A DNA stretch of 64,000 bases from Cordylochernes scorpioides (Eukaryota > Arthropoda > Arachnida > Pseudoscorpiones > Chernetidae): NCBI GenBank assembly GCA_030710605.1, contig CP092868.1, positions 23,748,987 through 23,812,986 on the forward strand, read 5' to 3'. Position 1 is the stretch's first letter, and every line of letters begins with the position of its first letter. Shown here one piece after another: positions 1 to 64,000 of the stretch. The notes beneath the pieces are model-generated. The model did not search any database, was not told the origin of the DNA, and worked only from the letters and a program-made list of their open reading frames with translations. Made by a program: the position numbers and the translations under genes.

Positions 1-930
1 TTTCATCACCAAAAATACATTTTTTTACTTATTTAGCAACTCTCTGGTAAGAGGACACCTCTCCCTAAAGGACACTTTAGGCTCTGCAACTAGGTGTTGT
101 CCTTTACAGGGAGGTTCTACTGCATCACAGAAGACACCTCTATATAAAGGACAGTTTTCATCACCAAAAATACCATTTTTTACTATTTAGCACCTCTCCA
201 GTAAGAGGACACCTCTTCCTAAAGGACACTTTAGACTCTGTAACTAGGTATCCTTTACAGGGAGGTTCTACTGTACCTCCATGAGAGGACACTTACGTTA
301 GAGGACACCTCTCTATAAAGGACAGTTTTCATCACCAAAAATACAATTTTTACTATTTAGCAACTCTCCGGTAAAAGGACACCTCTCCCTAAAGGACATT
401 TTAGGCTCTGTAACTAGGTGTCCTTTACAGGGAGGTTCTACTGTACCTCCATGAGAGGACACTCACGTTAGAGAACACCTCTCTATAAATGACATTTTTC
501 ATTACCAAAAATACCATTTTTACTATTTAGCAACTCTCCGGTAAGAGGACACCTCTCCCTAAAGGACACTTTAGGCTCTGTAACTAGGTGTCTTTACAGG
601 GAGGTTCTACTGTAGAGGGCACTCACGTTAGAGAACACCTCTCTATAAAGGACAGTTTTCATCGCCAAAAATACCATTTTTACTATTTAGCAACTCTCCG
701 GTAAAAGGACACCTCTCCCCACTTTAGGATCTGCAACTAGGTATCCTTTACAGGGAGGTTCGACTGTAGAGGACACTCACGTTAGAGAACACCTCTCTAT
801 AAAGGACAGTTTTCATCAGCAAAAATACCATTTTTACTATTTAGCAACTCTCCGGTAAAAGGACACCTCTCACCAATTTAGGCTCTGCAACTAGGTATCC
901 TTTACAGTGAGGTTCTACTGTACTTTTAAA
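1..930. repeat. Tandem array of a pogo-type MITE
   Basis: About five head-to-tail units of roughly 180 bp, several with small deletions. Each contains ggtaagaggacacctctcc, a tttacagggaggttctactg block and atttttactatttagc. The same sequence occurs as single inverted-repeat elements elsewhere (for example 19726-19906). Confidence 0.85.
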
Positions 931-1437
931 AAATCAACAACAGCCATAGATATTCACTACAGGTATTCCAACACTAAATTGAAACCAATTTATTTACAGA
1001 TCTTGATGGAAAAATCGTACTCCTTATGTCCATGGCTACGTCAAAAGGTGATTGACTTTTCAGGTTGGGCATCTTAGAAAAACTCATCCCCGCATCAATC
1101 ATAGGATGAAAAAAGGAATGGAAATCTCTAAACCCAATGTTTTTATTTATCCTTGTAGTTGTAAATATGCTCCCATGGCATGCCTAATCTAATATATTAT
1201 CCCTTGCCTGGTGCGTACTCTTGGATACTGCAAGGTATTCCATATTCCCTTCGCATGTCCAATGTAGATTCTCTTATAGAGCATGATGATTAGAAATGAT
1301 ATATTTTATATTGATTTGTGAATGTATTTTTTAATCCTTTTTTTGTTGTTTTTATCTTTCTCTTTTGAAATTGTTAGTGTTATTTGAAGAAGAGTTGAGG
1401 AAATGTTAAAAAATATGGGTTGGATGATGTGTTTTAG
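931..1437. other. Anoctamin intron sequence with nothing recognised
   Basis: AT-rich, no exon, repeat family or RNA gene that I recognise. The anoctamin exon before 1438 should lie upstream but not in this stretch, judged from translated frames. Confidence 0.5.
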
Positions 1438-1500
1438 GAAATAATCAGACCGGAGTATGAATCAAGTGTATTCACCTATCGTCTTAATCCTGTTACAATG
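1438..1500 (+). CDS. Anoctamin exon a (first in window)
   Basis: Acceptor gttttag ends at 1437 and donor GTGAGT starts at 1501. It encodes 21 residues, including RPEYE and NPVT, which match the anoctamin linker before TM3. Phase 0 at both ends. Confidence 0.85.
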
Positions 1501-4500
1501 GTGAGTTGACTGCAGTGCTATGGAGGTATGGGGAGTGCTAGCTGTGGATGTTCAACAGGCCTTCGAACCCTACTTGACCCTCTGGCAGAAAATTGGCAGG
1601 ATGGTGGGTTCGAACTCTGTCGTCCTTTTCATGGTAGGTTTTACTTTTTGTTTCTTTCTACCTTTATATGTACAGATATGACAGAATTGGAGTTTTTATT
1701 AGAGATATTTTGTTACTTTTTTGCTTTCAACACATATATCACCCATCGAGTTCGCATCGAATCGAAGCTTTGCTGGGCTCTGCATGAATCCTCAAGGAGA
1801 AACATTGTCTGCCTTGTGCCCAAAGTTCTCGGTAGCTGTTGCCGACCAATATCCTTATCTACGGCGATCTTCAAAATCGTATTCAGCGTTCTTCTGGTTC
1901 ATCTGTGACGCCATCTGCTAACCATCATGCCGGATTGCCAGACATACGCCGTTCCGGGGAGATGTCCTTCATGGAACATCGTGTGCATGTCTGATGAGGT
2001 GACTCAGTCGCCGCTGGCAGTCATCTCCACCGACCTACAGTCCACCTTTGATAACGTGGACCAAGAGTTCCTGGCCTTCCAGCTTTGCTCCATTGGCCAG
2101 CCTCCGCCCTTCGTGGAATGGCTCCACCTTCTCTACGTGGAGGCCGATGCTACCATCACCCGCCCATTCAGAATGCACAGAGGGCCTTGGCAGGGTTGTA
2201 CCTGCAGCGCAGCCCTATTCTCCATCTTCACCGGTCCCCTCCTGCGCCACCTGGAGAGAGTTCTTAGATTAAGGAACGTCTTAGAGTAGGCCGATGATAT
2301 TCTCCTGCTGATCCACGAAGATCTCCAGTTCAAGAAAGTCAAGAGCATCTTTGATGAATTCCAGGCATGCCTCAGGAGTAAAACGGGAATTTCCATAAAA
2401 TGGAATATGTACCATAAGCTTTTATTATTATTTATGGAGAAATAAATAGTATTATAGGGGATCTTCCAGTAATATGCAAAATCCAAATGTGTATTAATTG
2501 TTTTGCAGCTCTGCTTAGTCCTAGCAGCAGTATTCGGCATCATCGTGTACCGCATCGCCATTGTGGCTACCCTGTACGCCAGCGAGAAAACTCTCTGGAG
2601 AACCAACGCCAAGCTCATTACCTCATCCTCCGCTGCCCTTCTTAACTTGATGGTGATCATCATCATGGACAAGGTAATCTTTTTATGCATCTTATCCCAG
2701 TACAACATTTGTACTATTTTTTTCACATTGTGTCGCGGTCTCACGTAATTCTGGCCTTAACTACCCGTTTCATGATTTTTAGTATGCCTTAATGACCAAT
2801 TTTTTGGTCGTTGAGGTACAGCTTGCACCACGCTGATGAGGGCCAACAGCCCGAAACGCGTCCGTGGTTAGCTTTTCTTTATTAATCAAGAATGGGTATT
2901 TGGCTAATTCTGGAATAATTGAAAATCAACGAGAATAGTTGATATTTATTCCGATAGATGGCGTAAGCCATCAGCAACTTTCAGTTTCACGATAAGGAGA
3001 AGCCTTTTCTTAATTTATGTACCTTATCCCAGTACAATATCACATTTGTACTATTTTTTTCACAAGGTAATCTTTGGTTTCTCCATTCTTCTCCACAAAG
3101 GACACTATCCCTCTATACTTGCACAGTAGATATTCTCTAGTTAGGATCTAGTCAGAGGACCAAACATTCTTAAATCTAAGAAAAAGACATCTGATATTAC
3201 AACTAAAAGCCTGCACCATCTGTAAGAAATAAATATCAACTAATCATTGATTTTTTTATTATTCCAGAATTGACCAAAATATTCAAAAATATAAACTATA
3301 TATGCGCATATGTTTCTTTTATGAAAATATGTAATTTTTCCTACTGATCTATGATATATGATTTGTCTGAAAAGATGGTAACAACGCTGTTACCGAAACG
3401 TCACAAACTATTTATTTGGATTTGGTTTTATTACCTTATGCTTAGGTCTTATTTTCTTGTATTTATAATCCAAACTAGCCGAATGACCCGGGCAACGCCC
3501 GTGTTTTACCCGATTGAATGTTTTTATTCAAATACTATTTGTTACAATTATAAATTGGCGCCTTAAATAAATGCATATATTAGTTAATAACTATAGCCTA
3601 TGTGCTTTATCTGTCTATGTACTGTTGGCTTCCGTAGGCGTCTCATACTGGGAAAAGAAAGAGAGGATTCCATTTAGTTATTAACTAATATATGCATTTA
3701 TTTAAGGAGCGACCCGCTCCAACACAATAGTTACAAAAACGAAAAAGCGAGTGGGGGAGGCATGATGGGGGGGGGGGGGCAAAGGCCAACCAATAGGAGG
3801 GCGCCATTCCAAAAAAAAAAGCAAACGGTGACAGAGTTGATTAGGAGATGAGGAATGACGCTCGTAACTGTATATAGAATTGGGCTTTATCAAGTTATGA
3901 AATTATTTCTTCGCCCCACAATATATAATTGTTGTGTCTAGGTGTACCGTGTGTTAGCCACTTTCCTAACCAACATCGGTGAGTCCCATTCCCACTGGAT
4001 TTCTCCAATTCCCATGTTGATGGCTGGTGGTCTCCAGAACAACCCCGGACCCAGCGCGAATATGAAGATAGCTTCACCTTCAAAATGTTCCTCTTTGAAT
4101 TCATCAACATGTACTCATCCCTCATCTACATTGCTTTCTTTAAAGGAAGGTTAGTTGTCCTGATGGCTCTTTGTCTTCTTTATCATTATCCCTAGTACAC
4201 GTGGGCCATGATAGTCATGGTGGGTAGAAGTTGGAGACTGCTTTTACTGCAAGTGTACGACATATCTACACATGTGTAAAGCAGCTTGACTTAGCACTTA
4301 CAAATGTACCAGACCCCCGTTTGATTACTTGCACTCGCTGGTGGGGTTGGACTTTTGCAAGAATCGGGGGCCATTGGAGCATTTTATTATTAATTATTTA
4401 AAAAAAAAGTGCCCAATGCAGGATTCGATCCTGGGTCGTAGCAGTCAGAAACCAGCGGTTTAAACCAACTTTCTACCCCCTTTATCTACTTTTTTTTTAC

Positions 4501-7500
4501 AAATAGTCTTCTTTCTTATCTCCACTCAATCATATTAGGGTATCAAGCCTGTAGAGCTTGTTGAACATCATGACTGGGTGAAGTAGTAGCGTCTACTTTT
4601 GTCATTAAGACTGGGAACACTACTCAGTAACAGGCCGACTTAGCTCCAATATGAAATGTCCGCCTCAGACATGAGGAACAGACGCCATGTACAGCCGCTC
4701 CTAACATGAAGTACAGATCATCCTGTATGCCTGAAGCCCTTACGGGGTACTATCAGTCGCGCCAGCTGAGCCCAGGATTTTTAGTGAGCTTGTTACTGCT
4801 CCTCCTCCTCCTTTTTCATCCTGCTTGGAACCGGCAAAGGCGGAGTTTATAAAAGTTCATGAGATCTGTAAAGACAGGAATTTTTAGTATTTAGAATTTA
4901 GTAGTACATAATCAAACACCAAGGTTCCTATTAAACTAAGGAGAAAACTGTGTTTGATATTAAATTCAATCAAAGTATAAAAATAGAGCTTTCAAATATT
5001 TAATTTCTTATATACATTCATGGACAAAACTTAAGGAAGTTGTACCTTTTAGCATGTATATCAGGATTCAGACAATAACTCTGAAAGACATTACAGTGAC
5101 CTTTATTGAAGACACACAAGTTAACCAAGTGTGAACAAAACTTAAGGAAGTTTTACCTTTTATCATGTATATCGGGATACAGACAATAACTCTGAAAGAT
5201 ATTACAGTGACCTTTATTGAAGACACACGAGATAACCAAGTGTGAACAAAACTTAAGGAAGTTTTACCTTTTATCATGTATATCGGGATACAGACAATAA
5301 CTCTGAAAGATATTACAGTGACCTTTATTGAAGACACACGAGTTAACCAAGTGTGAACAAAACTTAAGGAAGTTTTACCTTTTATCATGTATATCGGGAT
5401 ACAGACAATAACTCTGAAAGATATTACAGTGACCTTTATTGAAGACACACGAGATAACCAAGTGTGAACAGAACTTAAGGAAGTTTTACCTTTTATCATG
5501 TATATCGGGATACAGACAATAACTCTGAAAGATATTACAGTGACCTTTATTGAAGACACACGAGTTAACCAAGTGTGAACAAAACTTAAGGAAGTTTTAC
5601 CTTTTATCATGTATATCGGGATACAGACAATAACTCTGAAAGATATTACAGTGACCTTTATTGAAGACACACGAGATAACCAAGAGTGTGAACAAAACTT
5701 AAGGAAGTTTTACCTTTTAACATGTATATCGGGATACAGACAATAACTCTGAAAGATATTACAGTGACCTTTATTGAAGACACACGAGATAACCAAGTGT
5801 GAACAAAACTTAAGGAAGTTTTACCTTTTAACATGTGTATCGGTATTCAGACAATAACTCTGAAAGATATTACAGTGACCTTTATTGAAGACACACGAGA
5901 TAACCAAGTGTGAACAAAACTTAAGGAAGTTGTACCTTTTAGCATGTATATCGGGATTCAGACAATAACTCTGAAAGATATTACAGTGACCTTTATTGAA
6001 GACACACGAGATAACCAAGTGTGAACAAAACTTAAGGAAGTTGTACCTTTTAGCATGTATATCAGGATTCAGATAATAACTCTGAAAGATATTACAGTGA
6101 CCTTTATTGAAGACACACGAGATAACCAAGTGTGAACAAAGACTTTCCACTTGCTTATGTTTTGTATATGAATGTATTTTATATGAAGGTGTTCTCTGTA
6201 TACATTTCTTTGTGTTGTTCCAGATTCTTCGGCCATCCAGGAGATGCCATTACATTATTTGGTTTCCGTCAAGACCAGGTTAGTATTGTAGTAAGGTTTG
6301 TTTGTTTATTGTCAAACTGGTGGAGAAAGAAAAATTATAATTACAGTAGAACTACCTCCCTGTAAAGGACAGCTAGTTTCATAGCCAAAGTGTCCTTTAG
6401 AGAGAGGTGTCCTCTTACCGGAGAGTCGCTAAATAGTAAGCCTGGTAATTTTGGCGATGAAAACTGTCCTTTGTAAAGAGGTGTACTCTAACGTGAGTGT
6501 CCTCTCATGGAGGTTGTTCTACTGTAGTAGGTTATTCTCCCTTGTATGCGGAACAAACAAAATAACTTAAATATTAGGGGACAGCATGCCATCTATACAC
6601 CAATACCTCGCTTTGCGTCGTTTCGTTTTGCGTTTTTTTCGAAGTTGCGTCGCTGCTTAATTTTTACTGATTTTCACTGTGCGTCGTTAGATTTTCGAAG
6701 TTGCGTTGTTTTGAATTCGAGTCTTTAATTTTTTTATTTTATTTTTGAAATTTTTTCCTAAAATATGGCAACACCTTTGTTTTTGATTGCGCCTTCACAT
6801 ATTTTCATTTGCGTCGTTTCAATTTGCGTCGTGTTTTTTTGGAACGTAACCCCGACGCAAAGCGAGGTATGGGTGTATATAGAAATTAAAACTTTTTTTA
6901 TCATGAATATTTATTCTTTTAACACAAAATATATCTCTATTCATTTTACTGCAATGAGAAAACCTGAATACTGGGAAGGTTTGTCAGTGATGAGACAGGC
7001 CCTTCCCAGTATTTTTCTCTTTGCAATAAGGCCAGTAGGAAATTGTTTTTAAAAAATTTAACATTTGGAGGAAAATAAATTCTAATTCACTAATTAATAT
7101 ACTTAATTAGGATAATATTGGACTTAATTTGCATATTCTGAGGTCAAAACTATGGTCTTTACAGACGTATTTCTATATTGTTTTAAAATTCCAACAAGAT
7201 AGGTCAAAAATGCCCGCAGAAAAAACAAACATTTCATATATAGTAGAACCTCCCTTTAGCAGACACCCCGCTAGCGGACACCTCTCCACAAAGGACAGTT
7301 TTAATTTGCAAAATTACCATTTTTACAATTTAGCAACTAACTCTCCGGTAAGAGGACACCTCTCCCTAAAGAACAATTTGGCTCTGCAACTAGGTGTTGT
7401 TCTTTACAGGGAGGTTCTATTGTATATGGTAAATTCGTCAGAAGTCTCCACCGTACTTCGCCCTACAGAGCAGTCCCTTACTTGTGCTACTTCTTCCTCC

Positions 7501-10500
7501 CGCCACGTAGAGGTGGACTTCTGGGCAGGATTTGGATTTGGTCTTATTACCTTGTGTTTATAAACACACACACACACAAAAACCTTTATTAAGACACACT
7601 GGTCTTACAGAGGATTCTCCTTGGGGTTACAAAACGGAGAAACCTATGAAAGTGGGAAATATACAAAGGGGTAAAAAATGGAGAAAGATTATATACACAT
7701 GATAGATATATACAGATTATTATTTGAATGATCCTATGGAAAATAAGAATATGGATTTGTGTTTATAATCTATAATTCAAATTGTGCCTTATTGAAATCA
7801 AATGAAAGGAATTGTGGTGTTGCAGTGTGAGCTGGGAGGATGTCTCTTCGAAGTGTGCATCCAACTAGCCATCATCATGGTGGGCAAACAGATCATGAAC
7901 AACATCACTGAACTCTTCTATACGTAAGTACTTATACAGGCACCTGCAGCTCCAGAACACATTTTGGCTTGGATTAGATGTACTAAACAGGACCTTTGGA
8001 AGAGGCCGCTGCTTATCATAAAACAACTCGAGGAGCATGAACTCATAGAATTTGTGTAATCTTTACACAAGGGGATAAGAAACAACAACACTTATAAGGC
8101 AATAACGTCCATTCTATATACAGTATAACATACTCCATGAGAGAACACTCCCGCTAGAGGACACCTCTCTACAAAGGACAGTTTTCATTTACAAAATTAA
8201 CATTTTTATTACAGTAGAACCTACCTGTAAAGGAAACTTAATTGCAAAGCCAAAATGTCCTTTAAAGAGAGGTGTCCTCTTACCGGATAGTTACAAAATA
8301 GTAAAAATGGTAATTTTGTAAATGAAAACTGTCCTTTGTATAGAGGTGCCTTCTAGCGTAAGTGTCCTCTCATGGAGGTTCTACTGTATTTAACAACTCT
8401 CCAGGAGAGGACACCTCTCCCTAAAGGACACTTTGACTCTGCAACTAGGTGTCCTTTATAGGGAGGTTCTAGCCTCAAAGCATGAATGTTTCTTTTAAAC
8501 ATTAAAAAAACTTCTACTGTCCTTACTGCCATGAAAAAATATATTGGAGGGGGCTTGCTACATCAGTGGTGAATACTTTTAGCGGTTTCGCCCATTTAAT
8601 ATACCAGACCGCTTCTCTTAGAGCTCTAATACTGTATTATACCCATATATAAGCAGAATCATTCAATGCATTATTAGAGCTCTAAGAGAAGCGATCTGGT
8701 AGATTAAATTGGCGAAACGCTGGGAGGGTTCACCATTGATGAGCCAAGCCCCCCGCCCAATATATTTTTTCATCGCAGTAAGGACAGTAGAAGTTTATTT
8801 TATGTTTAAAAGAAACATTCGGGCTTTGATGCTTCCATAACTTATACCTACACGTAAGTACACTCAGAGAACATTCAATATAGTACCTACAGTGATAAAT
8901 ATGTTTTAATTATGGAATGATTAAAAATCAACGAGAATAGTTGATATTTATTCCGATAGATGGCGCAAGCCATCAGCAACTTTCAGTTGCACGATAAAGA
9001 GATGCCTTTTTAATAAATATGCTTTAGTTAGCTGAAAAAGGGATTGTGCACTGAAGCTTCCTTTAATAAAGTAAATAAAACGAGTTGAACTAGGGTCCTT
9101 TTTTGTTGCTGATTTTTTTTGTTATATACTCTTGAACAAAATTTGAGAGGGGAAAGTCTTTAATATCCTTAGCTGTTTATTTTTTCAAGAAGAAGACAGA
9201 GACAATTTTGCTTACGCTTTGTTATCTCATGTATCTTCAATAAAGGTCACTGTAATATATTTCAGAGTTATTGTCTGAATCCCGATATACATGCTAAAAG
9301 ATAAAACTTGCTTAAGTTTTGTCCATGAGTGTGAGTAATAAACAAGGTTATCTTGAATCAGTATTTGTTCATTTCAAACCACTATAGTAGTTCTTCTTCT
9401 TTCTTGTCTTCACTCAATCACATCAGGGTATCAAGCTTGTTGAGCATGCCGACTTAGCTAAAAAAAAAAAGGCCGCCTCTGACATGAGAAACAGACGCTG
9501 TATGTAGCCACTCCTAACATGAGGTACAGACTCATCCTGTATCCCTGGATTATGAGTCCTTACAAGATACTTTCAGCCGACCCAGCTGAGCCCAGGTTTT
9601 TTTAGCGACCCCTTCTCACCCCGACTCCCCTTCCTCCTTTTTCATCCGGGCTTGGGGCCGGCAAAGGCGGAGTTCTATAGTAGTTGTTGAGAGAGATAGT
9701 AGAGGATACGACAGAGTACACATACAGTACATGTGGTGTATTACAGGAAGATCATGAATTCTACCATTGATCAAAGTAGAGGAGAAGACAGAGTACACAT
9801 ACAGTACATGTGGTGTATTACAGGAAGATCATGAATTCTACCATTGATCAAAGTAGAGGAGAAGACAGAGTACACATACAGTACATGTGGTGTGTTACAG
9901 GAAGATCATGAATGCTGCCATTGATCAAAGTGGAGGAGAAGACAGAGTACATATACAGTACATGTGGTGTGTTACAGGAAGATCATGAATTCTACCATTG
10001 ATCAAAGTAGAGGAGAAGACAGAGTACATATAAAATACATGTGGTGTGTTACAGGAAGATCATGAATTCTACCATTGATCAAAGTGGAGGAGAAGACAGA
10101 GTACATATACAGTACATGTGGTGTGTTACAGGAAGATCATGAATTCTACCATTGATCAAAGTAGAGGAGACGACAGAGTACATATACAGTACATGTGGTG
10201 TGTTACAGGAAGATCATGAATTCTACCATTGATCAAAGTAGAGGAGACGACAGAGTACATATACAGTACATGTGGTGTGTTACAGGAAGATCATGAATTC
10301 TACCATTGATCAAAGTAGAGGAGAAGACAGAGTACATATACAGTACATGTGGTGTGTTACAGGAAGATCATGAATGCTATCGTTGAAGTAAAGGGATAGA
10401 CAGAGTACATATACAGTACATCTGGTGTGTTACAGGAAGATCATGAATTCTACCATTGATCAAAGTAGAGGAGACGACAGAGTACATATACAGTACATGT

Positions 10501-11084
10501 GGTGTGTTACAGGAAGATCATGAATTCTACCATTGATCAAAGTAGAGGAGACGACAGAGTACATATACAGTACATGTGGTGTGTTACAGGAAGATCATGA
10601 ATTCTACCATTGATCAAAGTAGAGGAGAAGACAGTGTACACATACAGTACATGTGGTGTGTTACAGGAAGATCATGAATGCTACCATTGATCAAAGTAGA
10701 GGAGAAGACAGAGTACATATACAGTACATGTGGTGTGTTACAGGAAGATCATGAATGCTACCATTGATCAAAGTAGAGGAGAAGACAGAGTACACATACA
10801 GTACATGTGGTGTGTTACAGGAAGATCATGAACTGGTGGAGACAATGGTGGAGGGCCAGAGAAGGTCCCCAGAGGGACGCCACGACCCGCTGGGAGCTGG
10901 ATTACAATCTGCAGGAGTGTGACAGCTTGGCTCTCTTTGATGAGTACCTGGAGATGGGTGGGTGTTATCTTTCTCTACAACTGCACTAGATTTCTGACAC
11001 TTAATTATATTTTGGAAGACAATATGGTATATAAAAATAAAAAAGGCATATATCCTGACCAGTATATATAATATGGTAATATGG

Positions 11085-11115
<31 letters not shown>

Positions 11116-14100
11116 AATATTCATCCCTTATTTTACACTTACAAAATCAATAAGGAATCTATTTCATTTGTAAGTGCAAATTCTAACTGCTTTTCACCTG
11201 TGTAGTCAGTCATGTGGTGCACTTACAGTAAAAGCAGTCGCCAACTTCTACCCACCTTGATTATCATGGCCTGTACCACGTGTACTATGGATAAACAAAA
11301 AAAAGGAATCTAGGGTTTAGTTTCTTTTTACAATTCTTTTATTTCTCAAGCTTTCAGGCTAATATGTCCTTGAACACGGAGATCCAGAAGTACTAAGAGA
11401 AGTCCATGCACTTCTCACCATACACTTCCACTAACTGACGGTGAATTTCGACCGGAGAATTATTTTTCGCATTTAAAAAGCGTATAACTGAGCGCAACTC
11501 GCACTTGGCGGGAGAGCTAAGGGGAAGCTCCATCGCGAATGGCTGCCAGACAGCGACTGAGCGTCCCAAGATCACCGGGAAGGTTCTAGACGGTAGAGGG
11601 GGAACCAAGGAAGGCAGCGGTGTTGTCGGATTTCACCTAGCAACGCGCGTTCGGAAATTATCTCGTAGAAGACCTTACTTTTCTACTCACCCTCGTGCCA
11701 GTAGTGGTATATAACATCAATTTTTGAGGGGAAAAGGGTGATATTTTATAAATACAGTAGAGTCTTCATAAAACGAGGTGTTATCAAAGACTATCATGTC
11801 GAGCCCAGTTACAAGGCATCGTTTCAACCGAAACAGAGCTATTGTTGAAAGACCATCTCCATTAGAGACTGGCTCTATCCATGTTTATAGGTGATCCCTC
11901 ATGAGAGTCTTCTACTGTACAATATACACTCATGGACAATACTTAAGAACGTAGAAAGTCTTGGACAACAAAATAAAGTCCAAAAAATATATTTCTTATC
12001 CATTGGAAGTTAAATTATGTAACGTCCTCGTATTTGTTAGTTGACGTTAATCAGCAAGAAGTATTTGGAAGTTATAAAAGAAAAGTCTTTATTTCTTTTA
12101 GGCTAAAATCAGACATAATATAAATTATATCAGACATAAGTTTACATGTGGATATATATTACAATAAGACAACTCCACAGAGTACCATCAGTAATGTGCT
12201 CACTGATAATTTACTATATATCCTGTATCCAGCTGCCGTTACAAATTAGATCATTAATTCATTCTCAAAGGTTTGTGGATTTCAACAAATTACAAAAAAG
12301 GCATAAGACACTGCAACTATTTTTATTTACTTGATTAAAGAATCTTTCAGGCAATCCCTTCTTCAACTAACTAAAAAGTTTTAATTTTCTGAAAAAGAGC
12401 TTGTCCGAAAGCTTTCTTTAATTAAGTAACTAAAAAGAGTTACAGCGTCTTATGCCTTTTTTTGTAACAGATCATTAATGTTTATCTTTAAAAAAAGTTG
12501 TAACTCAGAGAGGTTGCCTCTCATGTGAGGTTTTACTGTGTTTCCAATGGCATGAATGTGCTGCAGTGATCCAGTATGGGTTTGTAACCCTGTTTGTAGC
12601 TGCCTTCCCCCTTGCGCCATTGTTTGCGTTGCTCAACAACATTGTGGAGATCCGTCTGGATGCTTATAAATATGTCACCCAGCTCCAGAGGCCGGTCTCA
12701 GCCCGTGTACCAAACATTGGTAAGTGGGGGCTGCAAACTTGTACCTCAGACTATATAAACTGCAAGTGGAATTTGAGGAATAATGTCAACAATATTCTCC
12801 ATATTCTGTTGGATGTGATCATCTTTATGTTAAATGTTTAAACTTTCATTGTCTTTATTAAATGTTAAAATCTTTATTATGTGTAAATTCCATTGTTTAA
12901 AAATTTGTATTTTTAATTTTGTATATTTAAAATATTGCTTGTTGAAATCCAAAAGTTATATATGTGAATTCTTGTGCCAGATTGATCTACAATAGGTGTT
13001 TTTGCATATGTCTTGTAGGTTAAAAAGAGAATAATAGTTTTTGCTGAGAAGCTAGATGCTCTCAGGTTAGTTGTTTTCCTGATTTGTAAATATGTTAGGA
13101 ATAATATCTTTGGCAGAGCTGACTACTACAGGGCGCGTCCCCAGGTGGAGGATAGATGAACGACCTTCAGATATGAAGGCCAGCTGTGAAAAAAGCAGGA
13201 TAACTCTGACGAATAAGCAGTCGCGGACCAACAGCAGCATTGTTAGAAGAGGAGTAGACCTCTTTAAAAATCCTGAGTTCAACTGACCCGGTTGATAGAC
13301 CTCAGCAAAGGTCCCACTCCAGGAATACGGAGGAGCTGCGTCTGTACTCATGTTAGAGTCGGCAGCAAAGGCGTCTGCTTCCATGTTAGGAACGGCCTCA
13401 AATTACAGGCAAAGTCAGACTTTCATCAAAGTGTGCCTGAATCATGGTGCCATGATCAACGAAAGCTGCACCCCTACACCCCATTGCTCGAGAAGCATGA
13501 ACTCATGGAATTCGTGTAATCTTTACACAAGGGGATAAGAAACAACAACATAATATATTTAATTTTTCTGCTTTAATTTCATTATTAAAATAAAATAATT
13601 TCATCATAAAAGTAGATTTATTTTTCTCTTTACAAAACTTCAAGAATAAATAGAAAAGATTACAAAGGTACTATCTCTTTCCTCCATGCACCCAACATAG
13701 TCTCTATAGAAGAAGAGATACAGGTCAGGGAGAAGCGATTCTTTCATATAAGAAAACAATCGGACAAGCTTTAGGGCAAGACACCCTTTCTATGGTAACA
13801 GAAATCTATGACCATAGACGGGTGTCTTGCTCAAAAGCTTGTCCGATTCTTATATAAAAAAGCTCTTATAATCTATAATCCAAATTGTGCTTTATGATTC
13901 TATTTTACAATGCCTCAGTAGAGTTTAAGTGAGACACACCAGGACGTATGTGTTCAGGGGCCTGGCAGACCATTCTTCATTCCATCTCCATCTTCGCTGT
14001 CATCAGTAACGTAAGAACATCCCACAAGTTACCAATACCACACACATACACTCAATGTTTGGCATCTCCTCATCGGCGAAGTACGCAATCTACGTATTAT

Positions 14101-14587
14101 TCGTAGATCGCGAAAAACATGGTGTCGCTGGAGACCCATTGGCGATTCTCTACTAAACTCTGCAGTGGTAGCAGAGGCGCCATATTCATTGTACATAGTG
14201 TATATAATGCATATTATCTTTTTTTAAATAGTGCAGACTGTGCACTTTGCATGTATTGACAAGATGTCAATAAAATTAATTTAATTGTCAATGTTTGGCA
14301 GGCCTTCATGATCGCCTACACCAGCGACTTCATCCCCCGCCTGGTGTATATGTACGTCTACAGCGAGCATGGCACACTCTGGGGCTACATCAACAACTCC
14401 CTCTCCTACTTCAACACCTCTGACTTCCCGGCCAACGTCATGCCGGAGAACCAAACTCTGGAATACATCAACTCCGTCAAGATTTGTAGGTCAGTTTATC
14501 TCTTACTTTCTGGGAATACCAGTTTCTTATCTTTCCCCTAGAGAGAAAATAGTGGTAACCCGGGCTCTCTCTCTCTCTCTCGGCGGT

Positions 14588-14626
<39 letters not shown>

Positions 14627-17600
14627 ATGGCCCCTGCGCAAGGATGACACGCAAAATCGTGAAGCGTTCTCTCTCTCTCACCTGGTGTGTGAAATCTCTC
14701 CCCTATTCTACAATTTACATACTTTTAAACCTGTCTATTGGCTGTTTTTTTTTTTTTAATCAACTTCCAACCAACAAATGAACTTCAAAAATGTTGGTTA
14801 TTTGATGTAATTCCATGTTTTAAATAAGGATAGCTTGTTCTCATTAAACTGGTTCTGAAAGTTTCTTGTCACTAACTTTTTTAAATGTTACAAAACCTAT
14901 TTTGTAAATAGACAGAATAACCTATCCTCATAATTTGTAAATACAGTTAAACCTTTCTATAACGTCCCCCTCTAAATAGCGCCTTCCTCTCTATAGCGCC
15001 CGATTTTATATATGTACTACGATGCGATTTACATTAAAAGTGACCTGTCTATAGCACCCCCTCTCTATAGCATCCTATTTTGGTGAGTCCCAAGAGGGGG
15101 CGCTATAGACAGGTTTACTTGTATTTACATAGTGATAAAGCACAATTTGGATTATAGATTAGAAACACAAGGTAATAAGACCAAATCCAAATAAATAGTG
15201 TGTGATGTAGCAACGAGTAGCAACGCTGTTACTGAAGAATCACACACTGTTTATTTATTTGGGTCTTATTACCTTGTGTTTATTTACATAATATTGTCAC
15301 GTATAAAATTAGGAAAAGACAAACCTCAGAATGGCACGGCAATATATTTAATGTGAAAAAAAATAGTACAAATGTAATATTGTACTGGGATAAGGTGCAT
15401 AAATTAAGAAAAAGGCATCTCCTTATCGTGCAACTGAAAGTTGCTGATGGCATGCGCCATCTATCGGAATAAATATCAACTATTCTCGTTGATTTTTAAT
15501 TATTCCAGAATTGGCCAAATACCCATTCTTGATTAATCAAGAAAAAATCAGCAACTTTCAGTTGCACGATAAGGAGATGCCTTTTTCTTAATATATTTAA
15601 TGTAAGAACAAATCAACATTTATAGAATACCAGAAAGGCAATGAGAGAAGTTTACAGAGTAGGAAAACATAAATATAAAAATTAACAATCTATACATAAA
15701 ATGATAAATATTTCGCTACATAGTTCCTTCCCTATGGGAATTGTGACTCACAGCTTCCAATCTGACATAGATCTGACATGCCTCTGTCAAGGATATCCTT
15801 GGAGTCTTGAAACTTTGTCCCTAGTACCTTTGCGTCTTCTTTACTGTAATGTGAAGTGCGGCTTTGTTGTCTTATGATCTATAGGGACATTGTCTTCTTG
15901 GAGGGAAGTCTTTACTGTAACACGGCAGTGGAATTCTGGAGTCAGTCATGGAAAAAATGAAGACTACAACCCCCATGGCCTAAAGTTCAGCTCGGAAAGC
16001 TTCAGTTTGTCTTCCTTAAACTACCCAACATCTCCACCAAAATATAACAGAAGATTAGGAAAGACAAACCATCCTTGGTTGGATGTAGTCCCTGATGGAG
16101 CTATTTCAGGTCATGTCAAAATCTCATGATAGGTTTTACTCTATGTGAAGAGAAACAGTAGAACCTCCCATGAGAGCCCACCTAAAATACCTGAATACGC
16201 CTATTCTCTCTTGAAGGTGGTCTTTTATTGGAGGTTTAGATATATCAAGTCGTACAGAGGTGTTTGCTCTTCACTTCTCTTTTTTATCTTCATGGCTGGC
16301 TGAAGTAGAATGCATCTGCTATTACCATTAAGACAGGGAGCACTACTCAGTAGCAGGTTGACATAGCTCCAATATGAAATGGACACCTCTGACATGAGGA
16401 ACAGACGCCATATACAGCAGCTCCTAACATGGAGTACAAACGCTGCTCATCCTGTATCCCTGGATTAGGAGCCCTTACAGGGTACTATCAGCCGGGCCAG
16501 CTGAGCCCAGGTTTTTTAGTGAGCTTGTTACTGCCCCCCCTCCTCCTTTTTCATCCAGACTTGGGACCGGCAAAGCAGAATTAGTCGGTTACTAAATAGA
16601 TGGATTGGTCATGGAAGGTTTTCCGATAGTTTACTCCAAGTAAATTTTGAGAGGAGTGTCTGTGTGGATCCAGGTACCAAGACTACAGGCTCCCTCCAGA
16701 ATCTGAGAAGAAATACAACCTCACCATGGAGTACTGGCACATTTTTGCCGCCCGCCTCAGTTTTGTGGTGGTCTTTGAGGTACGTTCTCAGGATGACAGA
16801 ACTGAGTTAAACAATCTATAAGTAACAATTTTTAATTTTTATGTGAGATGTTCCAGCAATAGCAGCGTTACCATCTTCAGACTAGGGTATTTTGTGTGGA
16901 TGGTAGAAATTCTGTAATCGGTGTTGTGTTCTCTACCTAACAAAAATAGCACTTGACGAACACTATAAGGTATAAGCCATTTATTTCTATAAATAAGATA
17001 CTTTCACTCTCCTCTTACACTCTATATACATCCAATCATTTTTACATATTTAATTTTCTATCAGAAAATTAATACATATCTACATATATGCTGCATTTTT
17101 TCTTTAAGAATAAAATTTGCATATGGAATCATTACAATCGGAATATCACAAATAGAAGGTAAAGAATATCATAATTATAGGTTGGATTTTTATCATTTTG
17201 TAGACTCCATTAACCTTTTTTGAAAAGTTTTTGTCCTGACATTTCGACAACCAAAGCGGTCTTGTAGATTAAATTGGCCAAACTGCTGGGCGGGTTCACT
17301 ACTGATGAGCCAAGCCCTCCCAATATTTTTTCATCGCAGTAAGGACAGTAGAAACTTGTTTTATGTTTAAAAGAAACTTTCGTGCTTTAATGCTTTCATA
17401 TATTATATCTAGATGGCACCTTATCGTTTTATAATTAACCAAAGAATTGTATATATCTGCTAATAAGTTTCCCATTTTAAAAAGGGCGATAGAAGGGTGT
17501 TTAGTGTTCCCCTATGTACATGAATAATCATTGTATGTGAAGGTCTAGGGAACAAAGTTGGCTGTGGTGTTTGCAGCACCTGGTGTTCTTCATAACAGGA

Positions 17601-17762
17601 ATGTTGGCCTACCTCATCCCAGACATTCCCAGCTCAGTGAAACAGAAGATCCTGAGGCAGAGGTTCCTGGCTCGGGAGGCCCTCAACAGGGTGGAGTTGG
17701 AGGAGAATCGCAGAGCTCTGGTGGACATGGGGCTGCTCACAGGGCAGGACAACAACTTCTAG
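1438..17762 (+). CDS. Anoctamin (TMEM16) family membrane protein, C-terminal 475 residues in 13 exons; 5' part of the gene lies before the window
   Basis: Joining 13 exons gives 475 residues followed by a stop, with every splice phase consistent (63, 75, 165, 37, 112, 55, 98, 137, 153, 53, 188, 106 and 186 nt). Anoctamins are dimeric membrane proteins acting as calcium-activated chloride channels or lipid scramblases. The sequence runs from the segment before TM3-TM4 (NPVT, EPYL) to the cytosolic C-terminus. The six calcium-site positions of the family are all acidic or Asn: N194 and E198 (NNITE, TM6), E243 and E246 (EYLEM, TM7), E275 and D279 (EIRLD, TM8). TM1 and the cytosolic N-terminus would be encoded upstream. 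No in-frame stop or broken splice site was seen, so the gene looks functional. Which paralogue it is, and channel or scramblase, cannot be told from this part. Confidence 0.95.
1559..1633 (+). CDS. Anoctamin exon b
   Basis: Acceptor caacag ends at 1558 and donor GTAGGT starts at 1634. The 25 residues contain EPYLTLW and end VVLFM, the family's entry into TM3. The preceding intron is only 58 bp (1501-1558). An overlapping open frame from 1528 is not this gene. Confidence 0.85.
1927..2390 (+). pseudogene. LINE reverse transcriptase fragment
   Basis: A broken frame reads a palm-domain pattern: [14 protein letters not shown], then a degraded QGC...S block, then an in-frame stop and ADDILLL, the RT catalytic motif. 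It lies in the anoctamin intron on the sense strand. Only part of an RT remains and the exact LINE clade is unclear. Confidence 0.7.
2509..2673 (+). CDS. Anoctamin exon c
   Basis: Acceptor ttttgcag ends at 2508. The 55 residues include a hydrophobic TM segment with FGIIVYR and end IIMDK. The donor GTAATC at 2674 lies inside a 14-bp target duplication made by a ribozyme-bearing element inserted at 2683-3061. Confidence 0.95.
2683..3061 (+). mobile_element. Hammerhead-bearing element (family A) inserted at a splice donor
   Basis: 379-bp insertion flanked by the 14-bp duplication acaaggtaatcttt (2669-2682 and 3062-3075). Both ends carry copies of the same sequence around tatcccagtacaa and atttgtactattttttt. 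It contains a hammerhead on the plus strand and a gatggcg motif near the 3' end. Terminal repeats and a ribozyme fit Penelope-like or retrozyme-like elements, but no protein is encoded, so the class is inferred. Confidence 0.75.
2827..2868 (+). ncRNA. Hammerhead ribozyme, small stem III variant
   Basis: Stem I ACCACG/CGTGGT; core CTGATGA 2833-2839; stem II GGGC/GCCC with loop CAACA; GAAA 2853-2856; minimal stem III AC-GC-GT; predicted cleavage after C2862. All core positions are canonical. Hammerheads with such a short stem III are known from Penelope-like elements and cleave best as dimers. Confidence 0.85.
3352..3470 (+). repeat. Half of foldback family B with degraded hammerhead-like motif
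   Basis: Contains ggtaacaacgctgttaccg, then aaacgtcacaaac and tatttatttggatttggt, the arm shared by all family B foldbacks. The core here is disrupted (CTGAAAAGA). Confidence 0.7.
3561..3707. repeat. Perfect 32-bp inverted repeat flanking an 83-bp spacer
   Basis: The arms 3561-3592 (starts ccttaaataaatgcat) and 3676-3707 are exact reverse complements. It is probably a MITE or foldback remnant. A run of 13 G follows near 3768-3780. Confidence 0.75.
3942..3978 (+). CDS. Anoctamin exon d (37 nt microexon-like)
   Basis: Acceptor tgtctag ends at 3941 and donor GTGAGT starts at 3979. It encodes [12 protein letters not shown] plus one base of the next codon. Too small for ordinary ORF finding; placed by family similarity and phase. 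Confidence 0.9.
4038..4149 (+). CDS. Anoctamin exon e
   Basis: Acceptor tctccag ends at 4037 and donor GTTAGT starts at 4150. It encodes [15 protein letters not shown] and YIAFFKG, among the most conserved anoctamin blocks. The intron before it is 59 bp. Confidence 0.95.
4186..4490 (-). mobile_element. tRNA-derived SINE (family 1)
   Basis: Read on the minus strand, a tRNA-like head with a B-box (ggatcgaatcctgc) at 4417-4490 is followed by a body shared with copies at 37442 and 41519, and ends with ctagggataa. Confidence 0.8.
4548..4870. repeat. Dispersed repeat family F
   Basis: Shares tactatcag, cagctgagcccagg, ttagtgagcttgttactg and ccggcaaaggcggag blocks with 9395-9690, 16262-16580 and, reversed, 63820-64000. 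No coding potential seen. Confidence 0.7.
5024..6136. repeat. Minisatellite, ten units of about 111 bp
   Basis: Units begin acaaaacttaaggaagtt and end acacgagataaccaagtg, with high identity between copies. Single copies at about 9215 and 18600 start with catggacaaaacttaagg, which resembles a Tc1 terminal repeat, so the array grew from a transposon piece. The 200-residue minus-strand frame over it is a by-product. Confidence 0.9.
6224..6278 (+). CDS. Anoctamin exon f
   Basis: Acceptor gttccag ends at 6223 and donor GTTAGT starts at 6279. It encodes [18 protein letters not shown], the short loop region before TM6. It follows a 2-kb intron filled by a SINE, another repeat and a 111-bp minisatellite. 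Confidence 0.95.
6341..6526. mobile_element. Pogo-type MITE
   Basis: Inverted termini TACAGTAGAAC and GTTCTACTGTA enclose the family body (tctcatggagg, cctcttaccggagag). TA target as in Tc1/mariner-group elements. Confidence 0.8.
6594..6880. mobile_element. Inverted-repeat element with CG-containing termini
   Basis: Left end tacaccaatacctcgctttg and right end caaagcgaggtatgggtgta are near-reverse complements. The interior is T-rich with repeated ttgcgtcgtt. No transposase. Confidence 0.65.
7240..7424. mobile_element. Pogo-type MITE
   Basis: Left tagtagaacctccct, right gggaggttctattgta, with the shared interior blocks; opposite arm order to the copy at 6341. Confidence 0.8.
7826..7923 (+). 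CDS. Anoctamin exon g (TM6, calcium ligands N and E)
   Basis: Acceptor gttgcag ends at 7825 and donor GTAAGT starts at 7924. It encodes [18 protein letters not shown] and NNITELFY. The first Asn and the Glu of NNITE occupy the two TM6 calcium-ligand positions of TMEM16 proteins. Confidence 0.95.
7939..8085 (+). mobile_element. I-group LINE, 3' end fragment
   Basis: Matches the last 150 bp of the LINE at 31787-35999 (cacctgcagctccagaacac to ggggataagaaacaacaac). 5'-truncated. It starts 16 bp after the donor of anoctamin exon g. Confidence 0.85.
8127..8470. mobile_element. Nested pair of pogo-type MITEs
   Basis: A complete MITE (about 8210-8388, tacagtagaac to ttctactgta) sits inside another copy of the same family, splitting it where the intact family reads atttttactattta. 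The junctions fit a duplicated TA. Confidence 0.75.
8550..8612 (-). ncRNA. Family C hammerhead-like core, degraded copy
   Basis: On the minus strand: GCGGT-C-TGGT, GAAA, ACCGC and ACCA-CTGATG are intact, but the core ends in T instead of A and stem II is altered. Confidence 0.4.
8690..8755 (+). ncRNA. Family C hammerhead-like core (reordered strands)
   Basis: Strand order: AGCG(A)T-C, TGGT 8697-8700, linker, TTGGC-GAAA 8709-8717, CGCT, GGGAGGG, ACCA, TTGATGA 8736-8742, GCCAA. Stem II is TTGGC/GCCAA, a compensatory change from CTGGC/GCCAG at 25658. The first core base is T instead of C. Confidence 0.5.
8913..9012 (+). repeat. Family A 3' end fragment
   Basis: Shares aaaatcaacgagaatagttg, ccgatagatggcgcaagcc and cagttgcacgataaagagat with the hammerhead-bearing elements; the ribozyme part is absent. 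Confidence 0.75.
9215..9335 (-). mobile_element. Single copy of the element that forms the 111-bp minisatellite
   Basis: Reverse complement of the 5024-6136 unit (tcaataaaggtcactgtaat), ending ttaagttttgtccatgagtg, a Tc1-like terminus. Confidence 0.7.
9395..9690. repeat. Dispersed repeat family F
   Basis: Same block order as 4548-4870: ttgagcatgccgacttagct, then cagctgagcccagg and ccggcaaaggcggag. Confidence 0.7.
9699..10820 (+). repeat. 77-bp minisatellite containing the downstream exon's splice acceptor
   Basis: The acag acceptor followed by gaagatcatgaa occurs 15 times at 77-bp spacing (one interval is 73), the last being the true acceptor of anoctamin exon h. The rest of the unit includes tctaccattgatcaaag and cagagtacatatacagtaca. 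The array abuts the exon with no spacer. Confidence 0.95.
10821..10957 (+). CDS. Anoctamin exon h (start of TM7, EYLEM calcium ligands)
   Basis: Acceptor tgttacag ends at 10820 and donor GTGGGT starts at 10958. It encodes [10 protein letters not shown] through LFDEYLEM, whose two Glu match TM7 calcium ligands. The acceptor and the first 12 exon bases recur in every unit of the 77-bp minisatellite directly upstream. Confidence 0.95.
11079..11112. repeat. TA microsatellite
   Basis: About 17 TA dinucleotides. Confidence 0.9.
11165..11300 (+). mobile_element. SINE family 1, 5'-truncated
   Basis: tttgtaagtgcaaattctaa through taccacgtgtactatggata and an A-rich end; the tRNA head is missing. Confidence 0.8.
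11393..11520 (-). pseudogene. Mariner-type transposase N-terminal fragment
   Basis: Minus-strand frame reads [20 protein letters not shown] followed by [11 protein letters not shown], matching the N-terminal helix-turn-helix of mariner transposases. The reading stops soon after and no catalytic domain follows. Confidence 0.75.
11753..11918. mobile_element. Small inverted-repeat element with CAGTAGA ends
   Basis: Left tacagtagagtcttcat and right gagtcttctactgta; pogo-type MITE of a different subfamily. Confidence 0.6.
12299..12466. repeat. Imperfect foldback
   Basis: ggcataagacactgcaac and its near reverse complement gttacagcgtcttatgcc flank a 130-bp AT-rich spacer. Confidence 0.6.
12567..12719 (+). 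CDS. Anoctamin exon i (TM7-TM8, EIRLD calcium ligands)
   Basis: Acceptor gctgcag ends at 12566 and donor GTAAGT starts at 12720. It encodes [19 protein letters not shown], the most recognisable anoctamin signature, with the final two calcium ligands E and D. Confidence 0.97.
13110..13550 (+). mobile_element. Internally deleted I-group LINE: 5' region joined to 3' tail
   Basis: 13110-13483 matches the non-coding 5' region of the LINE at 31787 (cagagctgact to gctgcacccctacacccca). It continues directly into the last 65 bp of the LINE (ctcgagaagcatgaactc to aagaaacaacaac). All endonuclease and RT sequence is missing. It sits in the intron after anoctamin exon i. Confidence 0.85.
13706..13865. 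repeat. Foldback element
   Basis: Arms cggacaagcttt...ggcaagacaccc and gggtgtcttgc...agcttgtccg pair around a short palindrome with ctatggt/accatag. Confidence 0.75.
13958..14010 (+). CDS. Anoctamin exon j
   Basis: Acceptor tgttcag ends at 13957 and donor GTAAGA starts at 14011. It encodes [18 protein letters not shown], matching the GxW...SVITNA block before TM9. Phase 1 in, phase 0 out. Confidence 0.9.
14302..14489 (+). CDS. Anoctamin exon k
   Basis: Acceptor ttggcag ends at 14301 and donor GTCAGT starts at 14490. It encodes [18 protein letters not shown] and NNSLSYFN, the conserved TM9 and following extracellular loop. Confidence 0.95.
14578..14672 (+). pseudogene. U6 snRNA pseudogene
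   Basis: Carries tacatatactaaaattggaa, ACAGAGA, ttagca and cccctgcgcaaggatgacac, all U6 hallmarks. There is an extra A in the AGCATGG region, aaaatcg in place of aaattcg, a shortened 5' stem and no T-run terminator; both sides are CT microsatellite. Probably a retroposed copy in the anoctamin intron. Confidence 0.85.
14942..15122. mobile_element. MITE with TACAGTTAAACC ends
   Basis: Left tacagttaaacctttctata and right gctatagacaggtttacttgta with repeated ctatagc blocks; same family as 25038-25202. Confidence 0.8.
15133..15285. repeat. Foldback family B
   Basis: Arms acacaaggtaataagacc and tcttattaccttgtgttt around a degraded hammerhead-like centre (agcaacgctgttactgaa). Confidence 0.75.
15340..15597. 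mobile_element. Family A element without ribozyme, folded back
   Basis: Two inverted copies of the aaggcatctccttatcgtgc end face each other, and the ribozyme segment between them is lost. The 14-bp direct repeat aatatatttaatgt on both sides looks like the target duplication. Confidence 0.7.
16262..16580. repeat. Dispersed repeat family F
   Basis: Same block order as the 4548 copy: agggagcactactcagtagc, cagctgagcccagg, ttagtgagcttgttactg. It lies before anoctamin exon l. Confidence 0.7.
16674..16779 (+). CDS. Anoctamin exon l
   Basis: Acceptor gatccag ends at 16673 and donor GTACGT starts at 16780. It encodes [18 protein letters not shown] and a hydrophobic end RLSFVVVFE, the last membrane helix. 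Confidence 0.95.
17256..17321 (+). ncRNA. Family C hammerhead-like core
   Basis: GCGGT-C (canonical GUC) 17256-17261, TTGGC 17274-17278, CAAA in place of GAAA, ACTGC, GGGCGGG, CTGATGA 17302-17308, GCCAA, then CCCTCCC. Stem III keeps pairing through a G-T wobble. The GAAA change suggests an inactive copy. Confidence 0.45.
17577..17762 (+). CDS. Anoctamin terminal exon with stop codon
   Basis: Acceptor tttgcag ends at 17576. The 61 residues start [18 protein letters not shown], then an Arg/Glu-rich cytosolic tail, and stop at TAG 17760-17762. No AATAAA was seen in the following few hundred bases. Confidence 0.93.
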   Translation, partial: HLVFFITGMLAYLIPDIPSSVKQKILRQRFLAREALNRVELEENRRALVDMGLLTGQDNNF

Positions 17763-18075
17763 CTAGACCTTCTCAGCCATTTATACCACCTGTTTATAAC
17801 ATGAATCCGCCCCTTTTATAACATGGCTGCGCCTTCACAGTCTGTATGGCTCCGCCCCTTTTATACCATGATCCGCCCCTTATAACTTAGCTCCACCTCC
17901 TACCTGACATGACTCCGCCTTCTTAACCTGTATGGCTCCGCCCCTTTTATACCATGGTCCGCCTCCTTATGACATAGCTCCACCTCTTACATGACATGAC
18001 TCCGCCTTCTTAACCTGTTTGGCTCCGCCCCCTTTTGTACCATGATCCGCCCCCTTATAACATAGCTCCTCCCCT
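17763..18075 (+). repeat. GC-box-like tandem repeat just after the anoctamin stop
   Basis: Imperfect repeats of about 80-90 bp alternate ggctccgccccttttat, atgatccgcccctta and atagctccacctc. They would lie in the 3' UTR or immediately downstream. Confidence 0.75.
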
Positions 18076-18599
18076 CTCACTCTTATGCAGTAAAACTTCC
18101 ACATAAGGACCAACTTTTAAGTCACAAGGAAACTAGAATTGAGAGGACCCAGAAAATATTACAGATGAAAAGTAATACCTAATAGGGTAAAATATGCATA
18201 GAAGCAAACTATTGGGATAACGGCATTGCAACCAATTATTAGAACTGGGAGTACTGTCATGTAAAATATAGTTTACCTTTTTGTATTTAGCCAGTTACAT
18301 TTGTTTTTCGGAAAGAGCTTCAACAAAACCTCCCATGAGTGACCTATTTGATGGATAACCACATTGGTGAAATTGGACTTCTTTGATCTATTCCAATGTG
18401 AATCATTACCTCCTGAAGAGACACACAAGGAATGTTCATGTTTTATTAAGGTTTCGCCTGAAAGAGTATTTTTAATGGAGAATCTTTAGAGATGATGGAA
18501 GTTTTACTGTGAATGTGGAACCTGCTTAATTTCATCATTGAATCAAAGACAGTTTGCCAATCATTATGAATACGTGATTTTACAATGTGTATGTAAGTT

Positions 18600-18828
18600 T
18601 TTAATGGCCAAAACTTAAGGAAGTTGTACATTTTAGCATGAATATCGGAATTCAGACAATAACTCTGAAAGATATTACAGTGACCTTTATTGAAGACATG
18701 AGATAACCAAATGTGAACAAAATTACCTCTGTCTCCTTCAAAAAAAAATTGATGACTGGCAACATCAAATGTTAAAACTTCCTTAAAACATAAAACTTCC
18801 TTAAGTTTTGTCCATGAGTATATATAGC
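18600..18828. mobile_element. MITE with Tc1-like ends (source of the 111-bp minisatellite)
   Basis: Left part aaacttaaggaagttgtaca matches the minisatellite unit. Right end cttaagttttgtccatgagt is its inverted terminus. Confidence 0.7.
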
Positions 18829-19040
18829 TATTATTAAGTTATTCTTCAATCTGTTATGACATAGTATTATTAATGTTTATCTGTGTTGAGACATTGACCT
18901 GTTGACTCTAGCACCTTATTTCTTGACACACAAAGAACCAGTTCTTTTTATTGCTAATTGGAGTTGTTGGATTCATATGGCAATAAGACCCAATTAAGGA
19001 AATGTTTGTGATGTTTTTTGGTGATTCCAGTTCCAAAATA

Positions 19041-19205
19041 ACTTTATTAAGTACCGCTCAAAAAGAGAAACCTAACTTATCTTATTTACAATAAATAATA
19101 TAAGCAGGCTCTTCACATATAAAAAAAATTGTACAATGCGGGATTCGATCCTGGTTCATAGCTGTCGTAAACTTAAAGTTTATACCGCCCTCACCAACCT
19201 TCTGT
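19041..19205 (-). mobile_element. tRNA-derived SINE (family 2)
   Basis: On the minus strand a tRNA-like head (ggttggtgagggcgg, B-box ggatcgaatcccgc) is followed by a short body ending near ttgagcggtac. Confidence 0.65.
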
Positions 19206-19387
19206 TTTTGGGGCCGGTTCAAAATCACTTTATTAGGTACCGCTCAACAAGAGCAACCTAGTTTATTATAATTGAAACAGGGAATAATATGTGAAGTTCA
19301 CATATTAAACAAAATGTTAACGTGGGTTTCAATCCCGGTTCATGACTGTCGGGAATCGAGGGTGTTACCCACTCGTCCACCGACTTT
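19206..19387 (-). mobile_element. tRNA-derived SINE (family 2), second copy
   Basis: tRNA-like head on the minus strand (gtcggtggacgagtgggtaa, B-box gggattgaaaccc), directly next to the first copy in the same orientation. Confidence 0.65.
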
Positions 19388-19725
19388 ATTTTTATTTATT
19401 TTTTGGTGACAACCTTATTGCCATAGCATTACAAACATTTCATTAATTTAAATGTAGTTTTGTTACCTTATGTGTGTTTCTAACCTATAATCTAAATATA
19501 CCACCAGCCACCAACTTTCCGTTTTTATGACAACCCTATTACCAAAGCATTACAAACATTTCATTAATTTGAATGTAGTTTTGTTACCTTATGTTTTCTA
19601 ATCTATAATCTAAATATGTAATCTTATCTTTGTTGGCCTCACTATCACCTTCTACGTAACATTTTTTGAAGAAAATGATCTAGATTTATCCAATGTGATC
19701 ACAAATTCTCAGAACATTATGCAAA

Positions 19726-19906
19726 TACAGTAGAACCTCCCTGTAAAGGATACCTGATTGCAGGGCTAAATTGTCCTTTAGGGAGAGTTGTCCTCTTACC
19801 GGAGAGTTGCTAAATAGTAAAAAATATATAATTTTGCAAATGACAACTGTCCTTTGTAGAGAGGTGTCCTCTAGCGTGAGTGTCCTTTCATGGAGGTTCT
19901 ACTGTA
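19726..19906. mobile_element. Pogo-type MITE, complete
   Basis: tacagtagaacctccctgta at the left, ggaggttctactgta at the right; the best-preserved single copy. Confidence 0.85.
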
Positions 19907-19939
19907 TATAGATATTTATAAATTTAATTTCCATCTATC

Positions 19940-20060
19940 AGTTAAATTTATAACAATAATTTTTGGCAATGTTTCTCTTTTTTCACATGTATATCATCAG
20001 TAGAGATATTTGATGATTTATGTGAAAAGAAACACATTGCCAAAATACCTGGATCCAGGT
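19940..20060. repeat. Foldback with TTGGCAATG-type arms
   Basis: tggcaatgtttctctttttt and its reverse complement aagaaacacattgcca flank a short atcatc spacer; related to the insertion in the copia element at 60183. Confidence 0.7.
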
Positions 20061-20439
20061 ATGCCCTTTTATATAAACTTAATTGATGGATCGCCTTTTG
20101 ACTCAAATATATAGATTTACATTACACCCTCCCATTAACAACCCATGTGATGAAACTTGGTTTAACCTCCACTGAGACACCTCTAATAAGAGACCATCTC
20201 CAGGAGAGACTAAAAGTATCCTTGTTATATTAAGGAGTTCTCAAGGTAGGTTGTTCTACTATATTAGAGAAAATTAACCAAAAAGAGAAAGGATGACAGT
20301 AAATAGGTATATATATAGTTGATTCTCCATTTAAGACTGATATACATCACTAGAAATTTCATGTCTTAAACCCAGTATGTATAGTACAAAAGTGAAATTA
20401 ACACAAAGCAATAACGCGCCATCTATACATATAAAATGA

Positions 20440-20600
20440 AAGGACCTAAAAGCACGAATGTTTCTTTTATACATAATACAAACTTCTACTGCCAACTTCA
20501 CCACTGATGAGCCAAGAGCCCTCCCAATATATTTTTTCATCGCAGTAAGGGCAGTAGAAGTTTGTATTATGTATAAAAGAAACATTCGTGGTTTTAGGTC
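20440..20600. repeat. Family C foldback, core deleted
   Basis: Both arms (gaatgtttcttttatacata and its reverse) remain with ccactgatgagccaag, but the GAAA strand is gone. Confidence 0.65.
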
Positions 20601-20825
20601 CTTTCATTTTATATGAAAAATGAAATTGTACTGAGATAAGGTTGTTGAATATTGTAAAGAAAAAAATCCAGCCATCTGCTGGAATAACTATCAACTAATC
20701 ATGGATTTTTTTTAATTATTACAGAAAGTTGGCGCTTCTTGATTTATCAATAAAGGGTATTTGGACAATAAATCATGAAAATAATACATTTTTTGGATTT
20801 GTTTGCTTGTTATCTTGTTTCTAAT

Positions 20826-20975
20826 AAAGTAGAACCTCCATCTAATTGCAGAGCCAAAGTGTCCTCCGGAGAGTTACTAAATAGTAAAAATGGCAATTTT
20901 GCAAATGAAAACTGTCCTTTGTAGAGAGGTGTCTTTTAGCGCGAGTGTCTTCTCATGTAGGTTCTACAGTATATA
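20826..20975. mobile_element. Pogo-type MITE, internally shortened
   Basis: Begins taaagtagaacctcc, lacks part of the left arm, and ends gtaggttctacagtata. Confidence 0.7.
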
Positions 20976-21139
20976 ATCCAAATGGAACCTTACATCATAT
21001 GAAGCCCTCCCTAACTCTGTTCTTTATAAAAGTCCATGAGATCCTGAAAGAGCAGATTTTTAGTTCTTTAAATAAGATCCTTCTTACTAATTTCTCAAAT
21101 CAGATTTGGTTTTAAACATGATAGATTCTTAAGTATAAA

Positions 21140-21321
21140 TACAGTAGAACCTCCCTTTAGCAGACACCCCGCTAGCAGATATCTCTTCACAACAGACAGT
21201 TTTCATTTGCAAAATTACCATTTTTACAATTTAGCAACTCTCTGGTAAGGGTACACCTCTCCTTAAAGGACACTTTGGCTCTGCAATTAGATATTGTCCT
21301 TTACAGGGAGGTTCTACTGTA
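21140..21321. mobile_element. Pogo-type MITE
   Basis: tacagtagaacctcccttta to ggaggttctactgta. Confidence 0.8.
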
Positions 21322-21685
21322 CTAGAAAATATTGTTCTCAAAGTTGGTAGGTCTTAAATGGAGAATCAACTATATATCCCTAACTTGGACACCACTTACA
21401 AACTCTTGACTTCATGAGATCAAGATCTGTAGTTCTCCTTACTTAGCACTAACCTACAGTACCTGATTTTACTTCCAATGTTAGAGATTGTTATCAAATT
21501 TTATTGCTATATTATTAATATTTAGTAGACTTGTCTTTAAAGGTTTCATTATTCTCTGAAACATAATAATTTGTTTAAAATTCTAATTGAAAGTGTACCA
21601 GCATTTCTATTACTCCCTGAATATAATACCATCCTCTAAGGAAACTGGGTTAAATTAAGACTACCTTCCAATACATCTATGGGGG

Positions 21686-21772
21686 TAGTGCACTTACAGT
21701 AAAAGCAGTCGCCTACTTCTACCCACCATGATTATCTTTGCCTGTACCACGTGTACTAGGGATAAGCATAAG
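21686..21772 (+). mobile_element. SINE family 1, 3' fragment
   Basis: gtgcacttacagtaaaagca to acgtgtactagggataagca. Confidence 0.8.
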
Positions 21773-21804
21773 ACTACACTCCACTACATCTATTGGGTGT
21801 AGGG

Positions 21805-22165
21805 GTGCAGCTTTCATTGATCATGGCATCATGATCCAGGCATGTGATGAAAGTCTGACTGTAATTTGAGGCTGATCCTAACATGGAAGCTGATGCTTGC
21901 CGACTCTAACATGAGTACAGATGCAGCTCCTTCATATCCCTAAAGAGTAACCCTTGCTGAGGTCTATCAACCTGGTCAGTTGAACTCAGGATATTTAAAG
22001 AAGTATTTCTCCTCTTTCTAACAATTCTACTGTTGATCTGCAACTAGTTATTTGTCAGAGTTATTCTTCTTGTTTCACAGCTGGCCTTCATATCTGAAGG
22101 TCGTTTCCCTATCTGCCACCTGGGGACACACCCTGTAGCAGTCAGCTCTGCCTAGGACTACTACA
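21805..22165 (-). mobile_element. I-group LINE 5' region, detached copy
   Basis: Reverse complement of the LINE 5' non-coding block (ggtgcagctttcattgatca at one end, gcagtcagctctgcc at the other), more diverged than 13110 and without any 3' tail. Confidence 0.75.
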
Positions 22166-22359
22166 ACTAATCTAGATTATACCACCTCTCAAATTTCACC
22201 CTTGGTTGCTAGATGGAATTTTTCAGTGTGTTTAGTAGCTTGATCTTCATTTTCTACTTTTTCTGTCTTACCTAGCAAAACTCATTTATCTCTGTAAGAA
22301 AAAAAAAACAGTACAAAAGTGAAATTGTACTGGGATCAGGTGGATAAATTAAGAAAAAC

Positions 22360-22800
22360 AACAACAACAACAACAAAAGCCTTTATTTAGGGCATTCCAC
22401 CCCATATAGGATTCGCCGTATTTACACATCAACAAGAGGAGAGGGAAGAGGAAACATTTACAACAAAATAAAGTTTGTCTCACATTCAGTTAACTATTTA
22501 CAGATAGGTCATCCTCCAGTATCCTTTGCCCTGCATTCTTTCTCATGCGCCCAGCTTCTGTGCAGAACTTAAAGTATCTAACAATCAGTAATTCATCATC
22601 CAGAGCTGAAGAGAGATGTTGACATATGGATTGGTATCTAGATTGACCAAAGTTAGGGCTTGGGAAAATTTCAGTACGTTTTTCTGTTAAGAGAGGGCAT
22701 TGGAAGAAATAGTGAACCAAATTATCATCCATGAGATCCTTACAAAGTAAACAGTTCCGGCCATTTTCTTTCCAGAAGTCTTTTCTTTCTTCCCTGAAAA
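22360..22800 (-). mobile_element. LINE family 2, 3' end fragment
   Basis: Matches the last 440 bp of the LINE at 51289-53239 on the minus strand, including a frame ending in the same zinc-knuckle region, the gcctttatttagggc end and a (CAA)n tail. Confidence 0.9.
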
Positions 22801-22937
22801 TAAATTAAGAAAAAAAAAAGACAGCTGAAAGTTTCTGAAGGCTGCAAGGATCATTGGAAGATTGTCTTTTGACCCCCTACTGGAGATATACACTTTGAAG
22901 AATAAAGGGAGAGGTAGACCAACGAAGAATTGGTTGA

Positions 22938-23380
22938 TGATAAACACAAGGTATAATAAGACCAAATCCAAATATATAAATAGTGTGTAATGTATCAGTA
23001 ACAGCATTGTTACCATCATCAGACAAAAGTATTAAATGATTATAAACACAAGGTAATAAGACCAAATCCAAATAAATAAATAGCGTGTGACATTTCGGTA
23101 ACAGCTGTTACCGAAATGTCGCACGCTATTTATTTATTTGGATTTGGTCTTATTACCTTATGTTTCAGGATTAAGTACTTTTGTCTGATGATGGTAACAA
23201 TGTTGTTACTTAAATGTAATACACTATTTATTTATTTGGATTTGGTCTTGTTATACCTTGTGTTTCAGGATTAAGTACTTTTGTCTAATGTTGTTACTGA
23301 TACATTACACACTATTTATTTATTGGGATTTGGTCTTATTACCTTGTGTTTCTAATCTATAATCCAAATTGTTTGCTTTA
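22938..23380. repeat. Cluster of nested family B foldbacks
   Basis: At least four arms with accaaatccaaataaat or its reverse and hammerhead-like centres in both orientations (ctgatgatggtaacaatg at about 23187). One centre is nearly perfectly palindromic (gtaacagctgttac). Confidence 0.75.
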
Positions 23381-23746
23381 TCCTCTGATTTGATGATCAA
23401 ATAGAATGATCAAAATTAGAAGATATAAGAGGTGGATTGGGAGGGGAAAAATGTCATTCCATGATGGATAACTCTGTATCAAAGATGAGGATCAAAGTTT
23501 TCCTATTTTGCTGATCAGGGCTATAAGATCAAGTTTTTCTTCTCCTAGCTGAACTATCAGTTCTGAAACTGCCTCATGATACTAATGATTTAAGAATTCA
23601 CTCAACAGTTAACGGAGATTGTTCTGTCCATACAAACCTCCAAGTTTCAAGATTAAAATCACTAAGCTAAGAAGTTAATTTTAATCAAACTTCAAATCTA
23701 ATTGTGCCTTATAATCTAAGTGAGAAAAAAAAAGCCTAATGTGAAA

Positions 23747-23928
23747 TACAGTAGAACCTCCCTGTAAAGGACAACACCTAATTGCAGAGCCAAAGTGTTC
23801 TTTAGAGAGAGGTGTCCTCTTACTGGAGAGTTGCTAAATAATAAAAAAGCAAATTTTGTAAATGAAAACTGTCCTTTATAGAGAGGTTTCCTCTAGCGTG
23901 AGTGTCCTTTCATGGAGGTTCTACTGTA
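23747..23928. mobile_element. Pogo-type MITE
   Basis: tacagtagaacctccctgta to ggaggttctactgta. A strongly decayed relative lies at about 23997-24390, split by a foldback. Confidence 0.8.
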
Positions 23929-24063
23929 TAACTGAAGCTTATATAGGATAGTTCTATAATTATAATGCATATGTGTACATATAAAGTAAAAATATAATAG
24001 ACCCTCTCTCTAAAGGAGAATACCTAGTTTAGAAAAGCCAAAGTATTTTTTTAGAAAGAGGTG

Positions 24064-24270
24064 TTGATAAGGCACAATTTGGATTATAGATTGTAATATA
24101 AGAAAATTAGACCTAATCCAAATAATTTAGTAGTGTGTGACGTTTCGGCAACAGCATTGTTATCATCATCAGACAAAAGTGTGAGACAAAAGTTGTCTGA
24201 TGATGGTGACAATGCTGTTGCCGAAACGTCACACACTTATTATTTGGATTAGGTCTTATTTCCTTGTAGA
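24064..24270. repeat. Foldback family B with two facing hammerhead-like motifs
   Basis: Arms ataagaaaattagacctaa and attaggtcttatttcctt. The plus-strand motif at 24197-24236 has CTGATGA, an extra T, GGTGACA/TGTTGCC, GAAA and CGTC; the left arm holds a slightly altered copy on the minus strand. Confidence 0.8.
24197..24236 (+). ncRNA. Hammerhead-like motif of family B
   Basis: CTGATGA 24197-24203, one unpaired T, 7-bp stem II, GAAA 24223-24226, then CGTC with a two-pair stem III at best, and a weak stem I (TGT/ACA). Close to a small hammerhead, but the extra base after the core is unusual. Confidence 0.4.
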
Positions 24271-24449
24271 AAGAGGTATTCTTCTCAATTCAAGGTGTTT
24301 AATTAGTAAGAATGATAATATTAGTGTTTTAATTTGTCCTATGTAGAGAGATGTCCTCTAGCAGGAATGTCTTCTCATGGAGGATCTATGGCATAGTGTT
24401 CGACTGTCAATATTACTTTCTCAATCTATTTATATTACAGTTTTCCCTT

Positions 24450-24672
24450 TATTAAGGTCAAAATTGCCAGTCCAACTCTTTATTAAGGTCAAGATTTCCA
24501 GTCCAACTCTTTATTAAGGTCAAGATTGCCATTCCAACTCTTTATTAAGGTCAAGATTGCCATTCCAACTCTTTATTAAGATCAAGATTGCCATTCCAAC
24601 TCTTTATTAAGGTCAAGATTGCCATTCCAACTCTTTATTAAGGTCAAGATTGCCTGTCTAACTCTTTATTAA
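24450..24672. repeat. 31-bp minisatellite, about seven units
   Basis: Unit tttattaaggtcaagattg followed by ccattccaactc, with few substitutions. Confidence 0.9.
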
Positions 24673-24835
24673 GGGCTCAAATCCCTGTCCCCTTTCTCAA
24701 TACCATAAACCTTTGCAGACAGCGAATTTTTTATACTTAATTCCATTCAAGAGGACCAACAACATTTTGCCATTAAAATGTGGATATGTTTATTTTATAT
24801 TGTAGAAAAAAGAGATGTGTATTTATATATGGCAA

Positions 24836-25016
24836 TACAGTAGAATCTCCTTGTAAAGGACACTTAGTTACAGAGCAAAAGTGTCCTTTAGAGAGAGATG
24901 TCCTCATACTGGAGAATTGCTAAATAGTAAAAATGGGAATTTTGCAAATGAAAGCTGTCCTTTATAGAGAGGTGTCCTCTAGTGTGAATATCCTCTCATG
25001 GAGGTTTTCTACTGTA
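24836..25016. mobile_element. Pogo-type MITE
   Basis: tacagtagaatctccttgta to tggaggttttctactgta. Confidence 0.8.
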
Positions 25017-25037
25017 ATATATAACTTATTTTATAAA

Positions 25038-25202
25038 TACAGTTAAACCTGTCTATAGCGCCTTCCTCTCTATAACGGCCAATTTTAAACATTAAAATGT
25101 AAACATTTTACATTAAAAGTGACCTGTCTATAGCACCCCTTCTCTATAGCACCCTATTTTGGTGAGTCCCAAGAGGGGGTGCTATAGACAGGTTTAACTG
25201 TA
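25038..25202. mobile_element. MITE with TACAGTTAAACC ends
   Basis: tacagttaaacctgtctata and its reverse complement at 25184-25202. Confidence 0.85.
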
Positions 25203-25519
25203 TTGTGAAATTGCCTTAAAATAGTTTCTTTCTAAAAAAAGTTTCTCCTTTAACAATATGAAGAGATTTCATAAGTTTTAAAACATCTTGTAGCATTTAA
25301 GCTCAAATGATTATAATATAGGTAGGAGATTTTTTATTTTTCCTCTCCTATGGATCACAAACCTTAGTCCAACATCCCTAGAAAATCTCCCAAGAAATAA
25401 ATCTACATGACGTAACCTCAGTAATTGGACTTCCACTGACATTGTAGATAAAACCAAGAAGATTGCTTCTACTGAAAAATCACAAATAGATTACTTATTT
25501 GGTATTATGTCCATATGCT

Positions 25520-25860
25520 CGAAGCATATTATATATTTATAAATATATGTAATTTCTTGTCCTCAAAGCTTATGTCCATTGTTCTTCTAAAATACCCATT
25601 CCAAGAGTCTATCAACAGTATCACTATAAAAGAAAGTTCCAAAAATGCAATATAACAGCGGTATGGTAGATTAAACTGGCGAAACCGCTGAGAGGGTTCA
25701 CCACTGATGAGCCAGGCCCTCTCATTAATTTTTCCATTGCAGTAAGGGCAGTAGAAATTGTTCAAAAAGAATCTTACGCCTTTAAAATAGCTTTGAATTT
25801 TGATAACAGATGGCGCGCTAGTGCATCATATTATTTGGTCTTGTTACCTTACAATAAAAA
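25520..25860. mobile_element. Family C element with best-preserved reordered hammerhead core
   Basis: Contains the core at 25658-25724, then tttccattgcagtaagggca and, near the end, taacagatggcgcgctagtg. The related element at 62945-63372 shows that such sequence forms long terminal inverted repeats. Confidence 0.75.
25658..25724 (+). ncRNA. Family C hammerhead-like core (reference copy)
   Basis: Stem III GCGGT 25658-25662 with ACCGC 25684-25688; NUH base A25663; stem I TGGT 25664-25667 with ACCA 25700-25703; CTGATGA 25704-25710; stem II GCCAG 25711-25715 with CTGGC 25676-25680; GAAA 25681-25684. An extra helix pairs TGAGAGGG 25689-25696 with CCCTCTCA 25717-25724. All three stems abut the core bases exactly, but the strand order differs from known hammerheads. 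Confidence 0.6.
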
Positions 25861-26031
25861 TACATTTAGATTATTTTATTAATGCTAGCTTAAAAATTTC
25901 AAATTTGATTAAAGGTGAATTCACTCCAGAAGTTCAAAGCATGCATTCCCAGATAGATAGCCTCTCCTTACTTCAATCAATAAAGAAAGTTAATACATTA
26001 ACACAGCATATCTTATAAGAATTTTAAACTA

Positions 26032-26950
26032 CAGTTAAACCTCTCTATAGCACCCCCTCTAAATAGCACCTCCCTATCTATAGCACCCGATTTTAAATAC
26101 GTAGTACAATACGAATTACATTAAAAGTGACCTGTCTATATCCACTTTTTTTTTTTTTTTTTAACAGTTGGGAGAGACACGCCATATCCACAATTTGGAC
26201 AATTGCGTGTATATTTTAAATTATATACAATTACTACAATTGAACATTGGAAATCATTAAAATTAAACGTTCGATGTCAAATTTTACAAATAGTAATTAT
26301 AAATAGTAGCTTGAAATATGTACAGTCAACACTTTCGCCTCAAAATATACATCCTGCAGAATCTATTAAACTTGATGTATTGGTCTTTATTGCAAGCAGC
26401 TTGTTTTGTATTAGTCAGGTAAAGTTGGTTTTCTTCCCTTAGATCAGAAGTCAATGGACAATTTATCAGGTGTTCAGGGGTTTGTTGTTCATTTCCACAA
26501 GTGCATGCAGGTGAACCAATTATATATCCACTTCAGTGTTAAGTGGGCAACACTAAGTACGTTTCTACTCTTTTTTAAGTTTAATTTGAATGTTTGCAGT
26601 GATAGCTTCATTAGGTTGTGCTAAAGTTAAATTAACATAGTCAAAACTAAGGATAAAATTGTACAACTGCCAACAATCAGCAATATAGGGAGATATGTTT
26701 TACCACCAAAGCTTTAGCCTTAGTGAAGACATTTTCAAATCATTTCAAATTTGATTTTAGAAAGTCGGGAGACAGTTGTATGCTCCGTTTAAAAACTTGT
26801 ATAATTGTATTCAACAATTCTCCTTTACTAAATTCACTTCAATATGAAATATTGTATGTAAGTAACCTGTCTATAGCACCCCCTCTCTATAGCATCCTAT
26901 TTTGATGAGTCCCAAGAGAAAGCGCTATAGACAGGTTTAACTGTATTTTC
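26032..26950. mobile_element. TACAGTTAAACC MITE split by an unclassified insertion
   Basis: Left half 26032-26138 and right half about 26865-26950 belong to one MITE. Between them lie about 720 bp starting with a T run and containing gttgggagagacacgccat; no coding function recognised. Confidence 0.65.
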
Positions 26951-27029
26951 AATGCTATAGACAGGTTTAACTGTATTTTTTAATGTGTATGATTCTTTTT
27001 GAATATAAACAAGTTTCTACTGTCCTTAG

Positions 27030-27240
27030 TACAATGATAAAGCACAATTTAGATTATAATACAAGAAAATAAGACCTAATCCAAATAATTTATTAGTGTG
27101 TGACATTTCGGCAACAGAATTGTCATCATCATCAGACAAAAGTGTGAGACAAAAGTTGTCTGATGATGGTGACAATGCTGTTGCCGAAACGTCACACACT
27201 ATTATTTGGATTAGGTCTTATTTTATTGTAGAAAGAGGTA
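27030..27240. repeat. Foldback family B with two facing hammerhead-like motifs
   Basis: Near-identical to 24064-24270; plus-strand motif CTGATGA at 27160-27166 and GAAACGTC ending 27193. Confidence 0.8.
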
Positions 27241-27429
27241 TTCTTTTCAATTCAAGGTGTTTATTTAGCTTCATTAGGTTGTGCTAACCTAAAGTTAAAT
27301 TAACATAGTCAAAACTAAGGATATTTTATCTTAGGATTATTTTATCGTTCCAATAAGAGCAGTAGAAACTTATTTTAATATAAAAAGAATCATAGACATC
27401 GTAAATAGTTTATATTTATAAGAAATGGA

Positions 27430-27850
27430 AGCATTTAAGTACAAATTTTTCTTTTTAAATATAAATCAAACTTTTCTACTGCCCTTACTGTGATGAAAAA
27501 AATATATTGGGTGCAGCCACGGATCATGGCGTGTATGGATTTGTACATCTCCTTGATATCCTGGTAGCCGATGCCCTTGGCGATGTACTTAGAGAACTGT
27601 TTCTTGTAGGCTCTGTTGAGGAGGGATTCGATATAGTTGGCTACGTGGATGCCATAGATATGGTTACGGTGTACCTGGGGGTTGTACTCCTTCTCATATC
27701 CTGGGAACCTCTTGTTACTGTGGCTGATATGAAGAACCCTCTCAGCAGTCTGGTAGATTAAATGAAACCTCTGTGAGGGTTCACCAACCAATAAGCCAAG
27801 TCCTCCCAATATATATTTTTTTTAATTGCAGTAAGGGCAGTAGAAAATTT
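27430..27850. mobile_element. Family C element carrying an RpL5 gene fragment
   Basis: Inverted ends ttctactgcccttactg (about 27474) and cagtaagggcagtagaa (about 27827), each with an aatatat block inside, enclose a ribosomal protein fragment next to a degraded core (ctggtagattaaatgaaacc). Confidence 0.75.
27505..27737 (-). pseudogene. RpL5: Ribosomal protein L5 (uL18) fragment
   Basis: The minus-strand frame reads SNKRFPGYEKEYNPQVHR, NHIYGIHVANY and AYKKQFSKYI, matching the middle-to-C-terminal part of eukaryotic RPL5 (roughly residues 180-255 of about 300). There is no stop over about 75 codons, but two short stretches are missing compared with the family. No start, intron or poly-A, and element sequence on both sides. 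A captured fragment, not a gene. Confidence 0.85.
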
Positions 27851-27854
27851 TGTT

Positions 27855-28335
27855 TTATACAGTTAAACCTATGAAAAACAATAGAAAAAAATAAAAGATA
27901 AGTGGGTCAGATGTTGATATTTAAAAATAAAGAAGGCATCTCCTGACCACGAACACATGTGCTTTTTGGAACCAAAAATCTTTTTGGTCGCAGTGGTTAC
28001 AGCCTTCTCCATGCTGACGAGCGCCAACAGCGCGAAACGCGTTCATGAATGACTTTTCTTGATTTATCAAGAAATTGGGTTGGCCAAATATCACGGAGCA
28101 AGCTAAATAAACGTTTAGTTTATTTTTGCTCCACTAGATGGCGCTCTGCCATCTAAAAAGCACATGTGCTCGTGGTCAGGAGATGCCTTCTTTATTTTTA
28201 AACCTGTCTATAGCGCCCCTTCTTGGGACTCACTAAAATAGGGTGCTATAGACAGGTCACTTTTAATGTAAATCGCATCGGGCGCTATAGAGAGTGAGGC
28301 GCTATTTAGAGGGGCGCTATAGACAGATTTAACTG
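27855..28335. mobile_element. TACAGTTAAACC MITE interrupted by a hammerhead element with inverted ends
   Basis: The inner element (about 27936-28195) has near-perfect 45-bp terminal inverted repeats (aaagaaggcatctcctgacc and its reverse) and carries a divergent hammerhead. The MITE resumes at aaacctgtctatagcgcc. Confidence 0.75.
28010..28049 (+). ncRNA. Hammerhead ribozyme, divergent family A copy
   Basis: CATG stem I, CTGACGA 28014-28020 (position 7 may be any base), stem II GCGC/GCGC with loop CAACA, GAAA 28034-28037, minimal stem III, triplet GTT, CATG. Both stems differ from the copy at 2827 by compensatory changes. GTT normally cleaves more slowly than GTC. Confidence 0.75.
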
Positions 28336-28734
28336 TATTTGAAAGAAACATTCATGCTTAAATGTCTTATATATAGATGGCATGTTATTGTTTATATTTC
28401 TAATAAAGAAAGGGTTACTCATTTTTCCAACATCAATCAGTATTATATCTGGGTCTCTTTAAAAGGATTTTTCTAATAATTCTGTTCTTTTATACGATAT
28501 GTAAATGAGTATAGATAGAATAGAACCTTACTGTTACACATAAATGTAGGATTTTTTCATTTAGATCAACATTTTTGTTAACTTCAATTGAATTACACAC
28601 ATTTTTTTCAATTTGAAACCTGTTTTCCAGAAATTTTTCCTTTTTAATATAGAACATTTTTGTAAAACATTTGAAAATATATTGTATTATAGAACATTTT
28701 TCCCTATCTGATTTAAATGACATTCATAAGGCCG

Positions 28735-29360
28735 AACTCATAGTATAAATTTTTATAAAGATTATAAGTCAAAGTTATTAATTTTTTTTTTTCATTGAAA
28801 CCCATTTCTAGGAATAATTTTTTTTTTTATTATTTTGAACATTTGCCCCCTTCTCAGATTCAAATACTCCTCTTCTAACAATGCTGCTGTTGGTCCACAA
28901 CTGCTTATTTGTCAGAGTTATTCTGCTTGTTTCACAGCTGGCCTTCATATCTGAAGGTCGTTCCCCTATCCGCCACCTGGGGACGCGCCCTATAGCAGTC
29001 AGCTCAGCCAAAGGGTCAAATAAAATTCATAAGAGTATAAAAGACATAAATGTTATATAAAGGTTACAAGTTAAGATTTTATTAATTTTTTAAATCATTG
29101 AAACCCATTTCTAGGAATAATTTTCCTTTTTATAATTTTGAACACACATATTTTCCCCCTTCTCAGATTCAACTGACATTCATAAGATAAGAGTATAAAA
29201 GACAAAAATGTTATATAAAAGGTTAAGATTTTGCTCTTTTTTTTTTATCATCGAAACCCATTTCTAGGAATAATTTTCCTTTTTAATGTTGAACATTTTT
29301 CCCCATCCGATTTAAATGACATTCATATGAACTAACTCAGTATAAAAGACAAAATTACTG
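28735..29360. repeat. Three degenerate repeats with an embedded LINE 5' fragment
   Basis: gaaacccatttctaggaata recurs at about 28797, 29099 and 29253, with ataagagtataaaagaca blocks. A minus-strand LINE 5' block (28855-29012; tctgaaggtcgttcccctat) splits the first unit. Confidence 0.7.
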
Positions 29361-29512
29361 AGATTCCTTTAAATAAATATAATTACATTCCAAGAGTCTG
29401 GGTAACCCATATGTTACTACTTTGAAAATATAAATTTCCTTATATTAATCCAAAAATATATAAGAATTTACAAGTATTAGTAATGTTATGATTGTGTCTA
29501 GTCATTGTATTT

Positions 29513-30128
29513 ACAGTATAACCTCCCTGTAAAGGACAACACCTAATTACAGATCCAAACTATCCTTTAGAAAGAGAAGTGTCCTCTTACCAGAGAGTTA
29601 CTAAATTATTATTCTTTTTCTTATCCTTTTATTAGTCTAAAATAGACAAGATCTTTTAGGTCGTGCTCATAAAGAAGTTCAAGAACTCTTCTTGGTTCTC
29701 TGTACAGGGATGGATAAGGCACAATTTGGATTATAGATTATAAAACAAGGTAATAAGACCAAATCCAAATAAATAAATAGTGTGTGACATTTCGGTAACA
29801 GCGTTGTTACCATCTTCAGACAAAAGTACTGAATGAGAAATTTTACCACAGCATGTTTTAAATAGCTACTTGTTTACACACTTGATAACAGTAACTATTT
29901 AAAAACATGCTGTGGTAAAATTTCTCATTCAGTACTTTTGTCTGAAGATGGTAACAATGCTGTTACTGAAACGTCACACACTATTTATTTATTTGGATTT
30001 GGTCTTATTACCTTGTTTTGTACAGGGATCCTTTGTCCTTTCCAATAGTAAATTGTAAAAAAATGCTAATTTTTCAAATGAAAACTGTCCTTTATAGAGA
30101 GATGTCCTTTATAGGGAGGTCCTACTGT
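29513..30128. mobile_element. Pogo-type MITE split by a family B foldback
   Basis: The MITE begins near 29513 (ctccctgtaaaggacaac) and resumes at about 30030 to ggtcctactgta. The foldback 29711-30022 has 100-bp arms; its plus-strand motif has CTGAAGA at 29942 and GAAACGTC. Confidence 0.75.
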
Positions 30129-30529
30129 ATATTATTTATATGAATGTGTTTTTTTCATAGTTTATCAAAATATGGGTTCACAATTCCATATATTTTATCT
30201 TTTTTTGTTGTTATGGAGATGTGAACAACATAACAATTTACCTACCAAACTTAGTATTTATTCCACTTTGTATATAAACAACAACAAATGTTTGCCCTCT
30301 TATAGACCATGTTTCTCTTTAGTTCTATTAAAGAGAAAACTATATGTAAATAAATATATATATAATATATGATTATGTATGTATAGCAATGTTGATTTTA
30401 TAATAAAATTTTTATTTTTAAAAAAATTTGGTTCAATTTTTTTTTTTATGAATCATACATTACAAAGTTGTTGCGTCGCCTTTTTAGAATACACTTTTAA
30501 AATATATAGCAACATATAAATATATCAAG

Positions 30530-30706
30530 AAAAAACTCCAACCCCACCAGCGAGTGCAAGTAACCAAACGGGGCTCTGGCATATTTGTAAGTGCAAAGTC
30601 TAACTGCTTTTCACATGTGTAGACATGTGGTGCACCTACAGTAAAAGCAGTCGCCAACTTCTACCCACCATGATTATCATGGCCACATGTACTAGGGATA
30701 AGCAAA
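30530..30706 (+). mobile_element. SINE family 1, 5'-truncated
   Basis: actccaaccccaccagcgag through tgtactagggataagca and a TA-rich tail. Confidence 0.8.
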
Positions 30707-30852
30707 AATATATATATATCAAGAAAAAGGCATCTTATTATGCAACTTGAAGTAGATGATGACTTAAGCCATTTATCATAATAATATCAACTATTCATTT
30801 TTAACAAATTTTTGAACAAAATACATAGGGTAATCTATATATAAAGTTTACA

Positions 30853-31158
30853 GGATCTTTGGGAGAGGCCGCTGCTTATCATCAAACAGCTTAAGGAGCA
30901 TGGACTCATGGAATTTGTGTTATCTTTGTACAAGAGGATATTTTTTTCTAGGTCAAATATAAGTTGCCTCTCCCAGCAAAATAGATGCCAAACCTAAGAG
31001 CCATCTATTGACTTTTGCAAACTAGCGGACTCAGGTCAATGATAAAGCCTTGACACCAGCTTTGGCAAACAGAAGCATCTAGCTATAGACCATGGTTTTG
31101 GGCTAATGGCTCTCATCACTCTAGGGTGAACTGCACAAGAGGATAAGAAACAACAACA
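30853..31158 (+). mobile_element. I-group LINE 3' fragment, interrupted
   Basis: gatctttgggagaggccgct to aagaggata at 30940, resuming with aagaggataagaaacaac near 31137. The gap is a small retroposon listed separately. Confidence 0.8.
30941..31134 (-). mobile_element. SINE-like retroposon with A-tail and 11-bp target duplication
   Basis: A 194-bp insertion flanked by acaagaggata (30930-30940 and 31135-31145). On the minus strand it starts gtgcagttcaccctagagtg and ends with an A run. No tRNA, 5S or 7SL head recognised. Confidence 0.7.
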
Positions 31159-31200
31159 TATAAAAAAGATTGAAAACTATTTTGATCTATATCCTTTTAA

Positions 31201-31500
31201 ACACAAGGTATAAGACCAAATCCAAATAGTGTGGGACATCTCTGTAACAACAATGTTACCATCTTCAGACAAAAGTACTGAATGAGAAATTTTACCACAG
31301 CATGTTTTAAATAGTTACTGTTATCAAGTGTGTAAACAAGATAGTTAATAGATAACTATTTAAAACATGCTGTGGTAAAATTTCTCATTCAGTACTTTTG
31401 TCTGAAGATTGTAACAATGTTGTTACCGAAACATTATACACTATTTGAATTTGGTCTTATTACCTTGCGTTTATAATCTATAATCCAAATTGTGCCTTAT
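31201..31500. repeat. Foldback family B
   Basis: Long arms including gcatgttttaaatagtta and its reverse; both hammerhead-like centres are degraded (GAAACATTATAC). Confidence 0.8.
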
Positions 31501-31589
31501 CATTTCCTTTTCTTATAATGTTGTAAACTAGGGGATTGGTGGTGGAGTTAACCCTCCGTTGATTGTATCCCACATTGTATTTTTTTCTG

Positions 31590-31785
31590 AAGAAAGAAGT
31601 TTCTGCAATGATCCCTGATTCTTGCAAAAGTCCAACCCCACCACCAGTAAGTACAAGTAACCAAATAGGTTGTGACAGAGTTGTAAGTGCAAAAATTGAA
31701 CTGGGGTTTCTAGATGTGTAGACATGTGGTGTACTTAGAGTTAAAACATTCAATAACTACTATCTACCATGATCAAAATCTACCT
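31590..31785 (+). mobile_element. SINE family 1, diverged
   Basis: tgattcttgcaaaagtccaa, then accaccagtaagtacaagta, then tgtagacatgtggtgtactt; lower identity than the other copies. Confidence 0.65.
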
Positions 31786-32267
31786 CCCCTTGGCAGAGCT
31801 GACTGCTATAGGGCGCGTCCCCAGGTGGCGGATAGGGGAACGACCTTCAGATATGAAGGCCAGCTGCGAAACAAGCAGAATAACTCTGACAAATAAGCAG
31901 TCGCGGACCAACAGCAGCATTGTTAAAAGAGGAGTAGACCTCTTTAAAAATCCTGACTTCAACTGACCCGGTTTATGGACCTCAGCAAGGGTCCCACTCC
32001 AGGGATACGGAGGAGCTGTGTCTGTACTCATGTTAGAGTCGGCAGCAAAGGCGTCTGCTTCCATGTTAGGAACGGCCTCAAACTACAGGCAAAGTCAGAC
32101 TTTCACCAAAGTGTGCCTGGATCATGGTGCCATGATCAACGAAAGCTGCACCCCTATACCCCATTCCATGAGATCAGATGTTGATTTGCATGCTGCATCG
32201 CCCGTCGCGCAGAATAAACAGGGGCGTGTTCAGGACTTAGGTAGAGGGTTCTGTCCGATAAGTATAA

Positions 32268-33893
32268 TAGTCTCCACAAACTTCACACTTTGCAACTTCC
32301 AAGCAACTGAGCATTCTGCAGTGCAACATAAATGGATTGTGCTCAACAGCAACAAAAATAAAATTAGAAGAAATAATGGAAATAGCTGAAAAACAAAAGA
32401 TACAAATTATAGCCCTACAGGAAACCAAATTAAATGAAAAGTACAATCTCAAATATAAAAACTACAATATCCTCAGAAAAGACAGAAATAAAGAAGGGGG
32501 TGGCCTTGCATTTTTAATCAAGAATTTGTACTATGAAGACATAGCCATTAATATTCCAAACACATCAGACCTCGAAGCCCAAGGTATCAAAGTCTACCTC
32601 AATCAAAACAAAACCATCAACATATTCAATATGTATCACCCACCAAACAATAAACTTATTGACGATGGAACAATGGCTCAATTTCTTACAGACAACACTA
32701 TTATTGTAGGAGACCTTAATGCCAAACATCAACTATGGGGATGTTCCACGCCAAACCCAAGAGGCAAAATACTTTCAAACTTATTTGACGACAATGCCTT
32801 CATGTGCTTAAATGATGGGAATCCTACCCACCATTCCTACAGCTATAATACTGCACAAGCACTTGATATAAGTTTCTCCAGTCCTGACATTTTCCACAAA
32901 TGCAAATGGCAAATATTAAAAAGTATTGGAAGTGATCATTTGCCTATTTTGATAGAAATTAGCACCAAGACCAAAACCAGCTCAATTAAAGAAAAATTCT
33001 GGAACTTCAAAAAGGCTAATTGGAATCTTTACCAGCAAAACACCAATGAGGACTTTAGAAATATACCCACTAGAATAAAAGATCTGGAACAAAATTGGAT
33101 ATCTTTCAAAAACACCATTATTAAAGCAGCCAAAGTTTCAATACCAAGAGGTAATATTAAGAAATGGATTCCAAATTATACACACCAGGCAAAAGATATT
33201 CAAACACTTATAACTAAAAGAAATGAACTACAAAAAAAGTGCACCCAAAACCAAACAAATTGTAGAACTGAACTGAACATTGTGAATGCAAAAATAAAAA
33301 GATTATACGTAAATATGAAAAGGGAAAAATGGAAACAAACTTGTGAAAACCTGAACCCAAGAAACCCAAATACAAAACTTTGGCATTTGGCAAAACAAAT
33401 TGACAGAGCCCAGCCACAAACTGAAAACACAAATATGATTAAGAATACAGATGGTACCCCAGCAACTAATGACAAAAATGCTGCTAATCTTTTAGGTAAT
33501 TCATATCAAATAAGTAGTAAAATCAAATTTGAAATAAAAGATAAGAAAGTTGAAAAAAAGGCCCGAAAGATTATCCATGACTGTAAAAACGTCACTAGCA
33601 CTCATAATATTTTCCATGAAAAAATCAATATGAAAGAGCTAGATTATGCATTAGAAAACACTGACCTGAACAAGACTCCTGGGCCAGATGGAATCCATGG
33701 CCAAATGATATCAAACTTGGGCAAAAATGGCAAAGAAAAACTTCTTGATATTTTCAATAACTCCTGGAAAACTGGAAAATTGCCTCAAGACTGGAAAACT
33801 GCAACAATAATTCCTATTAAAAAACTTGACAAATCTGCTGATGACCCAAAAACTACCGACCTATCTCCCTCACAAGTATTTGCTGCAAATTAA
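32268..33893 (+). pseudogene. LINE ORF, endonuclease and start of RT
   Basis: Endonuclease motifs: LQCNINGL near the start, IIALQETKLN, GGGLAFLIK, NMYHPP, VGDLNAKHQLWG and SDHLPIL (catalytic Asp-His). It continues to the RT entry (DLNKTPGPDGIH, WKTATIIPIKK) and then leaves frame near 33860. Frame is open from just after a stop at 32265. Confidence 0.85.
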
Positions 33894-35130
33894 TGGAAAA
33901 AATTATACTCAGACGACTCACCTACCACCTCGACACAAGAAATCTCTTACCAAAAGAACAATATGGATTTAGGAAAGGACATGGGACAATAGACCAACTC
34001 TTATTTTTCACACAAAAGGTAAAAGATGCACAAAACAGAAAACCAACTAACCACACAATAGCTGCTTTTTTAGACCTTACACAAGCTTTTGATAAGGGGT
34101 ATGGAAAAACAAGTTAATTACAAAATTATACAAACATTTCAAAATTGATGGAAAAGCTATCACTTGGATAAATGATTTCCTTAAAAATCGATACATCAGG
34201 GTCAATTATAATGGCACTCTATCTAAAACCTTCAAATTGTACCAAGGATTACCACAAGGATCAGTCCTTAGCCCAACTCTCTTCACCCTATTTATTGCAG
34301 GCATAGAAGAAAAAATTTCACATAAAACCAATATTGGACTTTTCGCTGATGACATTATTCTATGGAGCAGCAATACTAACTGGAAAAAAGCTGAAAGAGA
34401 TTTGAACAAGACTCTTTTCCACCTAGAAAAATTTGCTAATAAACATAAATTAGAATTTAACCCCCAAAAATCTGAAACCTGTCTTTTTACTACCGATAAG
34501 AAACTATACAAAATAAGACCAAAAATTATTCTGAAAGAACAACAATTGCAATATAATAAACATCCTAAATATCTTGGCTACACCTTGGATCCAGAAATTA
34601 ACTCCAGTAAACATATTGAAGAAGTTATTAGAAAAGGAAGAGACCGACTAAAAATCCTGAAATATATTTCAGGAAGAGAGTGGGGAGCCGATGCAACCAC
34701 ACTAAAATTAACTTACACATCTCTAATTAGACCTATCCTGGAATATGGATATCAAATCTATGGTACAGCATCTGAAACAAATCTAAAATCACTGGAAAGG
34801 ATACAACTAAGTGCAGCTAGAATTATTACAGGTCTTCGAAATACCTGCCCTAACGATATTGTACTTTACGAGGCAGACATTATGCCCTTAAAGGATAGAA
34901 GAAGCTACAATCTGCCAAAATATATAAACAAAATCAAGAGTTATGGAAACAAACACAGAACTTCCAAGTACATACTTAATTGGGAATCCAATTTAAGACT
35001 CAAAAAAGAAGGCCCTATACACCTGGCCAAAAGAAATGAATTTTTAAAATATAAAGTGGAAAAAAATTATTTAGCAGAAAAATTTCTCCATGCAAACCAC
35101 TACAAAATGTTATTTTTAATGCTACTTTAA
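33860..35130 (+). pseudogene. LINE ORF, reverse transcriptase domain
   Basis: Two frames together give EQYGFRKGHGTIDQLL, FLDLTQAFDK, then after a frame change near 34100 YQGLPQGSVLSPTLF and FADDIILWSS (the catalytic Asp pair). The C-terminal thumb runs to about 35100 before another frame change. Confidence 0.85.
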
Positions 35131-35970
35131 ATGAACCCACCAACAAACAATACCAAAATCCAGAATACTTAAAACAATTATCATTAGAAATAATTAATAA
35201 CATTCCTAAAAATGCAATAACTATCTATACCGATGGTAGCAGAGACGAGCTAGGACACACTGGCAGTGGCTGTCTCATTAAAACCACAAATGGCATTGAG
35301 AAAATGAACAGAAGAAACCCAGATTTTTGCTCAGTCTTCAGATCAGAACTTATAGCCATCTATGAAGCCTTAAAATCCATCAGAAATACTAATTATCAAG
35401 ATATCTGGATTCTTACTGATAGTAGAAGTGCCATACAACACTTGAGTCACACAGGGGAACTTAGAGACAAAGTAAGCAGGAACATAATTGGTTATCTCCA
35501 AAAACTCAAAAACCTCAAAAATTCACCTTCAATGGATACCCTCACACGTTGGCATTGAAGGCAATGAAGCTGCTGATGTGCTAGCGAAAAAAGGCACAAA
35601 AGAACCCTTGCCACAGAAAAATAAACTTACTTTTAAAGAAATAGAAACAATAGCCAAAACAAAAATAAACAAGAACTGGAGGATCCCACCTAAGCACAGT
35701 TGGTACAGTGGAGTGAACCCAGGAGGAACTCTGAACATCAGAAATAGACAGCATCAAACAACACTAACAAGATTTAGAACAGGCCATCTCAAGCCATTGA
35801 AGATAGAAAATAATAACAAAATTTATCCCACTTGCCCAAAATGTAGCTTGGCACCTGCAGCTCCAGAACACATTTTGGCTTGTATTAGATGCACTAAACA
35901 GGACCTTTGGGAGAGGCCGCTGCTCATCATAAAACAGCTCGAGGAGCATGAACTCATGGAATTCGTGTAA
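35131..35970 (+). pseudogene. LINE ORF, RNase H and C-terminal zinc-knuckle region
   Basis: RNase H catalytic set: YTDGS, FRSELIAI, LTDSRSA and, after a frame change near 35520, HVGIEGNEAADVLA. Then [17 protein letters not shown], a CCHC-like cluster, and the stop at 35968-35970. Confidence 0.85.
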
Positions 35971-36005
35971 TCTTTACACAAGGGGATAAGAAACAACAAC
36001 AACAA

Positions 36006-36175
36006 AATCTACCTCACTTGCCCAAAATGTAGCTTAGCACCTGCAGCTCCAGAACAAATTTTGGCTTGCATTAGATGCACTAAACAGGACCTTTGGGAGA
36101 GGCTGCTGCTTATCAAACAGCTTGAGGAGCACGAACTCATGGAATTCGTTATATTTTTATACAGGGGGATAAGAA
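36006..36175 (+). mobile_element. I-group LINE 3' fragment in tandem with the main copy
   Basis: aaaatctacctcacttgccc to gggggataagaaac; starts right after the CAA tail of the preceding LINE. Confidence 0.85.
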
Positions 36176-36189
36176 ACATGATAACCATG

Positions 36190-36473
36190 GTAAAACGACA
36201 TTTGAAAATTATCCAGCATGTGTTTCTTTTAAACGAAAAATTAAAATATAAATTATTATTTTAAAGGAGAAATAACGACTATTTCTAACCTTAAAGATGA
36301 GGTATGAAAGGGTGAATTGTGAAGAGTAATGATAAACAGAAAAATAAGTGTCCAGGGATGGGAATCGAAACCACAATTTTCTAAGGTTCGAAATCATTAT
36401 TTCTTCTTAAAAATAAATTTAGATTTTTCATTTAAAAGAAACACATGCTGGATAATTGTCAAATGTCGTTTTA
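36190..36473. mobile_element. Foldback element with 50-bp arms and a tRNA-like scrap
   Basis: gtaaaacgacatttgaaaat and its reverse complement at 36454-36473 mark the ends. The centre has gggatgggaatcgaaacc, a B-box-like piece on the minus strand. Confidence 0.7.
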
Positions 36474-36764
36474 CAATCACAAGCCGCATTATATTGTATT
36501 ATAAATCATGGTTTGTGTTGTGTCATTTCTTATTCCCTTTTGCAAAGATAAATTTCATGAGCCCATGGCTCCTCAAGATGTTTAATGATAAGCAGTAGCC
36601 TCTCTCCTCCTCAAAGGTCTTAAAACATATTAAAGGTGTACTTGGGGAAATTGAAAAAATATATGTATACAGATAAAAACATTAAAACCATGCTAAAACA
36701 AACCAGGGATATAGCAAACCCTTCATTATAACAAACCTGAAATAATCCCATTTTTATGATACAA

Positions 36765-36872
36765 TGAACTATGGCTATTGTGAACCATGGCTATAGTGAA
36801 CTAAGGTTATAATGAACATGGCTATTGTGAACCACGGCTATAATGAACCATGGCTATAGTGAACCATAGGTT
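36765..36872. repeat. Short tandem repeats of about 20 bp
   Basis: Variants of gaaccatggctatagt repeated six or so times. Confidence 0.75.
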
Positions 36873-37092
36873 CAGTCCCATTGAGGTTTGTTATATTCAT
36901 GCTTATCCATCTCAAATGTTTTTTTAATACAAAAGTACCATTCCTTTACTCAGCAGTTTCCATTAATCATTTAGAATATATTATAAACCACTTTAAAAAA
37001 ATCCATGTTTCACACAAATCTTGTATATTTAGCTGTGTAGAAATTTAATGGTTATATTGTTCCAGTATAAAATGTGCTATTCAAAAACAAGC

Positions 37093-37240
37093 TAAAACAC
37101 AAGGTAATAAGACCAAATCCAAATAAATAGTGTATTAAGTTTCAGTAACAACGCTGTTACCGAAACTTCACACACTACTTATTTGGATTTGGTCTTATTA
37201 CCTTGTATTTAAAATCTATAATCCAAATTGTGCCTTATCA
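37093..37240. repeat. Foldback family B, compact
   Basis: Arms acacaaggtaataagacc and tcttattaccttgt; centre ttcagtaacaacgctgttac then cgaaacttcacac. Confidence 0.75.
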
Positions 37241-37441
37241 AAAGCTAAAGCAATATTACCAAAGTAGTATACCAAATTGAAGATAGCTGTTCATCCAGTG
37301 TTGATCAGCCAACAAACCTATGGTGTAAAATCATTCCAATCAGCAATGGTAGCCTAGAGACAAATTCACAGTTTTACTAAAAATGTCAATTCCCTCTTAG
37401 AACATATGCCAAAATTAAAGCTTGTTATAATAAAATTGTGT

Positions 37442-37712
37442 GCAGGGGGGTCGGTAGAAGGCTGGTCATAAACCTTTTGGTTTTGGACCACTACGACCCG
37501 GGTTTGATTGCCGCATTGGACATTTTCTGTTAAAAAAAAATGCTCCAATGGACCCCGATTCTTGCAAAAGTCCAACCCCACCAGCGAGTGCAAGTAACCA
37601 AACAGGGCTATAGCACATTTGTAAGTGCAAAGTCGAACTGCTTTTCACATGTGGTGTGCTTACAGTAATCCATGGCCTGTACACCACACGTACTAGGAAT
37701 AAGCAAAAAAAA
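37442..37712 (+). mobile_element. SINE family 1, full length
   Basis: tRNA-like head with B-box (gggtttgattgccgc), A-rich spacer, body (ccaaccccaccagcgagtgc) and tail cgtactaggaataagc plus A run. Lies just downstream of the eL42 gene, antisense to it. Confidence 0.85.
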
Positions 37713-37855
37713 AAATTGTGTGCAAACCACACATTGAAACTATTTCTAACAAAGTATAATAAAGAACAAAGAAGTTAACTAAATGTGATCCCATTTAATC
37801 AAATCAAGGTAGTGTGAGGACATAAGATATATACATGGGCCCATAGATGACACTG

Positions 37856-37861
37856 TTTATT
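37856..37861 (-). terminator. RpL36A: AATAAA polyadenylation signal overlapping the eL42 stop codon
   Basis: On the minus strand the stop is followed as TAAATAAA, so AATAAA begins inside the stop codon. Use of this signal would give a 3' UTR of only a few tens of bases. Confidence 0.6.
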
Positions 37862-37998
37862 TAGAACTGGATCATCTGTCCCTTGCGTTTCCTGTCTCCA
37901 CCAATCTCGAAGTGCTTGCAGCGTTTGATGGGGAGCTGCTTGCGATACTTGCACTCTGAGCACTCCATCCTTAGCACAATCTTCTTGGTTGTCTTAGC
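37861..37998 (-). CDS. RpL36A: eL42 exon 4 with stop
   Basis: Acceptor ag at 38000-37999. Encodes [20 protein letters not shown] to GQMIQF, stop TAA at 37863-37861. Confidence 0.96.
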
Positions 37999-40900
37999 CT
38001 GTACCACAACACATGCAGACACTTTAGTTGATACTCATTGTTGACAAACTACCATTTCATGATTTTACAATCCGCATAACCAGATTAATAAGTAAACCCA
38101 AGTCAGATAATTAAAGTGTATTTTAATGAATGGTCAGCTTATCTAGTAAACCAACTGCCATCCAAAAAAAAGTTAATTTACCTTCGGTGTGAAACATTGT
38201 GGTTAGAAAAGAACACACAATGTGCTTATCGAAGGTTGCAATATACAAAACATTGAGGTTAGAAAGGAACACACAATGTGCTCCAAGGTTGCAATATGCA
38301 AAAGGAACACACAATGTGCTCAAAGGTTGCAATATGCAAAAGGAACATACAATGTAGTCAAAGGTTGCAATATGTAAAAGGAACATACAATGTAGTCAAA
38401 GGTTGCAATATGCAAAAGGAACATACAATGTAGTCAAAGGTTGCAATATGCAAAAGGAACATACAATGTAGTCAAAGGTTGCAATATGTAAAAGGAACAT
38501 ACAATGTAGTCAAAGGTTGCAATATGCAAAAGGAACATACAATGTAGTCAAAGGTTGCAATATGCAAAAGGAACATACAATGCACTCAAAGGTTGCAATA
38601 TGCAAAAAGGTTTATATAGTAGTGTATTTTAATGAACGGTCAGCTCTAACCGTAACAACTTAAGCAGCCATCCAAAAAAAAGTTAATTTACCTTCGGTGT
38701 GAAACATTGAGGTTAGAAAAGGACAAACAATGTGCTTATCGAAGGTTGGAATATGCAAATGAGTTTATATAGTAGTGTATTTTAATGAATGGTCAGCTCT
38801 CTAGCAAACCAACTGCCATCGAAAAAAAAGTTAATTTACCTTCGGTGTGAAACATTGTGGTTAGAAAAGAACACACAATGTGCTTATCGAAGGTTGGAAT
38901 ATACAAAACATTGAGGTTAGAAAGGAACATACAATGTGCTCAAAGGTTGCAATATGCAAAAGGAACACACAATGTGCTCAAAGGTTGCAATATGCAAAAG
39001 AAACACACAATGTGCTCAAAGGTTGCAATATGCAAAAGAAACACACAATGTGCTCAAAGGTTGCAATATGTAAAAAGGTTTATAAAGTAGTGTATTTTGA
39101 TGAATGGTCAGCTCTAACCGTAACAACTTAAGCAGCCATCCAAAAAAAAGTTAATTTACCTTCGGTGTGAAACATTGAGGTTAGGACACACAATGTGCTT
39201 ATCAAAGGTTGGAATAAGCAAAACATTGAGGTTAGAAAGGAACACAATGTGCTCAAAGGTTGGAATATGTAAAAAGGTTTATATAGTAGTGTATTTTAAT
39301 GAATGGTCAGCTCTCTATCAAACCAACTGCCATCCAAAAAAAAGTTAATTTACCTTCGGTGTGAAACATTGTGGTTAGAAAAGGACAAACAATGTGCTTA
39401 TTGAAGGTTGGAATATACAAAACATTGAGGTTAGAAAGGAACATACAATGTGCTCAAAGGTTGCAATATGTAAAAGGGTTTATATAGTAGTGTATTTTAT
39501 GAATGGTCAGCTCTAACCTCAACAACTTGAAGCAGCCATCCAAAAAAAAAGTTAATTTACCTTCGGTGTGAAACATTGAGGTTAGAAAAGGACACACAAT
39601 GTGCTTATCGAAGGTTGGAATATGCAAATGGGTTTATTATATTGTAGTGTGTTTTAATGAATGGTCAGCATACCCGTGACAAAGGCAGCCATCCAAAAAA
39701 AAGTTAATTTACCTTCGGTGCAAAACATTGAGTTTAGAAAATAACACACAATGTGCTTATTGAAGGTTGCAATATGCAAAAGGAACATACAATGTGCTCA
39801 GAGTTTGCAATATGCAAAAAGGTTTATATAGTAGTGTATTTTAATGAATGGTCAGCTGTGGATCAAAAAAAAGCAGCCATCCAAAAAAAAAGTTGATTTA
39901 CCTTCGGTGTGAAACATTGAGGTTAGAAATGGACACACAATGTGCTTATCAAAGGTTGGAATATACAAAACATTGAGGTTAGAAGAAATGTTTATATATT
40001 GGGCGAGGAAAACTCACCTTCTTCCTGAAGATAGGCTTGGTCTGACCACCATAACCCTTTTGCTTCCTGTCGTAACGCCTCTTTCCTAAGGACAACACAC
40101 AAGTAGGATTGTTTTTCTGTTGCTATTTAGAACCAAATCATCAAACTAATGTTTTAGATTGTTGCCCCAAGTACAGTAGGGAAGTGTACCGGCCACTATT
40201 GAGTCAGGTGCCAGGTGTGAGCACCTTCCTCACCCAGCAGCGGTTGACTGTTTACTTTGCTTCCAGTTGACGGCCACAATGACCATGTATAGGCACATTG
40301 GGTGCTTTTAGGAAGGGCAATATGTCAAACATAGGGGCAACTACAACACTTCAGTTCAATTAAAACATTAATCCAAAGGGACAACAAAATAAATGGAAAC
40401 TTTAGATCCTAAACAATAACTTTTGTTACTTTTTTTTACTGATTTTACGAATAAAGAAAAAGCTACTTGAATTATTTTAGATACTTTATACAAAGACTTA
40501 AGAAGCACAAGGTAACAAGAACCAAAACCAAATAGTGTGGGACATTTTCTCATCAACAGCATTGTTATTACCAGAGATAAAAGTACTAATAAAAAATGAG
40601 GGTAACAATGCTGTAACCAAAACACACACCACTTATTGTCTTAATACCTGTATTTCTAATCTATGAATTAAATATCATAACATTTTATCAAACTATGTTT
40701 TCCATAAATTGATTGTTGCCCCAAGTACAGTAGGGAAGTGTACCGGCCACTATTGAGTCAGGTGCCAGGGTGTGAGCACCTTCCTCACCCAGCAGCGGTT
40801 GACTGTTTACTTTGCTTCCAGTTGACGGCCACAATGACCATGTATAGGCACATTGGGTGCTTTTAGGAAGGGCAATATGTCCAACATAGGGACAACACTT

Positions 40901-43900
40901 CAGTTCTATTAAAACATTAATCCAAAGGGACAACCAAATACAATTAAAAATTTAGATCCTAAACAATAACTTTTGTTACTTTTTATTTACTGATTTTACT
41001 AATAATAATAATAGTCGAACTGCTTTTCACATGTGTAGACATGTGGTGCGCTTACAGTAAAAAGCAGTCGCTAACTACCCACCATGATTATCATGGCCTG
41101 TACCAAGTGTACTAGGGATAAGCAAAAAAAAAAAAAACTAATAATGAAAAAGCTACTTGAATTATTTTAGATACTTTATACGAAGACTTAAGAAGCACAA
41201 GGTAACAAGAACCAAATCCAAATAGTGTGGGACATTTTCTCATCAACAGCATTGTTATTACCAGATACAAAAGTACTAATAAAAAATAAGGGTAACAATG
41301 CTGTAACCAAAGCACACACACCATTTATTAATTGTCATAATACCCTGTGTTTCTATAATATTTACTTTGGATTTCATACTTATGATTGTAGTAGTAACAT
41401 GCCACAAATTATGATTGCTTGTATGGTTAGTCCTGCAAATACTTGGGTAAACAGTAATGCTACAAAAAGGTATTAGGCTTTTAGGCATAAAAGCTTTTTT
41501 ATCAGCTTATTTAGTTTTTTTTTTTTTTGATTATCCCTAGTACACGTGGTACAGGCCATGATAATCATGGTGGGTAGTTAGCGACTGCTTTTACTGTAAG
41601 CGCACCACATGTCTACACATGTGAAAAGCAGTTCGACTTTGCACTTACAAATGCCAGAGCCCCGTTTGGTTACTTGCACTCGCTGGTGGGGTTGGACTTT
41701 TGCAAGAATCGGGGGCCATTGGAGCATTTTTTTTTTAAACAGAAAAAAGTGCCCAATGCGGGAATCGAACCCGGGTCCTAGTGGTCGAAAACCAAACGGT
41801 TTACCCAGCCTTCCACCGACCCCCCGCTTATTTAGTAAATTTAATGACTGCTTTTCACATGTGTAGACATGTGGTACACTTACAGTAAAAGCAGTTGCTT
41901 ACTTCTACCCACCATGATTATCATGGCCTGTACCACGTGTACTAGAGATAAGCAAAAAAAGATTGTTTTGATATGAAAATGCTTTAGGGGTAAACTTGCC
42001 ATATTAGTTTTACTGCACCAAACCAAATGATATTGTGGCACTACCATTTACCCTTTGGTTCCAAATTTGTCTCCCAAGCTACTGAGGCTCGTAGCCTTTT
42101 ACAGCTTCCAACCTCAGCCAGCCGGGATTTTACTCTAGCTTCATTTTGCCGGCTGTGGGGCACATGGGGGCACCACACAGTGTATTCAAGAAGCTCTGGA
42201 ACCTTGTTATACACACTGTAAAATGCTTTTTTTAGCTAAACCGCTGTTCTAACATTGGAAAACATTACTAACTATTTAAGAAAATTCTGAGATTTTTTTT
42301 TTATGCAATACCCTTGTCTGATATTGGTAAAAATATTTACACGTGGTTATCTTTTAGTTGTTGTGAGCAACATTTTTAGCTCTTCACTCAAACAACATAA
42401 CCCTATACTATTCATGATAAAGCAATATTTAGATTATAGATTATAGCTAAAAGACCTAACAGCTCGAGGAGCATGAACTCATGGAATTTGTGTAATCTTT
42501 ACACAAGGGTAAAGAAACAACAACAGAAAAGACCTAATCCATATAAAGTGTATGACTTCCGGTAACAACACTGAGCGAAAGTCACACTATTAATTTATTT
42601 GGATTAGGTCTTATTTTGCTGTAGTTATAATCCAAATAGTGCTTTATCATCAATAGTATAGGGTTATGTTGTTTGAGTGAAGAGCTAATGTCGCTTACAA
42701 CATAAAATTGAGAATTACAAACATAATACTCATAATTTACAACACATTCTGGCAAAAAGATCACATGTAAATCTTTTTGCCCATAAGTTTTTACCACCAG
42801 GCGGAAGGGGTCTATGTATTCCTACAACTTTATAAAACATGGTTATTTATTATGTCTATTCAAAAATAAGAGCAAAATTGGCAAGCTTGCTGACTAAAGT
42901 TGTAAATATGCTAATATGAAAATAAGTTTTTTCCAATTAGGATACGTTTGGTTTAGAATACCAGTAAGCTTGTCTTTAAGTCCACCCCATGAAATTCTTT
43001 TTAGTTAGGTCAGAATTTAAAAATTTTAGATATTGCAGTGTGTGTGTGCTTTTGGCAAAAGATAATAACAAGTTTAGTTATTTTTTATAAAAACATTAGT
43101 TTAAATAGAATGAAAATAAGAATATTATTCAGCATTTTACTCTTTTTTTACAATTTTTACACATTTGGGAAGTCTCTGGATCAGTTCACATGTTTACTAA
43201 CCCTAATCTGGCTAGTGTTTACAGGTCTTATGTAAGCCTAAGTTAAGAGTTAGAAAACATGGGAGAGATCCAGATCTAAATTGTTTGTTAAAAACAAGTT
43301 TTTTTTTTCCACTGCAATATTTTTTACATGAACCATACTTAATTTGTTAGTTCATTACACATGGTTATCTTTAGCCAAGCTTGATTTTCCAAGATAATTA
43401 CCATTCTGGTTCAATATAAGAGTATGTATAGAAGTAAGCTTTAAAAACACATGGAAGAATTCTAGAAAGCAGTTTTTTTTTAAATATATATATATAATGA
43501 ACTTACCTTGGGCATAGATGGAATCTTTTCCCTTCTTGTACTGTGTCACTTTGTGAAGGGTGTGCTTCTTGCACTTTCCCTTGCAAAAGGTCCTACGAGT
43601 TTTTGGAACATTCACCTAGACAACATAATTTCAAATAAGTTCCTTATACTTCCTGTGAAGCCACCTATATGAAGCTTTTACCAAAAAAATATTAAAATTG
43701 GGTGTCTCATTCACTATCGAGGCGATACTAAATGGAAATATAGCCACCTCACCCAGCGATGAGTTTTGATATACTTCCACTTGACGGCCAAAACGCATAT
43801 AAATGCATTTGGTGCTTTTGGGAAGAAATGATTTTTCAATTTGTTTTATATAAATATATATTTGATAAAATGCTTATGAATATTTTTCGGAAATTTAACA

Positions 43901-44081
43901 ATTCAACCAAGTTCCTAAGTATTTGATGAAAACAATTTGAAATTTTAATATATATATATAGGGATTTCAAAATATGCTTTATCTTTATATCAAGTTGAGA
44001 TATATTTTTCCAAAATAATATTTAGTAGCTTACCATTTTTAATAAATGGGTGATTAAATACGATTAGTAAAAACTCACCAT
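37861..44081 (-). CDS. RpL36A: Ribosomal protein eL42 (RpL36A/L44), complete, four exons
   Basis: Exons 44081-44079, 43615-43507, 40085-40018 and 37998-37861 join to a 105-residue protein (the human protein has 106). It starts [17 protein letters not shown] and ends KRKGQMIQF. eL42 is a basic protein of the large ribosomal subunit near the E site. Family marks: [21 protein letters not shown] with paired Cys, and KRCKHFE. The first exon holds only the ATG, and the sequence before it is pyrimidine-rich (ctttttcttacttctac), like a 5' TOP start. Introns 1 and 2 carry H/ACA-like RNAs; intron 3 carries a satellite. Confidence 0.97.
38100..39990. repeat. Higher-order satellite in eL42 intron 3
   Basis: Eight or so large units of about 150-500 bp contain gtgtattttaatgaatggtc, agttaatttaccttcggtg and gaaacattgaggttagaaa. 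Within them a roughly 37-bp subunit (aaggttgcaatatgcaaaag plus gaacatacaatgt) is tandemly repeated up to nine times. It fills almost all of the intron. Confidence 0.9.
40018..40085 (-). CDS. RpL36A: eL42 exon 3
   Basis: Acceptor ag at 40087-40086, donor GTGAGT from 40017. Encodes [20 protein letters not shown] and two Lys, highly conserved in the family. Confidence 0.95.
40182..40317 (-). ncRNA. H/ACA-like snoRNA, copy 1 (eL42 intron 2)
   Basis: On the minus strand: 5' hairpin closed by CTTCC/GGAAG with apical CAATG/CATTG; H box AAAGTA; 3' hairpin with ACC-GCTGCT pairing AGTGGC-GGT and apical AGGTGC/GCACCT; ACA box three bases from the end. 136 nt, host strand, about 96 nt before the exon 3 acceptor. 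These RNAs guide pseudouridylation; the target is unknown. Confidence 0.75.
40736..40873 (-). ncRNA. H/ACA-like snoRNA, copy 2 (eL42 intron 2)
   Basis: Nearly identical to copy 1, with one extra base in the 3' apical loop and all stems kept. Arose through the local tandem duplication. Confidence 0.7.
41013..41135 (+). mobile_element. SINE family 1, 5'-truncated, inserted after the duplication
   Basis: gtcgaactgcttttcacatg to tgtactagggataagc plus A run; absent at the matching point of the first duplicate (about 40450). Confidence 0.8.
41519..41827 (-). mobile_element. SINE family 1, full length (reference copy)
   Basis: Minus strand: tRNA-like head with B-box gggttcgattcccgc, U-rich spacer, body ttgcaaaagtccaaccccac, tail ctagggataa and A run at 41519. 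The head lacks a proper anticodon stem, so it is not a tRNA gene. Confidence 0.9.
41845..41960 (+). mobile_element. SINE family 1, 3' fragment
   Basis: gactgcttttcacatgtgta to cgtgtactagagataagc; opposite orientation to the neighbouring full copy. Confidence 0.8.
42378..42690. repeat. Nested palindrome: foldback B inside a longer inverted repeat, with a LINE scrap
   Basis: Outer arms gctcttcactcaaacaac and gttgtttgagtgaagagc surround a family B foldback. A 67-bp LINE 3' end (42460-42526) inserted in its left arm with the 11-bp duplication aaaagacctaa (42449-42459 and 42527-42537). Confidence 0.8.
43507..43615 (-). CDS. RpL36A: eL42 exon 2
   Basis: Acceptor ag at 43617-43616, donor GTAAGT from 43506. 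Encodes [18 protein letters not shown] through KDSIYAQ plus one base. Confidence 0.95.
43700..43828 (-). ncRNA. H/ACA-like snoRNA, diverged paralogue (eL42 intron 1)
   Basis: On the minus strand: 5' hairpin CTTCC/GGAAG with CCAAA/TTTGG and GCAT/ATGC apical pairing; H box ATATCA; 3' hairpin CTCAT/ATGAG and CGCT/AGTG; ACA box three bases from the end (129 nt). Shares aaaagcacc, ggccgtcaa and cgctgggtgagg with copies 1 and 2, while the stems differ by compensatory changes. It lies 84 nt before the exon 2 acceptor. Confidence 0.75.
44079..44081 (-). CDS. RpL36A: eL42 exon 1 (ATG only)
   Basis: The initiator ATG is followed at once by donor GTGAGT (44078-44073). An ATG-only first exon matches the phase of exon 2, which begins with GTG for Val2. 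Confidence 0.9.
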
Positions 44082-44650
44082 TTCGTAGTAGAAGTAAGAA
44101 AAAGACAATTTGAAGGGATAGTCCTTTTGAAAATTTAATCTCAAAACAAATTCTATGAAGTGCAATTAAACCACAGAATAAAGATATTCAAAACTAAAGG
44201 GGTTTAATTCAAAAGCTAATTTTCAATTTTATCTTTATTATATATTTATGATAAACTTCAAATGAATACTTTAAAAATACTTTCTTATATATTAAAAGCT
44301 TCAGATAATTAAAAGGTATATATTGGATTGAATGCATTTATAAAGTGCAAAAATTTATTTATTTATTTGTTTGATTTTTATTTTATGTTATAGGCTTTGT
44401 GCACTTTTAAGACAACATTTTACACCATGATGACAATATTTTACACTTTAATACCAGGATTTTAATTTTTAATTGCTATTAAACGATTTTATTAGGAACT
44501 TGAAAAATTAAAATATTGATATTTTTCATTTTAATAGAAGCACTTAATTTTAATTGAAAATAGCCTAATTTAAATATTTTATATACGTTTTTATCAAGCA
44601 ATATAAATAATGCATTTAAGATTTCTCTCAAATAAAGTTAATTTCTTGGA
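44082..44650. other. AT-rich sequence upstream of eL42, promoter region expected
   Basis: The start region just above 44081 is pyrimidine-rich on the minus strand. Beyond that, no repeat family or gene recognised. Confidence 0.4.
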
Positions 44651-44654
44651 GTGA

Positions 44655-44850
44655 AAGAGTATAAAATTGAAATTTTACTGACACCAGATTACAAATTAAG
44701 AAAAAAAAAGGCATCTCCTGCTCTTGCAACTAAAAATTGCTGATGGTTTGCGTTATCTGTTGAAATAAATATCAACTAATCATCGATTTTTTATTATTCC
44801 AAAATTGGCTAATTCCTTATCATGACTAAACAAGAAAAGCTTGATTTTCC
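44655..44850. repeat. Family A fragment, diverged
   Basis: aaaaaggcatctcctgctct, then tgaaataaatatcaactaat; ribozyme part absent. Confidence 0.65.
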
Positions 44851-44859
44851 TCTATACCC

Positions 44860-45330
44860 TTGATTTCCCCACTTCAATATGCTACCTAAATTAACCTTTA
44901 TCCATTTTATTATAACTGTGTTTTTAATATATTGATACATAAATGAAATTTCCCATAGTTAGCAATTTCTTTAGAGTTCCTAATTAATTAAATATTTATT
45001 CAAGATCCATTTCATTCAGAAACTAATATTGTCAATCGAAAATTAATAAACATTTTCAAATTTGGATGATTTTATATTAACTATAACATTAGCTCCTAGA
45101 ACATAAACTGAGAAATTCTAGTATATCTAAACCAAATTGATAAATTGTGTGAAGTTTCATTCAACTTTTTTAAAAAAGGTATTTAAAACAATAGTCATGA
45201 AAATAGCTGAAGTTTAAGCTGGCAAGATCTATTAGCAACAATATAGGGAAAATCAATGCAAATTGAGCAGTGAAAAGTTATTTGAGATAAATCTCAAATG
45301 CACTAGTTTTCGAGATATTTACTCGATTTA
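44860..45330. other. AT-rich sequence, nothing recognised
   Basis: No open frame, inverted repeat or known family seen. Confidence 0.4.
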
Positions 45331-45334
45331 TTTT

Positions 45335-45530
45335 TTCAGGGCCATACAACCAGGGTAAAACAGAAAACAGCTGTTGGCCTCAGTGGGAACACAATGTTGA
45401 CTAGCGCCAGAATTCAAGCTCTCCCTATCCTTCTTAAGCCTTTGGTCCTAAAGGTCCCCTCCACAAGGCCTGAACTTTTATTTGGACGTCTTCGCCATGT
45501 AATACTGATAATAAATAAATAAATAAAATT
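45335..45530 (+). mobile_element. Probable LINE 3' end with (AATA)n tail
   Basis: GC-richer block ending gacgtcttcgccatgtaata and then aataaataaataaataaa. The tail is typical of RTE/CR1-like ends; no coding part remains. Confidence 0.5.
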
Positions 45531-45941
45531 TTGCACCTATCATCTTAAGTTATTACCAATTTTATTGTGAATAAGTATAGAATAAAATTTCTCCCCAAAT
45601 TTGGAGATATTTTTGAAATGTTCTTAAAATTTTTGATCAAAATGTAAATTGTCTGGCCACATACACATACACTCGACCTCATATTAAAAAAAATAATAAT
45701 TCAGCTTTAAAATAATAATTACAGTGGATATATCCCATACAATAAAACAAATGGATGGGTTAAACTGTTTATTTGTGGCATTTTAACAATACAGAAAGTC
45801 TTTAACCATCATAATAAAATTGATGGCTTTAATATCCCTTTTTAAACTAGAAATCAGTATCATACTGTAACCATTCATTTTATTTTAAGTAGTTTTTGAT
45901 TTATAATTAATGAAAATTTAATGATGTGATTATAATTTACT

Positions 45942-46648
45942 AGCGGATGTACCCGAGTAAAGGTTTAAAGGTTTGTCTAACGAACATTTGTTAAAACAAT
46001 TCGCTATAAACTTATAAAAAAAGATATATTTTGATAATTTTAAACTCGTAAATTTGAATCTCTCGATAAAGTGATCATTTTTTCCGGTCCCTGTGTGTCG
46101 TGTCATCCTGAATTTTGTCTTTCCTAATTTTCTACTTTACAAAATCATCGTTTTATCTAGTGAACATTTTCCCCCGTCCCTTGAAAAATACTCGATAAGT
46201 TGAATAAAATCATGGTCGTTTATGGAAGATGGACGAAGTTCCCCGATGTCATCTTGGGCAAGCCCCCGCGAGGCTTTTTTCTTGTCTACTTGGCACAGCT
46301 GTGTCACCAACTCTGCCCCACGCGCCAGGACCTCTTGACCCCTCTGATTGGTCGGTGGGTACTTGGACTGTCCATCCAGCCGGCGCCTGACGATTACATT
46401 CTCTCGACAGGGGGTGGGGAAGACCTAAGCCTATCTCCGTCGCAAGGTGGCGCTGCTTGCGAGTTAAAGCTACAAATCTGCAAATAACTCTAAGGATATT
46501 CAAGATATTCAAGAAATTATTTTTCGAAAACCTTTCCGGGGATATACCTAATAATATCCCAAAATTTCACGGCGATTGGATGTATGGTTTTTGAATCTAT
46601 AGAGTACACACAGACAGACAGACATTCATTTTTATATATATATATAGA
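45942..46648 (+). repeat. Interspersed repeat family E
   Basis: Starts actagcggatg...cccgagtaaagg, ends acagacagacagacattc and (TA)n GAT. Same family at 50161 and, inverted, around 55360-61912. Holds a GC-rich insert (46210-46450) with open frames I do not recognise. Confidence 0.7.
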
Positions 46649-46659
46649 TAATCACATAA

Positions 46660-47020
46660 TAATAATTAATTATTTATCATTTTGAACTGCTCATTTTGGT
46701 ATCATATAAACTCTGGTATCATTTGAGTTTGGGAAAAAAAATTTGTTGTGGTACATATTATTTTTCACACATACATTATAAAATTTTTAAATATTATATA
46801 TATTCTTATAATTTTAAGACAAAACATGAAATTTGAGAATTACACTAACATATTTCTAAAAACATTTTTAATTAAAGTATTGTCCTTTTTAATGATGCCC
46901 TTAATCAGTTAACTTCTCAGGAATTGAAAGATCCAAGATAAGAGCTTCCTTTTAGAGTATAAATTATGAAAAAAATAGGGAAATATATACCATTGTATTT
47001 ATCCCAAGGTAAAAAAAATG
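46660..47020. other. AT-rich sequence, nothing recognised
   Basis: No gene or repeat family identified. Confidence 0.4.
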
Positions 47021-47039
47021 TTTGGCATTGAAACCATCC

Positions 47040-47370
47040 TAAACTAGATGCTCTTGTGGTGTGTCGATTTATTAGTCCAGCAATGGCACAGAAAGTATTT
47101 CAAAGTTAGTGTTTTATTGGTATTACTTATTAGCTACATTTTCAGAGGAAGACAAAAAGGACAACACCCTAGAATGTCTATTCTGGTTCTCCCAGGCTTC
47201 CGCCAATATGCCGCGCAGCGGTGGTCATCTCCTATTTCATGGCGCCGCTTGTATGTTTGCTGACGGCTTGGTCTGTCATCCCAGCAGGCTGGAAGGAAGT
47301 CTTTTGGCTCCCACACTCTCTCTTTTGATTCTGTTAAAGTTCACAAATAATCCTGGTGGGTGTGGATCTT
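47040..47370. other. GC-richer block of unknown origin
   Basis: Short open frames on both strands, none with recognisable domains; a decayed transposon is likely. Confidence 0.35.
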
Positions 47371-47423
47371 GAGGAGTGTATTTCTATCATATATATGACA
47401 AGCTTATATAATGAATTTTAATA

Positions 47424-48254
47424 CAACAACAACAACAAAAAAGCCTTTATTTAGGGTCACTGACCCTATACAGGATTCACCAGAGGTATGCATAAGAACA
47501 AAGCAGTGAGACAAAGGAAATAACGATATATACAGAGTAAAAAGAAAAAAAAAACAAGAAAAGGAAAAAAAAATAATAATAAGAAAGAGGGAAGCAAGAA
47601 ATCAACACAAAAAGAGTAGCAGTAAGAAAGTGAGGAGTGAGTATCACTTGGCCTTCTTCTGAGATATGGACTTGTGGAAACCATAAAACGCCGTAGCAAT
47701 ATACTTATTCTGGGTCATATTGTCAATTATTGATGGAAGTGAAGCACAGAGTTGCCCAGTTTTGAGCATAGGGGTTCTTCTTTCTTCTTTCAGAGCAGAG
47801 CAATCAAAAATATAGTGAGTGATTTCATTTTTTAGTTTTGAATTACAGAAGGTACAAGTCGGGTCCTCACCGCAGAGCATCTTGGTGTGGTTTTCTCTAA
47901 AAAAACTTGAAAGTATTCTAACTTGTGCGAGTAGTCTTACAACCGGGAAAGGAAAATCCCCTAAAAGGTATCCCTCCGTCATGAAAGATATGTGAATGTC
48001 TTTGTAGTGAGAGTATAGCTTAGATTTATCCATTCTTGTGAGGCCGTTTTGTATAGATTGGTCTGCCGCTGTTTTTAAGAGCCCTGTAATCGCGCTCCTC
48101 AGCGTTTCAGGGTCATCACAGGAAACAAGTGCAGGGGATCCATTATTGTTAAGCAGATTGGTGAGCTTTTTAATGAAACCGATGCCCGAAGCATTAGACA
48201 GTTCCCGTGTTCTATTAAAACATATACGTGGCAATCTAATGAATTTTAATAAAT
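47424..48254 (-). mobile_element. LINE family 2 relative, 3' part with 196-residue frame
   Basis: The minus-strand frame 48234-47644 resembles the C-terminus of the 51412 ORF (SFMTEGYLLGDFPFPVVRLL; CTFCNSKLKNEITHYIFDC zinc knuckle). It ends gcctttatttag-like then (CAA)n. A different subfamily from 51289. Confidence 0.85.
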
Positions 48255-49020
48255 AATTTTAAAATTAAAGAGAGCGAGATAAACTTTTGTCTATTTTTAT
48301 TTATAAAAAAAGGGATGGAATGAACCTATTGTTCTGTACCACTGACTGGAAAATCTCCAAGGAGCTTCTTTAAAAATCTGTTTATGGGCCATTGAGAGCA
48401 GCCTTGCTGAGAGAGTTATGAAAAACCAAGGGGTGTGCACAATATTAACAACATTTTTCTTATGGTTCCATTTTATTTTATAGGTCAGTAGATCAGTCAG
48501 TAGATCCTGTTTAATCAATAGATTCATGATGTACTGCATAAACATTAAGGTAAGGGGAACAAAAGGGTAATTTGGGTACATAAGTGAGGTTCAGCCAAAT
48601 TCAGACAGGAATGCAAACTGAAGCCTCGAAAAAAGAGGAGTAGTCGGCTGGCTGCTTTCACAGAATTTGATTCAAGGTTCCAGATTAGAGAGTGCACACA
48701 TCCTTACCAAGAATGCAGATTTTTTTGGATAGGTTCTCGAGTTAGGATAACAGCAATATCTGGTACCCGCGCTGTTATGCTAGTATAATGCAATGCCATC
48801 TTTTGCAATCATTATATTTACCCTAATTAAAAAGTAGGGTTGTTATGATAAGAACAACTAAATAGAATTGTATAAACAAAAATAGTTTATTACAAGTAAT
48901 ATAAGGTGATTTCCTTCATCTGGGAGAAATTTAGTTGAAGTTTCGCTTTTTGATGTTATACTGTAGTGTACCAATCGCTGTAATATCTTATGAAGTTCAA
49001 TGTGAATATTCGAAACTATT
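48255..49020. other. No gene recognised
   Basis: A 94-codon minus-strand frame at 48297-48581 has no recognisable domain. The rest is AT-rich. Confidence 0.4.
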
Positions 49021-49021
49021 A

Positions 49022-49190
49022 TAGACGCGTAAGGGAGGGTTCACCACTGATGAGCCAGGCCCTCCCTTTAATTTTTCCATTCAGTAAGGGCAGTAGAAAT
49101 TGTTTAATTTTCAAAAGAATCATATGCGTTTTTAATAGTTTAAAATATTCATAACAGATGGCGCGCTGATGCATCACAATATAAGAGTTC
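49022..49190 (+). mobile_element. Family C element, 3' half
   Basis: GGGAGGG 49034-49040, ttcaccactgatgagccagg, CCCTCCC, then tttttccattcagtaaggg and aacagatggcgcgctgatgc. The upstream strands of the core are missing. Confidence 0.75.
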
Positions 49191-49564
49191 AATGTATGCA
49201 CGCCCTCAATATGTGTATAACTATTCTGGATGAAATTTTAACAGGACAAAGAGTTATGTTTGGAAGAGGCTTTTGTCACATTTTCAAACTGTCAAAATAA
49301 AAATTACCCAAATACTAGGCAAAAATACTTATTTTTTATTCCTAAAATGATTATGACAATATTTTTGTATCATGTTTGATGGTTGGAAGCTAAATTCTCT
49401 TGGGAATATTCACTAAAGCAGCCCACAAACGAAAAAATATATAAATATTTATATTAAAAATAAAAGAGGCATATCCTGACCTTGCTCACATGAGCATCTC
49501 TAATTAGCAGAGCGCCATTTAGTGGAACAAATATATATGTCATAATATATACTCTTCCAGGAAT

Positions 49565-49830
49565 AATAAAGCCAACCTACAGACAACCCAGAGAGAGATG
49601 GGATGTAAAGTCTGGTCACTTGAGACAGCAGCGACATTCCAAGGGGCGGCAACTGGGACCCGTCAACACCTTGGGACTTTTAAGACAGTTGGGGATTGTG
49701 TGCGACACGAACGGCGGTGGCAGGCCCGTCTCTCTCTCTCTTCTGGTTGTCTTGGGCCCTCTTTCAAATTCTGATGTCCTTATTTCTCGTCCCCACCACA
49801 TATTACCACATATATATACAGTATAAATTA
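49565..49830. other. GC-richer block of unknown origin
   Basis: An open frame on each strand over 49620-49850, no recognisable domain. Probably a transposon remnant. Confidence 0.35.
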
Positions 49831-50160
49831 ATTTTATATATGAGTCAATATTCATTCATATAAATTTTCATAAGAAACGATTTTCAGTTAAGAGTAGATG
49901 TTTGCTCGAAATTTTTAAAATCAAATATTCATTAGGGAAACTCACGGGGAAAAATCCTGATGAAGCTGGGTATATCCACTAGTTTTAAATAAAATAGAAT
50001 GATGGCATATTTAATTTATTATATATATAAATAATAAAATACTGTGTCAAGTTAAATAACATTTGTTACAATTATATATTTTGATTCTGCTTCGCCCAAG
50101 TTTTCCCTGAGAGTGAATGTTTACACAATTAATAATGTTTCAACAAATATTATTTATTAA

Positions 50161-50866
50161 CTAGCGGATGGCTTCGCCCGTTTTTTTTTTACCCGAGTAA
50201 AGGTTTGTCTAACGAACATTTGTTAAAACAATTCTCTATAAACTTAAAAAAAAAAGATATATTTTGATAATTTGAAACTCTTAAATTTGAATATCTCGAT
50301 AAAGTGAACATTTTTTCCGGTCCCTTGAAAAATACTCGATAAGTTGAATAAAATCAATATTAATTGGTTCCCTCGGTAATTGGAAGTTAAAGGAATAGTA
50401 TCATGCCTTGGAATTGTATCATTATTCTTGTCTCAAATAAATTGCCGTGTCATCTTGAATTTTGTCTTTCCTAATTTTCTACATTACAAAATCATCCTTT
50501 TACTATTCTCCCAATATATATATATATTGTAGATAAATGATAAAACTAACTTTGAATTGTGCGGAATTAATAGGTAGAAAATCTTACTTTTGATAAATAA
50601 TCTTTAAGATAATAAACTTAGTGATAATAAAACTTATAGATAAAAAACTTGTTATCATCGTCGCAATGGGGGCGCTGCTTGCGAGTTAAATCTACAAATC
50701 TGCAAATAACTCTAAGGATATTCAAGATATTCAAGAAATTATTTTTCAAAAACCTTCCCGGTGTAATAAAATCCCAAAATTTCACGGCGAATGGATGTAT
50801 GGTTTTTGAATCTATAGAGTACAGACAAACAGACAGACAGACATTCAATTTTATATATATAGATTA
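50161..50866 (+). repeat. Interspersed repeat family E
   Basis: actagcggatggcttcgccc to tatatatagat, with the tcgataagttgaataaaatc and ctcgataaagtgaacat blocks of the 45942 copy. Confidence 0.75.
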
Positions 50867-51009
50867 AGAAAAAGGCATCTCCTTATCATGCAACTGAAAG
50901 TTGCTAATGGCTTGCGCCATCTATCGGAATAAATATCAACTATTCTCGTTGATTTTTAATTATTCCAGAATTGGCCAAATACCCATTCTTGATTAATCAA
51001 GAAAAGCTA

Positions 51010-51051
51010 ACCACGGACGCGTTTCGGGCTGTTGGCCCTCATCAGCGTGGT
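51010..51051 (-). ncRNA. Hammerhead ribozyme, family A
   Basis: Minus strand: ACCACG, CTGATGA (51045-51039), GGGC CAACA GCCC, GAAA, ACGCGTC, CGTGGT. Identical core to the copy at 2827. Confidence 0.85.
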
Positions 51052-51288
51052 GCAAGCTGTACCTCAACGACCAAAAAAATTGGTCAATAAGGCATCCTGA
51101 AAAATCATGAAACGGGTATTTAAGGCCAGAATTGCGTGAGAACGCTACACAATGTGAAAAATTAGTACAAATGTAATATTGTACTGGGATAAGGTGCATA
51201 AATTAAGAAAAAGGCATCTCCTTATCGTGCAACTGAAAGTTGCTAATGGCTTGCGCCATCTATCTGGCCTTAAATACCCGTTTCATGA

Positions 51289-53239
51289 GTTGCTCAACAA
51301 TGGACAAAAACGATAATCCACCCAATATTTAAAAATGGAGATCCGGACAACCCGTCAAATTACAGAGGAATATCCCTGATTTCTAACCTATCGAAATTAT
51401 TTACATCTATCTTGAAGACAAGATTGAATGATTGGATGGAGAGAAAGTCAATTTTGGCAGAAAATCAGGCTGGTATTAGAAAAGGCTACTCTTGTCAGGA
51501 CCACATTTTCACGCTCGTATCATTAATTCAAATGACCCTTAGCCGTAGAAGGGGAAAGTTATATGCCTTCTTCATTGACCTAAGGAAGGCCTTTGATACT
51601 GTGCAGCACCATCTACTTTGGAAAAAATTAGCATTAAATGGTCTGAGCTGTCGATTTATTAAACTAATTAAGAACTATTATACCCAAATGACGGCAACAG
51701 TCAGATGGCGGGGTTCCTTCACGGAGGCTATCAAAATACAAGCGGGAGTATTGCAGGGGGAGCCGTTGTCACCTTATTTATTCATTCTCTTCCTAAACGA
51801 TCTGGTACCCCAATTCGATGAATCAGAATTGCCAGGCATAAATCTTGAGAATTATGGAACTATACACCTTTTACTGTATGCAGACGACATAGTGATCTTA
51901 GGAGAATCGAAAATAAATTTGCAATTGAAGATTAACTTACTTAAAAAGTACTTAGAAGAGAACTGCCTAACGTTAAACCAAAATAAATCTAAAATAATGG
52001 AGTTTAGAAACGGTGGAAGAACAGCTCGTTCCGAGACATGGTTTTGGGGTCAGCAACCCCTGACAATAGTAGCTAAGTATACATATCTGGGTTACCCTCT
52101 GACTACAAAAATCTCGACCCAATATGCTTCCCAATACTTTAGAAACAAAGCACTGAATGCAATTAATGCACTTTGGAGAATCCTTACAAAGGCGCGAATA
52201 AAGTCCTTTACCTCAGTGATGAAACTTCTTGACACTATTGTTCTTCCTACTTTACTATATGCGGCACCAATGTGGGCAATTAACCAGCTGAAGACAGTCA
52301 ATAATACCCAAGATGCATTTCTTCGTCGTCTCTTAGACTTACCAAACTTCACACCAGGATATGTCCTCAGAAGAGAATGTGGAAGAATATCAACTGAACT
52401 TAATGCTCTAAAACTCACATTAAAGTTTTGGGTCAGGATTTTAAAAATGGAGACGAGCAGATTACCACATGCTTGCTTAAACTATCTCTGGAAAGTCACA
52501 GCGAAAAAGGAAATAGAAAACAGTTTTACTCAAAATTTAATAAAAATTCTAGACTCTAAGGGATATTCCTTTCTTAAGGGCTGCGAAGACTACTTAGCCA
52601 TACAGAAAGAATTGCCAGGCATAATTAGAACTACCACAGACCAACTAATTCAAAACGATCAGATGAAAATCACTGATTCAACCCACTTTGCTCACTACAA
52701 ATTTTTGAGTGAATCATTCATGACAGAGGAGTACCTACGATTAAATATCTCGCTTCCCAACAAAAGACTAGTTGCACAACATAGAGTTTTATGGCAATTT
52801 TTCAGGGAAGAAAGAAAAGACTTCTGGAAAGAAAATGGCCGGAACTGTTTACTTTGTAAGGATCTCATGGATGATAATTTGGTTCACTATTTCTTCCAAT
52901 GCCCTCTCTTAACAGAAAAACGTACTGAAATTTTTCCAAGCCCTACCTCTGGTCAATTTAGATACCATCGCATATGTCAACTTCTCTCTTCAGCTCTGAA
53001 TGATGAATTACTGATTGTTAGATACTTTAAGTTCTGCACAGAAGCTGGGCGCATGAGAAAGAATGCAGGGCAAAGGATACCGGAGGATGAACTATCTGTA
53101 AATAGGTAACTGAATGTGAGACAAACCTTATTTTGTTGTAAATGTTTCCTCTTCCCTCTCCTCTTGTTGACGTGTAAATACGGCGAATCCTGTATGGGGC
53201 GGAATGCCCTAAATAAAGGCTTTTGTTGTTGTTGTTGTA
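51289..53239 (+). mobile_element. LINE family 2, 5'-truncated, with 14-bp target duplication
   Basis: Flanked by tacccgtttcatga (51275-51288 and 53240-53253). Starts inside the RT domain and ends aaataaaggc then (TTG)n. The frame from about 51310 to 53109 is uninterrupted, so insertion is recent. Confidence 0.93.
51412..53109 (+). CDS. LINE family 2 reverse transcriptase, C-terminal part of ORF2
   Basis: 565 residues from the first Met (the frame opens upstream near 51310 with NYRGISLISNLSK). RT motifs: LAENQAGIRKGYS, AFFIDLRKAFDTVQH, GVLQGEPLSPYLF and YADDIVIL with the catalytic Asp pair. A C-terminal CLLCKD...HYFFQC zinc knuckle follows. The endonuclease domain is missing through 5' truncation, so the copy cannot move itself; the given Met is not a natural start. 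Confidence 0.9.
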   Translation: MKTRLNDWMERKSILAENQAGIRKGYSCQDHIFTLVSLIQMTLSRRRGKLYAFFIDLRKAFDTVQHHLLWKKLALNGLSCRFIKLIKNYYTQMTATVRWRGSFTEAIKIQAGVLQGEPLSPYLFILFLNDLVPQFDESELPGINLENYGTIHLLLYADDIVILGESKINLQLKINLLKKYLEENCLTLNQNKSKIMEFRNGGRTARSETWFWGQQPLTIVAKYTYLGYPLTTKISTQYASQYFRNKALNAINALWRILTKARIKSFTSVMKLLDTIVLPTLLYAAPMWAINQLKTVNNTQDAFLRRLLDLPNFTPGYVLRRECGRISTELNALKLTLKFWVRILKMETSRLPHACLNYLWKVTAKKEIENSFTQNLIKILDSKGYSFLKGCEDYLAIQKELPGIIRTTTDQLIQNDQMKITDSTHFAHYKFLSESFMTEEYLRLNISLPNKRLVAQHRVLWQFFREERKDFWKENGRNCLLCKDLMDDNLVHYFFQCPLLTEKRTEIFPSPTSGQFRYHRICQLLSSALNDELLIVRYFKFCTEAGRMRKNAGQRIPEDELSVNR

Positions 53240-53306
53240 TACCCGTTTCATGATTTTTCAGGATGCCTTAATGACCAATTTTTTTGGTCGTTGAGGTACA
53301 GCTTGC

Positions 53307-53348
53307 ACCACGCTGATGAGGGCCAACAGCCCGAAACGCGTCCGTGGT
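53307..53348 (+). ncRNA. Hammerhead ribozyme, family A
   Basis: ACCACG, CTGATGA 53313-53319, stem II GGGC/GCCC, GAAA, ACGCGTC, CGTGGT; identical to 2827. Confidence 0.85.
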
Positions 53349-53544
53349 TAGCTTTTCTTGATTAATCAAGAATGGGTATTTGGCCAATTCTGGAATAATT
53401 AAAAATCAACGAGAATAGTTGATATTTATTCCGATAGATGGCGCAAGCCATTAGCAACTTTCAGTTGCACGATAAGGAGATGCCTTTTTCTTAATTTATG
53501 CACCTTATCCCAGTACAATATTACATTTGTACTAATTTTTCATA

Positions 53545-54095
53545 TATATATATATCCCTATATATAGTCACGACCGTCTTTCCTCATCGGCCTCAGTCAC
53601 GGATGCGCGCGCATCATCATTATGATCATTATCATTATCTAATGATAATAATAATAATAATTATTAGTATATTATTATTATTATCCCTATATATAGTAAC
53701 GACCGTCTTTCCTCATCGGCCTCAATCACGGATGCGCGCGCATCATCATTATGATCATTATCTTCTATAGAAGCTTCTATCTTTATAATTATGTATATTT
53801 ACAAAAAGTCAATTCGCTCGCGCCTCTAGCGGTGAAAATGAGGGGTAATACCAGCTGACCTAATGTACATGTAAAGTTTGGAGCGGGACGTTTCACAAGA
53901 GTGACATCCACGGCTCCAATTTATAATTGTAACAAATAGTATTTGAATAAAAACATTCAAACGGGTAAAACACGGGCGTTGTTAATATATAGTCACGACC
54001 GTCTTTCCTCAATTCCTCATCGCTGTCACGGATGCGCGCGCATCATCATTATGATCATTATCATTATCTAATGATAATAATAATAATAATTATTA

Positions 54096-54126
<31 letters not shown>

Positions 54127-54165
54127 ATATAGTCACGACCGTCTTTCCTCAATTCCTCAATTCCT
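53545..54165. repeat. Repeated tagtcacgaccgtctttcc block with ATT microsatellites
   Basis: The block occurs four times, each followed by cacggatgcgcgcgca. Three copies continue into catcatcattatgatc and runs of ATA/ATT. Between copies lies ggagcgggacgtttcacaag, also at 54541. Confidence 0.75.
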
Positions 54166-54411
54166 CATCGGCCGCTGTCACGGATGCGCGCGCACAGGGA
54201 GGTCACGTGCTCGCCGGCAGCCAACGGGCGCGCGCCGCCGGCATTACGTCATAGATTATAAACACAAGGTAATAAGGCCAAATAAAAAAATAGTGTGTGA
54301 TAAGGCACAATTTGGATTATCTACTTATATAATTGCCTTATTCTGTCTGTGTGAAGTTCACTGTGTGAAGTTCACGGATAGATTTTGGTCAGAATGGATA
54401 AAATAAAAAAA

Positions 54412-54486
54412 GTGTCAAGGGATGGGAATCGAACCCACGACCTTCCGCTTACCGGGCAGATGCCATGACCACTAGGCTACCCTGGA
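54412..54486 (-). ncRNA. tRNA-like cloverleaf, Thr(GGT)-like, probably a SINE head or pseudogene
   Basis: Minus strand: acceptor stem pairs 6 of 7, D stem GCC/GGC, anticodon stem 5 pairs with loop CCGGTAA, T arm GTGGG-TTCGATT-CCCAT. Base 33 is C instead of the invariant U, and there is no T-run terminator. Confidence 0.55.
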
Positions 54487-54519
54487 CATATTTTTCCGTT
54501 CACATTTTTATTTTTATAT

Positions 54520-54675
54520 TTTCAAGACACACACAGTTTGGGGCGGGACGTTTCACAAGAGAGACATCCACGGCGCCAATTTATAATTGTAACGAATAGT
54601 ATTTTAATTAAAACATTTTTAAAATATATACGCACTCGGGTAAAACCCGGGCGTTGCCCGGGCCATTCGTCTAGT
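54520..54675. repeat. Interspersed repeat end with cccgggcgttgcccgggcc
   Basis: Reverse complement relative of 3478-3560 (gacccgggcaacgcccgtg; gcgccaatttataattg); class not determined. Confidence 0.6.
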
Positions 54676-55375
54676 AGATGTTATAATCGGGAGGATTTTA
54701 TATATGTTTTTACGTTGTTGTTAACTTTAAATAAACTATTTCCAGATCTCTACATGTCCAAATATTCGGGCCCAGTGGCTGCAGAAAAGCAGACCACAAA
54801 TTTATTCATCTATGGCACATGTAGAGACCTAAAGCTGTGCCGGCTAGCAATAGATGTTAAAGGGGAAATTAACCAATACTTTCTGGTTAAACATATTTTA
54901 ATTTTAGACCAATAAAACTATCTTCCAATGTACATCAGAGTTATTTATTAAACACAAATAAAAATACTTAATAGAATCACGCACATATATAAAATTTTAA
55001 AAACTATATATAAGGTTAAAATAGGGAGGAGTTTAATATACATATAAATATAAACACACACAAAAAAGGCCTATCATGCCAAAATCCCCAGATTATCCCC
55101 ACCTACCTTGACATCCAGCCACCCAAGTCCAGGATTCGATAAAGGGCGGCTAAGACCGCAGCCAGCGGCCTGAGCCCTCAGCAACTTCCAGTCCTCAGCT
55201 TCTCAGGAAAAAAAATCAAACTCCAATTAAAAAATATATAAATATCCCGCTTCCTCTTGCCCCAGTGTTGCTGGGCTCACCCCCAAGGGTATCATCATCT
55301 CTTCTCTCTCACAGTGAAAAAAATTATATAAAAAAAAGTATATTTAAAAAATAATAAAATCTATATCTATATATA

Positions 55376-56793
55376 CACTGCGTGACATTGAAAATGGAAC
55401 ACCAAGAAATAGTGGCCAGAAAGTGATGAAACTCGGCAGACAGAGAGAGACAGGGACGAACAATAAGTGATCTTTATTTCAAAATGATAGTCATAATACA
55501 GAGCGAGAACGGCGTCGGCTTAGTAGCAAGTAGGACCACCGCGGACGGCGATGCACGCAGCAACACGTCTAGGTAGAGAGTCAATCAGAGTACGGATGGC
55601 GTCCTGAGGGATGGCTCTCCATTCCCTCTCAACCATTTGCCACAGTTCGTCTTCTGAACGCGGCTGTGGCAAGGCATGCAAACGGCGTCCAATGATGTCC
55701 CAGACGTGCTCGATTGGTGAGAGATCAGGAGAGTACGGTGGCCAGGGAAGCATCTGTACATCTTGCAGAGCTTGTTGGCTAATGCGAGCAGTGTGCGGTT
55801 GGGCGTTATCCTGCTGATAAAGGGCATTGGGTACCCCCTGAAGGTAGGGGAGTGTCACCGGTCGCAGCACATCATCACGATACGTTTGGCCGTCATAGTG
55901 CCCTGAATACGAAGTAAAGGTGACCTGGAATCATACGCGATTGCGCCCCAAACCATGATTCCACGTTGTCGCACGGTGGGGCGTTCCACAATTGCTGCCG
56001 GATTGGACCTTTCTCCACGTCGACGCCACACGCGTACACGGCGACTATCACTGGACAAGCAGAAACGCGACTCATCTGAGAACACGACCCTGTGCCATTC
56101 CGTCATCCACGTCGATCTAGCCCGGCACCATTCCAAACGTTGGCGCCTATTCGGTGGGGTCAATGGCAGTCTTCTTAGCGGACGGCATGAGTGCAAGCCA
56201 TTAGCAACCAATCGACGGGAAATGGTTCTGGTCGAGATGGAATGATCTAGGGTGTCTTTCACATGTTGCAGGATGGCGGTACAAGTGGCTTGTGGGGCCG
56301 CCACTGCTTGTCGAAGGATACGCCGATCCACACGTGCTGACGTCACTCTGGTTGCACCGACATTCCTATAAATTGCCACATTTCCTTGTTCCAACCATCT
56401 TCTCCACAGTCGGTGCACCGTGGACGCACCAAGGTGTGTATCAGCTGCGATTTGACGTATGGACCAACCTGCCCTTTTCAGTCCGATCACCATGCCCCTC
56501 GTAAAAGCGTCTGTCTGCTTAAACTGCCTCCGTTTACGATGACCTGGCATTCTCTGTTATTACACGTGTCTTTTGACACAAGAACAAAATTTCTACAATG
56601 ATTTTCCTTGAAGAAATAACGACACGAATACTGTTCTTTCTGCAAGTTCCTTCCCTTATATCTTACTCCATGTGCGCACGAGAGCTGCGCATTTTACATC
56701 ATTTGCATAACTCGGTTAGGCGCGTCTACCCTGAAATTTGCATAATTTTCTGGCCACTATTTCTTGGTGTTCCATTTTCAATGTCACGCAGTG
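55376..56793 (-). mobile_element. Tc1/mariner-superfamily transposon, TIRs intact
   Basis: Terminal inverted repeats start cactgcgtgacattgaaaat and extend about 47 bp. TA lies on both sides (55374-55375, 56794-56795). 1418 bp with one transposase gene broken by a frameshift. Confidence 0.95.
55520..56550 (-). pseudogene. Tc1-like transposase, one frameshift
   Basis: Starts MPGHRKRRQF at 56550. N-terminal helix-turn-helix (GWSIRQIAADTHLGASTVHR), second DNA-binding part, catalytic VFSDESRF. The frame changes near 55860, then QQDNAQPHTA and SPDLSPIEHVWD give the second Asp and the Glu. I count 32 residues between that Asp and Glu, against 34 in ordinary Tc1. Ends GGPTCY. Confidence 0.9.
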
Positions 56794-57126
56794 TATATAT
56801 AATTGAATGTCTGTCTGTCTGTACTCTATAGATTCAAACACCATACATCCAATCGCCGTGAAAATTTGGGATATTATTAGGTATATCCCCGGGAAGGTTT
56901 TTGAAAAATAATTTCTTGAATATCTTGAATATCCTTAGAGTTATTTGCAGATTTGTAGATTTAACTCGCAAGCAGCGCCACCATTGCGACGATGATAACA
57001 AGTTTTTTATCTAAAAGCTTTATTATCACTAAGTTTATTATCTTAAAGATTATTTATCAAAAGTAAGATTATCTCAGGATGACACGGCAATTTATTTGAG
57101 ACAAGAATAATGATACAATTCAAGGC

Positions 57127-57344
57127 TGTTGAAGTTTGAGATTGAATCAAGGAATAAAAGGATTATTTATTAAACAAAGTAACTTAAAACAAGATGTTAA
57201 AGTAGCAAAATTTTAAAGGCAAGTATATGTATAAAGGCGAGAGACAAGGACTATATATATTGACGTCGACCGCAGCGCCGCCGCGGCCGTTGATTGGTCG
57301 ATCCCCCCAATGCTCCACGCCAATTTTGATCGCTTATTCCAACA
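57127..57344 (-). repeat. Copia 3' LTR
   Basis: Starts tgttgaagtttgagattg in plus-strand reading and ends ttattccaaca; a TATATATA at about 57260 could be the promoter element. Confidence 0.92.
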
Positions 57345-58102
57345 CTCCCTCTCGATCCAAAATGTTCAGTAGACCTCTTAAGTAGTGGAATTTGTTTCGT
57401 GGAAGAGGTTTAGTCATTATATCAGCTAGCTGTTCTGAGCTGCAAACATGATGCACTTTAAGTTCACCTTCTTCATGTTTGGATCTAATGAAGTGGTAGC
57501 GAACATCAATATGTTTCGTTCGTTTGTGGAATACTGGATTTTCAACAAGTTTTATTGCTGCTTGGTTGTCGATATAAAGTTCAGTTTCTTTAGTAATATC
57601 ACAGCCGATGCCCTGTAGAAGTCTTCTGATCCAAATCAATTCCTTGGCAGCACTGCAGGCAGCGATGTATTCACTTTCGGTGGTTGAAAGTGCGATAATT
57701 GGTTGTCGTTGGCTTGCCCAAGAAACAGTTCCTCCGTTCATCATGAAGGCATAACCAGTCGTACTTTTTCTGGAGTCAACATCACGAGCAAAATCACTAT
57801 CAGAGTAGCCAACAAGTTGGTCTTGTCCAGTGAAGAGAATTCCCATGTGTGGAGTGCCTTTCAGATAACGGAAAATATTCTTCACTGTTGTACAATGTGC
57901 AGGTCCTGGATATTCTAGGAATTTACTCACTTGTGAAACTGCATAAGTGATATCTGGACATGAAACACATGATGCAAACATAAGGGATCCAACAGCTTCT
58001 CGAAAAGGGAATTTAGGCATCTTTTCCTTTTGTTCTGAAGTAGGACAGTCCTGCTTTGTTAAGATGACAGATGGATCCATAGGCACCGAAGCAGGAATAC
58101 AG
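57334..58102 (-). pseudogene. Copia RNase H
   Basis: GYSDSDFARDVDSRKSTTGY, STTESEYIAA, LYIDNQAAI and TKHIDVRYHFIR are the copia RNase H set. The stop codon lies about 10 bases inside the 3' LTR. Confidence 0.9.
57345..57353 (-). promoter_or_regulatory. Copia polypurine tract
   Basis: Minus strand gagagggag-type purine run directly before the 3' LTR, where second-strand synthesis would begin. Confidence 0.75.
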
Positions 58103-58990
58103 TCAGCCCATATTAAATTTACTCAAAATTTTGTCAATATATGATGACTGGTGAATGAAAATACTTGCCCTATCTTCTGACTGCTCTATTTGTAGCCCAA
58201 CAAAAAAGTTAACACTTCCAGATGTAATATCAAATGCGTGTTCTAACTCATCCATTATAATAGCTATTGCCTCTTTATCTTTAGATAGAATAATTCCATC
58301 ATCAACATAGAGAGTTAAGATAACATTTGAATCATTGTGTGTTCCAATGAAAATGCACGGGTCGGCGTCTGATGTTTTGAAATTATGGCTATACAAAAAA
58401 TTGGCAAATTTCTTATTCCAATTTCTAGAAGATTGTCTCAGACCATACAGACTTTTATGTAATCTATAGCAGCTATTATCATCTCTCTTGTAGCCTTCTG
58501 GTTGTTCAAGATAAACAAGTTCCTCTAATTCGCCATTGAGAAAAGCTGTCTTTACATCGAATTGCTTAAGAAACATCCTTTCAGGAGCAGCGTGTGATAA
58601 AAGAATGCGTAACGAATCATACCTGACTACTGGGCTAAACGTATCGAAATAGTCAACATTTTTGATTTGAGAATAGCCTTTTGCAACTAATCTGGCTTTG
58701 AACCGTTGAATTGTACCATCGGACTCCGTTTTAATTTTATAAACCCATTTACAACCGATAGGTTTATGACCATCTGCCAGACGTTCTAAAGTCCATGTTT
58801 TATTTTTATTTAATGCATCAATCTCTTCATCCATGGCTAATTTCCATCTTTCTGAATCTGAACTTGTTATTGCATCTATATAGTTACTGGGTTCATCAGC
58901 GAGCGCAAAGTTACATTGGCTATCCAAAACTTTAGAGCGTGTTATCATTGGATGGGAACTGATATCGGATACTGGCAGCATTTCCTGCAC
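58103..58990 (-). pseudogene. Copia reverse transcriptase
   Basis: WKLAMDEEIDAL, KWVYKIKTESDG, FDVKTAFLNGELEE, SLYGLRQSSRNW, LYVDDGIIL with the catalytic Asp pair, then a frame change near 58103. Confidence 0.9.
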
Positions 58991-60182
58991 TGGAAGTTTG
59001 TTGTTGCAACTGGTGATTCATCCGGAGCGCTGTCAATCTGAAATATTATTTCTTTCGGTTTGGTAGATTCTCTATCTGAATGTGGAGTAGCTTTCTCATC
59101 GAATGTGACATCTTTAGAAATTCTTATTTTTCTAGTTTTCCAATCCCATAATCTAAAATTTTTGCTTGTATTCTCATAACCTAAAAACATAAGTTTTATC
59201 GATTTATTATCCCACTTTTTACGGTTTTCTTTGGGAATATGCATATAAGCATTACAGCCAAATATTTTATAGTTAGCTACATTAGGCTTTGTGCCAAAGA
59301 AAAGTTCATAAGGTGTCGTTCCAGGGGTTTGCTTAGTCGCACTTCTATTTAGAATATAAGTTGCCGTGTTACATGCCTCAGCCCAAAAAAATCCTGGAAG
59401 ATTTCGTGAATTTAGCATGGACCTGGCTGCTTCCACAATCGTACGATTGTCTCTTGCTATACGTCCTATCTGTTCGTGCACATAAGGTGCAGTGAACTCG
59501 TGAATTATCCCAAATCTTTTACATAAATCTGCAAAATTATCGCTTTTGAATTCTAGCGCATTATCAGTCCTAAGAACTTTTATCTTATTTCCAGTTTGAG
59601 TATAGATTAGAGTAGCATATTCTTTGAATATATCTAGCACATCTGATTTGTTTTTAATAAAATAAATATGGCGATAACCACTAAAGTAATCTTTAAATAA
59701 GCAGAAATACAGATATTTACTTAATGATTGAGTCTGCATTGGGCCACAAATATCAGCATAAATAAACTCACCTAGCTGGTAGTTTTTGCCGTCTGAGGGA
59801 TAGCACGACTTTCTATGGGCTTTTCCAAGTTGGCATCCTTCACAGAAGAAAAATTCTCCCTCTAAATCTTGAGGCTGCAGACCATCCACCAATCCTTTGG
59901 TCGCCATCTCTCGAAGTGTAGCAACTGGAAGATGCGCAAGTCTCTCGTGCCACAACTGAAGCTTGTTCTCGCTGGTGATGTATCCTTGTGATGATGATGA
60001 CGTAACCTTGAAGAGCATCCTGTAGAGGCCGTCATGACGCACTCCTACGGCTTTTAGGTCATTATCCATGAAGATCTGTAGCTTGTCATGTTTGATAATG
60101 ACGTTGAATCCTCTTCTTGTGGACGTAGAAAGGCTATACAAATTTTTCTTTAGTTGCGGCGAGTAGAGCACATTTCTTATGT
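58945..60182 (-). pseudogene. Copia integrase
   Basis: GAG-pre-integrase zinc finger (H...H...CEGCQLGKAH), catalytic Asp in IYADICGP, Asp in LRTDNALEF, Glu in HEQIG. The usual NGRAERDN after the Glu reads IGRIARDN, two changes in a conserved block. The frame breaks near 58990. Confidence 0.88.
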
Positions 60183-60339
60183 TAGTAAATTAAATTTTAT
60201 TGCCATCTATCATTAAATTTTTACACAAATAAATTTACTGGCAATGTGTTTCTTTTTTTAAATATCATCAAGAGATAATATTTGATGATATTTAAAAAAA
60301 GAAACACATTGCCAGTAAATTTATTTGTGTAAAATTTTA
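60183..60339. mobile_element. Foldback insertion in the copia gene
   Basis: 157 bp with long arms (actggcaatgtgtttctttt and its reverse) around atcatcaagagata, flanked by the 13-bp duplication acatttcttatgt (60170-60182, 60340-60352). Related to the foldback at 19940. Confidence 0.85.
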
Positions 60340-60352
60340 ACATTTCTTATGT

Positions 60353-61406
60353 ACGTATTGTACCATCCACCGTCGACGTAGGCTTGAATCTCGATGTCTC
60401 CCATGCCTTCTGCAAGTAGTGTCGAGTTGTCTCCCAAGTAGATTGGATGATCACTGGTGAACGGCGTGTAGGTCTTGAACCACTCTCGTCGAAATGTCAT
60501 GCTGCAGCTTGCACCGCTGTCAGCATACCAAATATCATTGGGCTCTACTTGATTATCGCACAAAATAAGTCCATAATCACTTGAACTTCCTTTTGAATCA
60601 TGAAGATTTTTGGATTTATTTTTCTCATTAGCTAATCTTTTTCTACATTCGCGGCTCCAATGTCCAATTTTGTGACAATAGTGGCATTTAGTGTTCTTCT
60701 TGGCATCTTGAAAAGAACGTTGTGTATCTTTAGGCTTCGTTCGTGCTTGCCTGTGTAATAAGGCCTCATCTTGTTTAGAAGAACCGCTTTGTTGATTCCT
60801 TGTTTCTTCAATCAAAAGTCTTGCAGTTAAATTGTTAAGAGTTTGAGCTTTCGGATCTAACGATTCCCACGCTGCAACAAAGTAGCGCATACTCGAAGGC
60901 AAAGTATTTAAAATTTTTGCTACCTTTTGATCTTCCGTTATGGTTCCGCCCATTTGTGAAATTTGTGCAGAAATATTTTCAATTTTTGCTATGTAATCAC
61001 TTATTGTTTCCGATGTCAATCGTGCATCGAAGAATTGTTGCCAAAGTAGGCCAATAGTAAATTCGGATTTTTGTTCATGAATAGCAAGTAATTTCTGCCA
61101 CATTTGTGAAGCGGAAGTACAGTTCATCAGGGGCTGAAGAAACCTTAATTCGATTGCCTGTGATAACAACATCCTTGCCTTAACGTCCTTTGATTTCCAA
61201 TTCTGTAGTGAACTTTCAGAGTTACTGTCGGAGGAAACAACATTCGGCTTTATTTCTAAGCCTTCCAATAATTCTAGTAATTTTTGTTGTTCCAAAAGAA
61301 GCCTGAATTGGAATTTCCATAGTGAAAAGTTTTCACCATTAAAAACTTTAATCCTTGAAAGACAATCTTCGCTCATCTTCTTTGTCTTGGAATCGGCCAA
61401 CGACAA
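60353..61406 (-). pseudogene. Copia gag and protease
   Basis: Starts MSLADSKTKKMSEDC. Gag core (FNGENFSLWKFQFRLLL, WQQFFDARL), CCHC knuckle CHYCHKIGHWSREC at about residues 240-255, protease DSGAS near residue 297. Interrupted after the protease by the foldback insertion. Confidence 0.9.
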
Positions 61407-61493
61407 AAAGAAACTAGGGTTATGGTTGGCGGTTGACGCCTAAACTTCAAGCAAAACAAAGGCTTACTCACTGCTGGCGGTTAATCCTTTTAG

Positions 61494-61523
61494 GCGCAGT
61501 GGAAGCGTGCTGGGCCCATAACC
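61494..61523 (-). promoter_or_regulatory. Copia primer-binding site for initiator tRNA-Met half
   Basis: The plus strand next to the 5' LTR reads gtgctgggcccataacc, i.e. the sequence of tRNA-iMet ending in its anticodon loop. The minus strand (ggttatgggcccagc) is therefore complementary to an internal half-tRNA, as known for Drosophila copia. Similarity to the tRNA continues to about 30 bases (gcgcagtggaagc). Confidence 0.85.
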
Positions 61524-61739
61524 TGTTGAAGTTTGAGATTGAATCAAGGAATAAAAGGATTATTTATTAAACAAAGTAACTTAAAACAAGATGTTAAAGT
61601 AGCAAAATTTTAAAGGCAAGTATATGTATAAAGGCGAGAGACAAGGACTATATATATTGACGTCGACCGCAGCGCCGCCGCGGCCGTTGATTGGTCGATC
61701 CCCCAATGCTCCACGCCAATTTTGATCGCTATTCCAACA
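61524..61739 (-). repeat. Copia 5' LTR
   Basis: Same sequence as the 3' LTR except one C fewer in the C run and one T fewer near the end. Confidence 0.92.
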
Positions 61740-61979
61740 AAGGCGAAGATACTATTCCTTTAACTTCCAATTACCGAGGGAACCAATTAATATTGATTTT
61801 TTATTCAAATTATCGAGTATTTTTCAAGGGACCGGAAAAATGTTCACTTTATCGAGAGATTCGTTAGACAAACCTTTACTCGGTAAAACCCGGCGAAGCC
61901 CCGCTAGTTAAATATAAAAATTATTAAACAAAATTTAACAAAAAATATATAAAAATTATAAAATATTGAATTTAAAAAT

Positions 61980-62090
61980 AATTTCAAAAATCTATGTTTT
62001 TCCATCGCAGTAAGGACAGTAGAAATTGTTTTATTTTAAAAAGAATATTACGCCTCTAAAATAGTTTTATAATTTGATAATTAGTAGTGT
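61980..62090. repeat. Family C end fragment
   Basis: tttttccatcgcagtaagga, then agtagaaattgttttatttt and attacgcctctaaaatag. Confidence 0.7.
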
Positions 62091-62099
62091 TGGATCTGG

Positions 62100-62610
62100 G
62101 CATCTTGGGGTCAGCTTGGGAAAGGTTCAGGGCTCGTGGTGGAGCTGGTGTTCTGCATGAAGATGGTGATTATAACACCCAACATGGGCTTGTGGCTTGC
62201 CCATAGGCATGCTGGAGTCTGCCTTGGTACTGGTGGAGTCAAGTCAAGCACCATAGGTGAGTGGCTTGACTACAGAGAAGGGGCGTCTGAGTCCATCTTG
62301 GACTCTGGCTTGAGTTCAAGTCTGCCACCAAGGGACATGTGGTTCGACCACCAGGAAGGCGTGTCTGAGTCCATCTCAGACTAGCTTGGTAGGGCCAGGT
62401 CATCCATCACAGGTCAGGTGGCTTGACCACAGGAAGTGGATCTCAGTCTCTGGCTCGGTGCTGCCAAGGCTAAAGGCGGCTTCAGGCTCCATCTCGACAC
62501 CTCGCAATCACCAGAGGTTTGTAGCTTAGATGGACAAAGGTGGGATATGGTTAGGTTAGGTGGGGTTCTGGCTTATTTTGGCATGATATGGTCACGAGGT
62601 GTCCTAACAT
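62100..62610. other. GC-richer block with imperfect 85-bp repeats
   Basis: Three loose repeats of gtggcttgaccacaggaag followed by gtctgagtccatct. Open frames exist but no domain is recognised. Confidence 0.45.
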
Positions 62611-62944
62611 TAAGATTATATTTTTAAGATACTATAGTAAAAGAAATCAAAAATAAAATAAATAAATTTTGTGTTAAAATGACACTCAAAATGAATATGA
62701 TGATAATAATAATGATATATTCATTGGAATCATCAAGGCTACTGTTAAGAGTTTTAATAATATAATATCATAATGAATATACCATTTGTTAAAACAATAT
62801 TTATCTGGCAAATATTGTTTATATATGGAGTTAGATTGTTTGTTTTCTTGAATTGAGGTGTATCATTTTTTTGAAAAAAGTGTCTGGTGTGAGGTTGAAT
62901 AAAGGTTAGCAGGAACGTGGTTCTGCTATGAATTATTATCCTTT

Positions 62945-63372
62945 GAATATATATATATGATGCACTAGCGCGCCATCTGTTATCAAAATTCAAAACTATT
63001 TTAAAGGCGTAAGATTCTTTTTGATATTAAACAATTTCTACTGCCCTTATTGCAATGGAAAAATTAAATTGCTCGAAGCATATTATATATTTATAAATGT
63101 ATGTAATTCTACTGTCCTCAAAGCTTATGTCCATAGTTCTTCTAAAATACCCATTCAAAGAGTCTACCATTAGTATCACTATAAAAGGAAGTTCCAAAAA
63201 TGCAATATAACAGCAGTATGGTAGATTAAACTGGCGAAACCGCTGAGAGGGTTCACCACTGATGATCCAGGCCCTCTCATTAATTTTTCCATTGCAGCAA
63301 GAGCAGTAGAAATTGTTTAATATCAAAAAGAATCTTACGCCTTTAAAATAGTTTTGAATTTTGAATATATAT
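62945..63372. mobile_element. Family C element with complete long terminal inverted repeats
   Basis: Left arm from about 62995 (caaaactattttaaaggcg, then ttctactgcccttattgcaa) and right arm to about 63362 are reverse complements over roughly 100 bp. They enclose a core at 63213-63278. Confidence 0.8.
63213..63278 (+). ncRNA. Family C hammerhead-like core, slightly damaged
   Basis: As 25658 but GCAGT weakens stem III, and CTGATGA is followed by TCCAG instead of GCCAG. Helix IV GAGAGGG/CCCTCTC is intact. Confidence 0.45.
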
Positions 63373-63815
63373 ATATTGAATGTGTCAGAATGATGTAACA
63401 ACAACGTCCAAAGGTGGCATAAACCGTCCACCACTTATGGACAGGGAGAGGGGCAGACGACCAATCTGGAAGAAGCTCAGCTGGCGGCACTCAATTCTAT
63501 GTCATTCTTGTTGAAGGCGTTATTAGATCATTCTCCATGTCACTTTATTACTTGATTGTTCTCCATAATGCACATAAGTGAACAAGAAAAAGTCAAAAAG
63601 ATAAATAATATCGATCCAACGTGCTCATTTGACCATGTTGATACAGTAGAGTCAATGGCGCAACAATAGGAAGGATCCTACTTTGTTTGCATGTTGGCTG
63701 GCTCGAACCGTTGAAAGCGATGTTCTTGTTGTAGTGTTTAATGTATTTTGTGTGACATGTGTTTGTACAGTATCGTTTACTTAATTGAGGAACTGATTAA
63801 GTCTGTTTATTTTTT
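63373..63815. other. No gene recognised
   Basis: Unique-looking sequence without a recognisable frame or repeat. Confidence 0.4.
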
Positions 63816-63819
63816 CACT

Positions 63820-64000
63820 ATAATCATAACTCCGCCATTGCCGGTCCCAAGCCCAGATGTAAAAGGAGGAGGGGGAGCAGTAACAAGCTCGTTAAAAAAA
63901 AACAGGGTTCAGTTGGCACCCTGTAAGGGCTCCTATCCTTGGGTTACAGGATAATCAGCACCGTCTGTTCTCCATGTTAGGAGCGGCTGCACAAGGCGTC
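63820..64000. repeat. Dispersed repeat family F, reversed
   Basis: aactccgccattgccggtcc, taacaagctcgtt and ctccatgttaggagcggctg are the reverse of the 4548 copy; runs off the window. Confidence 0.7.

Follow-up and report, generated by a model that had tools for sequence, protein, structure and literature searches.

A type-SGC hammerhead ribozyme in an abundant, probably Penelope-like short retroelement of the pseudoscorpion Cordylochernes scorpioides

Can a hammerhead whose core strands do not stand in a circularly permuted order be a working ribozyme, and what kind of genetic element would carry it? The question is raised by positions 25658-25724 (plus strand) of a 64,000-nucleotide stretch of the Cordylochernes scorpioides genome (hereafter the window, to which positions refer unless another locus is named). 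That interval contains the complete set of hammerhead core bases, together with four helices, in the order site block (S), GAAA block (G) and CUGAUGA block (C), with the last A of GAAA serving also as the first base of the stem III 3' strand, ACCGC. The original prediction described a complete core with a strand order that is not a circular permutation, folded into two hairpins with mutually pairing loops, the second of them closed by an additional helix, and held the order to be new. Re-reading the sequence bore out all of its letters as well as the complete core and the S-G-C order, and the two-hairpin architecture with its closing helix was upheld. The claim of novelty falls, since the order is that of a published and biochemically validated class (PMC10085705, in the portion of the article available to us). 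Judged by its sequence, the 25658 motif is a type-SGC hammerhead, and its extra helix is the I-II interaction stem of this type.

Eckert et al. (2023; PMC10085705, available portion) described 583 type-SGC hammerheads from environmental RNA. Precise cleavage was shown for five of them, and monomers of this order cleave; compensatory mutants covered all four helices in one ribozyme, and a sixth, without bases at the site, gave no cleavage. The pseudoscorpion motif resembles the HRIMA-1 motif and its variants from that source in S-G-C order, core bases, helices I-III, I-II helix and size. In the 25658 motif and in the diverged locus L031 (see below), CUGANGA, GAAA and an NUH triplet with H17 other than G are all conserved; stems I, II and III and the I-II helix covary, more weakly when L031 is set aside; and S-G-C is the order of all 21 descriptor matches, with none in any other order, in the window and 28 fetched stretches (288,176 bases in all, the stretches being chosen at ribozyme matches, with L001 and L002 overlapping). 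The linker between the stem I and stem II strands, typically 3 nt in the same source, is 8 nt in the window family and about 4 in L031, which does not exclude membership because the source says "typically". Stem III and the I-II helix directly abut in a few of the published members, whereas one base lies between them here. The coordinates are collected in Table 1.

Table 1. Parts of the ribozyme at 25658-25724, elements of its family, and other features of the window
Feature	Position	Strand	Details
Block S	25658..25667	+	stem III 5' strand GCGGT 25658-25662; H17 = A25663; stem I 5' strand TGGT 25664-25667
Predicted cleavage site	A25663^U25664	+	
Linker, stem I to stem II	25668..25675	+	AGATTAAA
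Block G	25676..25688	+	stem II 3' strand CTGGC 25676-25680; GAA-ACCGC 25681-25688
Helix IV 5' strand	25690..25696	+	GAGAGGG; I-II interaction helix of type SGC
Block C	25700..25715	+	stem I 3' strand ACCA 25700-25703; CTGATGA 25704-25710; stem II 5' strand GCCAG 25711-25715
Helix IV 3' strand	25717..25723	+	CCCTCTC; 7-bp helix
Element carrying the intact ribozyme	25504..25830	+	flanked at 25495-25503 and 25831-25839 by a 9-bp target-site duplication, TTATTTGGT
3' tail of that element	25804..25830	+	TAACAGATGGCGCGC..., 27 nt
Palindromic element	62959..63359	-	SGC ribozyme 63213-63279 (+); 24-nt tail 62959-62982 (-)
Head-to-head palindromic element	8471..8833	.	ribozyme copies 8545-8612 (-) and 8691-8757 (+), both mutated
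Element beginning within ribozyme stem III 5' strand	17257..17436	+	8-bp repeat AACCAAAG at 17249-17256 and 17437-17444
5'-truncated copy	49004..49185	+	retains only block C and helix IV; short inverted piece at the 5' end; tail of 34 nt; duplication AGTTCAATGT (10 bp)
Palindromic copy	20400..20620	-	block C at 20504; repeat TGAAATT (7 bp) at 20393 and again at 20621; tail at the 3' end of the minus strand
Chimeric element	27460..27859	.	two inverted arms; degenerate ribozyme 27744-27816 (+)
Diverged 5'-truncated copy	6971..7047	+	helix IV CTGGGAAGG/CCTTCCCAG
Copia-type gag and pol frames	57334-61439	-	some frames named by eye
Second LINE, endonuclease and reverse transcriptase	32271-35970	+	some frames named by eye
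Tc-type transposase	55855-56556	-	some frames named by eye
U6 snRNA match	14573-14678		above Rfam gathering score
tRNA match	54414-54486		above Rfam gathering score
Clean tandem array	5024-6145		111-bp units
Clean tandem array	9698-10832		77-bp units

The descriptor accepted any of the six block orders, with stems of at least 4 bp, G-U pairs allowed and gaps of at most 40. Its single match over the 64-kb window is the 25658 motif; the window's type I hammerheads are missed because their stem III is shorter. Dinucleotide shuffling of the window (400 times) yielded seven matches with all orders pooled and none in the SGC order. The RNA of 25655-25730 is more stable when folded than 200 shuffles of it (z -3.4), but the fold so scored consists of stems III and IV and of inner pairs that compete with the model; as pseudoknots, stems I and II lie beyond the program's reach. 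A search of the motif against Rfam returned no hammerhead and only two weak chance matches to snoRNAs, as is expected because covariance models cannot hold pseudoknots. Scans of the viral_contigs and genome_contigs collections with words of the family gave no matches.

The original prediction staked the fold on covariation of its stems in a larger alignment, and this test was passed. In 33 rows (alignment A3: 32 of 37 distinct near-full copies plus L031, omitting window:27744, L024:5084, L026:4499, L027:4252 and L016:5251, which are gapped, inserted or very diverged; A2 leaves out three A1 copies that are partial or gapped), 92.5% of the cells are paired and 11 of the 21 pairs show two-sided changes. 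None of 500 shuffles reached any of five measures, and controls with the structure slid along were 35-61% paired. L031 contributes much here: it is identical to the window ribozyme at 37 of 69 ungapped positions, and all 21 pairs form in it, 11 of them differing on both sides, around a core of CUGAAGA, GAAA and GUA. When it is removed, three pairs retain two-sided changes, a number reached by 1,491 of 2,000 shuffles; the 18 two-sided cells and the paired percentage both beat all 2,000. The strongest single pair is then a stem II pair, C-G or U-A according to subfamily; the TTGGC/GCCAA stem II that had been reported for the copies at 8690 and 17256 was confirmed. The window copies by themselves give a weak result (two pairs with two-sided changes, reached by 207 of 500 shuffles), and their alignment includes a two-sided A-T/G-C change in helix IV (columns 34/65). 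A simulation on the difference between the consensuses of two subfamilies put the chance that two or more of five changes are compensated pairs at 2.95e-4; one of these consensuses was typed by eye, and later intact copies of that subfamily agree with it. On these comparisons, the fold of the SGC ribozyme is supported by covariation.

Among five full-length window copies compared, the ribozyme is intact only at 25658. Stems III and II both contain mismatches in the 63213 copy; at 17256, CAAA replaces GAAA, and stem I and helix IV are mismatched; the 8690 copy reads TTGATGA, with stem III and helix IV altered; and the 8550 copy reads CTGATGT, with stem II and helix IV broken. The GUC cleavage triplet ascribed to 8550 and 17256 is indeed present in both, and 8690 reads AUC. 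Intact SGC copies are common among the fetched stretches outside the window. Searches for target-site duplications around nine window copies gave two clear cases (9 and 10 bp). Three others are less certain: one has an 8-bp repeat that stands among further short matches, one a 7-bp repeat, and one an AT-rich repeat that is at most 17 bp long. Of the remaining four, two are ambiguous and two have no duplication. The AT-rich repeat flanks the 62959..63359 element and overlaps its end; other 7-bp matches also occur in the searched flanks of 17257..17436; and no duplication was found in searches around 8471..8833 or 27460..27859. A Helitron reading was dropped, since target-site duplications are present. 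Between the arms of the chimeric 27460..27859 element lies a captured stretch coding for part of ribosomal protein L5 (72 residues, about 27512-27735, minus strand; best E 1.4e-17) in the same sense as the element's 3' arm, and this piece fits template switching to an mRNA.

Long palindromes and duplications of 8-10 bp would also fit a foldback DNA transposon whose terminal inverted repeat is kept as a DNA hairpin, the likeness to a hammerhead no longer having a function. However, stems I and II, which pair between the hairpins, still covary, and families as diverged as those of the window and L031 have the core in common. Moreover, the tail sits on a single arm, the 5' ends are variable, and a coding piece of L5 has been captured. 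We regard a foldback origin as very improbable, and read the elements instead as copies of an RNA that carries a type-SGC ribozyme.

The family is very large. In the assembly (2,619,359,433 bases in 24 contigs), an exact 22-mer of the ribozyme, ACCACTGATGAGCCAGGCCCTC, occurs 29,910 times (14,950 + 14,960), and its reversed control does not occur. Copies have variable 5' ends and are 5'-truncated, and several form head-to-head palindromes. A 3' extension opening with TAACAGATGGCGCG is 24, 27 or 34 nt long in three elements, and palindromes bear it on one arm only; the tail of the SGC family is the AGATGGCGCG tail. For 101 copies in 285,154 bases, neighbours less than 150 bp apart are head-to-head in 19 cases, tail-to-tail in three and same-direction in none; at 150-600 bp, the corresponding numbers are four, four and five. 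One of these five is a true tandem pair, at L014 (2471-2947; period 371; 99.4% identity over 357 bases). Places 371 apart were also seen at C1:7606641 and 7607012, among the matches listed for ATGGTAG.

The original prediction had also allowed that, in tandem transcripts, the strands might instead make an ordinary nested hammerhead spanning two units; on this rival reading, the monomer would not be the working form. Part of this proposal stands: strands drawn from two direct repeats would give a type III-like nested fold, Penelope-like elements (PLEs) are often tandem according to the accessible text of PMC11167929, and tandem units do exist here, in the L014 pair, where a dimer fold could form, and in the same-direction arrangement of 5 of the 13 neighbours at 150-600 bp. 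Nonetheless, such a dimer is not needed, as published monomers of the S-G-C order cleave (PMC10085705, available portion). Tandem Repeats Finder shows no array at 25.6 kb; below 150 bp, same-direction neighbours are lacking against the 19 head-to-head ones; and helix IV, the closing helix of the monomer's second hairpin, covaries. A dimer as the working form has very little probability in our estimation, and the monomer is the form considered below.

What moves these elements? In the accessible text of PMC11167929, a Penelope-like element bears an optional tail of 30-40 bp, which is put down to reverse transcription starting at either of two internal sites, and cleaves and extends both strands of its target; one-sided tails and head-to-head pairs would follow from two start sites and priming on two strands. 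Here, tails of 24, 27 and 34 nt are carried by some copies, and, as to the tandem or pseudo-LTR arrangement of PLEs, close copies are mostly head-to-head, with the one tandem pair at L014. To judge from these arrangements, 5' truncation, target-site duplications in some copies, a 3' extension on one arm and frequent head-to-head palindromes together make up the signature of PLEs. Mobilization of the SGC ribozyme by a LINE is unlikely by comparison. The window does contain LINE reverse transcriptases, and 5' truncation and variable duplications would also be compatible with them, but the 25- and 49-kb elements lack a 3' poly(A) (the 63-kb one abuts an AT run), the head-to-head arrangement with a one-sided tail of 24-34 nt is that of PLEs (PMC11167929, accessible text), and a GIY-YIG element of the same genome has the same ribozyme topology and the same head-to-head layout.

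The window also holds four minimal type I hammerhead look-alikes, at 2833+, 28014+, 51045- and 53313+; the one tested matched Hammerhead_HH9 (53297-53362), with an E of 6e-5 and a score short of the gathering threshold. The word AGATGGCGC lies about 123 nt downstream of CTGANGA in three type I copies, with AGATGGCGT in the 2833 copy, and is common to type I copies and SGC element tails. By eye, a LINE reverse-transcriptase frame at 51289-53109 lies inside a type I hammerhead element, with TACCCGTTTCATGA on both sides. The shared word suggests that one retrotransposition machinery serves both types of ribozyme.

Hammerheads of known PLEs (PMC7229834 and PMC11167929, as far as these texts were available) are likewise found close to the 5' part of elements that encode a GIY-YIG reverse transcriptase, with a tail and repeated copies; they are nested minimal type I ribozymes, whereas those of the pseudoscorpion have the pseudoknotted SGC order. 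Animal retrozymes (PMC7229834, available portion) are likewise short, abundant, non-coding, non-LTR and hammerhead-bearing. However, retrozymes carry type I ribozymes in tandem repeats, and the pseudoscorpion elements carry an SGC ribozyme and are dispersed and mostly head-to-head when close; the nested type I hammerhead in short tandem repeats that marks the animal type I retrozyme is not what the family has. A pistol-resembling pseudoknot hammerhead (PMC11300833, available portion) shares hammerhead chemistry with a pseudoknot, but is set apart by its description, which is of a pistol-like secondary structure and connectivity and not of the SGC block order.

The same genome holds a protein-coding element with an SGC ribozyme of its own. 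A survey for GIY-YIG gave at least 146 matches, with 150 of 17,015 candidates scored. Of 11 loci, three are longer stretches, seven are pieces between head-to-head arms and one lies inside such a pair. One of them, L031, carries the SGC ribozyme twice, once in each mirrored arm; the descriptor found no hammerhead of any order in the other ten. The L031 ribozyme is located in the 5' region of the element, about 0.85 kb upstream of the open frame. This frame (817 amino acids read, in L045) has GIY-YIG near its N-terminus (residues 23-103, E 9.9e-6) and, by eye, reverse-transcriptase-like motifs, PF00078 being without a score. Among 87 relatives, the broadest aligns over 99% of the frame, and the close ones P0123, P0129 and P0136 carry PF00078 and PF01541. 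Reverse transcriptase and GIY-YIG endonuclease, the combination expected of a PLE, are thereby found in the L031/L045 element, and the window's own SGC elements are too short to encode them. The N-terminal endonuclease recalls the Naiad/Chlamys PLEs. Elsewhere, L029 has its endonuclease near the C-terminus, and GIY-YIG head-to-head pairs 1.4-4 kb apart occur, for example, at C14:2435506-/2439230+, C1:119836583-/119840556+ and C3:60214170-/60216778+. The tail word GATGGCG is absent from L031 and L045. With an SGC ribozyme at only one locus in 11, and no GATGGCG in L031 or L045, these loci do not point to the machine that mobilizes the window family, and the L031/L045 element is to be read as a relative in kind.

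Does cleavage leave a trace in the genome? A palindrome with both arms starting right after the predicted cleavage site would read TAATCTACCA followed directly by TGGTAGATTA, and this junction is found 46 times, spread over 21 of the 24 contigs. L041 is one of these sites, and five pairs of them are about 105 kb apart or less and may be later duplications. The same construction occurs at four places when centred one base upstream, two of which may likewise be later duplications, and at none one base downstream, the counts covering these three centres only. CCATGG is self-complementary, and joining at short homology could add to the cleavage-site centre. The junctions suggest that RNAs ending at the predicted cleavage site are reverse transcribed. 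Among the close pairs picked as L040-L044, L042 and L043 are not joined at that site. Of 74 5' starts, 23 lie upstream of the ribozyme, 20 of them by at least 12 nt, so uncleaved RNA is copied as well. Between 26 and 39 there are 23 of the 74 starts, and at 7-8 there are seven. A clustering of starts at the edges of the fold was not used, as the 7-8 peak includes four arms from picked close pairs (L040, L041 twice and L044); nor was the number of copies that begin with TGGTAG (26,490) relative to ATGGTAG (24,613), which has no neighbouring baseline.

We consider it very probable that a type-SGC ribozyme resides in a very abundant, short, apparently non-autonomous retroelement of C. scorpioides that is served by Penelope-like machinery, with a monomer fold, predicted self-cleavage and copying into cDNA. 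A single RNA would form two hairpins, one on stem III and the other on helix IV, and pairing between their loops would make stems I and II; going by homologous ribozymes and the genomic junctions, this monomer would cleave itself after A25663. A Penelope-like reverse transcriptase may then copy the cleaved RNA on one or both DNA strands, from either of two start sites that lie within the template some 30 nt from each other. Such copying would give elements with or without the tail and head-to-head palindromes, whose centre can sit exactly at the ribozyme 5' end. A wider proposal, that a non-circularly permuted hammerhead is resident in an animal PLE lineage with N-terminal GIY-YIG and in its non-autonomous parasites, cleavage setting the RNA 5' end and opposite-strand cDNAs of one target joining head-to-head, as palindromes centred on the cleavage site would record, has in our judgement even chances of being right.

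We found no prior report of SGC hammerheads in genomes or animals in a literature search limited to openly licensed texts, and, in the available portion of PMC10085705, the 583 published examples had not been found in genomes of known organisms, whereas here the ribozyme belongs to a dispersed retroelement of an animal genome. Two other papers among those texts name the work of Eckert et al., neither of them on genomes by its title. The class is already known; as far as these searches show, the host, copy number, element type, coding relative and cleavage-site junctions appear to be new. The SGC hammerhead, earlier obtained from anonymous environmental RNA, can now be placed in a host and its genome, in a family of mobile elements, and beside a relative that encodes protein. 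In the accessible text of PMC11167929, ribozyme mutants of a PLE still inserted in vitro, and no reads were seen at its cleavage site. The cleavage-site palindromes of C. scorpioides would be a natural record bearing on what hammerheads do in PLEs, and where permuted ribozymes live, and for what purpose, become testable questions in an animal.
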